Origin: Cordylochernes scorpioides | Taxonomy: Eukaryota > Arthropoda > Arachnida > Pseudoscorpiones > Chernetidae | Direction of reading: 5' to 3' | Assembly (NCBI GenBank): GCA_030710605.1 | Contig: CP092875.1 | Span: forward strand, 67,656,754-67,720,753 | DNA: 64,000 nucleotides | Shown: in pieces, positions 1 to 64,000 of the stretch | Position numbering within the stretch: the stretch's first letter is position 1 | Layout: each line of letters opens with the position of its first letter | Notes under the pieces: generated by a model | What the model was told of the DNA's origin: nothing | Database searches by the model: none | What the model saw: only the letters and a program-made list of their open reading frames with translations | Position numbers and translations under genes: made by a program

Positions 1-870
1 TTTATATATGAAGGGTTCGCATTTGTTTATATCAAAGTTTTTTATTTATCTTTATCGATAAGTATTGTATTTTTGCATATTCTATGAAGTGTTATAATTT
101 TTTTCTGTTTAAGTATTATTTTTCATCTTATTTTGTTAAAGAATTATATAGATTAGATCCGAAAACTTTAGTAGCTAATATAATTTTTCCTGTCGAAGGG
201 CGGTTGAGCCCGAAAGCTTGAAATAAATGTATTTAAAAGATACTTATCCCTCAAGCTTATTGATTTGAACATATTTACATTTATTGGAGTATTTTCTGTT
301 TATTTCTGAAATATTGTATTTGTCTATTTCCAAATGTATTTGGCCGTTTCATAAATAATGTATATATCCCTTAATGAGAGTGTTGTATCATTCTATATCT
401 GAAGGTATTAGTTTGTTTATTTATCTAAGTATAATTCGTTCATATATTTATTTTAAATATTGTATTTGTCTAATTCTGAAATCATTTATTAGTATTTTCA
501 TGAAGGTATTATATTTTTTTCGAGTCATTTCTTAGAAAATATTATATTCAAATATATTTCAGAAAATATTGTATATATTTTGAGAAAGTCCATTGTATAT
601 GCTATTAAACTGGAAATATATTCTGCTTATGTATTTCTGAAGTTATTTCACTTATCTTTTCAAAGAGAGATGAATTGCATTTCTTATTATAATGAGAAGG
701 TATTTTGTTGATATATTTCAATATGGTTTTTATTCGTTTATTTATGAAGGTATATATATTGTATTTGTATATTTATGAAAAAACAATGTTATAATTTATA
801 TCAAAGAGTATTGATATATTTCTGAGAGTATTTTGTATCTGTCTATTTCTGACACTATCATTATACTTCT
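1..870. repeat. Degenerate ~25-bp AT-rich array, unit 1
   Basis: Loose tandem repeat with a core like TTTGTTTATATCTGAAAGTA. Unit length drifts around 25-30 bp and the copies are poorly conserved. Any reading frames here are by-products of the repeat. An insertion at 151-285 interrupts it. Confidence 0.75.
151..285 (+). mobile_element. Short insert with Penelope-type 3' hairpin
   Basis: Absent from unit 2 at the matching place (about 15675). It contains a GGGC/GCCC stem followed by GAAAGCTTGA and a short A/T tail, the same stem plus GAAAGC signature found at the 3' ends of the Penelope-like elements at 21008-21030 and 50638-50665. Probably a solo 3' end. No coding sequence; exact ends are uncertain. 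Confidence 0.45.
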
Positions 871-1799
871 TAACTTGCTACCCTGTTTGATTACTTTTTT
901 TATTATATAACTTCTATTAAATTTCGTCTTCCATATAATATATTCATTTCTCTCTCTTTCTCTTTATCATTAATTATATATCAAATTAAAATAAAAGTAT
1001 TTTAAAATTTTAAATGTATATTTAACAAAGATAGTGTATATAAAATTATTGAAATTCCATTTTCTTTCTTTAACCTTTAAAACTATTATAAATTACTATT
1101 AGAATTTGTATATATATATGCTATTATATTTGTTTTCTGTAAATTTTTATATATGCAAAAAATGATTGGTTTAAATAACGAATTTAGAATTCTTTTGTGT
1201 ATAAATCAATATTTTTATCTTTCACCACTTATTTAATTTTAATCTTTTATTTTTTAATTCTCTCAAGAGAGAATTTAATGAAAGGCTAAAATGCTTTAAA
1301 ATGGATTTGTGTGAAAACAAATTTTGTATTCATATGTTAACATACTGTCGGACCACACCTTAAAAGCCTGAAAATTTGCACCTAGGCTCAATCAGATGAC
1401 AATGAATGTTTATAAAATTCCAGACATCTATGCGGATAGAGTGTGTGTCATTTTTTAAATAATGCAGATATTTAATAAACAAAGGAAGGAAATAAACCAT
1501 TGCAAAAATAAAATTAAAGATTATATGAGAATATAACGGTTTAAAATATTCATAGAGAACCCGCTAAAAAAACAAAGATAAAGCAAGCAAACGATGGAAA
1601 ATAAAAGAAAGTGGTAAAAACAAATGAATAATTCATGTATGAAAATATATTTAAAAAATAACGTGAAAATAATCAATTTAACAAGAAGAAAGGTATAAAT
1701 AAATATGCAGAAATTTATAATCTTCATAGTTCAAAATAATTACTATTTCCTTCGTGTTTAATTAAATATATATTAAATAAAAACAAACGATAGCAATGC
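871..1799. other. AT-rich spacer, unit 1
   Basis: AT-rich non-coding sequence closely similar to 16276-17190 in unit 2 and more distantly to units 3 and 4. I see no gene, only short chance frames that are not kept between units. Confidence 0.6.
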
Positions 1800-2071
1800 G
1801 TCTCTTTATACATAAATTTTTTAATATGCTAGCTTTCGGATCTTATCGATCCTTCAACAGGCCAAGCTGTAAATTGAGAGAAAGAATATATATATAAATG
1901 TAAATTATTATTTATATACACCAACGAAGATAGAGAATAAAATATAAAATAAAATAAATATAAACACATTTCACGAGTTCACGTTTTCTCGTGGCCAGGC
2001 TGCTGTTGTTTCATCTCTGTCCAAAGCTCAGTTTGTTTTCTTTTCTTTTATAGTCAATTGGTCCTTTTATT

Positions 2072-2690
2072 CTAATGGCTGGGCTGTTTTTTGAATGAGT
2101 GGTACTGAGATGGTAGTTCTATACGCCTGTTGATACTGTTTAAATCTTGAGAGACGAAGGATTCTATTAATAATCTTTGATATTTGGATTTGATGTTGTG
2201 GTAATGACAGGTTGGGTCGGAAAGGTTAAAGGCATGGCCGGTTTTAGAGGTATGCTGAAAGATCAAAGATTTGGGATCTTTGTTTATTATATTTCTGTTG
2301 TGCTCGGAAATTCTGTTGTAAATGAAACGGCCAGTCTCACCCACATATTTAGCGTTGCAATCTTGGCAACCTATGGAGTAAATGGCATATGGTTGCTGGT
2401 CGGGACGTTTCTTAATATTAGATTTGGTGATGGGGTTCCGGAGTATTTGGCCTATTGAGAGGTGGTTGGTAAAAAAGGTTCTTAAACCAAATTTCTTGAG
2501 GGAGAGGGCTATTGATTGATTTTCAAAGGAATAAGGTATAATACAGGTGTTACGGTTTACTACGGGCTGAGTGTGTTTGGAAGGGTTGAAACTATGTCTA
2601 AGTATGAAGGGAAGTGGATAGCCACTTGCTGTTAGATTACTGATGATGGTTGTCTTTTCTAATTTTTTGAAGGCTGGGGTGGAGCATTTG
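2072..2690 (-). pseudogene. Penelope-like element, C-terminal region with GIY-YIG domain (left arm)
   Basis: Open minus-strand frame without a start codon that ends at 2072. It covers the tail of the reverse transcriptase region (NLTASGYPLP is the kind of motif that follows the RT in this family) and then a GIY-YIG endonuclease domain: YSIGCQDCNAKYVGETGR, the helix ISEHNRNI, the H of FQHTSKTGH, and a terminal IELPSQYHSF. The GIY half reads YSI, a usual Penelope variant, and the YIG half reads YVG. The full-length protein would be far longer; the RT palm and fingers are missing, so this copy cannot be autonomous. Confidence 0.85.
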
Positions 2691-2699
2691 ATTCATATA

Positions 2700-3240
2700 A
2701 CCCAATAGGCCACAAACTCACAGTCGTCAGAACACTCACGAAAAGAATACATACACACTGCTCCACCCCAGCCTTCAAAAAATTAGAAAAGACAACCATC
2801 ATCAGTAATCTATCAGCAAGTGGCTATCCACTTCCCTTCATACTTAGACATAGTTTCAACCCTTCCAAACACACTCAGCCCGTAGTAAACCGTAACACCT
2901 GTATTATACCTTATTCCTTTGAAAATCAATCAATAGCCCTCTCCCTCAAGAAATTTGGTTTAAGAACCTTTTTTACCAACCACCTCTCAATAGGCCAAAT
3001 ACTCCGGAACCCCATCACCAAATCTAATATTAAGAAACGTCCCGACCAGCAACCATATGCCATTTACTCCATAGGTTGCCAAGATTGCAACGCTAAATAT
3101 GTGGGTGAGACTGGCCGTTTCATTTACAATAGAATTTCCGAGCACAACAGAAATATAATAAACAAAGATCCCAAATCTTTGATCTTTCAGCATACCTCTA
3201 AAACCGGCCATGCCTTTAACCTTTCCGACCCAACCTGTTA
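2700..3240 (+). pseudogene. Penelope-like element, C-terminal region (right arm)
   Basis: Plus-strand mirror copy of the left arm. It reads HKLTVVRTLTKRIHTH, then NLSASGYPLPFI, YSIGCQDCNAKYVGETGR and ISEHNRNI, and stops near LSDPTC where the homology ends at about 3238. The last ~50 residues and the 3' untranslated region present in the left arm are missing. Only a few bases differ between arms (for example Ser versus Thr in NLSASGYP), so the pair is young or has been homogenised. Confidence 0.85.
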
Positions 3241-3245
3241 AGCAG

Positions 3246-3360
3246 ATTGGTGAGCTTTTTAATGAAACCGATGGGTTTGCCCGAGTTCCTCCATATCTAA
3301 CTGGGACAATTGGGATGGACAACGTGGGTGACAAAGTTATCTTGAACTGTGAGACAACTT
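3246..3360 (+). pseudogene. Exon-like block (VPPYLTGTIGMDNVGDKVIL), unit 1
   Basis: Directly after the Penelope arm, an open plus-strand frame reads KQIGELFNETDGFAR, then VPPYLTGTIGMDNVGDKVIL and NCETTSKI before a stop. The VPPYL... part recurs in all four units. ACT followed by GTGAGA could be a 5' splice site. The KQIGELFNETDGFAR part is seen only in this unit; the others have GTGAGTAATG just before VPPYL. I do not recognise the protein. Best read as a host exon fragment carried by the array. Confidence 0.4.
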
Positions 3361-4186
3361 CTAAGATATAATTTACTCAATGTGAACGGAATTGGCAGCA
3401 GCCAGGAAATACTTTGATGTTTTTTATCAAATGTTTAATTTGGTCGACTGATAATTTAAAGAAATAAAAATAGTGCCAATATATTTCCAAGTAAAATATA
3501 TATGACATTTTTACTCTAATACCCTAATAATATAGAGGTAAAAGTCAAATATTACATTTAAATAGGCTAAAAACTTATTACTAAGGTATTGTCGTTTTGT
3601 CACCAGCCCTATATCTTTTCTTGAATAAAATAATGAATAGTTAACTTCAAGTTTTATCTTTTTTTAACAGGAGTTATCTCTCTTTTCAAAATTAATATCC
3701 TCGCAACAAAATTTCCATATATATTTCGGCCGTGGAATCAGCCTAGCCACTTTGACAAATAAACATATATTTGGAAATTTCTGAAGATTTCATGAATCCT
3801 TCATGAATATTTTGAAATTGAGGATTAGCCTGAAACCATTATCTTGTTCCCTCTTGTTTTCATTTGCTGCGTTTTTAAAAAACCTTTTCTTTGTTAATTA
3901 TTTTCCAATTTTGCAATAATTCATTCGGATAGAACCTGGGCGTTGCTTCAGCCATTAAGGTAGAATTATATATATGGGTTTCATATTCTGTGGTAAATTA
4001 TATTTTCGTATTTCTCATGAACTTTGCTTCTATACAAATTTCAAACGCAATGGAATTTTAATTATAATAAATGTGTACAAAAACACAGTTAGTACAAATA
4101 GCTTCAAACAATTTTACGACCCTTTATTAGATATGTATTTAATATTATATATAATTGCCCCTTCTAATAACTAGATTTGTTTTTAG
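3361..4186. other. Spacer, unit 1
   Basis: AT-rich non-coding sequence matching 21131-21625 in unit 2 and the equivalent parts of units 3 and 4. I see no gene. The junction near 4139 is the unfilled site for the unit 2 Helitron. Confidence 0.55.
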
Positions 4187-4256
4187 GTTGGCTGCTCCTG
4201 ATCTTCTCCTCCAGAGTGAAAGTGCAGCTCCAGAAGAGGAAGCTTGCCTAACTGCG
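4187..4256 (+). pseudogene. 70-nt exon-like block, unit 1
   Basis: A 70-nt segment is bounded by TTTTTAG upstream and GTAATA downstream, both fitting splice sites. One frame reads LAAPDLLLQSESAAPEEEAC. Unit 2 keeps the same boundaries and length. In units 3 and 4 the segment has indels that are not multiples of three, so it is not held under coding constraint there. The family is unknown to me. Confidence 0.4.
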
Positions 4257-4699
4257 GTAATACAGAATTTACCTTTTTTCATTTCAACTAGATCAATAGT
4301 ATGCTTGAAAATGACGATTTTCAAAGGATTATCATATTGCTAGAGTTGGGTTCAGTCAAATATTCCGTGCTAATGATAAAAAATTCCGAAGAAATCTAAA
4401 CAGAGAGACAAATACTTATAATTACCAAAGGTATTCCTTTTCTTTTGGAGCTAGTTTTAATTTTACATTTTAGCAATGCATTTTTGAAAGGAATCAATTT
4501 CCTCCATTATATGAATGAATGTAAAAAATTATGGGGACAAGGCAAGGTTTTACACCATTCAAATACTTTAGGGATTACATTATCTTGAAATCCACAGCAT
4601 CATTCACAAGGATGTGAAATTGTAAAATATCCTTTTGAATTTGATGACCACATAACACTGGTAGAATATTGATTGTGTAAGTTATACATCAAACCATGG

Positions 4700-5456
4700 C
4701 AAAAATAAGAGCTGTTGTTGTAGCCCTTTGATTTATATGGCCCCAAAAATCGTTTTGAAGAAGCCTTATTATTTTGGCGCCATTTGGTGGACCTTGGACG
4801 CTACCCTTCAGGTTAAACCTCTGCTTTTCATATAGAGGGAAAAGGTACAAAAATACCGTTTAAACTGTGCAGCAGTATTGTGACGACTATGGAAATATAG
4901 TGCAAATATGATCAAGTTGAAAGAGTCAATTTCAGCTCGAACTGCTATCAATGGATAATGTTGAAATCCTATGTCATGATCAGGAAGGGAGTGCAGGGGG
5001 AGTCAGTAGAATAATATGCTTAGAAACTCTCCTTTTTGAGGGTGTGGACTCCACTCTGGAGGGGCATGGGTGGGAGCCCTCCAGGAGGGGGGTGGGGTTG
5101 TATATCACCTCTCTCGCGACTCCCTTCCTGGATAAATAGCTTCTTAAGCCTCTTTTTGAGAACCAAATACTATCAATTCTTTCTATAATTGCATAACACA
5201 CGACATACAGAGAAAGTGAGCCCCATAGCCTCAGAGGACTAGTCTGTGGCCTCCACCTTGAACCCATAGATCCTTTGGCCTGGCTTGTGACATTTCCTTG
5301 GGCCCTATTGATTCGGTGGACTGGGACGTGTGCTGACTCTAAGCTGGCCATGAGTTTCATCAACAGCATGCCAACTGCTTGCTCTACTTTATCTTCTGGT
5401 ATCCCAACATTTACGATGGGACTCTGAATAAATATACGTAATGAAGTACTGAACAA
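4700..5456 (-). pseudogene. Conserved block with 158-codon minus-strand ORF, unit 1
   Basis: Block shared by all units. The minus-strand frame (4980-5456) reads MFSTSLRIFIQSPIVNVGIP, DKVEQAVGMLLMKLMASLES and ends with LLTPPALPS. TTTATTCAG just before the codons for SPIVNVGIP could be a 3' splice site, so the coding part may start there. Units 1 and 2 differ by about 16 bases and 11 residues, mostly amino-acid changing, which argues against present selection on the protein. Units 3 and 4 break the frame. No family recognised. Confidence 0.35.
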
Positions 5457-5574
5457 ATTTGAGTGTGAAACCTTATTTGATGATTTAATTCTATCCCTAT
5501 ATATATTAAACTAATTTTAGAGGTTCCAATTGATTCCAGATTGGCCAGTAATCCTGAACCCTTTTATTTTTCGT

Positions 5575-5643
5575 TAAAAATTGAAAGGCAAACTAGATTA
5601 AAATAATTTTAGTTTTGATTTTAGTTTGCCTTTTAATTTTTAA
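5575..5643. repeat. Hairpin repeat (AAAGGCAAACTA), unit 1
   Basis: About 28-bp arms, AAAGGCAAACTA and its complement TAGTTTGCCTTT, flank an AT-rich loop. The same hairpin sits at 24255-24323, 40191-40258 and 60395-60465. In unit 3 both arms have lost bases. It could be a tiny inverted-repeat element that was in the unit before it was amplified. Confidence 0.7.
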
Positions 5644-5872
5644 TTAAAAAAGGTTTTTAGGGCTTATGGTCCAACCTGTATATTTCATTTAAATATAAAG
5701 GAATATCTTCAACCTTTTTATATTTTTCAGCGTTTCAAACCACTTTTATTTTTTACCCCTCTTTCCAAATATTTATAATTTTGTTCATTAATTTTGAATT
5801 CTTTTTTTATTTTTCATTTAAAATATCAGTCCACTCAGAATTTAAAAACAAAGTGAACAAAATTGCGAATAT

Positions 5873-5920
5873 TTAATTAAAAAGGCATATATTAGATTAA
5901 AATATATGCCTTTTTAATTA
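5873..5920. repeat. Hairpin repeat (AAAAAGGCATATAT), unit 1
   Basis: Arms TTAATTAAAAAGGCATATAT and its complement meet at a short loop. Copies occur at 24553-24600 and 60696-60740, and a further member of the family sits at 31624-31686 with an expanded member at 31197-31560. Unit 3 lacks it at this place. Confidence 0.7.
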
Positions 5921-6172
5921 AATATTTATTCATGGATTGCTCTATTTTCAAAACAATAGCAAATATATATAAAAGCATACCTCGATATGTTAAAGATATT
6001 TTTTTTATTTCTTTAACAAATTTTTAACACAAAATAACAAATAGATTTTTTCAAAAGAGGCTGAAAGTGGCTGAAAGGTTGAAAATAAAATATAAAAAGA
6101 TTGAAGATATTCTTTTATGATTTTAATTATATGACTCAACTACACAAATAGATTCTCCATAATATACATATT

Positions 6173-6623
6173 AATTTTCTATTCATGATGAAATTGAGAA
6201 AAAGTATTATAATTACAATTATATTCTCACAATGAGTATCTTTTTTATTTAAAAATGCTAGCTTTCAAGCGTTATTCGCTCTTCAAGGGGCTTACAAAAA
6301 TATCGACTAAATCCCACTAGAAATATTTACAAAAACAAACGAATGCGCGCCGCGTGGATATTTATAACTGATAATTTTGAATTGGTTTGTAATTCAACTA
6401 TTTTAAATATTTATTCCATAAAATATTTAAAATAGTTAAATTACAAACCAATTCAAAATTTTCAGTTATAAATATCCACGTGGCGCGCATTCCTTTGTTT
6501 TTGTAAATATTTCTAGTGGGATTAAGTCGATATTTTTGTAAGCCCATTGAAGAGCGAATAACGCTTGAAAGCTAGCATTTTTAAATAAAAAAAGATACTC
6601 ATTGTGAGAATATGATTGTAATT
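6173..6623. mobile_element. Palindromic Penelope 3'-end remnant
   Basis: Near-perfect palindrome centred near 6416, arms 6210-6413 and 6420-6623. It is flanked by a 14-bp target-site duplication, ATAATATACATATT, at 6159-6172 and 6624-6637; units 2-4 have a single copy of that site. Each arm has TGAAGAGCG, a loop, then CGCTTGAAAGCTAGC, closely matching the 3' end of the Penelope element at 1800-2070. No protein is encoded. Read as two opposed 3' ends of a Penelope-like element, with no internal region. Confidence 0.75.
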
Positions 6624-6684
6624 ATAATATACATATTGTTGACAATTCCTTAACCTTTGTGTGAGTGAATCTTTTGACCAGTGT

Positions 6685-6883
6685 TTTTCTGAAGTTGCCT
6701 GTCCCAATTTCTACGTTACATTTTGATGGTAGATGCTGGATAGTTTAGGGAAAACAGACTGAAGATCGCCGAGAAAACTTTTTGGCAATGGCTGCTATGA
6801 TCGACATTTTCAGAGACTGGCTCAAGGATTTCATCGCCCTTTCAAAGCCAAGAGTTTCCTCCAAGATTACCATGTCCCTATAG
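6685..6883 (+). mobile_element. Fragment of miniature LTR element, unit 1
   Basis: Similar to the left LTR end and internal start of the element at 47289-48053: the GATGCTGG stretch next to the LTR, then AGACTGAAGATCGCCGAG and on to ATGTCCCTATAG. There is no second LTR. All four units have it at the same place, so it predates amplification of the unit. Confidence 0.6.
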
Positions 6884-6950
6884 CCTTTCGTAGGTTTCCA
6901 GCATCGTTGATCTGAATAACCTGATTCTGCTCTTTGTTAGTTTTATTTCT

Positions 6951-7397
6951 ACAAGTCTGCAAGATGACAAAACTCCCGTCCGGCCACCAGACCTGCTGTC
7001 TTCCTTGCGCGGTCTCAAGTCTAAAGAGCCTTCCCTTGAAATGTTCGTATTTAAGGATGCTCAACGCGCGCTGCGCTCCTGGAGCCTCTACTAGCGTCTA
7101 CTACAGGTCATCAACTTCCGGGTGGTGCACGAGGTGAAAAAATGTCGTCCTGCGAATTTAACAATGACCCTCACACACATCCACAGCCTGTTCGCGGGAA
7201 GGAATCTGGATTCAGCTTCTCCTACAAATATATTCTTCAAAGCTGAGGGCGTGATTGGACATTCCCTTCATTTGTGTGGCCTCCGCTTAATCTCCTCAGC
7301 CGACCTACGCCTCAATAACCTTTCCGGACACTACATGCCACGACATCCTGAACAATTTGCCTCGAGGTCTGACAACTATGCGATAGAACGCTTATAA
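6951..7397 (+). pseudogene. Conserved plus-strand ORF with in-frame TAG, unit 1
   Basis: One frame runs from about 6951 to the stop at 7397, broken only by TAG at 7092-7094. It reads LQDDKTPVRPPDLLSSLRGL, FVFKDAQRALRSWSLY, TAG, then RLLQVINFRVVHEVKKCRPA, FAGRNLDSASPTNIFFKAEG, ADLRLNNLSGHYMPRHPEQF and ends AIERL. The frame is the same on both sides of the TAG, and CAG to TAG would explain it. All units share the TAG, so it predates amplification, unless a splice acceptor lies at CTACTAG or CTACTACAG. Base use is richer in GC than the surroundings. It looks like a captured exon of a host gene; I do not recognise the family. Confidence 0.5.
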
Positions 7398-7865
7398 ACA
7401 GTATATGGAGTTGCCGCTACCTTTAACCATCCCAAGATGTTTGCTTCCCACAAAGTGTTTCTGGAGGTCAACTTGTCGTTCTCATCGGTTTCGACTTCAA
7501 AAGAAGTTCAAATGATTCGCCTCTTGTAATGAAAAGATTTTAACAAATCTATCTCACTGTATCTATATTATATATTTTTTTAACTTTACTACCGAGGCTA
7601 TTCTGTGGAATAAAATTATAATAAAACAATTATTTTTTTAAATTTTATTTTGGTAGCAACTTATTTTATATTAGATATCACACAAACAATTTATCATATT
7701 TAAAAACTATTTCTTTAAAAATGTTTTTTCAATAAAATATATAAATTTATTAATGTCTTCTTTGAATCCTTCTTAATATTAGTTTAACTATATAGAGATA
7801 GAATTAATTCAATAACACTTATTAAAATGTGAATTTAATATCATTATTATTTCAATTTCATTTGA
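7398..7865. other. Spacer before minisatellite, unit 1
   Basis: Conserved in all units, with no ORF beyond chance. AT-rich from about 7540. Confidence 0.55.
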
Positions 7866-9210
7866 CCCCCAATACACTCTTGATATTGGGGTATATTATT
7901 CCTTTTTGGTCTAGATCTCCAATTTAACCTTGATATTGGAGATTGTTATACCTTTTTGCTCAAGATCTCCAATATAATCTTGATATTGGAGTTCGTTACT
8001 CCTTTTTGGTCCAGATCTCCAATATAACCTTGATATTGGGGTTTGTTATTCCTTATTGTTCTAGATCTCCAATATAATCTTGATATTGGAGTTTGTTATT
8101 TTTTTTAGTTCTAGATCCCCAATATACTCTTAATATTGGGGGTTGTTATTCCTTTTTGTTCTAGATCTCCAATATACTCTTGATATTGGGGGTTGTTATT
8201 CCTTTTTGTTCTAGATCTCCAATATACTCTTGATATTGGAGTTTGTTATTTCTTTTTGTTCTAGATCTCCCCAATATACCCTTAATTTAGGGGGTTGTTA
8301 TTCCTTTTTTTTCTAGATCTCCAATATACTCTTGATATTGGGGGTTGTTATTCCTTTTTGTTCTAGATCTCCAATATAACCTTGATATTGGAGTTTGTTA
8401 TTCCTTTTTGTTATAGATCCACAATATACCCTTGATATTGTGGTTTGTTATTCCTTTTTGGACTAGATCTCCAATATACTCTTGATATTGGAGTTTGTTA
8501 TTCCTTTTTGGTCCGGATCTCCAATATACTCTTGATATTGGGGCTTGTTATTTATTTTTGGTCCAGATCTCCAATATAATATTGATATTGGAGTTCGTTA
8601 CTCATTTTTGGACTAGATCTCCAATATACTCTTAATATTGTGGTTTGTTATTCTTTTTTGGTCCAGATCTCCAAAATACTCTTAATATTGTGGTTTGTTA
8701 TTTCTTTTTGTTCTAGATCCCCAATATACCCTTGATATTGTAGTATGTTTTTCCTTTTTGGAATATATTCCAATATACTCTTGATATTGGAGTTTCTTAT
8801 TCCTTTTTTGTCCAGATCCCCAATATACTCTTAATATTGGGGTTTGTTATTCCTTTATGTTCTAAATCCCCAATAAACCCTTGATATTGGGGTTCGTTAT
8901 TTCTTTTTGTTCTAGATCTCCAATATATTCTTGATATTGGAGTTACTTATTCCTTTTTGGTCCAGATCTCCAATATACTCTTGATATTGGAATTTGTTAT
9001 TTTGTTTTGTTCTATATCTCCAATATATTCTTGATATTGGATTTTGTTATTCCTTTTTGTTCTAGATCTGCAATATACTCTTGATATTGGAGTTTGTTAT
9101 TCCTTTTTGTTCTAGATCCCCAATATACTTCTGATATTGGAGTTTGTTATTCCTTTTTGTTCTAGATCTCCAATATACTTCTGATATTGGAGTTTGTTAT
9201 TCCTTTTTGA
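7866..9210. repeat. 50-bp minisatellite, unit 1 (~27 copies)
   Basis: Head-to-tail 50-bp repeats of the form TTGTTATTCCTTTTTGTTCT, AGATCTCCAATATACTCTTG, ATATTGGAGT. Each copy holds an inverted repeat, CCAATAT and ATATTGG, about 7 bp apart. Some copies change both arms together, for example CCACAATAT with ATATTGTGG at 8419-8443. Frames across it are by-products. Confidence 0.95.
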
Positions 9211-9700
9211 TAAGCTGAAATACTTAATTTTTCAGAAAATATTTCTGAATTTCTCCTATTTCAAACTCCAAATATCTTTCCTCTACTCTCTCGGTTTCTT
9301 TTTTGCTCGGTCTTCTATCCATTTGTGTCGCTAGTAATGATGATAAATTCACATTTTTATACACACAGGGAGTAATTTTAAATTTATTTTTTTTTAGTTA
9401 TATTTGTTCAGTACTAAATCTCCTTTTAATGATTCAGAGTCTCAACAACCAATGTAGGGTATACCCTGAGATAAGGTAGAGCTGGCACTTGGCATGTTGT
9501 TGTTTCAATGGCTGGCTGAAGGGTTGGCCACTGACTGGACTACTGAATCGCGGGGCTCGGGTTAGGTCATAGGCTAGGTCATTGGGTCTATGTGGTTCAG
9601 GGGATGGCCACAGACTGGTCCACTGGATGGGGCTATGGGGCTGATTTGGATTGATAATCCCTTCCTTTATCATAAAGTACATTTTTGAAACCTACAAATA
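9211..9700 (-). other. Conserved post-minisatellite block, unit 1
   Basis: Conserved in all units and less AT-rich than its surroundings. A minus-strand frame of 82 codons (9434-9682) reads MYFMIKEGIINPNQPHSPIQ, then WTSLWPSPEPHRPNDLAYDL and ends YTLHWLLRL. The frame is open at 27286-27534 and 63738-63986, but unit 3 has changes that shorten it. It contains internal short repeats of the TGGCCAC.GACTGG type. Function unknown; may be non-coding. Confidence 0.35.
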
Positions 9701-10112
9701 TAATTGAACCACTATTTGTTGACTACAGGCCTATACTAGAAATATAATTCTTGTTTAAAACTTTGTAATTATTACATTGATTCGCTAAAAGTATATTTAT
9801 GTAGTTGCCAAAACCTTCACTAACAAATTAAAAAATATGATTTCTCATGATAATGAAGGTCAACGATGAAAAGAATAACCGACATATTAGCTCATTACTG
9901 TTAGAGAATTTTTAATTAGAATTATATATCATAATTTTCACAGATGTACAACTGTTATCCTGATAAAATGAGAGAAAATGGAAAAATACTTTTTCATTTT
10001 AAAATCAAATCATCATTAATATCATCTACTAAGAGTATATTTATTCATGGTATTAATGTCAAGGTCATATCTTATATAAAATTTTAAAGTTGACGAATGA
10101 ATATGTAAATTG

Positions 10113-10490
10113 AACAAATACCATCTGTAATGCGGTGGTTTCAATTTGTTCTCTATAGTTGAACTATACCAAAATCATCTTCAATCAAAGTTGTTTGCTA
10201 AAAGTTGGAATTATAATTTCCATAATATCAAAATCATCTGCCTTGAAGTGGTTGTCTTATGTTAATTTAGAGTTGAATTATACAAAGATCATCTGATATG
10301 AGGTGGTCGCCATGTTGAAATATATATTTGAATTATATAATAATCATCTGCTCTGAGATGGTGCTTAATGGTAATTTACATTTGATTTATACTAAGATCA
10401 TCTGCTATGAGGTGGTCACCTTAGTCATATTTTATATTTGAGTCACTCCAAGACCATCAGAAGAATTGTTCCTATGTTCAATTCAACATG
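10113..10490. repeat. 55-bp degenerate minisatellite, unit 1
   Basis: Seven copies with core ATCATCTGCTATGAGGTGGT start near 10120, 10174, 10233, 10288, 10343, 10397 and 10453, spaced 54-59 bp. Homologous array at 44395-44790; unit 2 retains one copy. Confidence 0.75.
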
Positions 10491-11706
10491 TGATCCACAA
10501 TGAGGGATCTCATCAACAAAATTGCTTTATAGCATCAACAGAGATATTTTAATAACAACCTTTTATAAGTAGAATTTAATCAATTATTTTTATATTTTCA
10601 AGAGAATAGTTTATATGATATTGTTTAAATAATATTTTAAATAAACAAGAAAGTTCACAGTTTTGAAATATATTTTATTAACATTAAAGCTAACTGATTT
10701 ATTTGGGTAACATAATTTAGATAATTTATTAACTTTTAAAATATTTATTTCTATTATATTTTTAACAAAACAACTCTAAGCTCTCATATTTCAACACCTG
10801 TAAGTTATTTCCTCTCACCATTACTTTCAACTAATCTTTTTCTGTGTGTTTTATAGAAGTTTTAGCCAGTCTGCTCCAAATTATATGTTGCTTCTTTTCA
10901 ATCCTTCAAAAAAAAATAGATTTCGTATTCAATAAATGTTTTTGAAACAAAACTATTATGTGTAACTGGTTATTTTAAATCCCAATCATCAAATGAAGAA
11001 ATAATAGAAAACATAGATGACACCCCATCTTACTTTAATACTCACAATACACTTCGTATATATTTGAACATTCAAAATATTTAATAACAGGAAAAGCAAT
11101 ATTTTACATTTCAGATCAATATATATATATATTTTTTTTCTAATTGGTTTTCAATTTGTCCAACGAATATACTAAGAATCATTTTACCAGATGACTGCCT
11201 TTTTGTTAAATTCATAGGATTCCATAGTTTCCTTATGAATATTAAAAGATCTTAGTTCTCTCTGAACTGACGATTGACTTAACATCAAACCATGGGCTCC
11301 AGATGGGGCATTTTGAATTTTACAAAGCTGTTGTCGTGTCGGTTTGTCACAGGCCAAAACTTCTTGTTAGAAGAGACATTCAATAGATTTTACAATTTTT
11401 GTGTCAATATCAATAGATGAGATATCTAGTTCATGTTTATAGAATAATCCTCTTGACAAATTAGTTATGAATATTAGAAAGTATTAATGTTTTCGATTTA
11501 ATATTGAGGTGATGTAAAATATTCTAAAGATAAATGTGGCAGAGGTATTTATTTATCAAGGGTTTTTAATGTAAAGCATTATATTGCTATCTCTTCCATG
11601 GAATTAGGATCTTTAGTATTTGACCATTTGCCAGCACTGCCTGGACAGTGGAGGTAACCAAAGAAGGAAATCTCACATTAAACTTTATATTTTACAAATT
11701 TATATT
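10491..11706. other. Spacer, unit 1
   Basis: AT-rich unit sequence shared with units 2 and 3. I see no gene. Confidence 0.55.
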
Positions 11707-11714
11707 TTACATTG

Positions 11715-12033
11715 GGGGGTCGGTGGAAGGCTGGTTAAACCGTTTGGTTTTCGACCACTACGACCCGGGTTCGATCCCCGCATTGGACACTTTTTCTGTT
11801 TAAAAAAATATATAAAAAATGCTCCAATGGCCCCCCGATTCTTGCAAAAGTCCAACCCCACCAGCGAGTGCAAGTAACCAAACGGGGCTCTGGCACATTT
11901 GTAAGTGCAAAGTCGAACTGCTTTCACATGTGTATAGATGTGGTGCGCTTACAGTAAAAAAAGCAGTCGCTAACTACCCACCATGATTATCATGGCCTGT
12001 ACCACGTGTACTAGGGATAAGCAAAAAAAAAAA
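11715..12033 (+). mobile_element. tRNA-derived SINE
   Basis: Insert of about 319 bp flanked by TTACATTG at 11707-11714 and 12034-12041; unit 3 has the empty site near 46190. The head is tRNA-like: an A-box-like GGTGGAAGGCTGG and a B box GGTTCGATCCC at 11768-11778, suggesting RNA polymerase III transcription. A non-tRNA body follows and the tail is AGCAAAAAAAAAAA. No protein is encoded; mobilisation would rely on a LINE. One frame crosses it by chance. Confidence 0.85.
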
Positions 12034-12316
12034 TTACATTGTATTCCTTCCAGAAAATTGGCATTATAATTTCATCTGTCCAAGCATTTTTTGTAAGATT
12101 CAAAGACTTTCATAACTCCTTTTTTATGAGATGAAATCGAAACTTTCTCTGTACTTATTAGGGCCCTAGAAAAGCCATGGTATACAGGTTGGCATTTTGT
12201 CTGAATTTGCCAAAACTGATGTTGTGGCACATTATTTATCACCACCATTAGGTTTTAAGTTGAGTGATAAACTAAATACATTGTTTTAATGATTATTTGA
12301 AGTAAGAGCTTCATAT

Positions 12317-12995
12317 TGTAACGTAGAATACTAGGAAAGACAAACTTTAGAATGACACGGCAATTTATTTAATGAAAAACCAAATTAAAACTGATAAAAT
12401 AGCAAAGAGGCAATGTGAAAATTTTACAGATTATCAAAATACAAATATCAAAATCATTTTTTTTTTCATATAATAATAAATATTTTGTTACATAGCTCCT
12501 TCCCTATAGAGCTGTGAACCACAGCTTGAAAATATTGTTGCTACTGACACATTGATGTGTTTCTGTCAAGAATTCCTTCGGAGTCTTTGATGTCTGTTCC
12601 TAGTAGCTTTCTGTCCTTTTTCTTGCGGCGTGAAGATCGACTTTGTCGTCATATATTCTATAGGGACATTGTCATCTTGGAGCGAATTCTTAGCTTTAAC
12701 ACGGCGGTGGAATCCTGGCGCCAGTCTTTGAAAATGCTAATCACAGCAGCCATAGCCTCAAAGTCTTTTCGGCGATCTTTAGTTTGATTTCCCTAATCTA
12801 CCCAGCATCTCCACCAGATGTAACATAGATATTTGAAAAGAAAAACTTCAGAATAACACAGCAATTTATTTAATGTAAAACCAAATTAAGACTAATAAAA
12901 TAGCAGAGAAGCGATGATAAAATTTTACGGCGTATAAAAATGCAAAAATTGAAATTAAAAAAATATTTTCATAGAATAATAAATAATCTGCTACA
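12317..12995 (-). mobile_element. Miniature LTR element (TRIM-like), minus orientation
   Basis: Two LTR-like repeats, 12317-12492 and 12819-12995, start TGTAAC on one end and finish with TTACA or CTACA. Target duplication ATAT lies on both sides. On the minus strand a purine tract AGGGAAGGAGCTA abuts the 3' LTR, and TGGTGGAGATGCTGGG follows the 5' LTR where a primer-binding site is expected. The internal 326 bp is homologous to the inside of 47289-48053 and encodes no known protein. The LTRs differ at many positions, so it is older than the unit 3 copy. Confidence 0.75.
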
Positions 12996-13235
12996 ATATT
13001 ATGATAACATATTAATATTAAACATATAACTGCATGTATATCGGGATTCAGACGATAACTCTGAAAGATATTTTATACAAGTGACCTGTATTGAAGACAT
13101 ACGAAATAACCAAATATCCACCAATCTCTCATAGTTCTTGTTGCAACTCCTCAAAAGATTTTACACACTTGGGCTTCCATATATAAATATAGAAATTTCA
13201 AAAGAAGGATATATATATCTTTAAAAATATGTGTT

Positions 13236-13440
13236 ATCTCTCTCGTCAAAATAGACGTCAAAGCTAGAGGCTATCTTTTGACCGTCGCCGCAAACTAGCG
13301 GCTTCGGGTCAGTGACAAAGCCACAACACCAGCTTTTGCAAACTGAGAAGCGTCCACCTAGAGACCATGATTTCGGGCTAATGGTCTTCTTCAGCCTAAA
13401 TGACGTCTAGCCCGACGTCTATTTGGACGGGAGAGGTTAA
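13236..13440 (-). mobile_element. Small inverted-end element with Penelope-type motif
   Basis: Present in unit 1 only. Ends read CTCTCTCGTCAAAATAGACG on one side and CGTCTATTTGGACGGGAGAG on the other, a mostly complementary pair. The minus strand has GGCTGAAGAAGACCATTAGC then CCGAAATCATGGTC, close to the CTGAAGA, stem, GAAA signature of the Penelope ends in this window. Could be a small palindromic element; no clear target duplication. Confidence 0.45.
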
Positions 13441-13880
13441 TTTATAAAAAATATATAATTGAAACCAATATTGTGTGTACAAATTTTAAATAGCCCATTT
13501 ATAGAGTGGAATCGTACCACATAACTACCCAAATATACAATGACCTCAAGTAACCACACACACACACACTTTGGTAAAAATTCTGAAATTTAAATATTTA
13601 AGAGGAAAATTTCCGGGAGGAAATTAATAGGAAAAACAAATGCCACTTAGCCAAATAAAGTAGATAAAAAGAAGCATAACCATTGCATCTCTTTTGACTA
13701 GAGAGGCGGCTTTTCATTTTTCATTATGTTCTTAAATATCATCCTCAACTCAGCGCCCTCTATCGCTGAGAATTATAAATATTTTAAACGCTCTACTTTT
13801 ATTTTTGAATATATAGAAAATTAAAAGATAATTCTTCTCTTAGCCTTCATATATACTGCAACGAATAAAGATAAAAAAGG

Positions 13881-13945
13881 AAGGGAATGGCTCATCAGTG
13901 GTGAACACTCCCAGCAATTTCGCCATTTCAATCTCCAGACCGCTC
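13881..13945 (-). ncRNA. Relic of permuted hammerhead-like motif, unit 1
   Basis: On the minus strand: AGCGGT, C, TGGAGATTGA, ATGGC, GAA, ATTGCT, then GTTCACCA, CTGATGA, GCCAT. Helix II is ATGGC/GCCAT, and helix III AGCGGT/ATTGCT closes with two G-U pairs. Helix I is weak. Same order of strands as the 374-bp array. Confidence 0.45.
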
Positions 13946-15033
13946 CACTATTGTATTAGACTGTATTGTTATATACCCAGCATATTGAATACAGTAAATT
14001 GGTGTTTTAAAAGAACTATAGAAACTTTCTTCTAGGACTGTAAAATGTGTATCAAAATGAAAGATTCTATGCACCGAGCTGTCTGTTGGATAAGCTCAAG
14101 CGATCAGCAACTTTTTAGTTGCACGATCAGGAGATGCTCTTTTCTCAATAATTCCACTTGATATCAACACAATTTCACTTTTTCACTATTTTTCACAATT
14201 TCAATATTTTAATTTTTTTTTACAAGTACGTTTCTAAAATAGTGGACAGTTTATAAATAAATGTTCTCACAACTTTCTACCATTGAAATGAGCTAAGTGC
14301 AGAATATGGTAATGATGGGTCATAGCTATAAACAATTAGAGAGAGCTCCTAAAGAAACAAATCAATGGATATTTCAAACAATGCAGAACAAATATCGAGT
14401 AACTCTGACCAGAAATCTCGATGGCCAAAATTACAAAGCCAGGTTAGTTGGTCGTCGATAAGAAGTAAATCAGCTTTCCAATATATTCGGATATCAAGAT
14501 CTTGAAATATTTCAAATTTTGTAACAAATTGAGACCTGACATTTTACTTCCAATAGCAAAATTCAATCTGAATAATTAATATGATTGAAGAGAAAATCAT
14601 TATTTAAAAATTCTTATTGAAGATTTCAAATAATTTTCTTCAACAACTTTTATAATTTTAAAACCTCTTAGCAAACCAGATCAATTGATATTGGAAAATA
14701 ATTTTGAAAGAATCCAATGTAGAAATGAAGAGTGTGATTTAACAAAAATATTTATAAAGTCAGCCTATAAATATCGAATTATCAATTTTATTATGGAAAT
14801 ATCGCAACTTTGGGATATTAGTTTTTAATTATGTAAATACAAATATATGTTATATATGTATTTATTCGGTTTTTAAAAAAGTATCTGAAATTAAACAATT
14901 GGAATATCAAGAGAGACAAAATACGACACAATATTGTGGTCACGATAAGAGAATATAAATATGATAAACTATTGAAAAGTAAATATCATATACACAATAC
15001 AAACAAATAAATATTATAAAGACTATACATGAA

Positions 15034-16275
15034 AGTGAAGAGTATTTGTCTATATTTGAAAGTATTGTATTTGTTTATATCTGAAAGCATTGCTTTTCCC
15101 CCTATATCTGAAAGTTATGTATAATTATTTTATATCTAAAAGGTATTGTATTTGTTTATATATGTTAAAAATTAATTTATTTGTGTATATTTTAAAGATT
15201 GTATTTGTTTATACCTGAAAGTATTGTGTATTTGTCTATATATTGAGGCGTTGTAATTGTTTATATCTGAACGTATGGTATTTGTTCATATCTGAAAGTT
15301 ATGTATTTGTTTATATATCTAAAGGTACTGAATTTCTTTTATTTATGAAAGTATTGTACTTGTTTATATCTGAAAGTATGGTATTTGTTTATATCTGAAA
15401 GTAGTGGTTTTGATTTTATATCTAAGAGTATTGAAATTGTTTATTTATGAAAGTATTATATTTGTTTATTTATAAAGTATTGTATGCGTTTTTTTTTTAA
15501 TTAAAGTTTTGAATTTGTTAATTTATAAAGTTTTGTATTTTTTATATATGAATGTCTTGTATTTGTTAATATCAAAGTTTTTTATTTGTCTTTACCAGTA
15601 AGTATTGTATTTTTGCATATTCTATGAAGTGTTATAATTTTTTTCTGTTTAAGTATTATTTTTCATCTATTTTGGTTAAAGCATTATATATTTCTATTTA
15701 TTGGAGTATTTTCTGTTTATTTCTGAAAGTATTGTAATTGTCTATTTCCAAATGTATTTGGCCGTTTCTCAAATGATGTATATATCCCTTAATTAAAGTG
15801 TTTTATTATCCTATATCTGAAAGTATTATTTTGTTTATTTATCTAAGTATGATTCGTTCATATATATTCATTTTAAATATTGTATTTGTCTAATTCTGAA
15901 ATCATTTATTAGTATTTTCCTGAAGGTATTATATTTTTTTCGAGACATTTCTCAGAAAATATTATATTCAAATATATTTCAGAAAATAATGTATATATTC
16001 TCAGAAAGTCCATTGTATTTGCTATTATACTGGAAATATATTCTGCTTATATATTTCTGAAGTTATTTCACATATCTTTTCAGAGAGAGATGAATTGCAT
16101 TTCTTATTATAATGAGAAGGTATTTTGTTGATTTATTCTATAAGGTTTTTATTCGTTTATTTATGAAGGTATTTGTATATTTATGAAAAAACAATGTTAT
16201 AATTTATATCAAAGAGTATTGATATATTTCTGAGAGTATTTTGTATCTGTCTATTTCTGACACTATGATTATACT
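15034..16275. repeat. Degenerate ~25-bp AT-rich array, unit 2
   Basis: Most regular copy of the array, especially 15040-15480, where TTTGTTTATATCTGAAAGTA repeats roughly every 25-30 bp. Non-coding. Confidence 0.8.
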
Positions 16276-19200
16276 TCTTAACTTGCTACCTTGTTTGATT
16301 ACATTTTTTTTAAATTATATAACTTCTATTAGATCACTTCTTCCATATAATATATTCATTTCTCTCTCTTTCTCTTTATTATTAATTATATATCAAATTA
16401 AAATAAAAGTATTTTAAAATATTAAATGTATATTTATCAAAGATAGTGTATATAAAATTATTGAAATTCCCTTTTCTTTCTTTAACCTTTAAAAATATTA
16501 TAAATTACTATTAGTATTTGTATATATATGCTATTATATTTGTTTTCGGTAAAATTTTATATATGAAAATAAAGATTGGTTTAAATAATGAATTTAAAAT
16601 TCTTTTGTGTATAAATCAATATTTTTATCTTTCACCACTTATTTAATTTTAATCTTTTATTTTTTTAATTCTCTCAAGAGAGAATTTAATGAAAGGCTAA
16701 AATGCTTTAAAATGGATTTGGGTGAAAACAAATTTGTATTCATATGTTAACATACTGTCAGACCACACCTTAAAAGCCTGAAAATTTGCACCTAGGCTCA
16801 ATCAGATGACAATGAATGTTTATAAAATTCCAGTCATCTATGCGGATAGAGTGTGCGTTATTTTTTTAAATAATGCAGATATTTAATAAACAAAGGAAGG
16901 AAATAAACCATTGCAAAAATAAAATTAAAGATTATATGAGAATATAACGATTTAAAAAAACTCAGAGAAAACCTGCTAAAAAAAAGATAAAGCAAGCAAA
17001 CGCGGATGGAAAATAAAAGAAAGTGGTAAAAACAAATGAATAATTTATGTATGAAAATATATTTTAAAAAACGTGAAAATAATTAATTTAACAAGAAGAA
17101 AGGTATAAATAAATATGCAGAAATTTATAATCTTCATAGTTCAAAATAATTACTATTTCCTTCGTGTTTAATTAAATATATATTAATGCTCAAACATCCA
17201 ATAAAAATAATAGCATCATAATCGCGAGTAAGAAAGAAGAAACTGATTTATTTTATGCAAAGGTTAATACATTTGTTTATACGAAACAGAAAAGAGAATA
17301 TATTTAATAATTATCAGGCAAATAAAAAATGAATTTAAAAATATTATATAAAAGCCTTACATTTAAAGGTTCGCTAAACATAAGAAATTCACACTTTCAG
17401 CTACCAATGCAAAATATATTCTAGATAAAATAAATAAAAGCCACAAAGGAAGCAATTATAAATATTGATATTTTTTATATTAAGCTACTCGCTATCAAGT
17501 TTTAATGTTATTTAATTTGTACATAGACATCCAATATATTAAGAATTTTGCTACAGAGGAGAATATAGAGAGACCTGAAAGCATTATTTTCGCACACAAA
17601 CATTTGTGTTTTCCTTTATATCCAATAAATTCAACTCCTTATAATAGTTTTTTAATATCAACTAAGAAATTTATTTGGAGTATTTCGATTAATAAAACAG
17701 AAATGTATGTTCTAGTTTCAAATTTTGCCAAATTGCACCAAATACATATATTTAGAGCGACAGGTGCTTTTGTGTGTGTGTTTGGAATATATATTCTGGA
17801 ATATTGTCCTTATGGTCTATATATATATATATGACATCATAATTGAATAACGCCAAATGACAATTGTAATATTGTAAAAATTATCTTATGAATAAATTAT
17901 TAATTTTGATTTTTATTTATAAAAAATATGTCTGGTGTTTTAAAGGTTTTAATTGTTTTACAACTAAATTGACATTTCAATTTGATTTTCTTTTCCTCAA
18001 TATCTATACTCGATAAAATTCAAATCAATTAAAACGTGAAGACTCTGAAGTATAATAATAAAGAATAACGTAAAGATGCTAATAAAGCCATACGAAGAGA
18101 AAGGTTTTTCTACCTACGTATTTCAATGAATGGCCAAACGATCATTATACTACAGAATCGGCTGAGTCTACTTTCTTTTGAAAGAAAATATGATGATTCT
18201 CTTCTATGGTATATTCCTGACCACATCATGGCCACATAGGTATTAGATATTTTTTACACTTAGATAGATTGAAATAGTTTAATAAATATCAAACTTCTAC
18301 ATTGCTAAGATTTTATTAAAATCAATCACAAATTTGAAAGGAAATATAGAAAATAGACCATTTCCAATAATCCAGAAGTCTGAAATTTTGTCAGCTTGGG
18401 ATGCCTTTTTATTCGAAAAAAATTACCAAATATAAGATTTCTAGATACTATTTGAGTATGTAATAAATTTAACACGAAACCTTTGGGCAGACAAACGGAT
18501 AGAAGCTAGTTATATATGCTTTTAAAACATTGAAAAAATTGAAGCAAATGTCAGAGGGGCAAAGAGTGTGAATTGATTTTGAGATGGTAGAACAAATAAC
18601 TGCAAGTTTTTAGTGAAATTTATGAATTATTTTAATATAAGGCCTTTTTTTTCTCTGCATTAGAAGATCTCATTTTTATAGAAAAAAAAAAGGTTTTAGT
18701 GAAGTGTGTGAATATTTGGATTTTATCAAATCGACACCTTTTAGGTTTATTTATTGTTTTGAGATTCCTTAATTCTGAACAATTTATTTTTTTAACTTGT
18801 TAAAATCAGAGACACTTGGTATAGAGATAAAAATGTCCCTTTGATGTTAGATATACATCGAAATAAAAAAAGTCTCTGTCCCGAAGTGTCTCCTATTCAG
18901 AGAAATAGGAATATGGCAAAAAATCTCAATCTTCAAATGTTGCTATTCGATTCAAGTAAAACTATGATAAGTCTTCGAACTGGCTGTCTATTTCTAGACC
19001 CGTTCATAAAACGACTGATGATCTAGGATAAATATGTTAGCAGAAGGACCTTTTTTCCCAGTTCCTTTAGATTGAAAGTTTGCCTTAAAAATAACGATCC
19101 ATAATTTCTTATTCAAAGTGTTATATTATGCAGATTATAATTAGTGGTCGTGATAACAATATTAACATTTGTACAACAGCAAAACAGTAGCAGTATAAGT

Positions 19201-19299
19201 AATTGCTAATTTACTCATTGAAAATAATTAATAGATTTTAGCACATAAGGTAACCTAGTTGTTCTTTTTGGTGTAGTGTGCTGTGGAATTCTGGATCAT
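16276..19299. other. AT-rich spacer, unit 2
   Basis: The first ~900 bp match unit 1. The rest keeps unit 2 sequence that was lost in unit 1 at the Penelope insertion and is only patchily like units 3 and 4. A 109-codon frame at 17505-17834 lies in AT-rich sequence and is not kept in other units. I see no supported gene. Confidence 0.5.
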
Positions 19300-19515
19300 T
19301 CTCCCACGTTCCTACTGCGGTGAAACTCCAGTAAAAGAGAAGATGTCATAATTTAAATCTACTCCGAGGCCAAGGAGGCTGTGATTTTCAACAAGACTCA
19401 GCACGTCCAGTCCACATGTGAGTAATGTTCCTCCATATCTAGCTGGGACAATTGGGATGGACAACGTGGGTGACAAAGTTATCTTGAACTGTGAGACATC
19501 TTCTAAGATATAATT
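19300..19515 (+). pseudogene. Exon-like block (VPPYL...), unit 2
   Basis: Two short open stretches: IYSEAKEAVIFNKTQHVQST ending at CACAT followed by GTGAGTAATG, a good 5' splice-site match, then VPPYLAGTIGMDNVGDKVIL. The same arrangement is in units 3 and 4. It may be one exon with its donor, or two fused remnants. Family not recognised. Confidence 0.4.
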
Positions 19516-20120
19516 TACTCAATGTGAACGGAATTGGCAACAGCCAGGAAATACTTTGATGTTTTTTATCAAATGTTTTGTTTGGTCGACTGATAATTTA
19601 AAGAAATAAAAATTGTACCAATATATTTCCAAGTAAAATATGTATGACATATTTACTGTAATACACTGATATATAGAGGTAAAAGTCAAATATCACATTT
19701 AAATAGGCTAAAACCTTATTACTAAGGTATTGTCGTTTTGTCAGAAGCCCTATTTATTTTCTTAAAAAAAATAATAAATAGTTAACTTCAAATTAGAAAG
19801 AGGGAATCATATATCGCCGCAACTCTTTTTCATTAACGCGATTAAGGAAGCTTTCGGGCAAGCCCTTCTTCAGCTAATTATAGTGTACAAACAAGGAGAG
19901 ATTATATATCGTTTTTAATATAAAATAAAATAAAAGAAAAAAAATTACCACGCCCCTATCGCCCTCGTTTCAATAGCACCGCGTGGCCACGTCATGTCTG
20001 ATCCTAACTTCAAATATAATATAGTACAAAAATATCTTAAAATAAATTTACGTAATTGAATAAATATAAAGAATCAACTATAAACAGTTCAAAGGATTTA
20101 GTGGAGACTTTTGATGATTT

Positions 20121-20470
20121 TTAGGATAGAAGGGGAACGTACTGTGATGGCAACTGTATACTTTTGTTTAATGGTTTAGGGTGCTTCATGGTTTCTATTG
20201 CTTCAAGAATGAGTCTTTGGGTTTTAGTTTTGGCATTTGTATGGAGGATTCTGGTATTATTGAAGTCTGGAGTGTGTCCGGTTTCTCTGACGTGGTCAAC
20301 TATTAAGGGGTTTGGGTTTAGTTTAGAGATGTTTCTTTGGTGTTCTTTGATTCTGATTGAAAGGTCTCTTGATGTCTCGCTGATGTAGAAACTATTGCAG
20401 TTGAGGCAGGGAATTTGGTAAACTAAATCTTTTTTCTGTTTCTGGTCGGTGCTTTTGGTGATTGGGTTTC
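20121..20470 (-). pseudogene. Penelope-like GIY-YIG region (left arm)
   Basis: The minus strand runs RNPITKSTDQKQKKDLVYQI, PCLNCNSFYIGETSRDLSIR, IKEHQRNISK and on to QLPSQYVPLLS and a stop. It includes the VYQIPCLNC start of the domain that the right arm lacks, and YIG is intact. No reverse transcriptase is left. Confidence 0.85.
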
Positions 20471-20471
20471 T

Positions 20472-20759
20472 TACCTCAACTGCAATAGTGTCTACATCGG
20501 CGAGACATCAAGAGACCTTTCAATCAGAATCAAAGAACACCAAAGAAACATCTCTAAACTAAACCCAAACTCCTTAATAGTTGACCACGTCAGAGAAACC
20601 GGACACACTCCAGACTTCAATAATACCAGAATCCTCCATACAAATGCCAAAACTAAAACCCAAAGACTCATTCTTGAAGCAAAAGAAACCATGAAGCACC
20701 CTAAACCATTAAACAAAAGTATACAGTTGCCATCACAGTACGTTCCCCTTCTATCCTAA
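20472..20759 (+). pseudogene. Penelope-like GIY-YIG region (right arm)
   Basis: Plus-strand mirror: YLNCNSVYIGETSRDLSIRI, KEHQRNISKLNPNSLIVDHV, RETGHTPDFNN, TKTQRLILEA and a terminal QLPSQYVPLLS before TAA at 20757. Truncated at the front. Frames on the opposite strand here are shadows. Confidence 0.85.
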
Positions 20760-21625
20760 AAATCATCAAAAGTCTCCACTAAATCCTTTGAACTGTTTAT
20801 AGTTGATTCTTTATATTTATTCAATTACGTAAATTTATTTTAAGATATTTTTGTACTATATTATATTTGAAGTTAGGATCAGACATGACGTGGCCACGCG
20901 GTGCTATTGAAACGAGGGCGATAGGGGCGTGGTAATTTTTTTTTCTTTAATTTTATTTTATATTAAAAACGATATATAATCTCTCCTTGTTTGTACACTA
21001 TAATTAGCTGAAGAAGGGCTTGCCCGAAAGCTTCCTCAATCGCGTTAATAAAAAAGAGTTGCGGCGATATATGATTCCCTCTTTCTAATTTGTCGAAATC
21101 CGCAAACCGTTTACCATGAGTTAACTTCAAGTTTAATCTTTTTTTTTTACAAGAGTTATCTCTCTTTTAAAAATTAATATCTCACAACAAAATGTCCATA
21201 TATATTTCGGCCGTGGAATCAGCCTAGCCACTTTGACAAATAAACATATCTTTGGAAATTTCTGAAGATTTCATGAATCCTTCAAGAATAATTTGAAATA
21301 GAGGATTAGCCTGAAACCATTAACTTGTTCACCTCTTGTTTTCATTCGCTGCGTTTTTAAAAAAACATTTATTTGTTAATTTTCTTTTCTATTTTGCAAA
21401 TATTCACTCGGAGAGAACCTGGGCGTTGCTTCAGCCATTAAGGTAGAATTATATATATGGGTATCATATTCTGTGGTAAATTATAATTTCGTATTTCTCA
21501 TGAACTTTGCTACTATACAAATTTCAAACGCATTTGATTATTAAATAGGCTAAATGTGTACAAAAACACAGTTAGTACAAATAGCTTCAAACAATTTTAC
21601 GACCCTTTATTAGATGTGTATTTAA

Positions 21626-22824
21626 TCTATATATATAAAAATGGATGTTTGTTGGTCCGTCCGTTTGTCAGTGATAATCTTCTACATCGCTCAACCAATC
21701 GTGATGAAACTTTGGGAAGATGTTTAGTATACTACCGGGATGGTTTCTGGCTAATTACTCTTTAGAAATAACCTTTCGTTGCATTTTTATTTACAATAAA
21801 ACGTAAATTCACTCGCAATCTGCGCCCCTCTCGCGGCAGACGGGGGATGGCGGCGCGCGACGATTGGCTGCCGGCGCAGCACGTGACCTCCCTGCCCCCA
21901 CCCCCCCCCCCCCCCCCCCCCGCCGAGTAAATGAGATCTCCCGGCTGACGGCCGAGCAGCGCCCTCTAGAACGCGTGACGATTTTGACGGCGCGGGGCGC
22001 TCCCGGTTGGACAGTTGCGCGGGGGCAGAGTGACCTCGCGGGTGCCCTCCGGGAACTACGTTGCCCGGGTCATTCGTCTACAAATTCGCAGTAGTTCACT
22101 AATTCAAACCAAAATATCCATACATAGGTAAAAGAATACTGGGAAGACTGACATTTATTAATGCAGTGATTATAATCAATGATTACAATGAAGGGCTATA
22201 TTGTCTATATATAAAAATCACTTTCAAATATTAACGTAACGTTCCATTCTCAATCCCGTTGGGCTTTAGATCGGCTAAAACATTTTTATCTTTATTAGTG
22301 AATATTAACTTTACTGTACTGAATAGTTTAGTATAATGTTAATTCAACATATTACAATTTAGCCACTGCAACGCGTGGCCGGGTTCGCTGTGAAGTATAC
22401 TATGAGGACGATTTCTGGCGAATTATTTTAGAATAAAATTTATAGCAATGAATATAGCGAAATTAAGACGTAGTGATTATATTCTGTGTTTGTGCATATA
22501 TAAATATTTTACAGAAAATGTGAGAACGTTCTATTACAATATCTCGAAAACAAAAAACAATACATATAAACGAGTTCACTGACATTTATTAATGCAGTGA
22601 TTATAATCAATGATTATAATGAAGGGCTATATTATCTATATATATAAAAATCACTTTCAAATTTTAGCGTAACGTTCCATTCTCAATCCCGTAGGGCTTT
22701 AGATCTGCTAAAACATTTTTATCTTTATAAGTGAATATTGACTTTACTGTACTGAATAGTTTAGTATAATGTTAATTTAACATATTACAATTTAGCCACA
22801 GCAAGGCGTGGCCGGGTCCGCTAG
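21626..22824 (+). mobile_element. Non-autonomous Helitron
   Basis: Begins with TC (TCTATATATATAAAA) at 21626 and ends CTAG at 22821-22824, inserted exactly between A and T; unit 1 has the unbroken AT near 4139-4140. A GCCAC/GTGGC hairpin and CCGGGTCCG precede CTAG, a classical Helitron 3' end. A second 3' end ending GTTCGCT at about 22389 lies inside, preceded by the same ~240-bp subterminal sequence, so the 3' end is tandemly doubled. There is no Rep/helicase gene. Confidence 0.95.
21818..22075. other. GC-rich segment inside Helitron
   Basis: CpG-rich patch with a 21-bp C tract (21901-21921), a CCAAT-type GATTGG and a CACGTG E-box at about 21860-21885. It contrasts sharply with the AT-rich surroundings and could be a captured host promoter or CpG-island fragment. 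The open frame here is low complexity and not convincing. Confidence 0.5.
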
Positions 22825-22868
22825 TATTATATATAAATGTCCCTTCTAATGACTAGCTTTGTTTTTAG

Positions 22869-22938
22869 GTTGGCTGCTCCTGATCTTCTCCTTCAGAGTG
22901 AAAGTGCAGCTCCAGAAGAGGAAGCTTGCCTAACTGCG
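22869..22938 (+). pseudogene. 70-nt exon-like block, unit 2
   Basis: Same bounds as unit 1: TTTTTAG before and GTAATA after, with LAAPDLLLQSESAAPEEEAC. One base differs, T for C within the leucine-rich part. Confidence 0.4.
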
Positions 22939-23399
22939 GTAATACAGAATTTACCTTTTTTCATTTCAACTAGATCAATGGTGTGCTTGAAAATGACGAT
23001 TTTCAAAGAATTATCATATTGCTAGAGTTGGGTTCAGTTGAATATTCCGTGCTAATGATAAAAATTCCGAAGAAATCTAAACAGAGAGACAAATACTTCT
23101 AATTACCAAAAGTTTTCCTTTTCTTTTGAAGCTAGTTATAATTTTACATTTTAGCAATGAATTTTTGAAAGGAATCAATTTCTTCCATTATATGAATGAA
23201 TGTAAAAAATTATGGAGGCAAGGCAAGGTTTTACACCATTCAAATACTTTAGGGATTACATTATCTTGAAATCCACAGCATCATTCACAAGGATGTGAAA
23301 TTGTAAAATATCCTTTTGAATTTGATGACCACATAACACTAGTAGAATATTGCTTGTGTAAGTTATACATCAAACCATGGTTAAAATACAAGCTGTTGT

Positions 23400-24136
23400 T
23401 GTAGCCCTTTGACTTTTATGGCCCCAAAATCGTTTTGAAGAAGCCTTATTATTTTGGCGCCATTTGGTGGACCTTGGACGCTACCCTTCAGGGTAAACCT
23501 CTGCTTTTCATATAGAGGGAAAAGGTACAAAAATACCGTTTAAACTGTGCAGCAGTATTGTGATGACTATGGAAATATGGTGCAAATATGATCAAGTTGA
23601 AAGAGTCAATTTCAGCTCGAACTGCTATCAATGGATAATGTTGAAATCTTAAGTCATGATCAGGAAGGGAGTGCAGGGGGAGTCAGTAGAATAATATGCT
23701 TAGAAACTCTCCTTTTTGAGGGTGTGGACTCCACTCTGGAGGGACGTGGGTGGGAGCCCTCCAGGAGGGGGGTGGGGTTGTATACCACCTCTCTCGCGAC
23801 TCCCTTCCTGGATAAATAGCTTCTTAAGCCTCTTTTTGAGAACCAAATACTATTAATTCTTTCTATAATTACATAACACAGGACATACAGAGAAAGTGAG
23901 CCCCATAGCCTCAGAGGACTAGTCTGTGGTCTCCCCCTTGATCCCATAGATCCTTTGGCCTGGCTTGTGACCTTTTCTTGGGCCCTATTGATTCGGTGAA
24001 CTGGGACGTGTGCTGACTCTAAGCTGGCCATGTATTTCATCAACAGCATGCCAACTGCTTGCTCTACTTTATCTTGTGGTATCCCAACATTTACGATGGG
24101 ACTCTGAATAAATATACCTAATGAAGTACTGAACAA
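23400..24136 (-). pseudogene. Conserved block with 158-codon minus-strand ORF, unit 2
   Basis: Open at 23660-24136, the same length as unit 1, with SPIVNVGIPQDKVEQAVGML and SAHVPVHRINRAQEKVTSQA. The bias to amino-acid-changing differences speaks against a live protein. Confidence 0.35.
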
Positions 24137-24254
24137 ATTTGAGTGTTAAACCTTTTTTGTTGATTTAATTCTATCCCTATATAAATTAAACTAATTTTAG
24201 AGGTTCCTATTTATTCCAGATTGGCCAGTAATCCTGAACCCTTTTATTTTTCTT

Positions 24255-24323
24255 TAAAAATTGAAAGGCAAACTAGATTAAAATAATTTTAGTTTTGATT
24301 TTAGTTTGCCTTTTAATTTTTAA
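24255..24323. repeat. Hairpin repeat (AAAGGCAAACTA), unit 2
   Basis: Arms as in unit 1, complementary over about 28 bp. Confidence 0.7.
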
Positions 24324-24552
24324 TTAAAAAAAGTTTTCAGGGCTTATGGTCCAACCTGTATATTTCATTTAAATATTAATGAATATCTTCAACCATTTTA
24401 TATTTTTCAGCGTTTCAAACCATTTTTATATTTTACCCCTCTTTCTAAATATTTATAATTTTGTTCATTAATTTCGAATTCTTTTTTATTTTTCATTTAA
24501 AATATCAGTCCACTCAGAATTTAAATACAAAGTGAACAAAATTGTGAATATT

Positions 24553-24600
24553 TAATCAAAAAGGCATTTATTAGATTAAAATATATGTCTTTTTAATTAG
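24553..24600. repeat. Hairpin repeat (AAAAAGGCAT), unit 2
   Basis: Same hairpin as 5873-5920 with several arm mismatches (GGCATTTATT against ATATGTCT), so it is decaying. Confidence 0.6.
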
Positions 24601-24948
24601 AAAGGTATTTATGGATTGCTCTTTTTTCAAAACAATAGCAAATATATATATATATAAGAAGCATACCTCGATATGTTAAAGAAAAACATTTTTTATTTCT
24701 TTAACAAATCTAGGTTATCTTTTATATAAATATATATAATTCTGATCGCTTTTTGACACAAAATAACAAATAGAGTTTTCCTAAAGAGGGCAAGTGGCTG
24801 AAAGGTTGAAAATAAAATATAAAAAGATTAAAGATATTCATTTATGATTTTAATTATATGACTCAACTACACAAATAGATCATCCATAATATACATATTG
24901 GTGATAATTCCTTAACCTTTTTGTGCGTGAATCTTGTGACCCGTGTGA

Positions 24949-25135
24949 TTCTAAAGTTGCCTGTCCCAATTTCTACGTTACATTTTGGTGGTAGATACTG
25001 GATAGTTTAGGGAAAACATCCCGAAAAAACTTTGTGGCAATGGCTGCTATGATCGACATTTTCAGAGACTGGCTCAAGGATTTCATCGCCGTTTCAAAGC
25101 CAGGAGTTTCCTTCAAGATTACCATGTACCTATAG
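24949..25135 (+). mobile_element. Fragment of miniature LTR element, unit 2
   Basis: Orthologue of the unit 1 fragment at 6685-6883, with a short internal deletion near 25020. Confidence 0.55.
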
Positions 25136-25145
25136 CCTTTCGTTT

Positions 25146-25649
25146 GTGTACAGCATCGTTGATCTGAATAACCTTATTCTGCTCTTTTTTAGTTCTATTT
25201 CTACAAGTCTGCAAGATGACAAAACTCCCGTCGGTACACCAGACCTGCTGTCTTCCTTGCGCGGTCTCAAATCTAGAGATCCTTCCCTTGAAATGTTCGT
25301 ATTTAAGGATGCTCAACGCGTGCTGCGCTCCTGGAGCCTCTACTAGCGTCTACTACAGGTCATCATCTTCCGGGTGGTACACGAGGTAAAAAAATGTCGT
25401 CCTGCGAATTTAACAATGACCCTCACACACATCCACAGCCTGTTCGCGGGAAGGAATCTGGATTCAGCTTCTCCTACAAATATATTCTTCAAAGCTGAGG
25501 GCGTGATTGGACATTCCTTTCATTTGTGTCGCCTTCGCTTAATCTCCTCAGCCGACCTACGCCTCAATAACCTTTCGGGACACTACATGCCACGACATCC
25601 TGAACATTCTGCCTCGAAGTCTGCCAACTATGCGATAGATCGCTTATAA
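25146..25649 (+). pseudogene. Conserved plus-strand ORF with in-frame TAG, unit 2
   Basis: Frame open from 25146 except for TAG at 25344-25346. Downstream it reads VINFRVVHEVKKCRPANLTM, FAGRNLDSASPTNIFFKAEG and ends YAIDRL. It differs from unit 1 after the TAG at seven residues, by about 12 bases. Best preserved copy together with unit 1. Confidence 0.5.
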
Positions 25650-26106
25650 ACAGTATATGGAGTTGCCGCTACCTTCAACCATCCCAAGATGTTTGCTTCC
25701 CACAAAGTGTTTCTGGAGGCCAACTGGTCGTTCTCCTAGGTTTCGACTACAAAAGAAGTTCACATGATTCGCCTCTTGTAATGAAGAGATTTTAACCAAT
25801 CTATCTCCCTGTATCTATATTATATATTATTTAACCTTTCTATCGAGGCTATTCTGTGAAAAAAAATTATAATAAAACAATTAATTTTTTCAATTTTATT
25901 TTGGTAGCAACTTATTTTATATTAGATATCACACAAACAATTTATCATATTTAAAAACTATTTCTTTAAAAATGTTTTTCAATAAAATGAATATATTTAT
26001 TAATGTCTTCTTTGAATCCTTCTAAATATTAGTTTAACTATATAGAAATAGAATTAATTCAATAACACTTATTAAAATGTGAATTTATTATCATTATTAT
26101 ATTTCA

Positions 26107-27062
26107 ATTTCATCTGATCCCCAATACACTCTTGATATTGGGGTATGTTATTCCTTTTTGGTCTAGATCTCCAATATACTCTTGATATTGGAGTTTGTTA
26201 CTCCTTTTTAGTTTAGATCTCCAATATACCCTTGATATTGGGGTTTGTTTTTCCTTATTGTTCTAGATCTCCAATATAATCTTGATATTGGAGTTTGTTA
26301 TTTATTTTTGTTCTAGATCCCCAATATACCCTTAATTTAGGGGGTTGTTATTCCTTTTTGTTCTAGATCTCCAATATACTCTTGATATTGGGGGTTGTTA
26401 TTCTTTTTTTTTTTCTAGATCTCCAAAATACTTTTGATATTGGAGTTTGTTACTCCTTTTTGGTCTAAATCCCCAATATATCCTTGATATTGGGGGTTGT
26501 TATTCCTTTTTGTTCTAGATCCACAATATACCCTTGATATTGTGGTTTGTTATTCCTTTTTGGACTAGATCTCCAATATACTCTTGATATTGGAGTTTGT
26601 TATTCCTTTTTGGTCCGGATCTCCAATATACTCTTGATATTGGGGTTTGTTATTTCTTTTTGGTCCAGATCTCTAATATAATATTGATATTGAAGTTCGT
26701 TACTCCTTTTTGGACTAGATCTCCAATATACGCTTAATATTGTGGTTTTTTATTCCTTTTTGGACTAGATCTCCAATATATTCTTTAATTGGAATTTGTT
26801 ATTTCTTTTTGTTCTAGATCTCCAATATACTCTTGATATTGTTGTTTGTTATTCCTTTTTTGTCCAGATCTCCAATATACTCTTGATATTGGAGTTTCTT
26901 ATTTCTTTTTGGTCTAGATCTCCAATATAATCTTAATATTGGCGTTTGTTTTTCCTTTTCGTTCTAGATACCCAATTACCCTTGATATCGGGGTTTGTTA
27001 TTCCTTTTTGGTCCAGAACTCCAATATACTCTTGATATTGGAGTTTGTTATTCCTTTTTGAT
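26107..27062. repeat. 50-bp minisatellite, unit 2 (~19 copies)
   Basis: Shortest of the four arrays. The CCACAATAT/ATATTGTGG variant at 26521-26543 is orthologous to that at 8419-8443 in unit 1. Variable copy number between units shows gain or loss after amplification. Confidence 0.95.
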
Positions 27063-27560
27063 AAGCTGAAATGTTTGTTTTTTCAGAAAAAAATTTCTGA
27101 ATTTCTTCTATTTCAAACTCCAAATATCTTTCCTCTACTCTCTAGGTTTATTTTTTGCTCGGTCTTCTATCCATTTGTGTCGCTAGTAATGATGATAAAT
27201 TCACATTTTTATACACACAGGGAGTAATTTTAAATTTAATTTTTTATAGTTATATTTGTTCAGTACTAAATCTCCTTTTAATGATTCAGAGTCTCAACAA
27301 CCAATGTAGGGTATACCCTGAGATAAGGTAGAGCTGGTACTTGGCATGTTGTTGTTTCAATGGCTGGCTGAAGGGTTGGCCACTGACTGGGCTACTGGAT
27401 CGCGGGGCTCGGGTTAGGTCATAGGCTAGGTCATTGGGTCTATGTGGTTCAGGGGATGGCCACAGACTGGTCCACTGGATTGGGCTTTGGGACTGACTTG
27501 GATTGATAATCCCTTCCTTTATCATAAAGTACATTTCTAAAACCTACAAATATAATTGAA
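27063..27560 (-). other. Conserved post-minisatellite block, unit 2
   Basis: Same block as 9211-9700. The minus-strand 82-codon frame is open (27286-27534), starting MYFMIKEGIINPSQSQSPIQ. Confidence 0.35.
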
Positions 27561-29396
27561 CCACTATTTGTTGACTACGCGCCTATACTAGAAATACATC
27601 TCTTGTTCAAAACTTTGTAATTATTATATTGTTTTGCTAAAAATGAAATTCATGTAGTTTTCAAAAAATAATTCACTAACAAATTGAAAATATGATTTCT
27701 CATGATAATGAAGGTCAACGATAAAAAGAATAACCGACATATTAGCTCATTACTGTTAGATAATTTTTAAGTAGAATTATATATCATTATTTTCACAGAT
27801 GTACAACTGTTATCCTGATAAGATCATCTGCTATGAGGTGGTCACCGTAGTCATATTTTATATTTGAGTCACTCCAAGACCATCAGAAGAACTGTTCCTA
27901 TGTTCAATTCAACATGTGATCCACAATGAGTGATCTCTTCACTGCTTCATAGCATCAACAGAGATGTTTATTATTAAACAACTTCTATAAATTAAGGAAA
28001 TATTTATGTATCATCAAGAGAATATAGTTGTATACCATATTGTTTTTATATTGTTAAATTACAAAAGATCTCAAAGTCTTGAAATATATTTTATTAACTT
28101 CCTAACTAATTAATTCATTTAAATCAATGAGTTTGAAGAATTTATGAACTTTACCTAAATGGATGCCTATTCACCACTGAAACGAGTTCATACTTTGAAA
28201 TAATTAATTGACAATAATTCAATTACGTTTACTTCTAAATGTGCTTAATATAATTTTCTGATTTAGATTTCTTAAAGGCCTATCATTAATATTGTAAAAA
28301 TAATTCGGTAGAATATTATTCCTTTCTGAATATTATATTGATATCTTTTTCAATTTCAAGGAATATTGATTAAAATATATCTACAAACATACCATGTTGA
28401 TCTAATATTTATTTCTAATATATTTTTACCAATGCAACTCTAAACTGTCATATTGCAACAACAGTTACTTCCTCTCACCACTACTTTCAACTAATCTTTT
28501 TTTGTGTGTTTTATAGAAGTTTTAGCCAGTCTGATCCGAATTATATGTTGCTTCACTTCATTCCTTCAAAATAATAAAAAATCGATTTCGAAATCAATAA
28601 ATAATTTCAAACTCACCAATGCTGTGTCACTGGTTATTATAATATCCATTCATCAGTTGGAGAAATAATATAATACATGGTTGACACCTATCTTATTATA
28701 ATACACTAAATATACTTTTTATATTTCAAAACATATTAAAGATTTGATAACAGGAAAAGTAGCCTTTTACACACATATTTTAGATCAATTTTTTTCTCCA
28801 AAACGGTTCATAATACCTTGAGAAATCCATCACAAGATGACCGCCTATTGTTGAATTCTTAGGATTTCATACTTGCCTTATAGATATTTTCAAAAATGTC
28901 TGCTCTGTTATAAGAATGGCCTTAACAATAAACCATGGGCTCCAGATAGGGAGTTTTGAATTTGACATTGCCATATACTAGTCATATATGCTAGTTTGAA
29001 GAGACAGACAATAGATATTACAATTTTTGTATCAATTCCCATAGGTGATATATCTAGTTCAATATCATAAAAATATCTTCTTTAAAATTTGTTATCAATA
29101 TATGATATTTTTAAAATTTCCAAATTATATTGAGGTGATGTAAAATATGCTAAAGAAAAATAATTGTGTAAGATTCAAAGACTTTCATAACTCCCTTTTA
29201 TGTTCTGAAATTGAATCTTTCTCTGTACCTATTAGGGCCCTAGCCGAAACCATGGTATACAGGTTAGAATTTTCTCTGAATTTTCCAAAAGTTATGTTTT
29301 GGCTCATTATTTATCACCACCATTACGTTTTATAGTGAGGAAAACTAAATGAATTGTTCCAATGATTATTTAAAGGGAGAGCATTATATTATGCTA
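27561..29396. other. Spacer, unit 2
   Basis: AT-rich unit sequence. One 55-bp repeat remains at about 27823-27885; the rest of that array has been deleted relative to units 1 and 3. I see no gene. Confidence 0.5.
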
Positions 29397-29834
29397 TCAT
29401 ATTAATATTATAAAACACACATTCAAAAACAAACTTAAGGAAGTTGTACCATTTAGAAGAACAAAGGTTTCCCTGCTGCCAGTAGTCCATGTGTATCCGT
29501 CGAATGTCACGACCTCAGGTTTAAGAGAAACCATCTTGAAGTAGGGCCGCAGTGCCGCGACGACGTCCTCATCACTTATAGAAATTGAGAGATTCCCATT
29601 CGCTAACTTCTCCGCCCGTTTCCTATAAAGAAAGGTCTTCAGAAGGGTGGTCCCACTAGTGAAACCCTCTTCAACTAGGCGCTCCCCCAGAATTAGCCAA
29701 AAAGTCCAACCAAGAACTGATCTGGCATCTTCATTATTTGTAATACTGATTATTTTCCAAGCATTTCCTCCAGGACCTCGGTGTAGTCCATTAAAGAAAG
29801 ATAGAGCGTCACTCCACAAAGCAGAACTGGTCAA
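29397..29834 (-). pseudogene. LINE ORF1 (gag-like) fragment
   Basis: Minus-strand frame of 145 codons with no stop. It reads GERLVEEGFTSGTTLLKTFL, YRKRAEKLANGNLSISISDE, DVVAALRPYFKMVSLKPEVV and TFDGYTWTTGSRETFVLLNG. The pattern RKRAEKL...LRPY.KVVSL resembles the RRM-like part of gag-like ORF1 proteins of invertebrate non-LTR retrotransposons, from family knowledge, not a search. The CCHC knuckles and ORF2 are absent. The last ~15 codons look like flanking sequence. Unit 3 has a decayed orthologue (46665-47045), so the insertion was ancestral to units 2 and 3. Confidence 0.6.
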
Positions 29835-30439
29835 GGGTGACTAAAGCTGACCTGGACTTACTCAGGTCCTGCTACTGTTTGCTGTATTGCGAAAAATCAC
29901 AAATAAGCTTGGTAAACAACATATTGAATATCACCTCAATTTAACGTCTTCTATCGCTGAAAACTGTAAAAAATTATCCCTCTACTTATACTCGTATATA
30001 GCAGAGGAGATAAAGCAAGGGGAAATTTGGGAATAATTAATTTAATATATAGGATATTTGCCTTCTAGTTATCCAATAAAATTATTTACAAGAGGTATTT
30101 ATAGGGAGAGATAAGGTCAGATAATAATACAACTCATCCCGAAGTAAAGATAATACTAATGAGTGTCGTTAGCCACCGTGCCCCCCACCCCCGAGTCTAA
30201 GGATGATTGACAGGCGCCCCATGGGGCCTCTTGTAACCGGAGCTGCAGAGCCACTTGACAATATTTATTAGAAATTTCTACAGCCCTTAAACTGCATAAA
30301 ATGAATACTATGATTTTGTGAAAAGAAATTGCTCGCTGCATAAAATCTTCAATTTAGATATATATTTTTACGCACACAGTCTTTCAATACACCAATTTAC
30401 TTTATTACATAAGCAATGCTGAGTATATATGCAATAGTG

Positions 30440-30503
30440 AAGCGGTCTGAAGATTAAAATGGCGAAACTGCCGGGAGTGTTCACCACTGATGAGCCATGC
30501 CTT
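30440..30503 (+). ncRNA. Relic of permuted hammerhead-like motif, unit 2
   Basis: Plus strand: AGCGGT at 30441-30446, C at 30447, ATGGC at 30459-30463, GAAA at 30464-30467, CTGATGA at 30487-30493, GCCAT at 30494-30498. Helix II is ATGGC/GCCAT versus TTGGC/GCCAA in the 374-bp array, a compensatory change. Helix III keeps five pairs with one G-U. Helix I is poor. Confidence 0.5.
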
Positions 30504-31196
30504 TCTTCTCTCATTTCTTTAATGAAGTATATAAATCTGTATAGAAATATATTTTGATTATTTTTATTCAAAATGAACACATATAGAGCTTAAAATATTC
30601 ACAATTTCCTTACGAATATTGGAAAGTTTATTTTGGAGAACGTTCTTACGACTTCCTATCGTATTCAGCTGAAAGCAGATTTAGGGTGTAATATCATAGC
30701 GGTAAACAATCAGAGCTCATAAAGAAAACAAATCAATGGATATTTTCAAACAATGCAGACGATCTATTGACCAACTAAGCAGCTCGATGGCCAAAATTAC
30801 AAAGCCAGGTTAGTTGGTCGTCGATAAGAAGTTAATCAGCTTTCCAATATATTCGGATATCAAGACCTAGAAATAATGCAAATTGCATTGCAAAATTTTA
30901 TAGCAATAGAAAAATTCAATTTTAAAAATTTATATAAATGAAGACAAAATAATATTTGAAGAATCCAATTGGAGCTTTCAAATAATATTCTTCAACAACT
31001 TTTCATAATTTTAAAATCTCTTAGCAAAACCAGATCAATTGAAAACGGAAGATGTTTTTGGAAGAATCCAATGTATAAATAGACATGTTTGATTTATCAA
31101 AAATATTAATAACGTCAACCGATAAATTTCAAATTATCAGTTTTATCATGGAAATATCGCAATTTCAGGATATTTGTTTGTAATTGTGTAAATTAG

Positions 31197-31560
31197 ATAA
31201 TAAAAAGGCATATATTGGATTTTAATACTATAGAATAAAGCGTTAGGAGAAAATGATTTTTATTAATCGACTGCCCGAAAGCTCGTGTAGTCGATTAATA
31301 AAAATCATTTTCTCCTAACGCTTTATTCTATAGTATTTATATTCCAAGGAGAAAGTTTCTATGATTAAATAAATATATTGGATTTAATAAAAAAATATTT
31401 TGCTAATATTCCGGCTGGCTGAAGCCAACCTTTATATAAAGATGTAATGATTATACAAATATTATACAAGGATGTAATGCCTCGATAAAGGTTGACGTTC
31501 AGCCAGCCGAAATATTGGAAAAATAAATATTTTATTAAATCCAATATATGCCTTTTTATT
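31197..31560. repeat. Nested palindromes inside a hairpin repeat
   Basis: The outer arms AAAAAGGCATATATTGGAT (about 31203-31221) and the complementary ATCCAATATATGCC (31538-31555) are the 48-bp hairpin repeat split apart. Inside lie two more palindromes: one with 49-bp arms around the loop GCCCGAAAGCTCGTGT (31229-31338), and one with about 35-bp arms (31380-31535) built on CGGCTGGCTGAAGCCAACC. The loop of the first has the CCCGAAAGCT Penelope-end motif. Confidence 0.75.
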
Positions 31561-31623
31561 ATCAAATGAATTAGATGGATTGCTCTATTTTCAAAACAAA
31601 TTATGTAAATATAAATAAATGTT

Positions 31624-31686
31624 TAATTAAAAAGGCATATATTGGATCAAAATATCATTTATCCAATATATGCCTTTTTAATTAAA
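31624..31686. repeat. Hairpin repeat (AAAAAGGCATATATTGGAT)
   Basis: Perfect-armed member of the same hairpin family, TTAATTAAAAAGGCATATAT with its complement, about 60 bp after the nested element. Confidence 0.75.
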
Positions 31687-32082
31687 GATTATTTATGGAT
31701 TGCTCTATTTACAAAAAATAAATAAATGTATATATATTTATTTATTCGGGTTTTATAAAAGTTTCTGGAATAATTGTAAACAATTAGAATATCAAGAGAG
31801 ACAAAATACGACACAATATTGTCCACAACAAGATAATATAAATATAATAAAATATTGAAAAGTAAATATCATATACACATTACACTATACCTCAACATAT
31901 TTCATAAACCCTATAAATATATCTCACGATTTATCCTAAGTCTGTATTTCATACACTTTTTATTTATATTTATTTACATATGTATATATGCGCATTTTCT
32001 GAATTATTGTAATCTATTTCTGAAAATATTGTATTGCATATATCTATTTTTTATAAAATAATTATAAATTTCTGTTTCTGAA

Positions 32083-33075
32083 AGTAAAGAATATTTGTCT
32101 ATATTTGAAAGTATTGTATTTGTGTATATGGGAAAGATTGTATTTGTGTATATGGGAAAGATTGTATTTGTTTATATAAGAAAAAAGCTGTTGTATTCAT
32201 TTCTAAAAGTATTGTATTTGTCTATTTCTGAGAGTATTGCATTTTCTTATATCTGAAAGCATTGCATTTGTTTATATAAGAAAAAAAGGTGTTGTATTTG
32301 TCGACATTTGGAAGAATTTTATTTGTCTATACCTGATATTATTGCATTTGTTTCATATCTTAAAGTATTGTATTTGTCTATACCAGAAGTTTTGCATTTG
32401 TCTATATCAGGAAAATTGTATTTTAGTTATTTTATGGAGTTTTATACATTTTTTCTTGTTCGAGTATTTTTAATCTATTTTTGTGGAATAATTGTATATT
32501 TCTATTTCTTAAAATATTAAATTTATCAAATTTATATTGTATTCATAATGTTTGTTTCTGAAAATATTGTATATATCTATTAATGGAAGTGTGGTATTTG
32601 TCTATATATAAAGTATTATTTTTTCGATTTATGAGAGTAATTTGTTTATATATTTCTGAAAATATTGTATTTGTAGAATTCTGAAATCATTTTGTCTATT
32701 CCCGAAGGTTTTGTATTCATAGAGTGATTTCTCAGAAAGTATTGCATTTATATATTTTTCTGAATGCATTGTATATATCCTTTCAGGAAGTGTACATTAT
32801 ATTTGCTATTATACTGAAAATATATTTTGGTTATCTATTTCTGAGAGTATTGTATATATCCCTTAAGGGGAAATAAAGGAAGTATTGTTTTTCATATTAT
32901 ATGAACTGAAAAGGTATTGTATTATTCTACTTCTGAAGTTTATGTATTTATTTATTTCTGGAGGTAAATATTGTATTTGTATATTTTTATCAAAAACAGT
33001 GTAATAATCTATATCTAAGAGTATTGATGATATCTGAGAGTATTTTGCAACTGTCAAATCTTTCTGAAAGTATTA
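32083..33075. repeat. Degenerate ~25-bp AT-rich array, unit 3
   Basis: As in the other units. Open frames such as those at 32237-32520 follow the repeat and are not genes. Confidence 0.75.
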
Positions 33076-36044
33076 TATCTACTTCTCAACTTGCTACCTT
33101 GTTTGAATAAAATCTTGTTTGTGAAAAATTAAGTAATTTCTGTTAAATACATTTTTCCATATTATATATTAATATTTTTCTCTTTATTATAATCATTTAT
33201 ATATTTTTAAATTTAAAATAAAATGTATTTTGAAATATTAAATATAAATTGTTTCAAAAATTGGGCATATGATTTATTCAATTTCTCTCTTCTCTTTCCA
33301 ACCTTTAAAATATTATGAATTACTATTAGTATTCGTATATATAAGCTATTATTATGTTTTTTATTTCTTGTAAATGTTTATATATGCAAATAAACATTGG
33401 TTTGAATAACGAATTTAGTATTATTTTGTGTATAACCCAATATTTTGATCTTTCACTCCTTACTTGCTTGGATCTTTTCATTTTTAAAACTCTCATGAGA
33501 ATCTTTTGAGAGACTATAATTCTTTAAAAATAGATTTGAGTGATAACAAATTTTTTATTCATATTTTAACATACTGTCAAACCATCATAAAAGCCTGAAA
33601 ATATCACCTAGGCTCAATTAAGATAACAATGATTATTCATTAATTTTAAGACATCTAAACGGATTTCTATCTACGTGTATGTTAAATATAAAAATATGCA
33701 GAAATTTAATGAACAAAAGATGGACATAAAACCTATCACAAATAAAATAAAGACTATATGAAAAGATAAAAGTGTAAAATAATCAGAGAAAATCTGTTAA
33801 ATAACAGAAAGTAAGATGAAGCAAGCAAACGAATGAAAATACAAGAAATTGGAGTAATACAAATGAATCATTTATGACTGAAAAAATATAAAATATAGTA
33901 AAAATCAATCGATTTATAAAAATAAAGATATAAATAACTAAATATATAATATTCATAGTTCAAATATTAACTATTGCCTTCATGTTTAAATAAATATAAA
34001 TAAATGTTCAGACATCTAATAAAATAGAGCCTCAAAATATTAGTATTATAATCGTGAGTGAGAAAGTAGAATAATTTATTCAGTGCAAAATTTAATACAT
34101 TTGCTTATATTAAATTGAAAAGAACAGAATATTTATAGAAAACATATTTGGAAAATAATGAATTTTAAAATATTTTTTGAAAAGGCTTACATTAAAAGGT
34201 GCCGTGAACTCAACTAATTCAAACTTTCAGCTACCAATGTAAAATACATTCTTATGGCAAAGATAAAAGCGACAAAGGCAGACATTATTAATATTGAACT
34301 TTTTTTCAATTCAAAGCGCTATGACCCCTAGCTATACTTGAGCTGAAATACATGTATGCTTTTACATTTGTCTATACATGTATATATGAAATAATTTTAG
34401 GCCGTAAAAATAATCATAATATATTAACAAGGAAAAGAAAAGGGAAAAATCGTAATAAAATATTTACAACAAAATTAGTTCATTTATCATTATTATTAAA
34501 GGATAAGTAAAAATGAGTTATGTAAGAGCTTAAACAGTTTAATAGGACAAATGAAATTACTAAACCTAAACGATAACAGAGAACTGTGTACAAAACAAGA
34601 ATGATATTTCTGACAATATATCTACAACTTGCATGTTATAAATATTTATGATATCATAAAAGATATTAGTTCCTATATATATATATAATTCAAAATATAT
34701 CTGCAAATGGTATTAAATTTAATATACGTTTCTTTACTTTAAATGAAAATCTTGGATCTGTTACTATTAATATATATATTTGATTCTTTAGCCCTGAAAA
34801 ACAGGACAACCCCGTAAAATATTTATTGAGTTTTTGTCCTCGTGTCCAAAAAAAAAAAAAAACCTCGAGTCCTCCATTGCTTTAAGCCTTTTTAAAAAGA
34901 TTCTGAAATTTCCATGATTTGAAATGAATTCAGAATTAGGAAAGCTTGGCCGGAAATATTTAACTATTGCAATAGTCTATTTATTATCAGAATCTACGTG
35001 GTCAAGATTTTTATGGAAAATTGAATGCAAAGTTGAAAGGAAATACAGAAAATAGATCATTTCCGAAAACTCAGAAATATGAAAATTGGCCAACTTAATA
35101 TGAATTCTTTGTTTGAACAAATATACAAAATATATCAGAATTCTAGATGTTTATTGAGTATGTTATAAATTGAACACAAGATCTTTGGGTAGACAAACTG
35201 ACAGACATGGAAGCTAATTGAATAAAACCTTTTAAAAAAGCATTGCAAAATTTCAGCATATTTCAAAGCCGCAAATATGCGAATTGAATTTTAGATGGAA
35301 AAACAAACAACCTGCAGGATTTCAGTATAATTTATATATTATTTTAATATTAATCCTTTATATCTTTGTATATTAGATGAATATCTTTATATAATGGAAT
35401 ATCTTAGCGGTCTAGGTGAAAATTTATTTTATCATGTCAACACCTTTTAGGTACAAATGTGCGATTACTTGATGCTCAATATTTGTCTTTCGGTTCTAAA
35501 AAATAAGAGACTCTTGGTTTAGAATATTTTTTCTTCAATTTTTGTTGTTTCGACAAATTTTGTCTTCGACAATAAAATACAACATTTTGTTTAGCTCTAT
35601 GGAGGTATAAATTTATAACGTCTTGCTAAAAGAATTTTGTTAAAACGCCGAATAAATATTCTCAAATTTCAAATAACTATAAATGTCACCAGGAAATATC
35701 TATATTTTAATTTGGTTATTTACCTCAAAGTAAGACTGTGATAAGACTTAAAGCTGGCTTTTTATCTATAAACCCGTTCATAGAACGCCTAATAATGAAT
35801 CAGTATATATAAGTTAGCAGAAGGACCTGACTTTGCGAAGCTTTTCCGCGGTGAAAGTTTGTCAAACGAATATTGAGATATCAAATCTTGTTTATTATGA
35901 TTGTATTATGCTCATTCTTATCAGTAATCGTGATTATAATAATAAACTTAGGATAGAACAACACGACCAGTATAGTAGTATCTAATTTACTCTTTATAAA
36001 TAATCAATAGATGTTGATATGAATCTAACATCGTGTTCTATGTG
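33076..36044. other. AT-rich spacer, unit 3
   Basis: Closely matches 50722-53558 in unit 4. Contains an A run at about 34850 next to CTCGAGTCCTCCATTGC. No gene seen. Confidence 0.55.
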
Positions 36045-36300
36045 GTTTAGTGTGCTGTGGAATTCTGCATCTGTGTCACTCCTATGTTCCTACTGCGGTG
36101 AAACTCCAGTAAAAGAGAAAAGATGCCATAATCTAAATCTACTCTGAGACCAAGGAGGCTCTGAGAAGGAATTCCTTACAAGACTCAGCAGGTCCAGTCC
36201 ACATGTGAGTAATGTTCCTCCATATCTAACTGGGAGAATTGGGGTGGACAACGTGGGTGACAAAGTTATCTTGAATTGTGAGACATCTTCTAAGATATAG
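36045..36300 (+). pseudogene. Exon-like block (VPPYL...), unit 3
   Basis: Same block as 19300-19515: CAGTCCACAT then GTGAGTAATG, then VPPYLTGRIGVDNVGDKVIL. Upstream codons carry an indel relative to unit 2. Confidence 0.35.
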
Positions 36301-36844
36301 TTTACCCTATGTGAACGGAATTGGCAGAAGCTAGGAAATACTTCGATGTTATTTTATCCAATGTGTTGTTTGGACGGCTAATAATTTGAAGAAATGTATT
36401 TTTAAAATAGTGCCAAAATAATAACAAATCGAATTTATATGAAAGGTTTTATTGTAATATATTGATATGTAAAGGTAAAAATCAAATATCATATGGAAAT
36501 AAGCTAAAAGCTTATTTCTAAGGTATTGTGGTTTTGTCATTTAAAAAACCTGAGTCACCTACTTAAATAAAACAATAAATATATAGTTTTAGGTTTCATT
36601 TTCCTTTTGACAGAAGGAGTGATATTTCTTTTAAAAAACAATATCCTTACAACAAAATTTCCATCTATATTGCGGCCGTGGAATTAGCATAGCGACATTG
36701 CCGAATAAACCTCACTGTAACTTTCTGAAGATTTATTGAATCCCTTGTAAACATCGTGGAATCCCAAGGCTGACGAGCCATTATTCTGAAACTATTATCT
36801 CGGTCACCTCGTTTTCATTCCCCGCTTTTTGAACAGTTCCAATA
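36301..36844. other. Spacer, unit 3
   Basis: AT-rich unit sequence matching unit 4 (54560-55140). No gene seen. Confidence 0.5.
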
Positions 36845-36935
36845 ATGTGTAATGCTACGTTTCAGCAGGATAATGCACCTGCGCATGATGCTGGTATTGT
36901 TCATAACTTCATACTTACAGAAATTTGTGGCTGCT
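36845..36935 (+). pseudogene. Tc1-type transposase fragment
   Basis: Reads ATFQQDNAPAHDAGIVHNFI. QQDNAPAH is the strongly conserved segment around the second catalytic Asp of Tc1/mariner transposases (family knowledge). Only about 25 codons remain and no terminal inverted repeats are near. It runs into the LINE fragment in the same frame context, a junction kept in unit 4. Confidence 0.65.
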
Positions 36936-37233
36936 TGACCCTACCTGTATCCACTGTTCAGAAGAGCTACAGACAGTCGATCATCTTCTCTTCAGCTGTC
37001 CAGCATTCCCAAGACATAGGATGCAAAGAGCTATCCTGCTCGGACTGACCCACCTCAATCATAGATCTATCTCCAGGTTTCCAGATTCACCCCCAGCGAG
37101 AAAATTCCTGGTCAACTGGTTCAACTCAGCAATCAAACACGACGCGAGTAAAAAACGCTCAACACTAGTCCATACTAGTGAGCTGGACTCCACGGGTAGA
37201 TGGTGGTCTGCACTTCAGGAACCTGGGTTATGA
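36925..37233 (+). pseudogene. LINE ORF2 C-terminal (zinc-knuckle) fragment, unit 3
   Basis: Reads LLDPTCIHCSEELQTVDHLL, FSCPAFPRHR and on to GRWWSALQEPGL. The CxxC-x8-H-x4-C pattern followed by a basic PRHR is typical of the end of ORF2 in I, Jockey and R1-type LINEs. No reverse transcriptase upstream. Unit 4 has the same fragment with frame changes. Confidence 0.65.
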
Positions 37234-38814
37234 ATATTCCTCTCTCTTGTGGGTGCTACCCTGACATTGTACTGACGTTCATCAATAGTCTGATAATTGG
37301 TCTCTGAACGACTTGCTCAACACCACACGAGGAACTGCGTGTTTGGGCTGTATGGGATGTTTCTCCCTGTACATACCATCTATTCTCTGTTTGACTCAAT
37401 TCCCTTGCGTAAAAATACAGTTGTTGCTGCCAAAATAGTTCTTCTGGGGACAGATTTTTCAGTTTCCCTATCTCACACACAAAATATATTCTGGTAACTT
37501 AATTACTTTTCAATCCAAGAATATTAAAATTGTGTACATTTAGCATAGCCAAGATTCCTTAACGATTTTATTGAATCCAAAGATATAAAATTTAAATTAA
37601 ATAAATTAACTTTAGAAGAAAAACAAAATACAATTTAGATATCTCAAGAATAAAAACAGATATTTTAAAATTTTAAATGACTATTCTGATAAACAACAAA
37701 ATTAAACTTTTCAAAGTTCTTCCCTAACAACATACTAAATTTTCATCTTTCTCAATTTATTTGTAATCATGAAAATTTCAGAATATTTTGAAAAATAATT
37801 GAAAGAGTTGAAGACTCGAGCTTTTTTTTTTTGTGAAAACGAGGAACAAACCTCAATGCATATTTTACTTGATCGTCCTGTCTTTCAGGACTTTAGAATC
37901 AACAATAATTTAATAGTAAAAGATCTGAGTGTTTTCATTTTTAGTCAAGAAAGTATATTAATTTCAATACCTTTTGCAGATTTGAATTCTATAGCAACAA
38001 ATGTCTTCAAGGAAACACTGTGACAATATATATTATATTGATTATAGATATTCCAAGAAATCTCTTTATTTTCTCGTTAAGAGCTTAATTTGTTCTCAGA
38101 ATGTTTGAACTCTCAATTTTTTTTCCTCTTCTAATAATAATGATAAATGAACAATTTTGGTGAAAATATTTTATAGTAATGTTTTTTTTTCTCTCTTTCT
38201 CCTTGTCAATATCCTATGACTATTCCATATGGCCTACATTTTTTAAATATGTATAGAAAAATATAGAGGCATGCTTGTATGATAGCGCAAGTGTCCCTAG
38301 GGGGACATAGCGCTTTAAATTGAAATAAATCCAAGATTATTGAATTTTTTCAATTAACATAATTATTTTTATTTTAATTAGATCCTGGTGTGTCATTTCT
38401 AATTTCAAGTTGTATATGTTAAATTAGCGCCATCTTTCTTTAAAATCACTGATAAATAGCGCTAAGAATATAATAATGCTATTCTAGAAGTAAGAAAAGA
38501 AAGAGAGATAATAGATTTCAAACTTTTCATTGGAGAACTATTTCTCCTTATTTGGCAAACATATTCACTCGGAGAGTTACAGAGCGTTGTCTTACCCATT
38601 TGGTTTGAATTATATATATAGGTTTTATCCTCCGCGTAAAATTATAATTTCATAATATTTGATACTATACGATATACATTCAATAGATTTTTAATTATGC
38701 AATATGTGCACAGTTATTAGAAATGAATTCACACAATTCTACGACCCTTTATTAGATGTTATTGAGAGAATATTATTTATTAATGTCCCCTCTAATAACT
38801 CGTTTTTTTTTAGG
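37234..38814. other. Spacer, unit 3
   Basis: AT-rich sequence matched by unit 4. A short hairpin lies at 38284-38314. A 74-codon frame at 37799-38023 is close to a homologous stretch in unit 4 (about 56100-56316) and contains CENEEQTSMHILLDRPVFQD, another C...H...C-like pattern, so it may be a further decayed LINE end. No intact gene. Confidence 0.45.
38284..38314. repeat. 31-bp palindrome (AGCGC...AGCGCT), unit 3
   Basis: AGCGCAAGTGTCCC, TAG, GGGGACATAGCGCT: nearly self-complementary. Conserved in unit 4 at 58478-58508. Purpose unknown; possibly the end of a small transposable element. Confidence 0.5.
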
Positions 38815-38890
38815 TTGCTGCTCCTGTGTGTGACCTTCCCTTCCAAAGTGAAAGTTCTGTCCAAGAGGAATCTTTCCTGATTGCGGTAAT
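38815..38890 (+). pseudogene. 70-nt exon-like block, unit 3 (decayed)
   Basis: Orthologue of 4187-4256 with several indels that are not multiples of three. The splice-like borders TTTTTTTAG and GCGGTAATA are kept. Confidence 0.35.
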
Positions 38891-39329
38891 ACAAAACTTA
38901 CCTTTTATCAATACAACTTCCTCAATGGTGTGCTTGAAATTGACAATTTTGAAAATATATCACAATGGCCAGAGTTGGGTTTAGTCACGTATTCCGTGCT
39001 AATAATAAAATTATGAAGATATTTAAACCAAGAGAGAAGTACTTCAAATTACCAAAGGTTTTCCTTTTTGTTTGCGCTAGTTATAAATTTTTCATATTAG
39101 TAATGTATTATCTATAATATTTAACTTCTTCATGATGAAGGAAAAGAAAAAATTATAAAAAAGACAAGGTTTTATACCATTGAAATACGTTAGGATTACA
39201 TTATCTTGAAATTCACAGCATCATTCACAAGGATGTGAAATTGTGTAATACCTTTTTGAATTTGATGGTCACATAACACTGGTATAATATAGCTTGTGTA
39301 AGTTTTACATCAAACCAAGGCAAAATCCA

Positions 39330-40073
39330 TGTTGTTTTGGTGGCATTTGATTTATATGGCCCCAAAATTCGTATTGAAGAAGTCTTATTATTTTGGCGCC
39401 AATTGTTGGACCTTGAACGCTACCCTTCAGGTTAAACCTCTACTTTTCATATTGAAGGAGAAGGTACAAAAATACCGTTTAAACTTTGCAGCAGTGGAAA
39501 TTGCATGGAAATCTGGTGCAAATATGATCAAGTTGAAAGAGTCAATTTCAGCTCGAATTGCTATCAATGGATGATGTTGAAATCCTATGTCATGATCAGG
39601 AAGGGAGTGCAGGGGGAGTCAGTAGAATAGTATGCTTAGAAACTCTCCTTTTTGAGGGTGTGGATTCCACTCTGGAGGGGCGTGGGTGGGAGCCCTCCAG
39701 GAGGGGGGTGGGGTTGTATACCACCTCTCTCGCGACTCCCTTCCTGGATAAATAGCTTCTTAAGCCTCTTTTTGAGAACCAAATACTATTAATTCTTTCT
39801 ATAATTACATAACACAGGACATACACAGAGAAAGTGAGCCCCATAGGCTCAGAGGACCAGTCTGTGGCCTCCCCCTGAACCCATTGATCCTTTGGCCTGG
39901 CTTGTGACCTTTCCTTGGGCCCTATTGATTCGGTGGACTGGGATGTGTGCTGACTCTAAGCTGGCCATGATTTTCATCAACAATATGCCAACTGCTTGCT
40001 CTACTTTATCTTGTGGTATCCCAGCATTTACGATGGGACTCTGAATAAATATACCCAATGAAGTACTGAACAA
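39330..40073 (-). pseudogene. Conserved minus-strand ORF block, unit 3 (broken)
   Basis: Frames 39596-39844 and 39849-40073 together match the 158-codon ORF of units 1 and 2. A frameshift near 39845-39880 separates them. Confidence 0.35.
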
Positions 40074-40190
40074 ATTTGAGCGTTAAACCTTTTTTGTTGA
40101 TTTAATTCTATCTCTATATAAATTAAACTAATTTTAGAGGTTCAAATGATACATTTTGGCCAATAAGTCCTGAACCCTTTTATTTTTGTT

Positions 40191-40258
40191 AAAAATTGAG
40201 GCAAACTAGATTGAAATAATTTTAGTTTCAATTTTAGTTTGCCTTTAAATTTTAATAA
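40191..40258. repeat. Hairpin repeat (GGCAAACTA), unit 3
   Basis: Shortened version of the hairpin in other units. GATTGAAAT and ATTTCAAT-like differences from units 1, 2 and 4 fall on both arms, keeping pairing. Confidence 0.6.
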
Positions 40259-40325
40259 AAAATAAAAAGTTTCGGGTCTTATGGTCCAACCTGTATATTT
40301 GATTTAAATATAAATAAATTTATAT

Positions 40326-40525
40326 AAATTTACTGCCAATGCGCTTCTTTTAAATATCATCAAATATTATATCTACAGACCTTACTGCAATGATATGAGC
40401 TTTTGAATGAGAGGACTTGGCTCATCAGTACTGAACCCTCTCATTCAATAACTCATATCATTGCAGTAAGGTCTGTAGAGATAATATTTGATGATATTTA
40501 AAAGAAGCGCATTGCCAGTAAATTT
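40326..40525. mobile_element. Palindrome with hammerhead-like strand
   Basis: Arms about 40326-40415 and 40432-40525, starting TTTACTGCCAATGCGCTTCT. The loop on the minus strand is TTCAGTACTGATGAGCCAAG, flanked by GAGAGGG and CCTCTC, which is strand A of the 374-bp family (TTCACCA, CTGATGA, GCCAA). Strands B and C are absent. The GAATG/CAATG..TTCTTTTA start is shared with the elements at 53571 and 56332. Unit-3 specific. Confidence 0.65.
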
Positions 40526-41132
40526 ATTTGTGTAAAATTCTAACGATAGATGGCAATTAAATTTAATTTACAAATAAATGAATATCTTCAACTTTTTTAT
40601 ATTTTTCCAGTGTTTCCAACCACTTTTATATTTTACCCCTCTGTCCAGATATATTTAATTTTTTTTCATTATAATTGAATTATTTTTTATTATTTATTGA
40701 GTATGGAGTACACGCTCCACGCTCTTCAAAATATTAGTCTACTCAGAATTTAAATACAAAGTAAACACAATTGAAAATAATTAATTTATTCAAGGATAGC
40801 TCTATTTTCGAAACAATAGCAAATATATTTATATAAAAAGAGCATACCTCGATATGTTAAAGAAAAAAATGTTTTTATTTCTTTAACAAATCTAGGTAGG
40901 CTTTTTTATTTAAATATATAAAATTCTGATCGTTTTTTGACACAAAATAACAAATAGAGTTTTCCTAAAGAGGGCAAGTCGCTGAAACGTTAAAAAATGA
41001 AATATAAAAAGATTGAAGATATTCATTTATGATTTTAATTAAATGAATCAACTACACAAATAGTTTCTCCATAATATACATATTGGTGACAATTCCTTAA
41101 CCTTTGTGTGTGTGAATTTTGTGACCCGCGTG

Positions 41133-41331
41133 ATTCTGAAGTTGTTTGTCCCAACATCTACGTAACATTTTGGTGGTAGATGCTGGGTAGATTTAGTGAA
41201 AACAGACTGAAGATCGCCGAGAAAACTTTGTGGCCATGGCTGCTATGATCGACATTTTCAGAGACTGGCTCAAGGGTTTCATCGCCGTTTCAAAGCCATG
41301 AGTTTCCTCCAAGATTACCATGTCCCTATAG
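41133..41331 (+). mobile_element. Fragment of miniature LTR element, unit 3
   Basis: Orthologue of 6685-6883. Confidence 0.55.
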
Positions 41332-41341
41332 CCTTTCGTAG

Positions 41342-41844
41342 GTGTACAGCATCGTTGATCAGAATAATCTGATTCTGCTCTTTGTTAGTTTTATTTCTAC
41401 AAGTCTGCAAGATGACAAAACTCCCGTCCGGCCACCAGACCTGCTGTCTTCCTTGCGCGGTCTCAAGTCTAAAGAGCCTTCACTTGAAATGATCGTGTTA
41501 AAGGATGCTCAACGCGTGCTGCACTCCTGGAGCCTCTACTAGCGGCTACTACAGGTCATCAACTTCCGGGTGGTGCACGAGGTAAAAAATGTCGTCCTGC
41601 GAATTTAAGAATGACCCTCACACACATCCACAGCCTGTTCGCGGGAAGGAATCTGGATTCAGCTTATCCTACAAATATATTCTTCAAAGCTGAGGGCGTG
41701 ATTGGACATTCCCTTCATTTGTGTCGCCTCCGCTTAATCTCCTCAGCCGACCTACGCCTCAATAACCTTTCGGGACACTACATGCCAGGACATCCTGAAC
41801 AATCTGCCTCGAGGTCTGCCAACTATGCGATAGATCGCTTATGA
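41342..41844 (+). pseudogene. Conserved plus-strand ORF, unit 3 (TAG plus frameshift)
   Basis: Shares the TAG (41540-41542). One A is missing from the run before TGTCGTCC, shifting the frame at about 41588. The later part still reads IHSLFAGRNLDSAYPTNIFF and NLSGHYMPGHPEQ. Confidence 0.5.
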
Positions 41845-42302
41845 ACTGTATATGGAGTTGCCGCTACCTTCAACCATCCCAAGATGATTTCGTCCCAGAA
41901 GGTGTTTCTGGGGATCAACTGGCCGTTCTCATAGATTTCGACTTCAAAAGAAGATCACTTAATCATCCTCTTGTAATGAAGAGATTTTAACTAATCTATC
42001 TTCCTGTATCTATATTATCTATTATTTATATTTTCTATCGATGTTATCCTGTGAAATAAAATTATAATAAAATTATAATTTTTCTAAATTTTATTTTGGT
42101 AGCAACTTATTTTATATTAGATATCACACAAACAATTTATCATATTTAAAAACTATTTCTTCAAAAATGTTTTTTCAATAAAATAGATATATTTATTAAT
42201 GTCTTCTTTGAATCCTTCTAAATATTAGTTTAACTATATAGAGATAGAATTATTTCAATAACACCTTTTAAAATGTGAATTTATTATCATTATTATTTCA
42301 AT

Positions 42303-43507
42303 TTCATTTGACCCCAATACATTCTTGATATTGGGGTATGTTATTCCTTTTTTGGTCTAGATCTCCAATTTAACCTTGATATTGAAGATTGTTATTCCTT
42401 TTTGCTCTAGATCCCCAATATACCCTTGATATTGGGGGTTGTTATTCCTTTATGTTCTCTAGATCTCCAATATACCCTTGATATTGGAGTTCGTTACTCC
42501 TTTTTGGTCCAGATCTCCAATATAACCTTGATATTGGGGTTTGTTATTCCTTATTGTTCTAGATCTCCGATATAATCTTGATATTGGAGTTTTTTTATTT
42601 ATTTTTGTTCTTGATCTCCAATATACTCTTGATATTGGGGTTGTTATTCCTTTTTGTTCTAGATCTCCAATATACTCTTCATATTGGAGTTTGTTACTCT
42701 TTTTTGTCTAGATATCCAATATACCCTTAATATTAGAGTTTGTTATTTCTTTTTGTTCTAGATTCCCAATATACACTTGATATTGTGGTTTGTTATTCCT
42801 TTTTGGTCTAGATCTCCAATATACCCTTGATATTGGGGTTTGTTATTTATTTTTGTTTTAGATCCACAATATACCCTTTATATTGTGGTTTGTTATTCCT
42901 TTTTTTCTTGATCTCCAATATACCCTTGATATTGTGGTTTGTTATTCCTTTTTGGACTAGATCTCCAATATACTCTTGATATTGGAGTTTGTTATTCCTT
43001 TTTGTTCTAGATCTCCAATATTCTCTTGAAATTGGAGTTTCCTATTTCTTTTTGGGATCCATATCTCCATTTTACTCTTAATATTGTGGTTTGTTATTCC
43101 TTTTTGGTCTAGATCCCCAATATACCCTTGATATTGTTGTTTTTTATCCCTTTTTGGACTAGATCTCCAATATACTCTTGATATTAGAGTTTGTTATTTA
43201 TTTTTGTTCTAGATCTCCAATATACTCTTGATATTGGGGTTTGTTATTCCCTTTTGTTCTAGATCTCTAATATACTCTTGATTTTGGAGTTTCTTATTCC
43301 TTTTTGGTCCAGATCTCCAATATACTCTTAATATTGGGGTCTGTTATTCCTTTTTGTTCTAGATACCCAATAAACCCTTGATATTGGAGTTTCTTATTCC
43401 TTTTTGGTCCAGATCTCCAATATACTCTTGATATTGGAGTTTGTTATTTCTTTTTGTTCTAGATCTCCAATATACTTCTGATATTGAAGTTTGTTATTCC
43501 TTTTTGA
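42303..43507. repeat. 50-bp minisatellite, unit 3 (~24 copies)
   Basis: Same repeat as units 1, 2 and 4, with more irregular copies. The CCACAATAT/ATATTGTGG variant recurs at about 42864-42888. Confidence 0.95.
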
Positions 43508-43990
43508 TAAGCTGAAATGTTTATTTTTTCAGAATATATTTCTGAATTTCCTTTTTTTCAAACTCCAAATATCTTTCCTCTACTCTCTCGCTTTCTTTCT
43601 TGCTCGCTTTTCTATCCATTTGTGTCGCTAGTAATGATGATAAATTCACTTTTTTTTTACAGACAGCGAGTAATTTTAAATTAAATTTTTATAATTATAT
43701 TTGTTCAGTACTAAATCTTCTTTTAATGATTCAGAGTCTCAACAACCAATGTAGGGTATACCCTGAGATAAGGTAGAGCTGGCACTTGGCATGTTGTTGT
43801 TTCAATGGCTGGCTGAAGGGTTGGCTACTGACTGGACTACTGGATCGCGGGGCTCGGGTTAGGTCATAGGCTAGGTCATTGGATCTATGTAGTTCAGGGG
43901 ATGGCCACAGACTGGTCCACTGGATGGGGCTATGGGGCTGACTTGGATTGATAATCCCATCCTTCAGAATAAAATACCTTCTCTAAAAAT
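43508..43990 (-). other. Conserved post-minisatellite block, unit 3
   Basis: As 9211-9700 but the minus-strand frame is shortened by changes near its start (CCATCCTTCAGAATAAAATA replaces the start codon region). Confidence 0.35.
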
Positions 43991-44394
43991 AAAATTGAAC
44001 CACCATTTGTTGACACGAAATTTTTTACAGGGAATATATCTCTTATTTAAAGCTTGGTGAATTTTACATTATTTCTCTAAATATATATTTATGTAGTCGC
44101 TAAAAACCTTTACCAACCAATTGTAAAATATGAATCCTCAAATTAATAAAGAACCTTGATGGAAATATTAAATTAGATGTGAGCTCATTACTCTTAAAGA
44201 ATTTTAATGTAGAATTAGATATCATTTTTGTTATAGATATACAACAGTTTTAAGCTACGAAACTGACATTTCTTAAGTTCAAATCCAATGAGAGAGAATG
44301 GAAAAGTTATTTTCATTTGAAAATCAGAAATTCATTAATATCATCTATTATGGGGTCATTTATTTATGGTAGTTTACATTTAAAGTATACCAAG

Positions 44395-44790
44395 AGATCA
44401 TCTGATATAAAATATCAAGTTGGGGATTTAAAAGGTGAATTACACAAAGACCATCTGCAATGAGGTGGTGTCAATCTGTTCTCTATAATAGAACTATACC
44501 AAAATTATCTTATATCAGAGTGGTTTATCAAGTTGAAATTATAATTTCAATAATTCCAGAATCATCTGTTATTTGAGATGGTTGTCTTATGTTAATTTAT
44601 AGTGAATTATACCATGATCATCTGATTTGAGGTGGTCGCCATGTTAAAATATATATTTGAATTATATAAAAATCATCTGCTTTGAGATGGTGCTTAATGG
44701 TAATTTACAGTTGATTCATACCAAGATCATCTGCTATGAGGTGGTCACCTTAGTCATATTTTATATTTGAATTAATCCAAGACCATATGA
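44395..44790. repeat. 55-bp degenerate minisatellite, unit 3
   Basis: Seven copies of the ATCATCTGCTATGAGGTGGT type, orthologous to 10113-10490. Confidence 0.7.
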
Positions 44791-46664
44791 AGAACTGTCC
44801 CTATGTTCAAAACAACATGTGATCGACACTAAGCGTTCTATTAACTAAAATTACTTTTTAGTATTCACAGAGATATACTATTAATCACCTTTTATAAATA
44901 TAATTTAATCAATTATTTTTGTTTCATCAAGAGAATATAGTTGTATTCCATATTTTTAAAATAATTTTATATTACTAAAACTCCTCACAGTCTTGAAATG
45001 TCTTTTATTAACTCCCAAACTGAATGATTTATTTAAATTAACGAGTTTGAAGAATTTATGAACTTTGACTAAATGGATGCCTATTTATCAATTAAACGAG
45101 TTCTTACCTTTAAATTATTAACTAGCAATTCATTAGTTTCGTTTACTTCTAAATGAATATAATTTTCTAAATAAAATATCCTAAATGCCTATCATCAATT
45201 ATTTTTTGCATAATTCTGTGGAATATTTTATTAAAGAAATAAATATTCTGATATAATTTTCAGTTTCAAGATATTTTAATCAATATATATCGACAAACAT
45301 ACCATGTCAATCTAATTTATTTCTATTGTATTTCAACACCTGTAAGTTACTTCCTCTCACCACTACTTTAAACTAATATTTTTTTGTGTGTTTTATAGAG
45401 GTTTTAGCCAGTCTGCTCAAAATTATATGTTGCTTCACTTCAATCCTTCAATATAAAATAAATTCAAATTCGAATTCAATAAAAAATTTTGAAACTCAAC
45501 TATTATGTGTAACTGGTTATTATAAATTTCATTCATCCATTGGAGAAAAAAGGAGAACATAGATGACACCCCATTTTACTATAATACCCTGAATACACTT
45601 TGCATATTTTTTTTAACATTTTGAATATTTAATGACAGGAAAAGTAGCCCCTTACATTTTGGATCAATATTTTCCAACAAATTTCGATTTTCATTTTTGC
45701 CATAGAATATCCTAAGTAACTTTTACTACAAATCATGGGCTCCAGATGGGGAGTTTTGAATTTAAAAGAGCTGTTATTGTGTGGGTTTGTCAAGAGCCAT
45801 ACCTGCTAGTTCGAAGAGACAGTCAATAGATATTACAATTTTTGTGGTAATTTCAATAGGTGATATGGCTAGTGCATTTTTATAAAAATATATTCTTGAC
45901 AAATTTGTTATCAATTTATGAAATTTTTAATGTTTCCAAATTATATTGAGGTGAAGTAAAATATTCAACATATAAATGGCCGAGGCATTTATTTATCAAG
46001 GGTTTTTAATGAAGCATATTATGCTATCTCTGTCATGAAATTAGAATCCTTTCTATTTGACCATAAGTCGGCACTGCATGGACAGTGAGTTTTCTTGATC
46101 ATCAAATTACATATAAAATGAAGAAAGATTGTATATTCAAGTAACCAAAGAAAGGAATCCCACTTTGAACTCTGTATTTACAAATAGAAATTTTACATTT
46201 TAATCCTTCCATAAAATTGGCACAATAAATTCATCTGTCCAAACATTTTTTGTAAGATTCAAACACCTTCATATCTCATTTTTTTGTTACGAAATTGAAG
46301 CTCTTTCGTAACTGATTAGAGACCTAGCCAAAGCCATCACATACAGGTTGGCATTTTGTCTGAATAAACTGAACTGAGGTTGTTGCTCATTATTTATCAC
46401 CACCATTACGTTTTATAGTGGAGCTAAACAAAATGTATTATTAAATGATTATTTATAGATGGAGAGCTTCATATTACAACACACACATACATAGGTAAAC
46501 TTAAGGAAGTTTCCTCTTTTAGTATTTATATCGGGATTAAGGCGATTACTCTGAAAGATATTTGATATAGAGTTATTTTTATTGAAGACACACGAAATAA
46601 CCGAATATGAACAAAATATCCTTTAGAGATATCAAGAAACTAGTTGAGACTGGAGTCTTCATTT
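44791..46664. other. Spacer, unit 3
   Basis: AT-rich unit sequence shared with units 1 and 2; the empty site of the unit 1 SINE is near 46190. No gene seen. Confidence 0.5.
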
Positions 46665-47045
46665 AGAAGAACAAAGGTTTCCCTGCTGCCAGTAGTCAGT
46701 GTGTATCCGTCGAATGTCACGACCTCAGGTTGAAGAGAAACCATCATGCATTAAGGCCTATTGCCGTTACAACGTCTTCCACACTTATAGAAATCGGGAA
46801 ATTCTCAATCGCTAACTTCTCTGCCCGTTTCATATAAAGAAAGGTCTTCAGAAGGGTGGTCCCAATGGTGAGGACCTTTTCAACTAGACGCTACAATTAG
46901 CCGAATAGCCCAAACATAAGCTGATATGACATCTTCATTATTTGTATTACCGGTGATTTTCCCAAATTTCCTATAGTGCCTTGATGTAATCCATTGAAGA
47001 TTGATAGAGCGTCTCTCCACAAAGCAGAACTGATCAAAGGTGGCT
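46665..47045 (-). pseudogene. LINE ORF1 (gag-like) fragment, unit 3 (decayed)
   Basis: Orthologue of 29397-29834, recognisable from TTTCCCTGCTGCCAGTAGTC onward. Small deletions and substitutions break the frame. Confidence 0.55.
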
Positions 47046-47288
47046 ACAGCTGACCTGGACTTACTCAGGGCTTGCTACTGTTTGCTGTATTGCGAAAAAT
47101 CACAAATAAGCTTGGTAAACAACATATTGAATATCACCTCAATTCAGTGTCTTTTTTATCGCTTATATTTTTTAGAAAATTATCCCACTACTTATATATA
47201 TTTATTAGATATTTCTACACGGCCCTTAAACTGCAATAAAATGAATACTATGATTTTGTGAAAAGAAATTGCTCGCTGCATAAAATAT

Positions 47289-48053
47289 TGTAACATAGTT
47301 TTTCTTAATTTTATTATTTTTTATTCAACAGAGTGGTCATTTTTATTTTTATATCTTGCGACTCTGTAAATTTCCCTCGTGACTTATCTTTTGTTTACCT
47401 TTCTTAGTTTGTCCGTCCCTGAAATAAATTTTGTTTCCTCCTGAAGTTTTTGTCTTCGCTAATTTTCCACGTGGCATTTTAGTGGAGATGCTGGGTAAGT
47501 TAGGGAAGACAAACTGAAGATTGCCGTGAAGACCTTGAAGACATGGGTGCTGTGATCTACATTTTCGGAGACTGACATCAGGATTCCACCGCCGTGCTAA
47601 AGCCAAGACTTCCCTCGAAGATGACGATGTCCCTATAGACGATACGACGACAAAGCCGCTCTTCACGCCGCAAGAAAATGGACGCAAAGGTACTAGGGAC
47701 AAAGTTCCAAGACTTCGATGGAATCCTTGGCAGAAGCACGTCAAATCCACGTCAGTATCTGCAATAATTGATAGCTGTGGGTCACAGCTCCCATAGGGAA
47801 GAAGCTATGTAACATAGTATTTATTAATTTTATTTATGTAACATAGTATTTCTTAATTTTATTTATGTAACATAGTATTTCTTAATTTTATTATTTTTTA
47901 TTTAACAGAGTGGTCATTTTTATTTTTATATCTTGCGACTCTGTAAATTTCCCTCGTGACTTATCTTTTGTTTACCTTTCTTAGTTTGTCCGTCCCTGAA
48001 ATAAATTTTGTTTCCTCCTGAAGTTTTTGTCTTCCCTAATTTTCCACGTGGCA
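47289..48053 (+). mobile_element. Miniature LTR element (TRIM-like)
   Basis: Two 188-bp LTRs, 47289-47476 and 47866-48053, begin TGTAACATAG and end CACGTGGCA, differing at about three positions. ATAT flanks both ends; unit 2 has the empty site near 30340. The first 29 bp of the 3' LTR is present three times in a row (47808, 47837, 47866). A purine tract AGGGAAGAAGCTA lies just before it; GTGGAGATGCTGGG lies just after the 5' LTR, a candidate primer-binding site. The internal region encodes no recognisable gag or pol; a 133-codon minus-strand frame over it is a chance frame. Confidence 0.85.
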
Positions 48054-48149
48054 ATATTTAATTTAGATATATATTTCTAAACACACAGTCCTTCAAAGCA
48101 CCAATATACCTCATTACATAAGCAATGCTGAGGATATATACAAGAATGT

Positions 48150-48220
48150 AGCGCTCTGAAGATAAAAATGGCAAATCCGCCGGGATTGTTCACGAATGAT
48201 GAGCCATACCTTTCTTCTCT
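48150..48220 (+). ncRNA. Degenerate relic of permuted hammerhead-like motif, unit 3
   Basis: AGCGCTCTGAAGAT, ATGGC, AAATCCGCC, GTTCACGA, ATGATGA, GCCAT. Helix II pairs ATGGC/GCCAT are kept, but two core positions are lost (CTGATGA to ATGATGA and GAAA to AAAT). Confidence 0.35.
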
Positions 48221-49203
48221 TAATTTTATTCAATGAAGTATATAAACTGTATAGAAATATATTTTGATTATTTTTATTCAAAATGAACACATATAGAGCT
48301 TAAAAAATATTTACAATTTCATTTATTATTTTATAATTTTTTTCACAATTTCCTTACGAATATTGGAAAGTTTATTTTGGAGAACGTTCTCACGACTTCC
48401 TATCGTATTCAGCTGAAGGCGGATTGAGTGTGTATATATCATAGCGGTAAACAATCAGAGCTCTTGAAGAAAACAAATCAATGGATATTTTCAAACAATG
48501 CAGACGACCTATCGACCAACTCAGCAGCAAATTTCTCGATGGCCAAAATCACAAAGCCAGGTTAGTTGGTCGCTGAATGCAATTTGCATAGCAAAATAAG
48601 ACTTGAAATTTCTATATCAATAGTAAAATTCAATCTTGAAAATGTATATAAATGAAGACAAAATAATATCTGAAAAATCCAATTGAAAGCCTTAAAATAA
48701 TATTATTCAACAACTTTCCATAATTTTAAATACCCTCTTAGCAAAACCAAATCAATTGAAAACGGAAGATGTTTTTGGAAGAATCTAATGTAGAAATGGA
48801 CAGTTTGATTTAACAAAAGTATCAATAACGTCAGCTTATAAACATCAAATTATCAGTTTTATTATGGAAATATCGCCACTTTGGGATATTAATTTGTAAT
48901 TATATAAATATATTGATTTCCTTTTTCGGTTTTTATAAAGGTTTCTGGAATAATTGTAAACAATTGGAATATCAAGAGAGACAAAATACGACACAATATT
49001 GTCCACAACATCACAATATGTTCCATAAACCCCATAAATATATCTAACGATTTATCCTAAGTCTGAATTTCATACAGGTTTTATTTAAATACATTTACAT
49101 ATGTACATTTGCGCATTTTCTGAATTATTGTAATCTATTTCCGAAAATATTGTATTGTATATATCTATGTTTTATAAAATAATTATAAATTTCTGTTTCT
49201 GAA

Positions 49204-50105
49204 AGTAAAGAGTATTTGTCTATATTTGAAAGTATTGTATTTGTGTATATCTAAAAGCCTATTGCATTTGTTTATATATTAAAGTATTGTATTTGTCGAC
49301 ACATGAAAAATTTTATTTGTCTTTACCTGAAATTATTGCATTTGTTTTATATCTTAAAGTATTGTATTTGTCTATACCTGAAAGTTTTGTATTTTCTATA
49401 TCAGGAAAATTGTATTTTTAGTTATTTTATGGAGCTTTATATACTTTTCTTGTTCGAGTATTTTTAATACATTTTTTTGGAAGCATATTGTATATTTCTA
49501 TTTCTTAAAATATTGAATTTATCAAATTCATATTGTATTTGTCTATTTCTGAATGTATTTGGCCGTTTTTTTTTCTGAAAATATTGTATATATCTATTAA
49601 TGGAACTGTGGTATTTGTCTATATATAAAGTATTATATTTTTCGATTTATGAGAGTAATTTGTTTATATATTTCTGAAAATATTGTATTTATCGAATTCT
49701 GAAATCTTTTTGTCTTTTCCCGAAGGTTTTGTATTCAAAGAGTGATTTTCAGAAAGTATTGCATTTATATATTTTTCTGAATGCATTGTATATGTCCTTT
49801 CAGGAAGTACATTTTTTTTTGCTATTATACTGAAAAGATATTTTGTTTATCTTTTTCTGATAGTATTGTATATATATTCTCAGGAGAAAGAAAGGAAGTA
49901 TTGTTTTTCATATTATATGAACTGAAAAAGTATTGTATTATTCTATTTCTAAAGTTTGTGTATTTATTTATTTCTGAAAGTGAATATTGTATTTGTTTAT
50001 TTAGCAAAAACAGTGTAATAATCTATATCTAAGAGTATTGATGTATATCTGAGAGTATTTTGTAACTGTCAAATCTTTCTGAAAGTATTATATCTACTTC
50101 TCAAC
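49204..50105. repeat. Degenerate ~25-bp AT-rich array, unit 4
   Basis: Closely follows unit 3. Confidence 0.75.
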
Positions 50106-50154
50106 TTGCTACCTTGTTTGAATAAAATCTTGTTTGTTAATAATTAAGTAATTT

Positions 50155-50711
50155 GCGAACTACATTATGTTGGTGAAACCGGCAGAACCATTGAAATCAG
50201 GACTAAAGAACACAATAGAAACATCATGAACATAGACAGCCGTTCCCAGATTTATCAGCACATGGCAGAAACACAGCATTCATTTGATTTCACAGACACC
50301 CAATGTATTTACAGTAACATACGCGGAAAATATCAACGACTGGTCCTGGAGGCTTTGGTTTCCAATAAAATTCCGAGCCTCAATAGATAAATTGAACTAC
50401 CCCCGCAGTACATAGCTTTTTGTAATAGCATGGATCCCGCATAAGGAATTTTAACCTCAAGTGTTTTCCCGATTTATGTATATATTTTATTTATTTTAAA
50501 CTTATTTTAAACTGGATTTCTCGCTCGCTCTCTAGGTGTGTTGATACGTGCTTGTTCGTGGCAATTCCGCTTCAATATTCAAATCTTACTTAGTTGGGTG
50601 TATATACCTCTCCGCACATTTTCTTGGATTACCTGAAGAAAAGCGTTTTGCTTGAAAGCTTGTATTTTCAATAAAAAGAAACTCACAACGTTATATTTTC
50701 GTTTTCTCTTT
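50155..50711 (+). mobile_element. 5'-truncated Penelope-like element
   Basis: Insert flanked by the 10-bp target duplication TAAGTAATTT at 50145-50154 and 50712-50721; unit 3 has one copy of it at about 33127. It starts inside the GIY-YIG domain, then has a 3' untranslated region ending CCTGAAGAAAAGCGTTTTGC, TTGAAAGC and a short A-rich tail. A single copy, not an inverted pair, so it shows the simple outcome of integration. Confidence 0.9.
50160..50443 (+). pseudogene. Penelope-like GIY-YIG C-terminal fragment
   Basis: Frame reads ELHYVGETGRTIEIRTKEHN, RNIMNIDSRSQIYQHMAETQ, IYSNIRGKYQRLVLEALVSN, KIPSLNR, then TAA, IELPPQYIAF. YVG, the basic helix and the H of QHMAETQH are intact. The internal TAA near the C terminus shows decay or a shorter natural end. 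Confidence 0.85.
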
Positions 50712-50721
50712 TAAGTAATTT

Positions 50722-53558
50722 CTGTTAAATACATTTTTCCATATTATATATTAATATTTTTCTCTTTATTATAATTATTTATATATATTTTAAATTTAAA
50801 ATAAAATGTATTTTGAAATATTAAATGTAAATTGTTTCAAAAATTGGGTATATGATTTATTCAATTTCTCTCTTATATTTCCAACCTTTAAAATATTATG
50901 AATTACTATTAGTATTCGTATATATAAGCTATTATTATGTTTTACTTTTTTTAAATGTTCATATATGTAAATAAACATTGGTTTGAATAACGGATTTAGT
51001 ATTATTTTGTGTATAACCCAATATTTTGATCTTTCACTCCCTACTTGTTTGGATCTTTTCATTTTTAAATCTCTCATGAGAATCTTATGAGAGACTATAA
51101 TTCTTTAAAAATGGATTTGAGTGATAACAAATTTGCATTCATATTTTAACATACTGTCAGACCACCATGAAAGCCTGAAAATTTCACCTAGGATCAATCA
51201 GATAACAATGATTATTCATTAATTTTAAGACATCTATAAACGGATTTCTATCTACGTGTATGTTAAATATAAAAATATGCAGAAATTTAATGAACAAAAG
51301 ATGGAAATAAAACCTATCACAAATAAAATAAAGACTATATGAAAAGATAAAAGTGTAAAATAATCAGAGAAAATTTGTTAAGTAACGGAAAGTAAGATGA
51401 AGCAAGCTAACGAATGAAAATACAAGAAATTGGAGTAATACAAATGAATCATTTATGACTGAAAATATATAAAATATAGTAAAAATCAATCGATTTATAA
51501 AAATAAAGATATAAATAACTAAATATATAATCTTAATAGATCAAATATTTACTATTGCCTTCATGTTTATATAAATAAAAATAAATATTCGGACATCTAA
51601 TAAAATAGAACCTCAGAATATTAGTATTATAATCGTGAGTGAGAAAGTAGAATAGTTTATTCAGTGCAAAAGTTAATACATTTGTTTAGTTCAAACTGAA
51701 AAGAACAAAATATTTATAGAAAACATATTTGGCAAATAATGAATTTTAAAATATTTTATGTTAAGGCTTACATTAAAAGGCGCCGTGAACTTAACTAATA
51801 CAAACTTTCAGTTACCAATATAAAATACATTCTTATGGCAAAGATAAAAGCGACAAAGGCAGACATTATAAATATTGAACTTATTTTCAAATCAAAGCGC
51901 TATGCCCCCTAGCTATACTTGCGCTGAAATACATGTATGCTTTTACAGTTGTCTATACATGTATATATGAAATAATTTTAGGCCGTAAAAAATAATCATA
52001 AGATATTAACAAGGAAAAGAAAAGGGAAAAATTGTAATAAAATATTTACAACAAAATTAGTTTATTTATCATTATTATTAAAGGATAAGTAAAAATGAGT
52101 TATGTAAGAGCTTAAACAGTTTTTAATAGGACAAATGAAATTACTAAACCTAAACGATAACAGAGAACTGTGTACAAAACAAGAATGATATTTCTGACAA
52201 TATATCTACAATTTGCATGTTATAAATATTTATAATATCATAAAAGATATTAGTTCCTATATAATTCAAAATATATCTGCAAATGGTATTAAATTTAATA
52301 TACGTTTCTTTACTTTAAATGAAAATACTTGGATCTGTTACTATTAATATAAATATTTTTTGATTCTTTAGTCCTGAAAAACAGGACAACCCCGTAAAAT
52401 ATTTATTGAGTTTTGGTCCTCGTGTCCAAAAAAAAAAAACCTCGAGTCCTCCATTGCTTTAAGCCTTTTTAAAAAGATTCTGAAATTCCATGATTTGAAA
52501 TGAATTCAGAATTAGGAAAGCTTGGCCGGAAATATTTTACTATTGCAATAGTCTATTTATTATCAGAATCTACGTGGTCAAGATTTTTATGGAAAATTGA
52601 ATGCAAATTTGAAAGGAAATACAGAAAATAGATCATTTCCGACAACCCAGAAATATGAAAATTGGCCAACTTAATATGAATTATTTGTTTGAACAAATAA
52701 ACAAAATATATCAGAATTCTAGATGTTTATTGAGTATTTTATAAATTGAACACAAGATCTTTGGGTCGCTAAACTGACAGACATGGAAGCTAGTTGAATA
52801 AACCCTTTTAAAAAAGCATTTCAAAATTTCAGCATATTTCAAAGCCGCAAATATGCGAATTGATATTTAGATGGAAAAACAAAACACCTGCAGGATTTCA
52901 GTATATTTTAAAATTATTTTAATATTAAGCCTTTATATCTTTGTATATTAGATGAATATTTTTATATGATGGAATATCTTAGCGGTGTAGGTGAAAATTT
53001 ATTTTATCATGTCAACACCTTTTAGGTTTAAATGCGCGATTACTTGATGCTCAATATTTGTCTTTCGGTTATAAAAAAATAAGAGACACTTGGTCTAGAA
53101 TATTATTTTCTTTAATTTTCGTTGTTTCGACAAAAGTTTGTCTTCGACAAGAAAATAAAACATTTTGTTTAGCTCTATGGAGGTATAAATTTATAACGTC
53201 TTGTTAAAAGAATTTTGTTCAAACGTCAAATAAAAATTCTCAAATTTCAAATAACTATGAATGTCACCAGGAAATATCTATCTTCCTTTTTGGTTATTTA
53301 CCTCAAATTAAGACTGTGATAAGACTTAGAAGTGGCTTTTTATCTATAAACCCGTTCATAGAACGTCTAATAATGAATCATTATATATAAGTTAGCAGAA
53401 GGACCTGACTTTGCCAAGCTTTTCCACGGTGAAAGTTTGTCAAAACGAATATTGAGATATCAAATCTTGTTCATTATGATTGTATTATGTGCATTCTAAT
53501 TAGTAATCGTGATTTTAATAATAAACTTAGAACAGAACAACACTAAAAGTATAGTAGT
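50722..53558. other. AT-rich spacer, unit 4
   Basis: Near-collinear with unit 3 (33130-35990). No gene seen. Confidence 0.55.
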
Positions 53559-53699
53559 ATCTAATTTACTGCGAATGTTTCTTTTAAATAAAAATCGAAA
53601 TTTATTTTAAAGAGAAATAACGACTATTTCTAACTTTAAGGATGAAGTATTAAAGGGTGAAAAATATGAAGAGTAATGGCGAACGGAAAAATAAAAGTG

Positions 53700-53771
53700 T
53701 CCAGGGGCGGGAATCGAACCCACGACCTTCCGTTTACCGGGCAGATGCCATGTCCACTAGGCTACCCTGGA
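53700..53771 (-). tRNA. tRNA-like sequence inside the dimer (first copy)
   Basis: 72 nt on the minus strand that fold as a tRNA: acceptor TCCAGGG/CCCTGGA, D arm GCC/GGC, anticodon stem TCTGC/ACGGA with one mismatch, T arm GTGGG-TTCGATT-CCCGC. The loop CCGGTAA would give anticodon GGT (Thr), but position 33 is C instead of the near-universal U. No CCA is encoded. Probably a tRNA-derived part of the element. Confidence 0.6.
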
Positions 53772-53823
53772 CATATCTTTCCGTTCGTAAATATTATATA
53801 AAGGAATTTAAAATACAATATAA

Positions 53824-53865
53824 CGCGGCTGATGATTGTAAAACGAAAATTGCAATTATACCGCG
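53824..53865 (+). ncRNA. Hammerhead-like ribozyme motif (type I order)
   Basis: CGCGG (53824-53828), CTGATGA (53829-53835), TTGTAAAAC, GAAA (53845-53848), ATTGCAATTATA, CCGCG (53861-53865). Stem I CGCGG/CCGCG pairs perfectly and ATA before CCGCG fits the cleavage triplet. Helix II (TTGTAAAAC) pairs poorly, which is the main weakness. A second copy is at about 54205-54255 on the minus strand with one stem change (CCTCG). Confidence 0.4.
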
Positions 53866-54002
53866 AATGTTTCTTTTAAACAAAAATCGAAATTTATTTT
53901 AAAGAGAAATAACGACTATTTCTAACTTTAAGGATGAAGTATGAAAGGGTGAAAAATATGATTTAAATTACTTTATATAATATTTACGAACGGAAAGATA
54001 TG

Positions 54003-54074
54003 TCCAGGGTAGCCTAGTGGACCTGGTATCTGCCCGGTAAGCGGAAGGTCGTGGGTTCGATTCCCGCCCCTGGA
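54003..54074 (+). tRNA. tRNA-like sequence inside the dimer (inverted copy)
   Basis: As the first copy, with the anticodon stem TCTGC/GCGGA now fully paired and the D arm GCC/GGT. Anticodon loop CCGGTAA again has C at position 33. Confidence 0.6.
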
Positions 54075-54329
54075 CACTTTTATTTTTCCGTTCGCCATTA
54101 CTCTTCATATTTTTCACCCTTTCATACTTCATCCTTAAAGTTAGAAATAGTCGTTATTTCTCTTTAAAATAAATTTCGATTTTTGTTTAAAAGAAACATT
54201 CGAGGTATAATTGCAATTTTCGTTTTACAATCATCAGCCGCGTTATATTGTATTTTAAATCTAATTTACTCTTTAAAAATATTCAATAGATGTTGATATG
54301 AATCTAACATCTTGTTCTATGTGGTTTAG

Positions 54330-54560
54330 TGTGCTGTGGAATTCTGTATCTGTATCACTCTTATTTTCCTACTGCGGTGAAACTCCAGTAAAAGAGAAGA
54401 TGCCATAATCTAAATCTACTCTGAGACCAAGGAGGCGAGAAGAAATTCCTTTCGAGACTCAGCAAGTCCAGTCCACATGTGAGTAATGTTCCTCCATATC
54501 TACCTGAGAGAATTGGGATGGACAACGTGGGTGACAATGTTATCTTGAACTTTCAGTTCT
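54330..54560 (+). pseudogene. Exon-like block (VPPYL...), unit 4
   Basis: Same block as in unit 3. The donor-like GTGAGTAATG is kept and VPPYLPERIGMDNVGDNVIL follows. The second putative donor (ACTGTGAGA) is lost here. Confidence 0.35.
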
Positions 54561-55140
54561 AATATATAGTTTACCCTATGTGAACGGAATTGGCTTCGAT
54601 GTTTTTTATTCAATGTGTTGTTTGGACAGCTGATAATTTGAAGAAATGTATTTTTTAAATAGTGCCAAAATAATATCAAATCAAATTCATATGAAAGGTT
54701 TTATTGTAATATATTGATATTTAAAGGTAAAAATCAAATATAATATGGAAATAAGCTAAAAGCTTATTTCTAAGGTATTGTGGTTTTGTCATAAAAAAAC
54801 CTGAGTCATCTACTTAAATAAATCAATAAATATATAGTTTTAGGTTTTATTTTCCTTTTGATAGAAGGAGTGATATTTCTTTTAAAAAACAATATCCTTA
54901 CAACAAAATTTCCATCTATATTTCGGCCGTGGAATTAGTTTAGCGACATTGCCGAATAAACCTCTCTGTAACTTTCTGAAGATTTATTGAATCCCTTGTA
55001 AACATCGTGGAATCCCAAGACTGACGAGCCATTATTCTGAAACTATTATCTCGGTCTCCTCGTTTTCATTCCCTGCTCTTTGAACAGTTCCATTAAATAT
55101 CTAATGTGTTAAGACCCGTGGTAGAATTCTTTAATCTAGG
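54561..55140. other. Spacer, unit 4
   Basis: AT-rich; matches unit 3 (36300-36840). No gene seen. Confidence 0.5.
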
Positions 55141-55144
55141 CCTG

Positions 55145-55488
55145 TGAAATGCTACGTTTCATCAGGATAATGCACGAGCGCATGATGCTGTAATTGTACA
55201 TAACTTCATACTTACAGAAATTTGTGGCTGCTTGACCCTACCTGTATCCACTGTTCAGAAGAGCCACAGACAGTCGATTATCTTCTCTTCAGCTGTCCAG
55301 CATTCCCAAGACATAGGATGCAAACATCTATTCTGCTCGGACTGACCCACCTCAATCATAGATCTATCTCCAGGTTTCCAGACTCAACCCAGCGAGAAAA
55401 TATCTGGTCAACTGGTTCAACTCAGAAATCAAAACAGGACGCGAGTAAAAAACGCTCAACACTAGTCCATACTAGTGAGCATGGGTAG
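55145..55488 (+). pseudogene. Tc1/LINE fragment cluster, unit 4
   Basis: Orthologue of 36845-37233: ATFHQDNARAHDAVIVHNFI (the Tc1 signature has lost QQDNAP) followed by CIHCSEEPQTVDYLLFSCPA with the CxxC-H-C pattern changed (H to Y). Decay is further along than in unit 3. Confidence 0.6.
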
Positions 55489-56318
55489 TGGTGCTCTGCC
55501 CTTCAGGAAACTGGGTTATAAATATTCCTCTCTCTTGTGGCTGCTACCCTGACATTCTCCTGACGTTCATCAATAGTCTGATAATTGGTCTCCGAAAGAC
55601 TGGCTCATCACCACACGATGAACTGATGAACTGTGTGTTTGGGCTGTAAGGGATGTTTCTCCCTGTATATGCCATCTTTTCTCTGTTTGACTCAATTCCC
55701 TGCGTAAAAATACAGTTGTTGCTGTCAAAATAGTTCTTCTGGGGACAGTATTTTCAGTGTCCATATCTCAAAAAATATTCTGGTAATTTAATAACTTTTC
55801 AATCCAAGAATATTATAATTGTGTACATATTGCATAGTCAAGATTCCTTAAAGATTTTATTGAATCCAAAGATATAAAATTTAAATTAAATAAATTAACT
55901 TTAGAAGAAAAACAAAATACAATTTAGATATTTCAAGCATAATAACGGATTTTTTAAAATTTTAAATGACTATTCTGATAAACAACAAAAATGAAACTTT
56001 TAAAGCTTCTTCCCTAACAACATACTAAATTTTCATCTTTCTCAATTTATTTGTAATCATACAAATTTCAGAATATTTTGAAATATAATTAAAACAGTTG
56101 AAGACTCGAACTTTTTTTTTTTTTGTGGAAACGAGGAACAAACCTCAATGCATCTTTTACTTGATAGTCCTGTCTTTCAGGACTTTAGAATCAACAATAA
56201 TTTAATAGTAAAAGATCTGAGTGTTTTTATTTTTAGTGAAGAAAGTATATTGAATTTAAAACCTTTTGCAGATTTGAATTCTATAGCAACTAATATCTTT
56301 AAGGAAACACTGTGATAA
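55489..56318. other. Spacer, unit 4
   Basis: Matches unit 3 (37234-38030). No gene seen. Confidence 0.5.
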
Positions 56319-56454
56319 TATATATTATATTAACACGAAGCAATAACGCGCCATCTATGCATATAAAATGAAAGAATTTAAAAGCACGAATGTTTCTTTT
56401 ATACATAATACAAACTTCTACTGCCCTTACTGCGATGAAAAATATATATTGGGA

Positions 56455-56520
56455 GGGCTTGGCTCATCAGTGGTGAACCCTCCCAGCGGTTTCGCCAATT
56501 TAATCCACTAGACCGCTTCT
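56455..56520 (-). ncRNA. Permuted hammerhead-like motif, monomer 1
   Basis: Minus strand order: AGCGGT, C, TAGTGGA, TTAAA, TTGGC, GAA, ACCGCT, GGGAGGG, TTCACCA, CTGATGA, GCCAA, GCCCTCCC. The three helices are AGCGGT/ACCGCT (III), TAGTGGA/TTCACCA (I, one mismatch and one G-U) and TTGGC/GCCAA (II). All core residues are present, with G-U-C at the cleavage triplet. Equivalent motifs in the other monomers are at about 56829-56893, 57203-57267 and 57577-57641. Confidence 0.6.
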
Positions 56521-58071
56521 CAAAGCTCTAATACTGTATTGGACGATTCTTCTTATATACGCAGCACTGAAGGGTGGAATCTCAGAAATGGTTTTCAAGA
56601 AAACTATGGACATAAGCTTATAGGACAGTAGAATTACATTCAAATATTTGCATCGAGCAATGCTCTTCCGCAAATAATAAAGACAAGGTCAGGTAGACAT
56701 AAATTAACACAAAGCAATAACGCGCCATCTATGCATATAAAATGTAGGAATTTAAAAGCACGAATGTGTCTTTTATACATAATACAAACTTCTACTGCCT
56801 TTACTGCGATGAAAATTATATATTGGGAGGGCTTGGCTCATCAGTGGTGAACCCTCCCAGCGGTTTCGCCAATTTAATCCACTAGACCGCTTCTCAAAGC
56901 TCTAATACTGTATTGGACGATTCTTCTTATATACGCAGCACTGAAGGGTGGAATCTCAGAAATGGTTTTCAAGAAAACTATGGACATAAGCTTATAGGAC
57001 AGTAGAATTACATTCAAATATTTGCATCGAGCAATGCTTTTGCGCAAACAATAAAGACAAGGTCAGGTAGACATAAAATAACACAAAGCAATAACGCACT
57101 AGCTATGCTTATAAAATGAAAGAATTTAAAAGCACGAATGTTTCTTTTATACATAATACAAACTTCTACTGCCCTTACTGCGATGAAAAATATATATTGG
57201 GAGGGCTTGGCTCATCAGTGGTGAACCCTCCCAGCGGTTTCGCCAATTTAATCCACTAGACCGCTTCTCAAAGCTCTAATACTGTATTGGACGATTCTTC
57301 TTATATACGCAGCACTGAAGGGTGGAATCTCAGAAATGGTTTTCAAGAAAACTATGGACATAAGCTTATAGGACAGTAGAATTACATTCAAATATTTGCA
57401 TCGAGCAATGCTCTTCCGCAAATAATAAAGACAAGGTCAGGTAGACATAAATTAACACAAAGCAATAACGCGCCATCTATGCATATAAAATGTAGGAATT
57501 TAAAAGCACGAATGTGTCTTTTATACATAATACAAACTTCTACTGCCTTTACTGCGATGAAAATTATATATTGGGAGGGCTTGGCTCATCAGTGGTGAAC
57601 CCTCCCAGCGGTTTCGCCAATTTAATCCACTAGACCGCTTCTCAAAGCTCTAATACTGTATTGGACGATTCTTCTTATATACGCAGCACTGAAGGGTGGA
57701 ATCTCAGAAATGGTTTTCAAGAAAACTATGGACATAAGCTTATAGGACAGTAGAATTACATTCAAATATTTGCATCGAGCAATGCTTTTGCGCAAACAAT
57801 AAAGACAAGGTCAGGTAGACATAAAATAACACAAAGCAATAACGCACTAGCTATGCTTATAAAATGAAAGAATTTAAAAGCACGAATGTTTCTTTTATAC
57901 ATAATACAAACTTCTACTGCCCTTACTGCGATGAAAAATATATATTTGAACGTAATTCTACTGTCCTATAAGTTTATGTCCAAAGTTTTCTTGAAAACCA
58001 TTTCTGAGATTCCACCCTTCAGTGCTGCGTATATAAGCAGAATCGTCCAATACAGTATTAGAGCTTTGAGA

Positions 58072-58138
58072 AGCGGTCTGTTGGATTAAATTGGCGAAAC
58101 CGCTGGGAGGGTTCACCACTGATGAGCTAAGCCCTCCC
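58072..58138 (+). ncRNA. Permuted hammerhead-like motif, inverted copy
   Basis: AGCGGT 58072-58077, C 58078, TGTTGGA 58079-58085, TTGGC 58091-58095, GAA 58096-58098, ACCGCT 58099-58104, TTCACCA 58112-58118, CTGATGA 58119-58125, GCTAA 58126-58130. Helix II keeps pairing by a G-U (GCTAA with TTGGC). Helix I changes from TAG to TGT and still has one mismatch, so stem pairing is roughly kept. Confidence 0.6.
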
Positions 58139-58236
58139 AATATATATTTATCATCGCAGTAAGGGCAGTAGAAGTTTGTATTATGTATAAAAGAAACATT
58201 CGTGCTTTTAAATTCTTTCATTTTATATATTATATT

Positions 58237-59000
58237 GATTGTAGATATTACAAGAAATCTCTTTATTTTCTCGTTAAGAGCTTGATTTGTTCTTAGAATG
58301 TTTGAACTCTCACTTTTTTTTCTCTTTTAATAATAATGATAAATTAACAATTTTGGTGGAAATATTTTATAGTAATGTTTTTTCCCTCTTTCTCCTTTTC
58401 AATATCCTATGAATATTCCAAATGGCCTACATTTTCTAAAATATGTATAGAAAAATATAGAGGCATGCTTGTAGGAGAGCGCAAGTGTCCCTAGGGGGAC
58501 ATAGCGCTTTAAATTGAAATAAATCCAAGATTATTGAATTTTTTCAATAAATAGAATTATTTTTAATTTGAATTAGATCCTGGTGTGTCATTTCTAATTT
58601 CAAGTTTTATATGTTAAATTAGCGCCATCTTTCTTTAAAATGACTGATAAATAGCGCTAAGAATATAATAATGCTATTCTAGAAGAAAGAAAAGAAAGAG
58701 AGATAATAGATTTCAAACCTTTCCTTGGTGAACTATTTCTCTTTATTTGGCAAACATATTCACTCGGAGAGTACCAGAGCGTTGACTTACTTATTTGGTT
58801 AGAATTATATATATGGGTTTTATCCTCCGCTTAAAATTATAATTTCATAATCTTTGATACTATACGATATACACTCAATAGATTTTTAATTATGCAATAT
58901 GTACAGAGTTATTAGAAATAAATTCTCACAATTCTACGACCCTTTATTAGATGTTATTGAGAGAATATTATTTATTAATGTCCCCTCTAATAACTCGTCT
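58237..59000. other. Spacer, unit 4
   Basis: Matches unit 3 (38040-38800), including the 31-bp palindrome at 58478-58508. No gene seen. Confidence 0.5.
58478..58508. repeat. 31-bp palindrome (AGCGC...AGCGCT), unit 4
   Basis: Identical in form to 38284-38314. Confidence 0.5.
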
Positions 59001-59004
59001 TTTT

Positions 59005-59085
59005 AGGTTGACTGCTTCTGTGTGTGACCTTCCCTTCCAAAGTGAAAGTTCAGTCCCACAAGAGGAATCTTTCATAATTGCGGTA
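59005..59085 (+). pseudogene. 70-nt exon-like block, unit 4 (decayed)
   Basis: As unit 3, with TTTTTAG before and GTAATA after. It has gained bases, so the length is not 70. Confidence 0.35.
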
Positions 59086-59549
59086 ATACAGAACTTACCT
59101 TTTATCATTACACAACTTCATCAATGATGTGCTTGAAATTGACAATTTTGAAAATATATCACAATTGCCAGAGTTGGGTTTAGTCACGTATTACGTGTTA
59201 ATAATAAAAATTACGAAGATATTTAAACCAAGAGAGAAGTACTTCAAATTACCAAAGAGTTCTTTTTTGTTTGCGCTAGTTATAAATTTTTTATATTAGT
59301 AATGGATTATCTTAAATATTTAACTTCTTCATAATGAATGAAAAGAAAAAAATATAATAAAGACAAGGTTTTATACCATTGAAATACGTTAGAATTACAT
59401 TATCTTGAAATTCACAGCATCATTCACAAGGATGTGAAATTATGAAATGACCTTTTGAATTTGATGGTCACCTTACACAGGTATAATAGAGCTTGTGTAA
59501 GTTTAACATCAAACCAAGGAAAAATCCAAGCTGCTTTGGTGGCCCTTTG

Positions 59550-60275
59550 ATTTATATAACCCCAAAAATCGTTCTGAACAAGTCTTATTATTTTGGCGCC
59601 ATTTGGTGGACCTTGGACGCTACCCTTCAGGTTAAACCTCTGCTTTTCATATTGAGGGAAACGGTACAAAAATATAATTTAAACTGTGCAGCAGTATTGT
59701 GATGACTATGGAAATATGGTGCAAATATAACCAAGTTGAAAGAGCCAATTTCAGCGCTCGAACTACTATCAATGGATAATGTGGGAATCCTATGTCATGA
59801 TCAGGAAGGGAGAGCAGGGGGAGTCCGTAGAATATTATGCTTAGAAACTCTCCTTTTTGAAGGTCTGGTCTCCACTCTGGAGGGGCGTGGGTGGGAGCCC
59901 TCCAGGAGGGGGGGTGGGGTTGTATACCACCTCTCTCGCGACTCCCTTCCTGGATAAATAGCTTCTTAAACCTCCTTTTGAGAACCAAATGTTTTTAATT
60001 CTTTCTATAATTACATAACACAGGACATAAGAGAAAGTGAGCCCCATAGCCTCAGAGGATTAGTCTGTGGCCTCCCCCTTGAACCCATAGATCCTTTGGT
60101 CTGGCTTGTGACCTTTCCTTGGGCCCAATTGATTCGGTGGACTGGGATGTGCTGACTCTAAGCTGGCCATGATTTTAATCAACAGCATGCCAACTGCTTG
60201 CTCTACTTTATCTTGTGGTATCCCAACATTTACGATGGGACTCTGAATAAATATACCTAATGAAGTACTGAACAA
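59550..60275 (-). pseudogene. Conserved minus-strand ORF block, unit 4 (broken)
   Basis: Frames 60060-60275 and 59841-60047 correspond to the 158-codon ORF, with at least two frame breaks. Sequence is closer to units 1 and 2 than to unit 3. Confidence 0.35.
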
Positions 60276-60394
60276 ATTTGAGTGTTAAACCTTTTTTGTT
60301 GATTTAATTCTATCCCTATATAAATTAAACTAATTTTAGAGGTTCCAATTGATTCCAGATTGGCCAGTAATCCTGAACCCTTTTATGTTTTGTT

Positions 60395-60465
60395 AAAAAT
60401 TGAAAGACAAACTAGATTAAAATAATTTTAGTTTTGATTTTAGTTTGCCTTTTAATTTTTAATTA
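60395..60465. repeat. Hairpin repeat (AAAGACAAACTA), unit 4
   Basis: As unit 1, one arm has G to A. Confidence 0.65.
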
Positions 60466-60695
60466 AAAAGGGTTTTCAGGGTTTATGGTCCAACCAGTAT
60501 ATTTCATTTAAATATAAATGAATATTTTTAACCTTTTTATATTTTTCAGCGTTTCAAACCACTTTTATATTTTACCCCTCTTTCCAAATATTTATAATTT
60601 TGTTCATTAATTTTGAATTATTTTTTATTTTTCATTTATAATATCAGTCCAATCAGAATTTAAATACAAAGTAAACAAAATTGCGAATATTTTAT

Positions 60696-60740
60696 CAAAA
60701 AGGCATATATTAAATTAAAATAAATGCCTTTTTAATTAAA
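60696..60740. repeat. Hairpin repeat (AAAAAGGCATATAT), unit 4
   Basis: As unit 1, with some arm decay. Confidence 0.6.
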
Positions 60741-60776
60741 TATTTATTTATGGATTGCTCTATTTTCAAAACAATA

Positions 60777-60778
<2 letters not shown>

Positions 60779-60808
<30 letters not shown>
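60779..60808. repeat. (TA)n microsatellite
   Basis: About 15 TA repeats at a spot where the other units have only three to six. Confidence 0.9.
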
Positions 60809-60816
<8 letters not shown>

Positions 60817-61097
60817 CCTCGATATGTTAAAAAATATATATTTTTTATTTCTTTAATAAATCTAGGTTGGCTTATATATATATATATAATTCTGATCGCC
60901 TTTTGACACAAAATAACAAATAGAGTTTTCCTAAAGAGGGCAAGTGGCTGAAAGGTTGAAAATAAAATATAGAAAGATTGAAGATATTAATTTATGATTT
61001 TAATTATATAACTCAACTACACAAATAGATTCTCCATAATATACATATTGGTGACAATTCCTTAACCTTTGTGTGCGTGAATCTTGTGACCCGTGTG

Positions 61098-61293
61098 ATT
61101 CTGAAGTTGCCTGTCCCAATTTCGACGTTACATTTTGGTGGTATATGCTGGGTAGTTTAGGGAAAACAGACTGAAGATCGCCGAGAAAACTTTGTGGCAA
61201 CGGTTGCTATGATCGACATTTTCAGAGACTGGCTCAAGGAATTCATCGCCGTTTCAAAGCCAAGAGTTTCCTCCAAGATTACCATGTCCCTAT
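61098..61293 (+). mobile_element. Fragment of miniature LTR element, unit 4
   Basis: Orthologue of 6685-6883. Confidence 0.55.
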
Positions 61294-61305
61294 AGCCTTT
61301 CGTAG

Positions 61306-61808
61306 GTGTACAGCATCGTTGTTCTGAATAACCTGATTCTGCTCTTTTTTAGTTTTATTTCTACAAGTCTGCAAGTTGACAAAACTCTGTCCTGCCACCA
61401 GACCTGCTGTCTTCCTTGCGCGGATTCAAGTCTAAAGAGCCTTCCCTTGAAATGTTCGTATTTAAGGATTCTAAACGCGTGCTGCGTTCCTGGAGCCTCT
61501 ACTAGCGTCTACTACAGGTCATCAACTTCCGGGTGGTGCACGAGGTAAAAAAATGTCGTCCTGCCAATTTAACAATGACCCTCACACACCTCCACAGCCT
61601 GTTCGCGGGAAGGAATATGGTTTCAGCTTCTCCTACAAATATATTCTTCAAAGCTGAGGGCGTGATTGGACATTCCCTTCATTTGTGTGGCCTCCGCTTA
61701 ATCTCCTCAGCCGACCTACACCTCAATAACCTTTCCGGACACTACATGCCAAGACATCCTGGAAAATCTACCTCGAGGTCTGCCAACTATGTGATAGATC
61801 GCTTTTAA
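61306..61808 (+). pseudogene. Conserved plus-strand ORF, unit 4 (TAG plus frameshift)
   Basis: TAG shared with the other units; a one-base deletion near 61388 (ACTCTGTCCTGCC versus ACTCCCGTCCGGCC) breaks the upstream frame. Downstream part intact: VVHEVKKCRPANLTMTLTHL and ADLHLNNLSGHYMPRHPGKS. Confidence 0.5.
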
Positions 61809-62271
61809 ACAGTATATGGAGTTGCCGCTACCTTCAACCATCCCAAGATGTTTGCTTCCCACAAAGTGTTTCTGGAGGCCAACTGGTCGTTCTCATCAGT
61901 TTCGACTTCAAAAGAAGTTCACATGATCCGCCTCTTGTATTGAAGAGATTTTAACCAATCTTATATCTCCCTGTATCTATATTATAAATTATTTAACTTT
62001 TCTATCGAGGTTATTCAGTGGAATAAAATTATAATAAAACAATTTTTTAATTTTATTTTGGTAGCAACTTATTTTATATTAGATATCACACAAACAATTT
62101 ATCATATTTGAAAACTTTTTATTCAAAAATGTTATTTCAATAAAATGGATATATTTATCAATGTCTTCTTTGAATCCTTCTAAATATTAGTTTAACTATA
62201 TAGAGATAGAATTAAATCAATAACACTTCTTAAAATGTGAATTTATTATCATTATTATTTCAATTCCATTT

Positions 62272-63512
62272 GACCCCAATACACTCTTGATATTGGGGTT
62301 TGTTATTCCTTTTTGGTCCAGATTTCCAATATACTCTATATATTGGGATTTGTTATTCCTTATTGTTCTAGAAATCCAATATATTCTTGATATTGGAGTT
62401 TCTTATTCCTTTTTGGTCCAGAACTCCAATATATTCTTGATATTGGAGTTTGTTATTCCTTTTTGTTCTAGATCTCCAATATACTCTTGATATTGGAGTT
62501 TGTGATTTATTTTTGTTCTAGAACTCCAATATACTCTTGATATTGGGGTTTGTTATTCCTTTTTGGACTAGATCTCCAATATACTCTTGATATTGGAGTT
62601 TGTGATTTATTTTTGTTTTAGAACTCCAATATACTCTTGATATTGTGGTTTGTTATTCCTTTTTGTTCTAGATCTCCAATATACTCTTGATATTGGGGTT
62701 TGTTATTTCTTTCTTTTCTAGATCTCCAATATATTCTTGATATTGTGGTTTGTTATTCCTTTTTAGACTAGATCTCCAATATACTCTTGGTATTGGAGTT
62801 TGTTATTCCTTTTTGTTCTAGATCTCCAATATACTCTTGAAATTGGAGGTTCTTATTTCTTTTTGGTCCAGATCTCCAATATACTCTTATTATTGTATTT
62901 TGTTATTTCTTTTTGTTTTAGATCCTCAATATACCCTTGATATTGTGGTTTGCTATTCCTTTTTTGGCCTTGATCTCCAATATACCCTAGATATTGTGGT
63001 TTGTTATTCCTTTTTGGACTAAGTCTCCAATATACTCTTGATATTAGAGTTTGTTATTTCTTTTTGTTCTAGATCTCCAATATACTCTTGATATTGGGGT
63101 TTGTTATTTATTTTTGTTCACGATCTCAAATACTCTTGATATTGGAGTTTCTTATTCCTTTTTGGTCCAGATCTCCAATATACTCTTAATATTGGGGTTT
63201 GTTATTTCTATTTGTTCTAAATACCCAATAAACCCTTAATATTGGGGTTTGTTATTCCTTTTTGTTCTAGATCTCCAATATAGTCTTGATATTGGAGTTT
63301 CTTATTCCTTTTTGGTCCAGAACTCCAATATATTCTTGATATTGGAGTTTGTTATTCCTTTTTGTTCTAGATCTCCAATATACTTCTGATTTTAGAGTTT
63401 CTTATTCCTTTTTGGTTCAGATCTCCAATTTACTCTTGATATTGGAGTTTTTTTATTTCTTTTTGTTCTAGATCTCCAATATACTTCTGATATTGGAGTT
63501 TGTTATTCCTTT
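62272..63512. repeat. 50-bp minisatellite, unit 4 (~25 copies)
   Basis: Same repeat as the other units. Frames across it (for example 62287-63239) reflect the repeat only. Confidence 0.95.
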
Positions 63513-64000
63513 TTGATAAGCTGAAATGCTTAATTTTTCAGAAAGTATTTCGGAATTTCTTCCATTTCAAACTCCATATATCTTTCCTCTACTCTCTCGG
63601 TTTCTTTTTTGCTCGGTCTTCTATCCATTTGTGTCGCTAGTAATGATGATAAATTCACATTTTTATACACACAGGGAGTAATTTAAATTTAATTTTCATA
63701 GTTATATTTGTTCAGTACTAAATCTCCTTTTAATGATTCAGAGTCTCAACAACCAATGTAGGGTACACCCTGAGATAAGGTAGAGCTGGCACTTGGCATG
63801 TTGTTGTTTCAATGGCTGGCTGAAGGGTTGGCCACTGACTAGGCTACTGGATCGCGGGGCTCGGGTTAGGTCATAGGCTAGGTCATTGGGTCTATGTGGT
63901 TCAGGGGATGGCCACAGACTGGTCCACTGGATGAGGCTATGGGGCTGACTTGGATTGATAATCCCTTCCTTTATCATAAAGTACATTTCTGAAACCTGCG
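63513..64000 (-). other. Conserved post-minisatellite block, unit 4 (cut by window end)
   Basis: Same as 9211-9700, with the minus-strand 82-codon frame open at 63738-63986 (MYFMIKEGIINPSQPHSLIQ). Confidence 0.35.

What the first reader, a model, noticed from the sequence alone, without database searches (positions are those of the whole stretch)
56332..58223. Hammerhead core strands in a non-canonical order in a 374-bp tandem repeat
On one strand each monomer has all three hammerhead strands: AGCGGT-C-TAGTGGA, TTGGC-GAA-ACCGCT, and TTCACCA-CTGATGA-GCCAA. Helices I, II and III can all form, and the invariant residues and a GUC triplet are in place. The linear order is C, B, A, while known type I, II and III hammerheads are cyclic versions of A, B, C. 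Folding would need crossing (kissing-loop) helices, or strands from different monomers or molecules. Stems GGGAGGG/CCCTCCC and AGCGGT/ACCGCT would present the two loops to each other. I know of no described hammerhead with this permutation.
Basis: partly seen in the sequence, partly recalled or inferred. Interest (0 to 1): 0.88.

Follow-up and report, generated by a model that had tools for sequence, protein, structure and literature searches.

The report
Permuted hammerhead ribozyme in jumping repeat
A small jumping DNA repeat present in tens of thousands of copies in one large eukaryotic genome carries what looks like a self-cutting hammerhead RNA whose three pieces are in a shuffled order, an arrangement previously reported almost only from environmental RNA samples.

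Summary
Four 374-bp monomers (minus strand) and an inverted partial copy (plus strand) carry all hammerhead strands in the order cleavage-site, GAAA, CUGAUGA. It is the 'type-SGC' non-circularly permuted hammerhead of Eckert et al. 2023 (PMC10085705), including the fourth helix that clamps stems I and II (here GGGAGGG/CCCUCCC). New is the place: that paper found none in a known organism's genome. Here the window's own 2.6-Gb genome holds 71,442 exact matches to the GAAA-then-CUGAUGA half, 29,974 with the cleavage strand, against 38 with the same stem II letters in classical order. Divergent families keep 78-93% of the core, and a stem II pair covaries (UA, AU, CG). The carrier is a retrozyme-like non-LTR element: 11-16-bp target duplications at 13 of 26 places, head-to-head insertions with two preferred outer ends, like the 'tail' of Penelope-like elements; a GIY-YIG repeat of this genome, probably such an element, shows the same geometry. 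Self-cleavage, circular RNA and host identity are not shown, and insertion 5' ends do not pile up at the cut.

The parts
56319..56331 (.). left target-site duplication TATATATTATATT
   Evidence: empty site 38027-38039 in paralogous segment; 13-bp repeat
56332..58223 (.). whole insertion: tandem array (minus-strand sense) plus inverted partial copy
58224..58236 (.). right target-site duplication TATATATTATATT
57573..57639 (-). type-SGC core, monomer 1; predicted cut between 57633 and 57632
57199..57265 (-). type-SGC core, monomer 2; predicted cut between 57259 and 57258
56825..56891 (-). type-SGC core, monomer 3; predicted cut between 56885 and 56884
56451..56517 (-). type-SGC core, monomer 4; predicted cut between 56511 and 56510
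58072..58138 (+). type-SGC core in the inverted copy; predicted cut between 58078 and 58079
57942..58228 (+). inverted partial copy, 95-97% identical to the array units
57300..57307 (-). TATA-like box (TATATAAG) 42 nt upstream of the core of monomer 2; similar boxes stand upstream of the cores of families B, E13 and, less exactly, C and E30; function inferred
   Evidence: sequence
13878..13944 (-). older divergent type-SGC copy (stem II AUGGC/GCCAU)
30441..30507 (+). older divergent type-SGC copy, weak stem I (not found by the strict descriptor)
48150..48216 (+). decayed type-SGC copy (GAAA and CUGAUGA both mutated), paralogous to 30441-30507
40408..40442 (-). CUGAUGA hairpin alone (GAGAGGG/CCTCTC clamp) in the middle of a palindromic insertion; no cleavage-site or GAAA strand
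38027..38039 (.). empty target site of the insertion in a paralogous segment

Best explanation
The repeat is a small non-autonomous non-LTR retroelement that works like an animal retrozyme, but its unit-length processing ribozyme is a type-SGC (non-circularly permuted) hammerhead instead of a type I one. Shown by sequence: the permuted core with stems I, II, III and the I-II clamp, tens of thousands of copies, covariation between families, conservation of the core over its near flanks, TSDs at AT-rich targets, tandem and head-to-head insertions with two preferred outer ends. Inferred: transcripts of tandem units fold stem III and the clamp as hairpins, whose loops pair (stems I and II) into the hammerhead core and cut after GUC (GUA in one family); the 374-nt units are ligated into circles by a host ligase or used uncut; a Penelope-like element nicks both strands of an AT-rich site and starts reverse transcription internally on the RNA at one of two places (unit positions ~149 and ~180-186 after the cut), so two cDNAs meet head to head.
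For: Core and order. Chance control: 6 versus 2 in 300 resamplings. Genome counts: 71,442 for GGCGAAAN{15,36}CTGATGAGCC, control 0; 29,974 with GCGGTC 10-18 nt upstream, control 0; 38 for CTGATGAGCCN{4,36}GGCGAAA, control 0, most of the 38 listed strings being recognisable rearrangements or tandem versions of this family. Pairing: on 35 distinct cores 91.7% of 866 cells pair, 33-53% when partners are slid by 1-3 columns; 20 cells with both sides changed, shuffles 6.4 (0 of 500 as high); 7 pairs with such a change, shuffles 3.8 (15 of 500); stem II pair 25/64 is UA 20, AU 8, CG 5. Families B, C, D, E13, E30 and F326 keep 53-63 of 68 core positions against A, while the near flanks fall to 21-35 of 63 (upstream) and 21-43 of 55 (downstream). 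H17 is C, A or U, never G, in 35 of 35; CUGAUGA and GAAA nearly invariant. In four of five cores folded the MFE contains stem III and the clamp. TSDs of 11-16 bp at 13 of 26 places, four of the 13 being paralogous copies of one insertion. Of 16 two-ended insertions that I picked from the 43 loci, 15 have one short and one long outer end, the difference being 31-38 nt in 13. A GIY-YIG fragment of the window (22.9 bits, cut-off 22.6) has 150 scored relatives of 50,581 candidates, many about 100% identical, open frames up to 829 aa; of 28 adjacent pairs within 10 kb 26 are head-to-head, 2 tandem, 0 tail-to-tail. Two RT start sites bounding the 30-40 bp PLE 'tail', and cutting of both strands: PMC11167929.
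Against: No RNA data: cleavage, circles and transcription are untested. Insertion 5' ends do not pile up at the predicted cut: 274 matches to the breakpoint pattern, letters shown for 21; by eye about 3-4 of 20 begin at +1, the rest are spread over -5 to +5 and beyond; so cleaved linear RNA is not the usual template, and nothing in the insertions proves cleavage in vivo. The number of further pair types does not exceed shuffles (23 versus 21.3, 92 of 500). At copy level the double-changed stem II pair (A-U, 333 copies) exceeds the product of the single changes (3191 x 3493 / 71442 = 156) only about twofold, which age differences and duplications could give. Stem I is mismatched in the window's own units and in families B and C. 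The MFE folds add pairs inside both loops that compete with stems I and II, and the E13 core folds no better than shuffles (z 0.05) and without both hairpins. Farther flanks are not all unlike: 63 of 80 for B. 13 of 26 places gave no clear TSD. The classical-order count covers one stem II sequence only. The mobiliser is called Penelope-like from its GIY-YIG domain and geometry; no RT domain was searched. Unit alternation in the window (0 differences between units 1 and 3, 13 of 374 between neighbours) could be copying of a dimeric circle, but the same insertion with fewer units stands in paralogous segments (L247, L250, L254), so unequal exchange is simpler.
Confidence: 0.77

Rival explanations
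1. The two hairpins are a recognition structure for the mobilising protein (or a DNA hairpin signal) and the hammerhead letters are a decayed or coincidental remnant without catalysis.
For: MFE forms the two hairpins in four of five cores; no footprint of cleaved 5' ends; a hairpin-only copy with the clamp but no cleavage strand exists at 40408-40442; a classical PLE hammerhead is dispensable for insertion in vitro (PMC11167929).
Against: The loops, which a mere hairpin would not need, hold the most constant letters: CUGAUGA, GAAA and a non-G at H17; stem II, which crosses stem III, covaries UA/AU/CG; the same four-helix plan cleaves in vitro in other sequences (PMC10085705).
Confidence: 0.13
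2. The catalytic fold is classical and nested, assembled from strands of three successive monomers of a long transcript, or from different molecules.
For: Order A1-B2-C3 over a multimer would be classical; salamander hammerheads work better as dimers (PMC7229834).
Against: It would have to compete with two strong local hairpins; many insertions are one unit or less yet keep the core; type-SGC RNAs of 79-81 nt cleave alone (PMC10085705).
Confidence: 0.05
3. An ordinary satellite or foldback DNA repeat amplified only at the DNA level, with no RNA stage.
For: Arrays differ in length between paralogous segments; tandem versions with 64-bp and 122-bp spacing exist.
Against: Dispersed on many contigs, AT-rich TSDs of 11-16 bp at about ten independent places, variable inner junctions but two preferred outer ends, features usual for target-primed reverse transcription.
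Confidence: 0.05

Closest known systems
Type-SGC hammerhead ribozymes (HRIMA-1 motif and type-SGC variants; Eckert et al. 2023, PMC10085705)
   Same: Block order S-G-C; all core letters; stems I, II, III; fourth helix joining the other sides of I and II; short linker between I and II (5 nt here, typically 3 there); clamp directly next to stem III (0 nt, within their 0-44).
   Different: There 583 predicted sequences, none of the study's RNAs in a known organism's genome except one type-GCS candidate; here genomic DNA of one eukaryote, 29,974 exact full matches, inside a retroelement. The 0-nt clamp-to-stem-III connection, which the authors call structurally not obvious in a few members, is the usual state here.
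Metazoan non-LTR retrozymes (PMC7229834)
   Same: 150-450 bp tandem repeats, low GC, TSDs over 4 bp, one hammerhead per unit, a probable PLE in the same genome, no long ORF.
   Different: Their hammerhead is type I (classical order); circles shown there, untested here.
Penelope-like elements and their pLTR hammerheads (PMC11167929)
   Same: Tandem and partial-tandem copies, AT-rich targets, two internal RT start sites 30-40 nt apart, both strands cut and extended.
   Different: PLEs encode RT and GIY-YIG endonuclease and carry hammerheads of the canonical structure; this element encodes no recognisable protein.

Membership tests
Type-SGC hammerhead ribozyme | Linear order site-GAAA-CUGANGA with crossing stems | tested here: met
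Type-SGC hammerhead ribozyme | All conserved core letters (CUGANGA, GAAA, NUH) | tested here: met
   near-invariant in 35 distinct cores; H17 C 28, A 5, U 2, G 0
Type-SGC hammerhead ribozyme | Stems II and III with covariation | tested here: inconclusive
   stem II met (one pair with both-sided changes in 13 sequences); stem III is paired in 92.9% of cells but shows only one-sided (GU, UG) changes
Type-SGC hammerhead ribozyme | Stem I | tested here: inconclusive
   7 of 7 pairs in the commonest core; two pairs with both-sided changes in 2 and 1 sequences; 86.4% of cells paired, mismatches in window array and families B, C
Type-SGC hammerhead ribozyme | Helix joining stems I and II | tested here: met
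   92.7% paired, four pairs with both-sided changes, each in one of 35 sequences (one of these rows stands for the common family B)
Type-SGC hammerhead ribozyme | Self-cleavage at the predicted site | not testable with these tools
   needs transcription assay
Metazoan non-LTR retrozyme | Tandem units of 150-450 bp, GC below 50% | tested here: met
   374 bp, GC 0.348 for 56001-58000
Metazoan non-LTR retrozyme | Type I hammerhead | tested here: not met
   order is S-G-C; so not filed as a retrozyme in the strict sense
Metazoan non-LTR retrozyme | TSDs longer than 4 bp | tested here: met
   11-16 bp at 13 of 26 places, about ten independent
Metazoan non-LTR retrozyme | No LTR, primer-binding site or polypurine tract | not tested
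   no dedicated search made
Metazoan non-LTR retrozyme | Circular RNA of unit length | not testable with these tools
   no RNA data
Penelope-like element | RT and GIY-YIG ORF | tested here: not met
   only stop-to-stop frame of 120 aa or more overlapping the insertion has 122 aa and no Pfam match above its cut-off
Classical hammerhead types I-III (Rfam) | Cyclic order A-B-C | tested here: not met
   RF00163 in own genome gave 0, but 74 of 285,298 candidates were scored and the controls were silent

The most novel reading that the evidence does not exclude
In one eukaryotic lineage the non-circularly permuted type-SGC hammerhead has taken over the role that type I plays in animal retrozymes: it is the working processing ribozyme of a Penelope-driven circular-RNA retroelement that reached about 30,000 exact (probably over 70,000) copies, which gives the rare permutation a genomic home and a biological role.
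Probability: 0.6. Interest if true: 0.85.

Novelty: new variant of a known kind. Interest (0 to 1): 0.77.

Why it matters
The 2023 paper left open which organisms carry permuted hammerheads and what they do there. A single genome with tens of thousands of diverged natural variants is a ready-made mutational library of a pseudoknotted hammerhead (including a family with a GUA site, and with the clamp joined directly to stem III), and it links the permutation to a mobile element and, through the two-ended insertions, to the Penelope mechanism of internal reverse transcription.

Tried and rejected
Family-specific patterns in IMG/VR and in GTDB contigs: 0 hits each. RF00163 over the own genome: 0, but 74 of 285,298 candidates were scored and the 14 controls were silent, so no statement on classical hammerheads there. 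Hemocyanin family to identify the host: 0, controls silent; host not identified. PDB and NCBIfam searches with the GIY-YIG fragments: nothing useful. Idea that insertion 5' ends mark the cut: not supported. Idea that the alternation of units proves a dimeric circle: dropped. Idea that the ~50-nt flank hits are element ends: dropped as the tool's margin. Rows left out of A1: 6 of the 30 distinct sequences (5 from L333, 1 differing only in the flank) and most E13-type rows; 24 + 11 rows were used. Left out of the two-ended set: single-ended and unclear loci (such as L248, L262, L264) and repeats of the same breakpoints (L302, L312); of the 16 used, window, L247, L250 and L254 are one insertion and L297 and L303 another, so about 12 are independent; the bounds 'short' and 'long' were set after seeing the data. 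MAFFT's gap in stem I was kept; another placement would pair families B and E13 better.

Full report
Observation. The window holds 4.3 head-to-tail copies of a 374-bp unit at 56329-57946 and an inverted partial copy at 57942-58228. On the minus strand each of the four complete cores reads AGCGGTC-TAGTGGA / TTAAA / TTGGC-GAAA-CCGCT / GGGAGGG / TTCACCA-CTGATGA-GCCAA / G / CCCTCCC. A paralogous stretch of the window is the empty site; it defines the insertion as 56332-58223 with a 13-bp duplication TATATATTATATT. A scan with hammerhead rules only gives six sites in the window and two in 300 resampled windows. Rfam over 50000-64000 lists nothing hammerhead-like.

What the order is. With strands renamed S (site), G (GAAA) and C (CUGAUGA), the order is S-G-C. 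Eckert, Friedrich, Weinberg and Weinberg (2023, PMC10085705; I read parts 1-6 of 8 of the text) describe exactly this 'type SGC': 583 predicted RNAs, five tested examples cleaving at the expected bond (a sixth without the site did not), four helices each needed in the one example mutated throughout (I, II, III and a helix that joins the other sides of I and II), a linker of typically three nucleotides between I and II, 0-44 nt between the joining helix and stem III. The present motif has all of these, with a 5-nt linker and 0 nt in the last place. [quoted passage not shown] Six searches of the open-licence PMC library listed no later report of type SGC in a genome; subscription papers and preprints were not searched.

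Own genome. The window lies in G000, 2.62 Gb in 24 contigs. The G-C half-pattern occurs 71,442 times (35,743 + 35,699), its backwards control never; with the cleavage strand 29,974 times; the same letters in classical order 38 times, mostly visible rearrangements or short tandem versions of the same family. These are exact-match counts and so lower bounds for the family; segmental and tandem duplicates are included. The commonest core among the fetched copies (30 of 122 places, 30 distinct sequences, some places counted in two overlapping loci) has TGGTGGA and pairs perfectly in all four helices; the window's units carry one change in stem I, and its inverted copy one change in stem I and one (still pairing, G-U) in stem II.

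Families and pairing. Besides family A there are B (site GUC, stem I start UAG/CUA, clamp GAGAGGG/CCCUCUC), C (site GUA, stem II CUGGC/GCCAG) and the older E13/E30 copies in the window (stem II AUGGC/GCCAU). On 35 distinct cores 91.7% of pair cells are standard pairs, against 33-53% for slid versions; 20 cells changed on both sides against 6.4 in shuffles; further pair types 23 against 21.3 (92 of 500 shuffles as high, so no excess); the outer pair of stem II occurs as UA 20, AU 8, CG 5. Many of those cells are related sequences, so the events are few: at least two changes in that pair, and changes in one or two sequences in stem I and the clamp. Stem III shows only one-sided changes. The test at copy level (double change 333, singles 3191 and 3493, unchanged 71,442) gives an excess of about two over independence and is not decisive. 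Against family A, families B, C, D, E13, E30 and F326 keep 53-63 of 68 core positions (78-93%), while the near flanks keep 21-35 of 63 upstream and 21-43 of 55 downstream; the farther upstream flank keeps 40-63 of 80 (no control for unrelated AT-rich DNA was run). H17 is C 28, A 5, U 2, G 0. Minimum-free-energy folds of four of five cores contain stem III and the clamp, with added pairs inside the loops and z of -2.6 to -2.8; the E13 core does not (z 0.05).

The carrier. Counting from the predicted cut, insertions end on the outside near unit position 149 (CATTTTATA) or 180-186 (GTGTTA), start inside at variable places, run across the cut junction, and often have a second, inverted piece whose outer end is the other of the two sites. 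Of 16 two-ended insertions picked from the 43 loci, 15 have one short and one long end, 31-38 nt apart in 13 (about 12 of the 16 are independent). TSDs of 11-16 bp were seen at 13 of 26 places; four of these 13 (window, L247, L250, L254) are paralogous copies of one insertion. Frangieh et al. 2024 (PMC11167929; found passages and the main-text section read) show that a Penelope-like element cuts and extends both strands at AT-rich DNA and starts internally at two RNA sites whose distance explains the optional 30-40 bp 'tail'. In this genome a GIY-YIG fragment of the window (just over Pfam's cut-off) has 150 scored relatives of 50,581 candidates, many identical, frames up to 829 aa; of 28 adjacent pairs within 10 kb 26 are head-to-head, 2 tandem, none tail-to-tail. 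I take it for a Penelope-like element (no RT domain was searched) and think that it, or a close one, moves the ribozyme element; that is inference. The resemblance to metazoan non-LTR retrozymes (PMC7229834, parts 2-4 of 6 read) is close except for the hammerhead type, which in their account is type I, so I say it works like a retrozyme and do not file it as one.

What speaks against, or is missing. No RNA evidence exists here. 5' ends of insertions do not cluster at the cut (274 matches, 21 readable, read by eye), so either circles or uncut RNA are the templates; a PLE hammerhead is dispensable for insertion in vitro in the anole element, and the same could hold here. The unit alternation in the window array is explained as well by unequal exchange, since the same insertion has 2.3 and 1.3 units in paralogous segments. 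The host was not identified; 'animal' is an inference from genome size, the GIY-YIG repeat and retrozyme-like anatomy. On re-reading the calls the confidence was lowered from 0.80 to 0.77 because the Penelope assignment rests on one narrow domain match.

Verdict. A real type-SGC hammerhead family, known as a ribozyme type since 2023, in a new setting: eukaryotic genomic DNA, a retrozyme-like element, and tens of thousands of copies. Catalysis is very likely but unproven.

Noticed in passing
window 2072-3241 and 19789-21092: Two GIY-YIG fragments (one just over, one below the Pfam cut-off), each in a head-to-head palindrome with 95-96% identical arms, the same geometry as the ribozyme element.
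   Followed up: partly
window 56332-56510 (last, partial unit): The last unit matches the even unit type up to position 149 and the odd type from 150 to 180 apart from one own change, so the switch lies at the second RT start site: the 31-nt 'tail' may be copied from another template (one case).
   Followed up: no
window, L247, L254, L250: The same insertion with the same target duplication stands in four paralogous segments of contig C13 with 4.3, 2.3, 1.3 and 1.3 sense units: array length differs between copies of one insertion.
   Followed up: partly
L333, G000:C3:61419835-61420519 and G000:C1:3060811-3061212: Short tandem arrays with spacings of 64 bp and 122 bp, the first consisting largely of the ribozyme core itself.
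   Followed up: no
window 40324-40527: Palindromic insertion with only the CUGAUGA hairpin in its centre; the other strands are lost, the clamp is kept with a compensated pair.
   Followed up: partly
window arrays at 7869-9209, 26116-27060, 42314-43506, 62276-63515: A unit of roughly 16-20 kb with a 50-bp tandem array repeats through the window at about 69-94% identity; related copies of one of its parts lie mostly on contigs C13 and C23.
   Followed up: no
window 53563-54260: Palindrome holding two tRNA-Thr(GGT) predictions in opposite orientation.
   Followed up: no
L001-L199 (IMG/VR): Many viral contigs carry hammerhead-like motifs in type II (G-S-C) order, some several per contig: 179 of 249 places examined.
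   Followed up: partly
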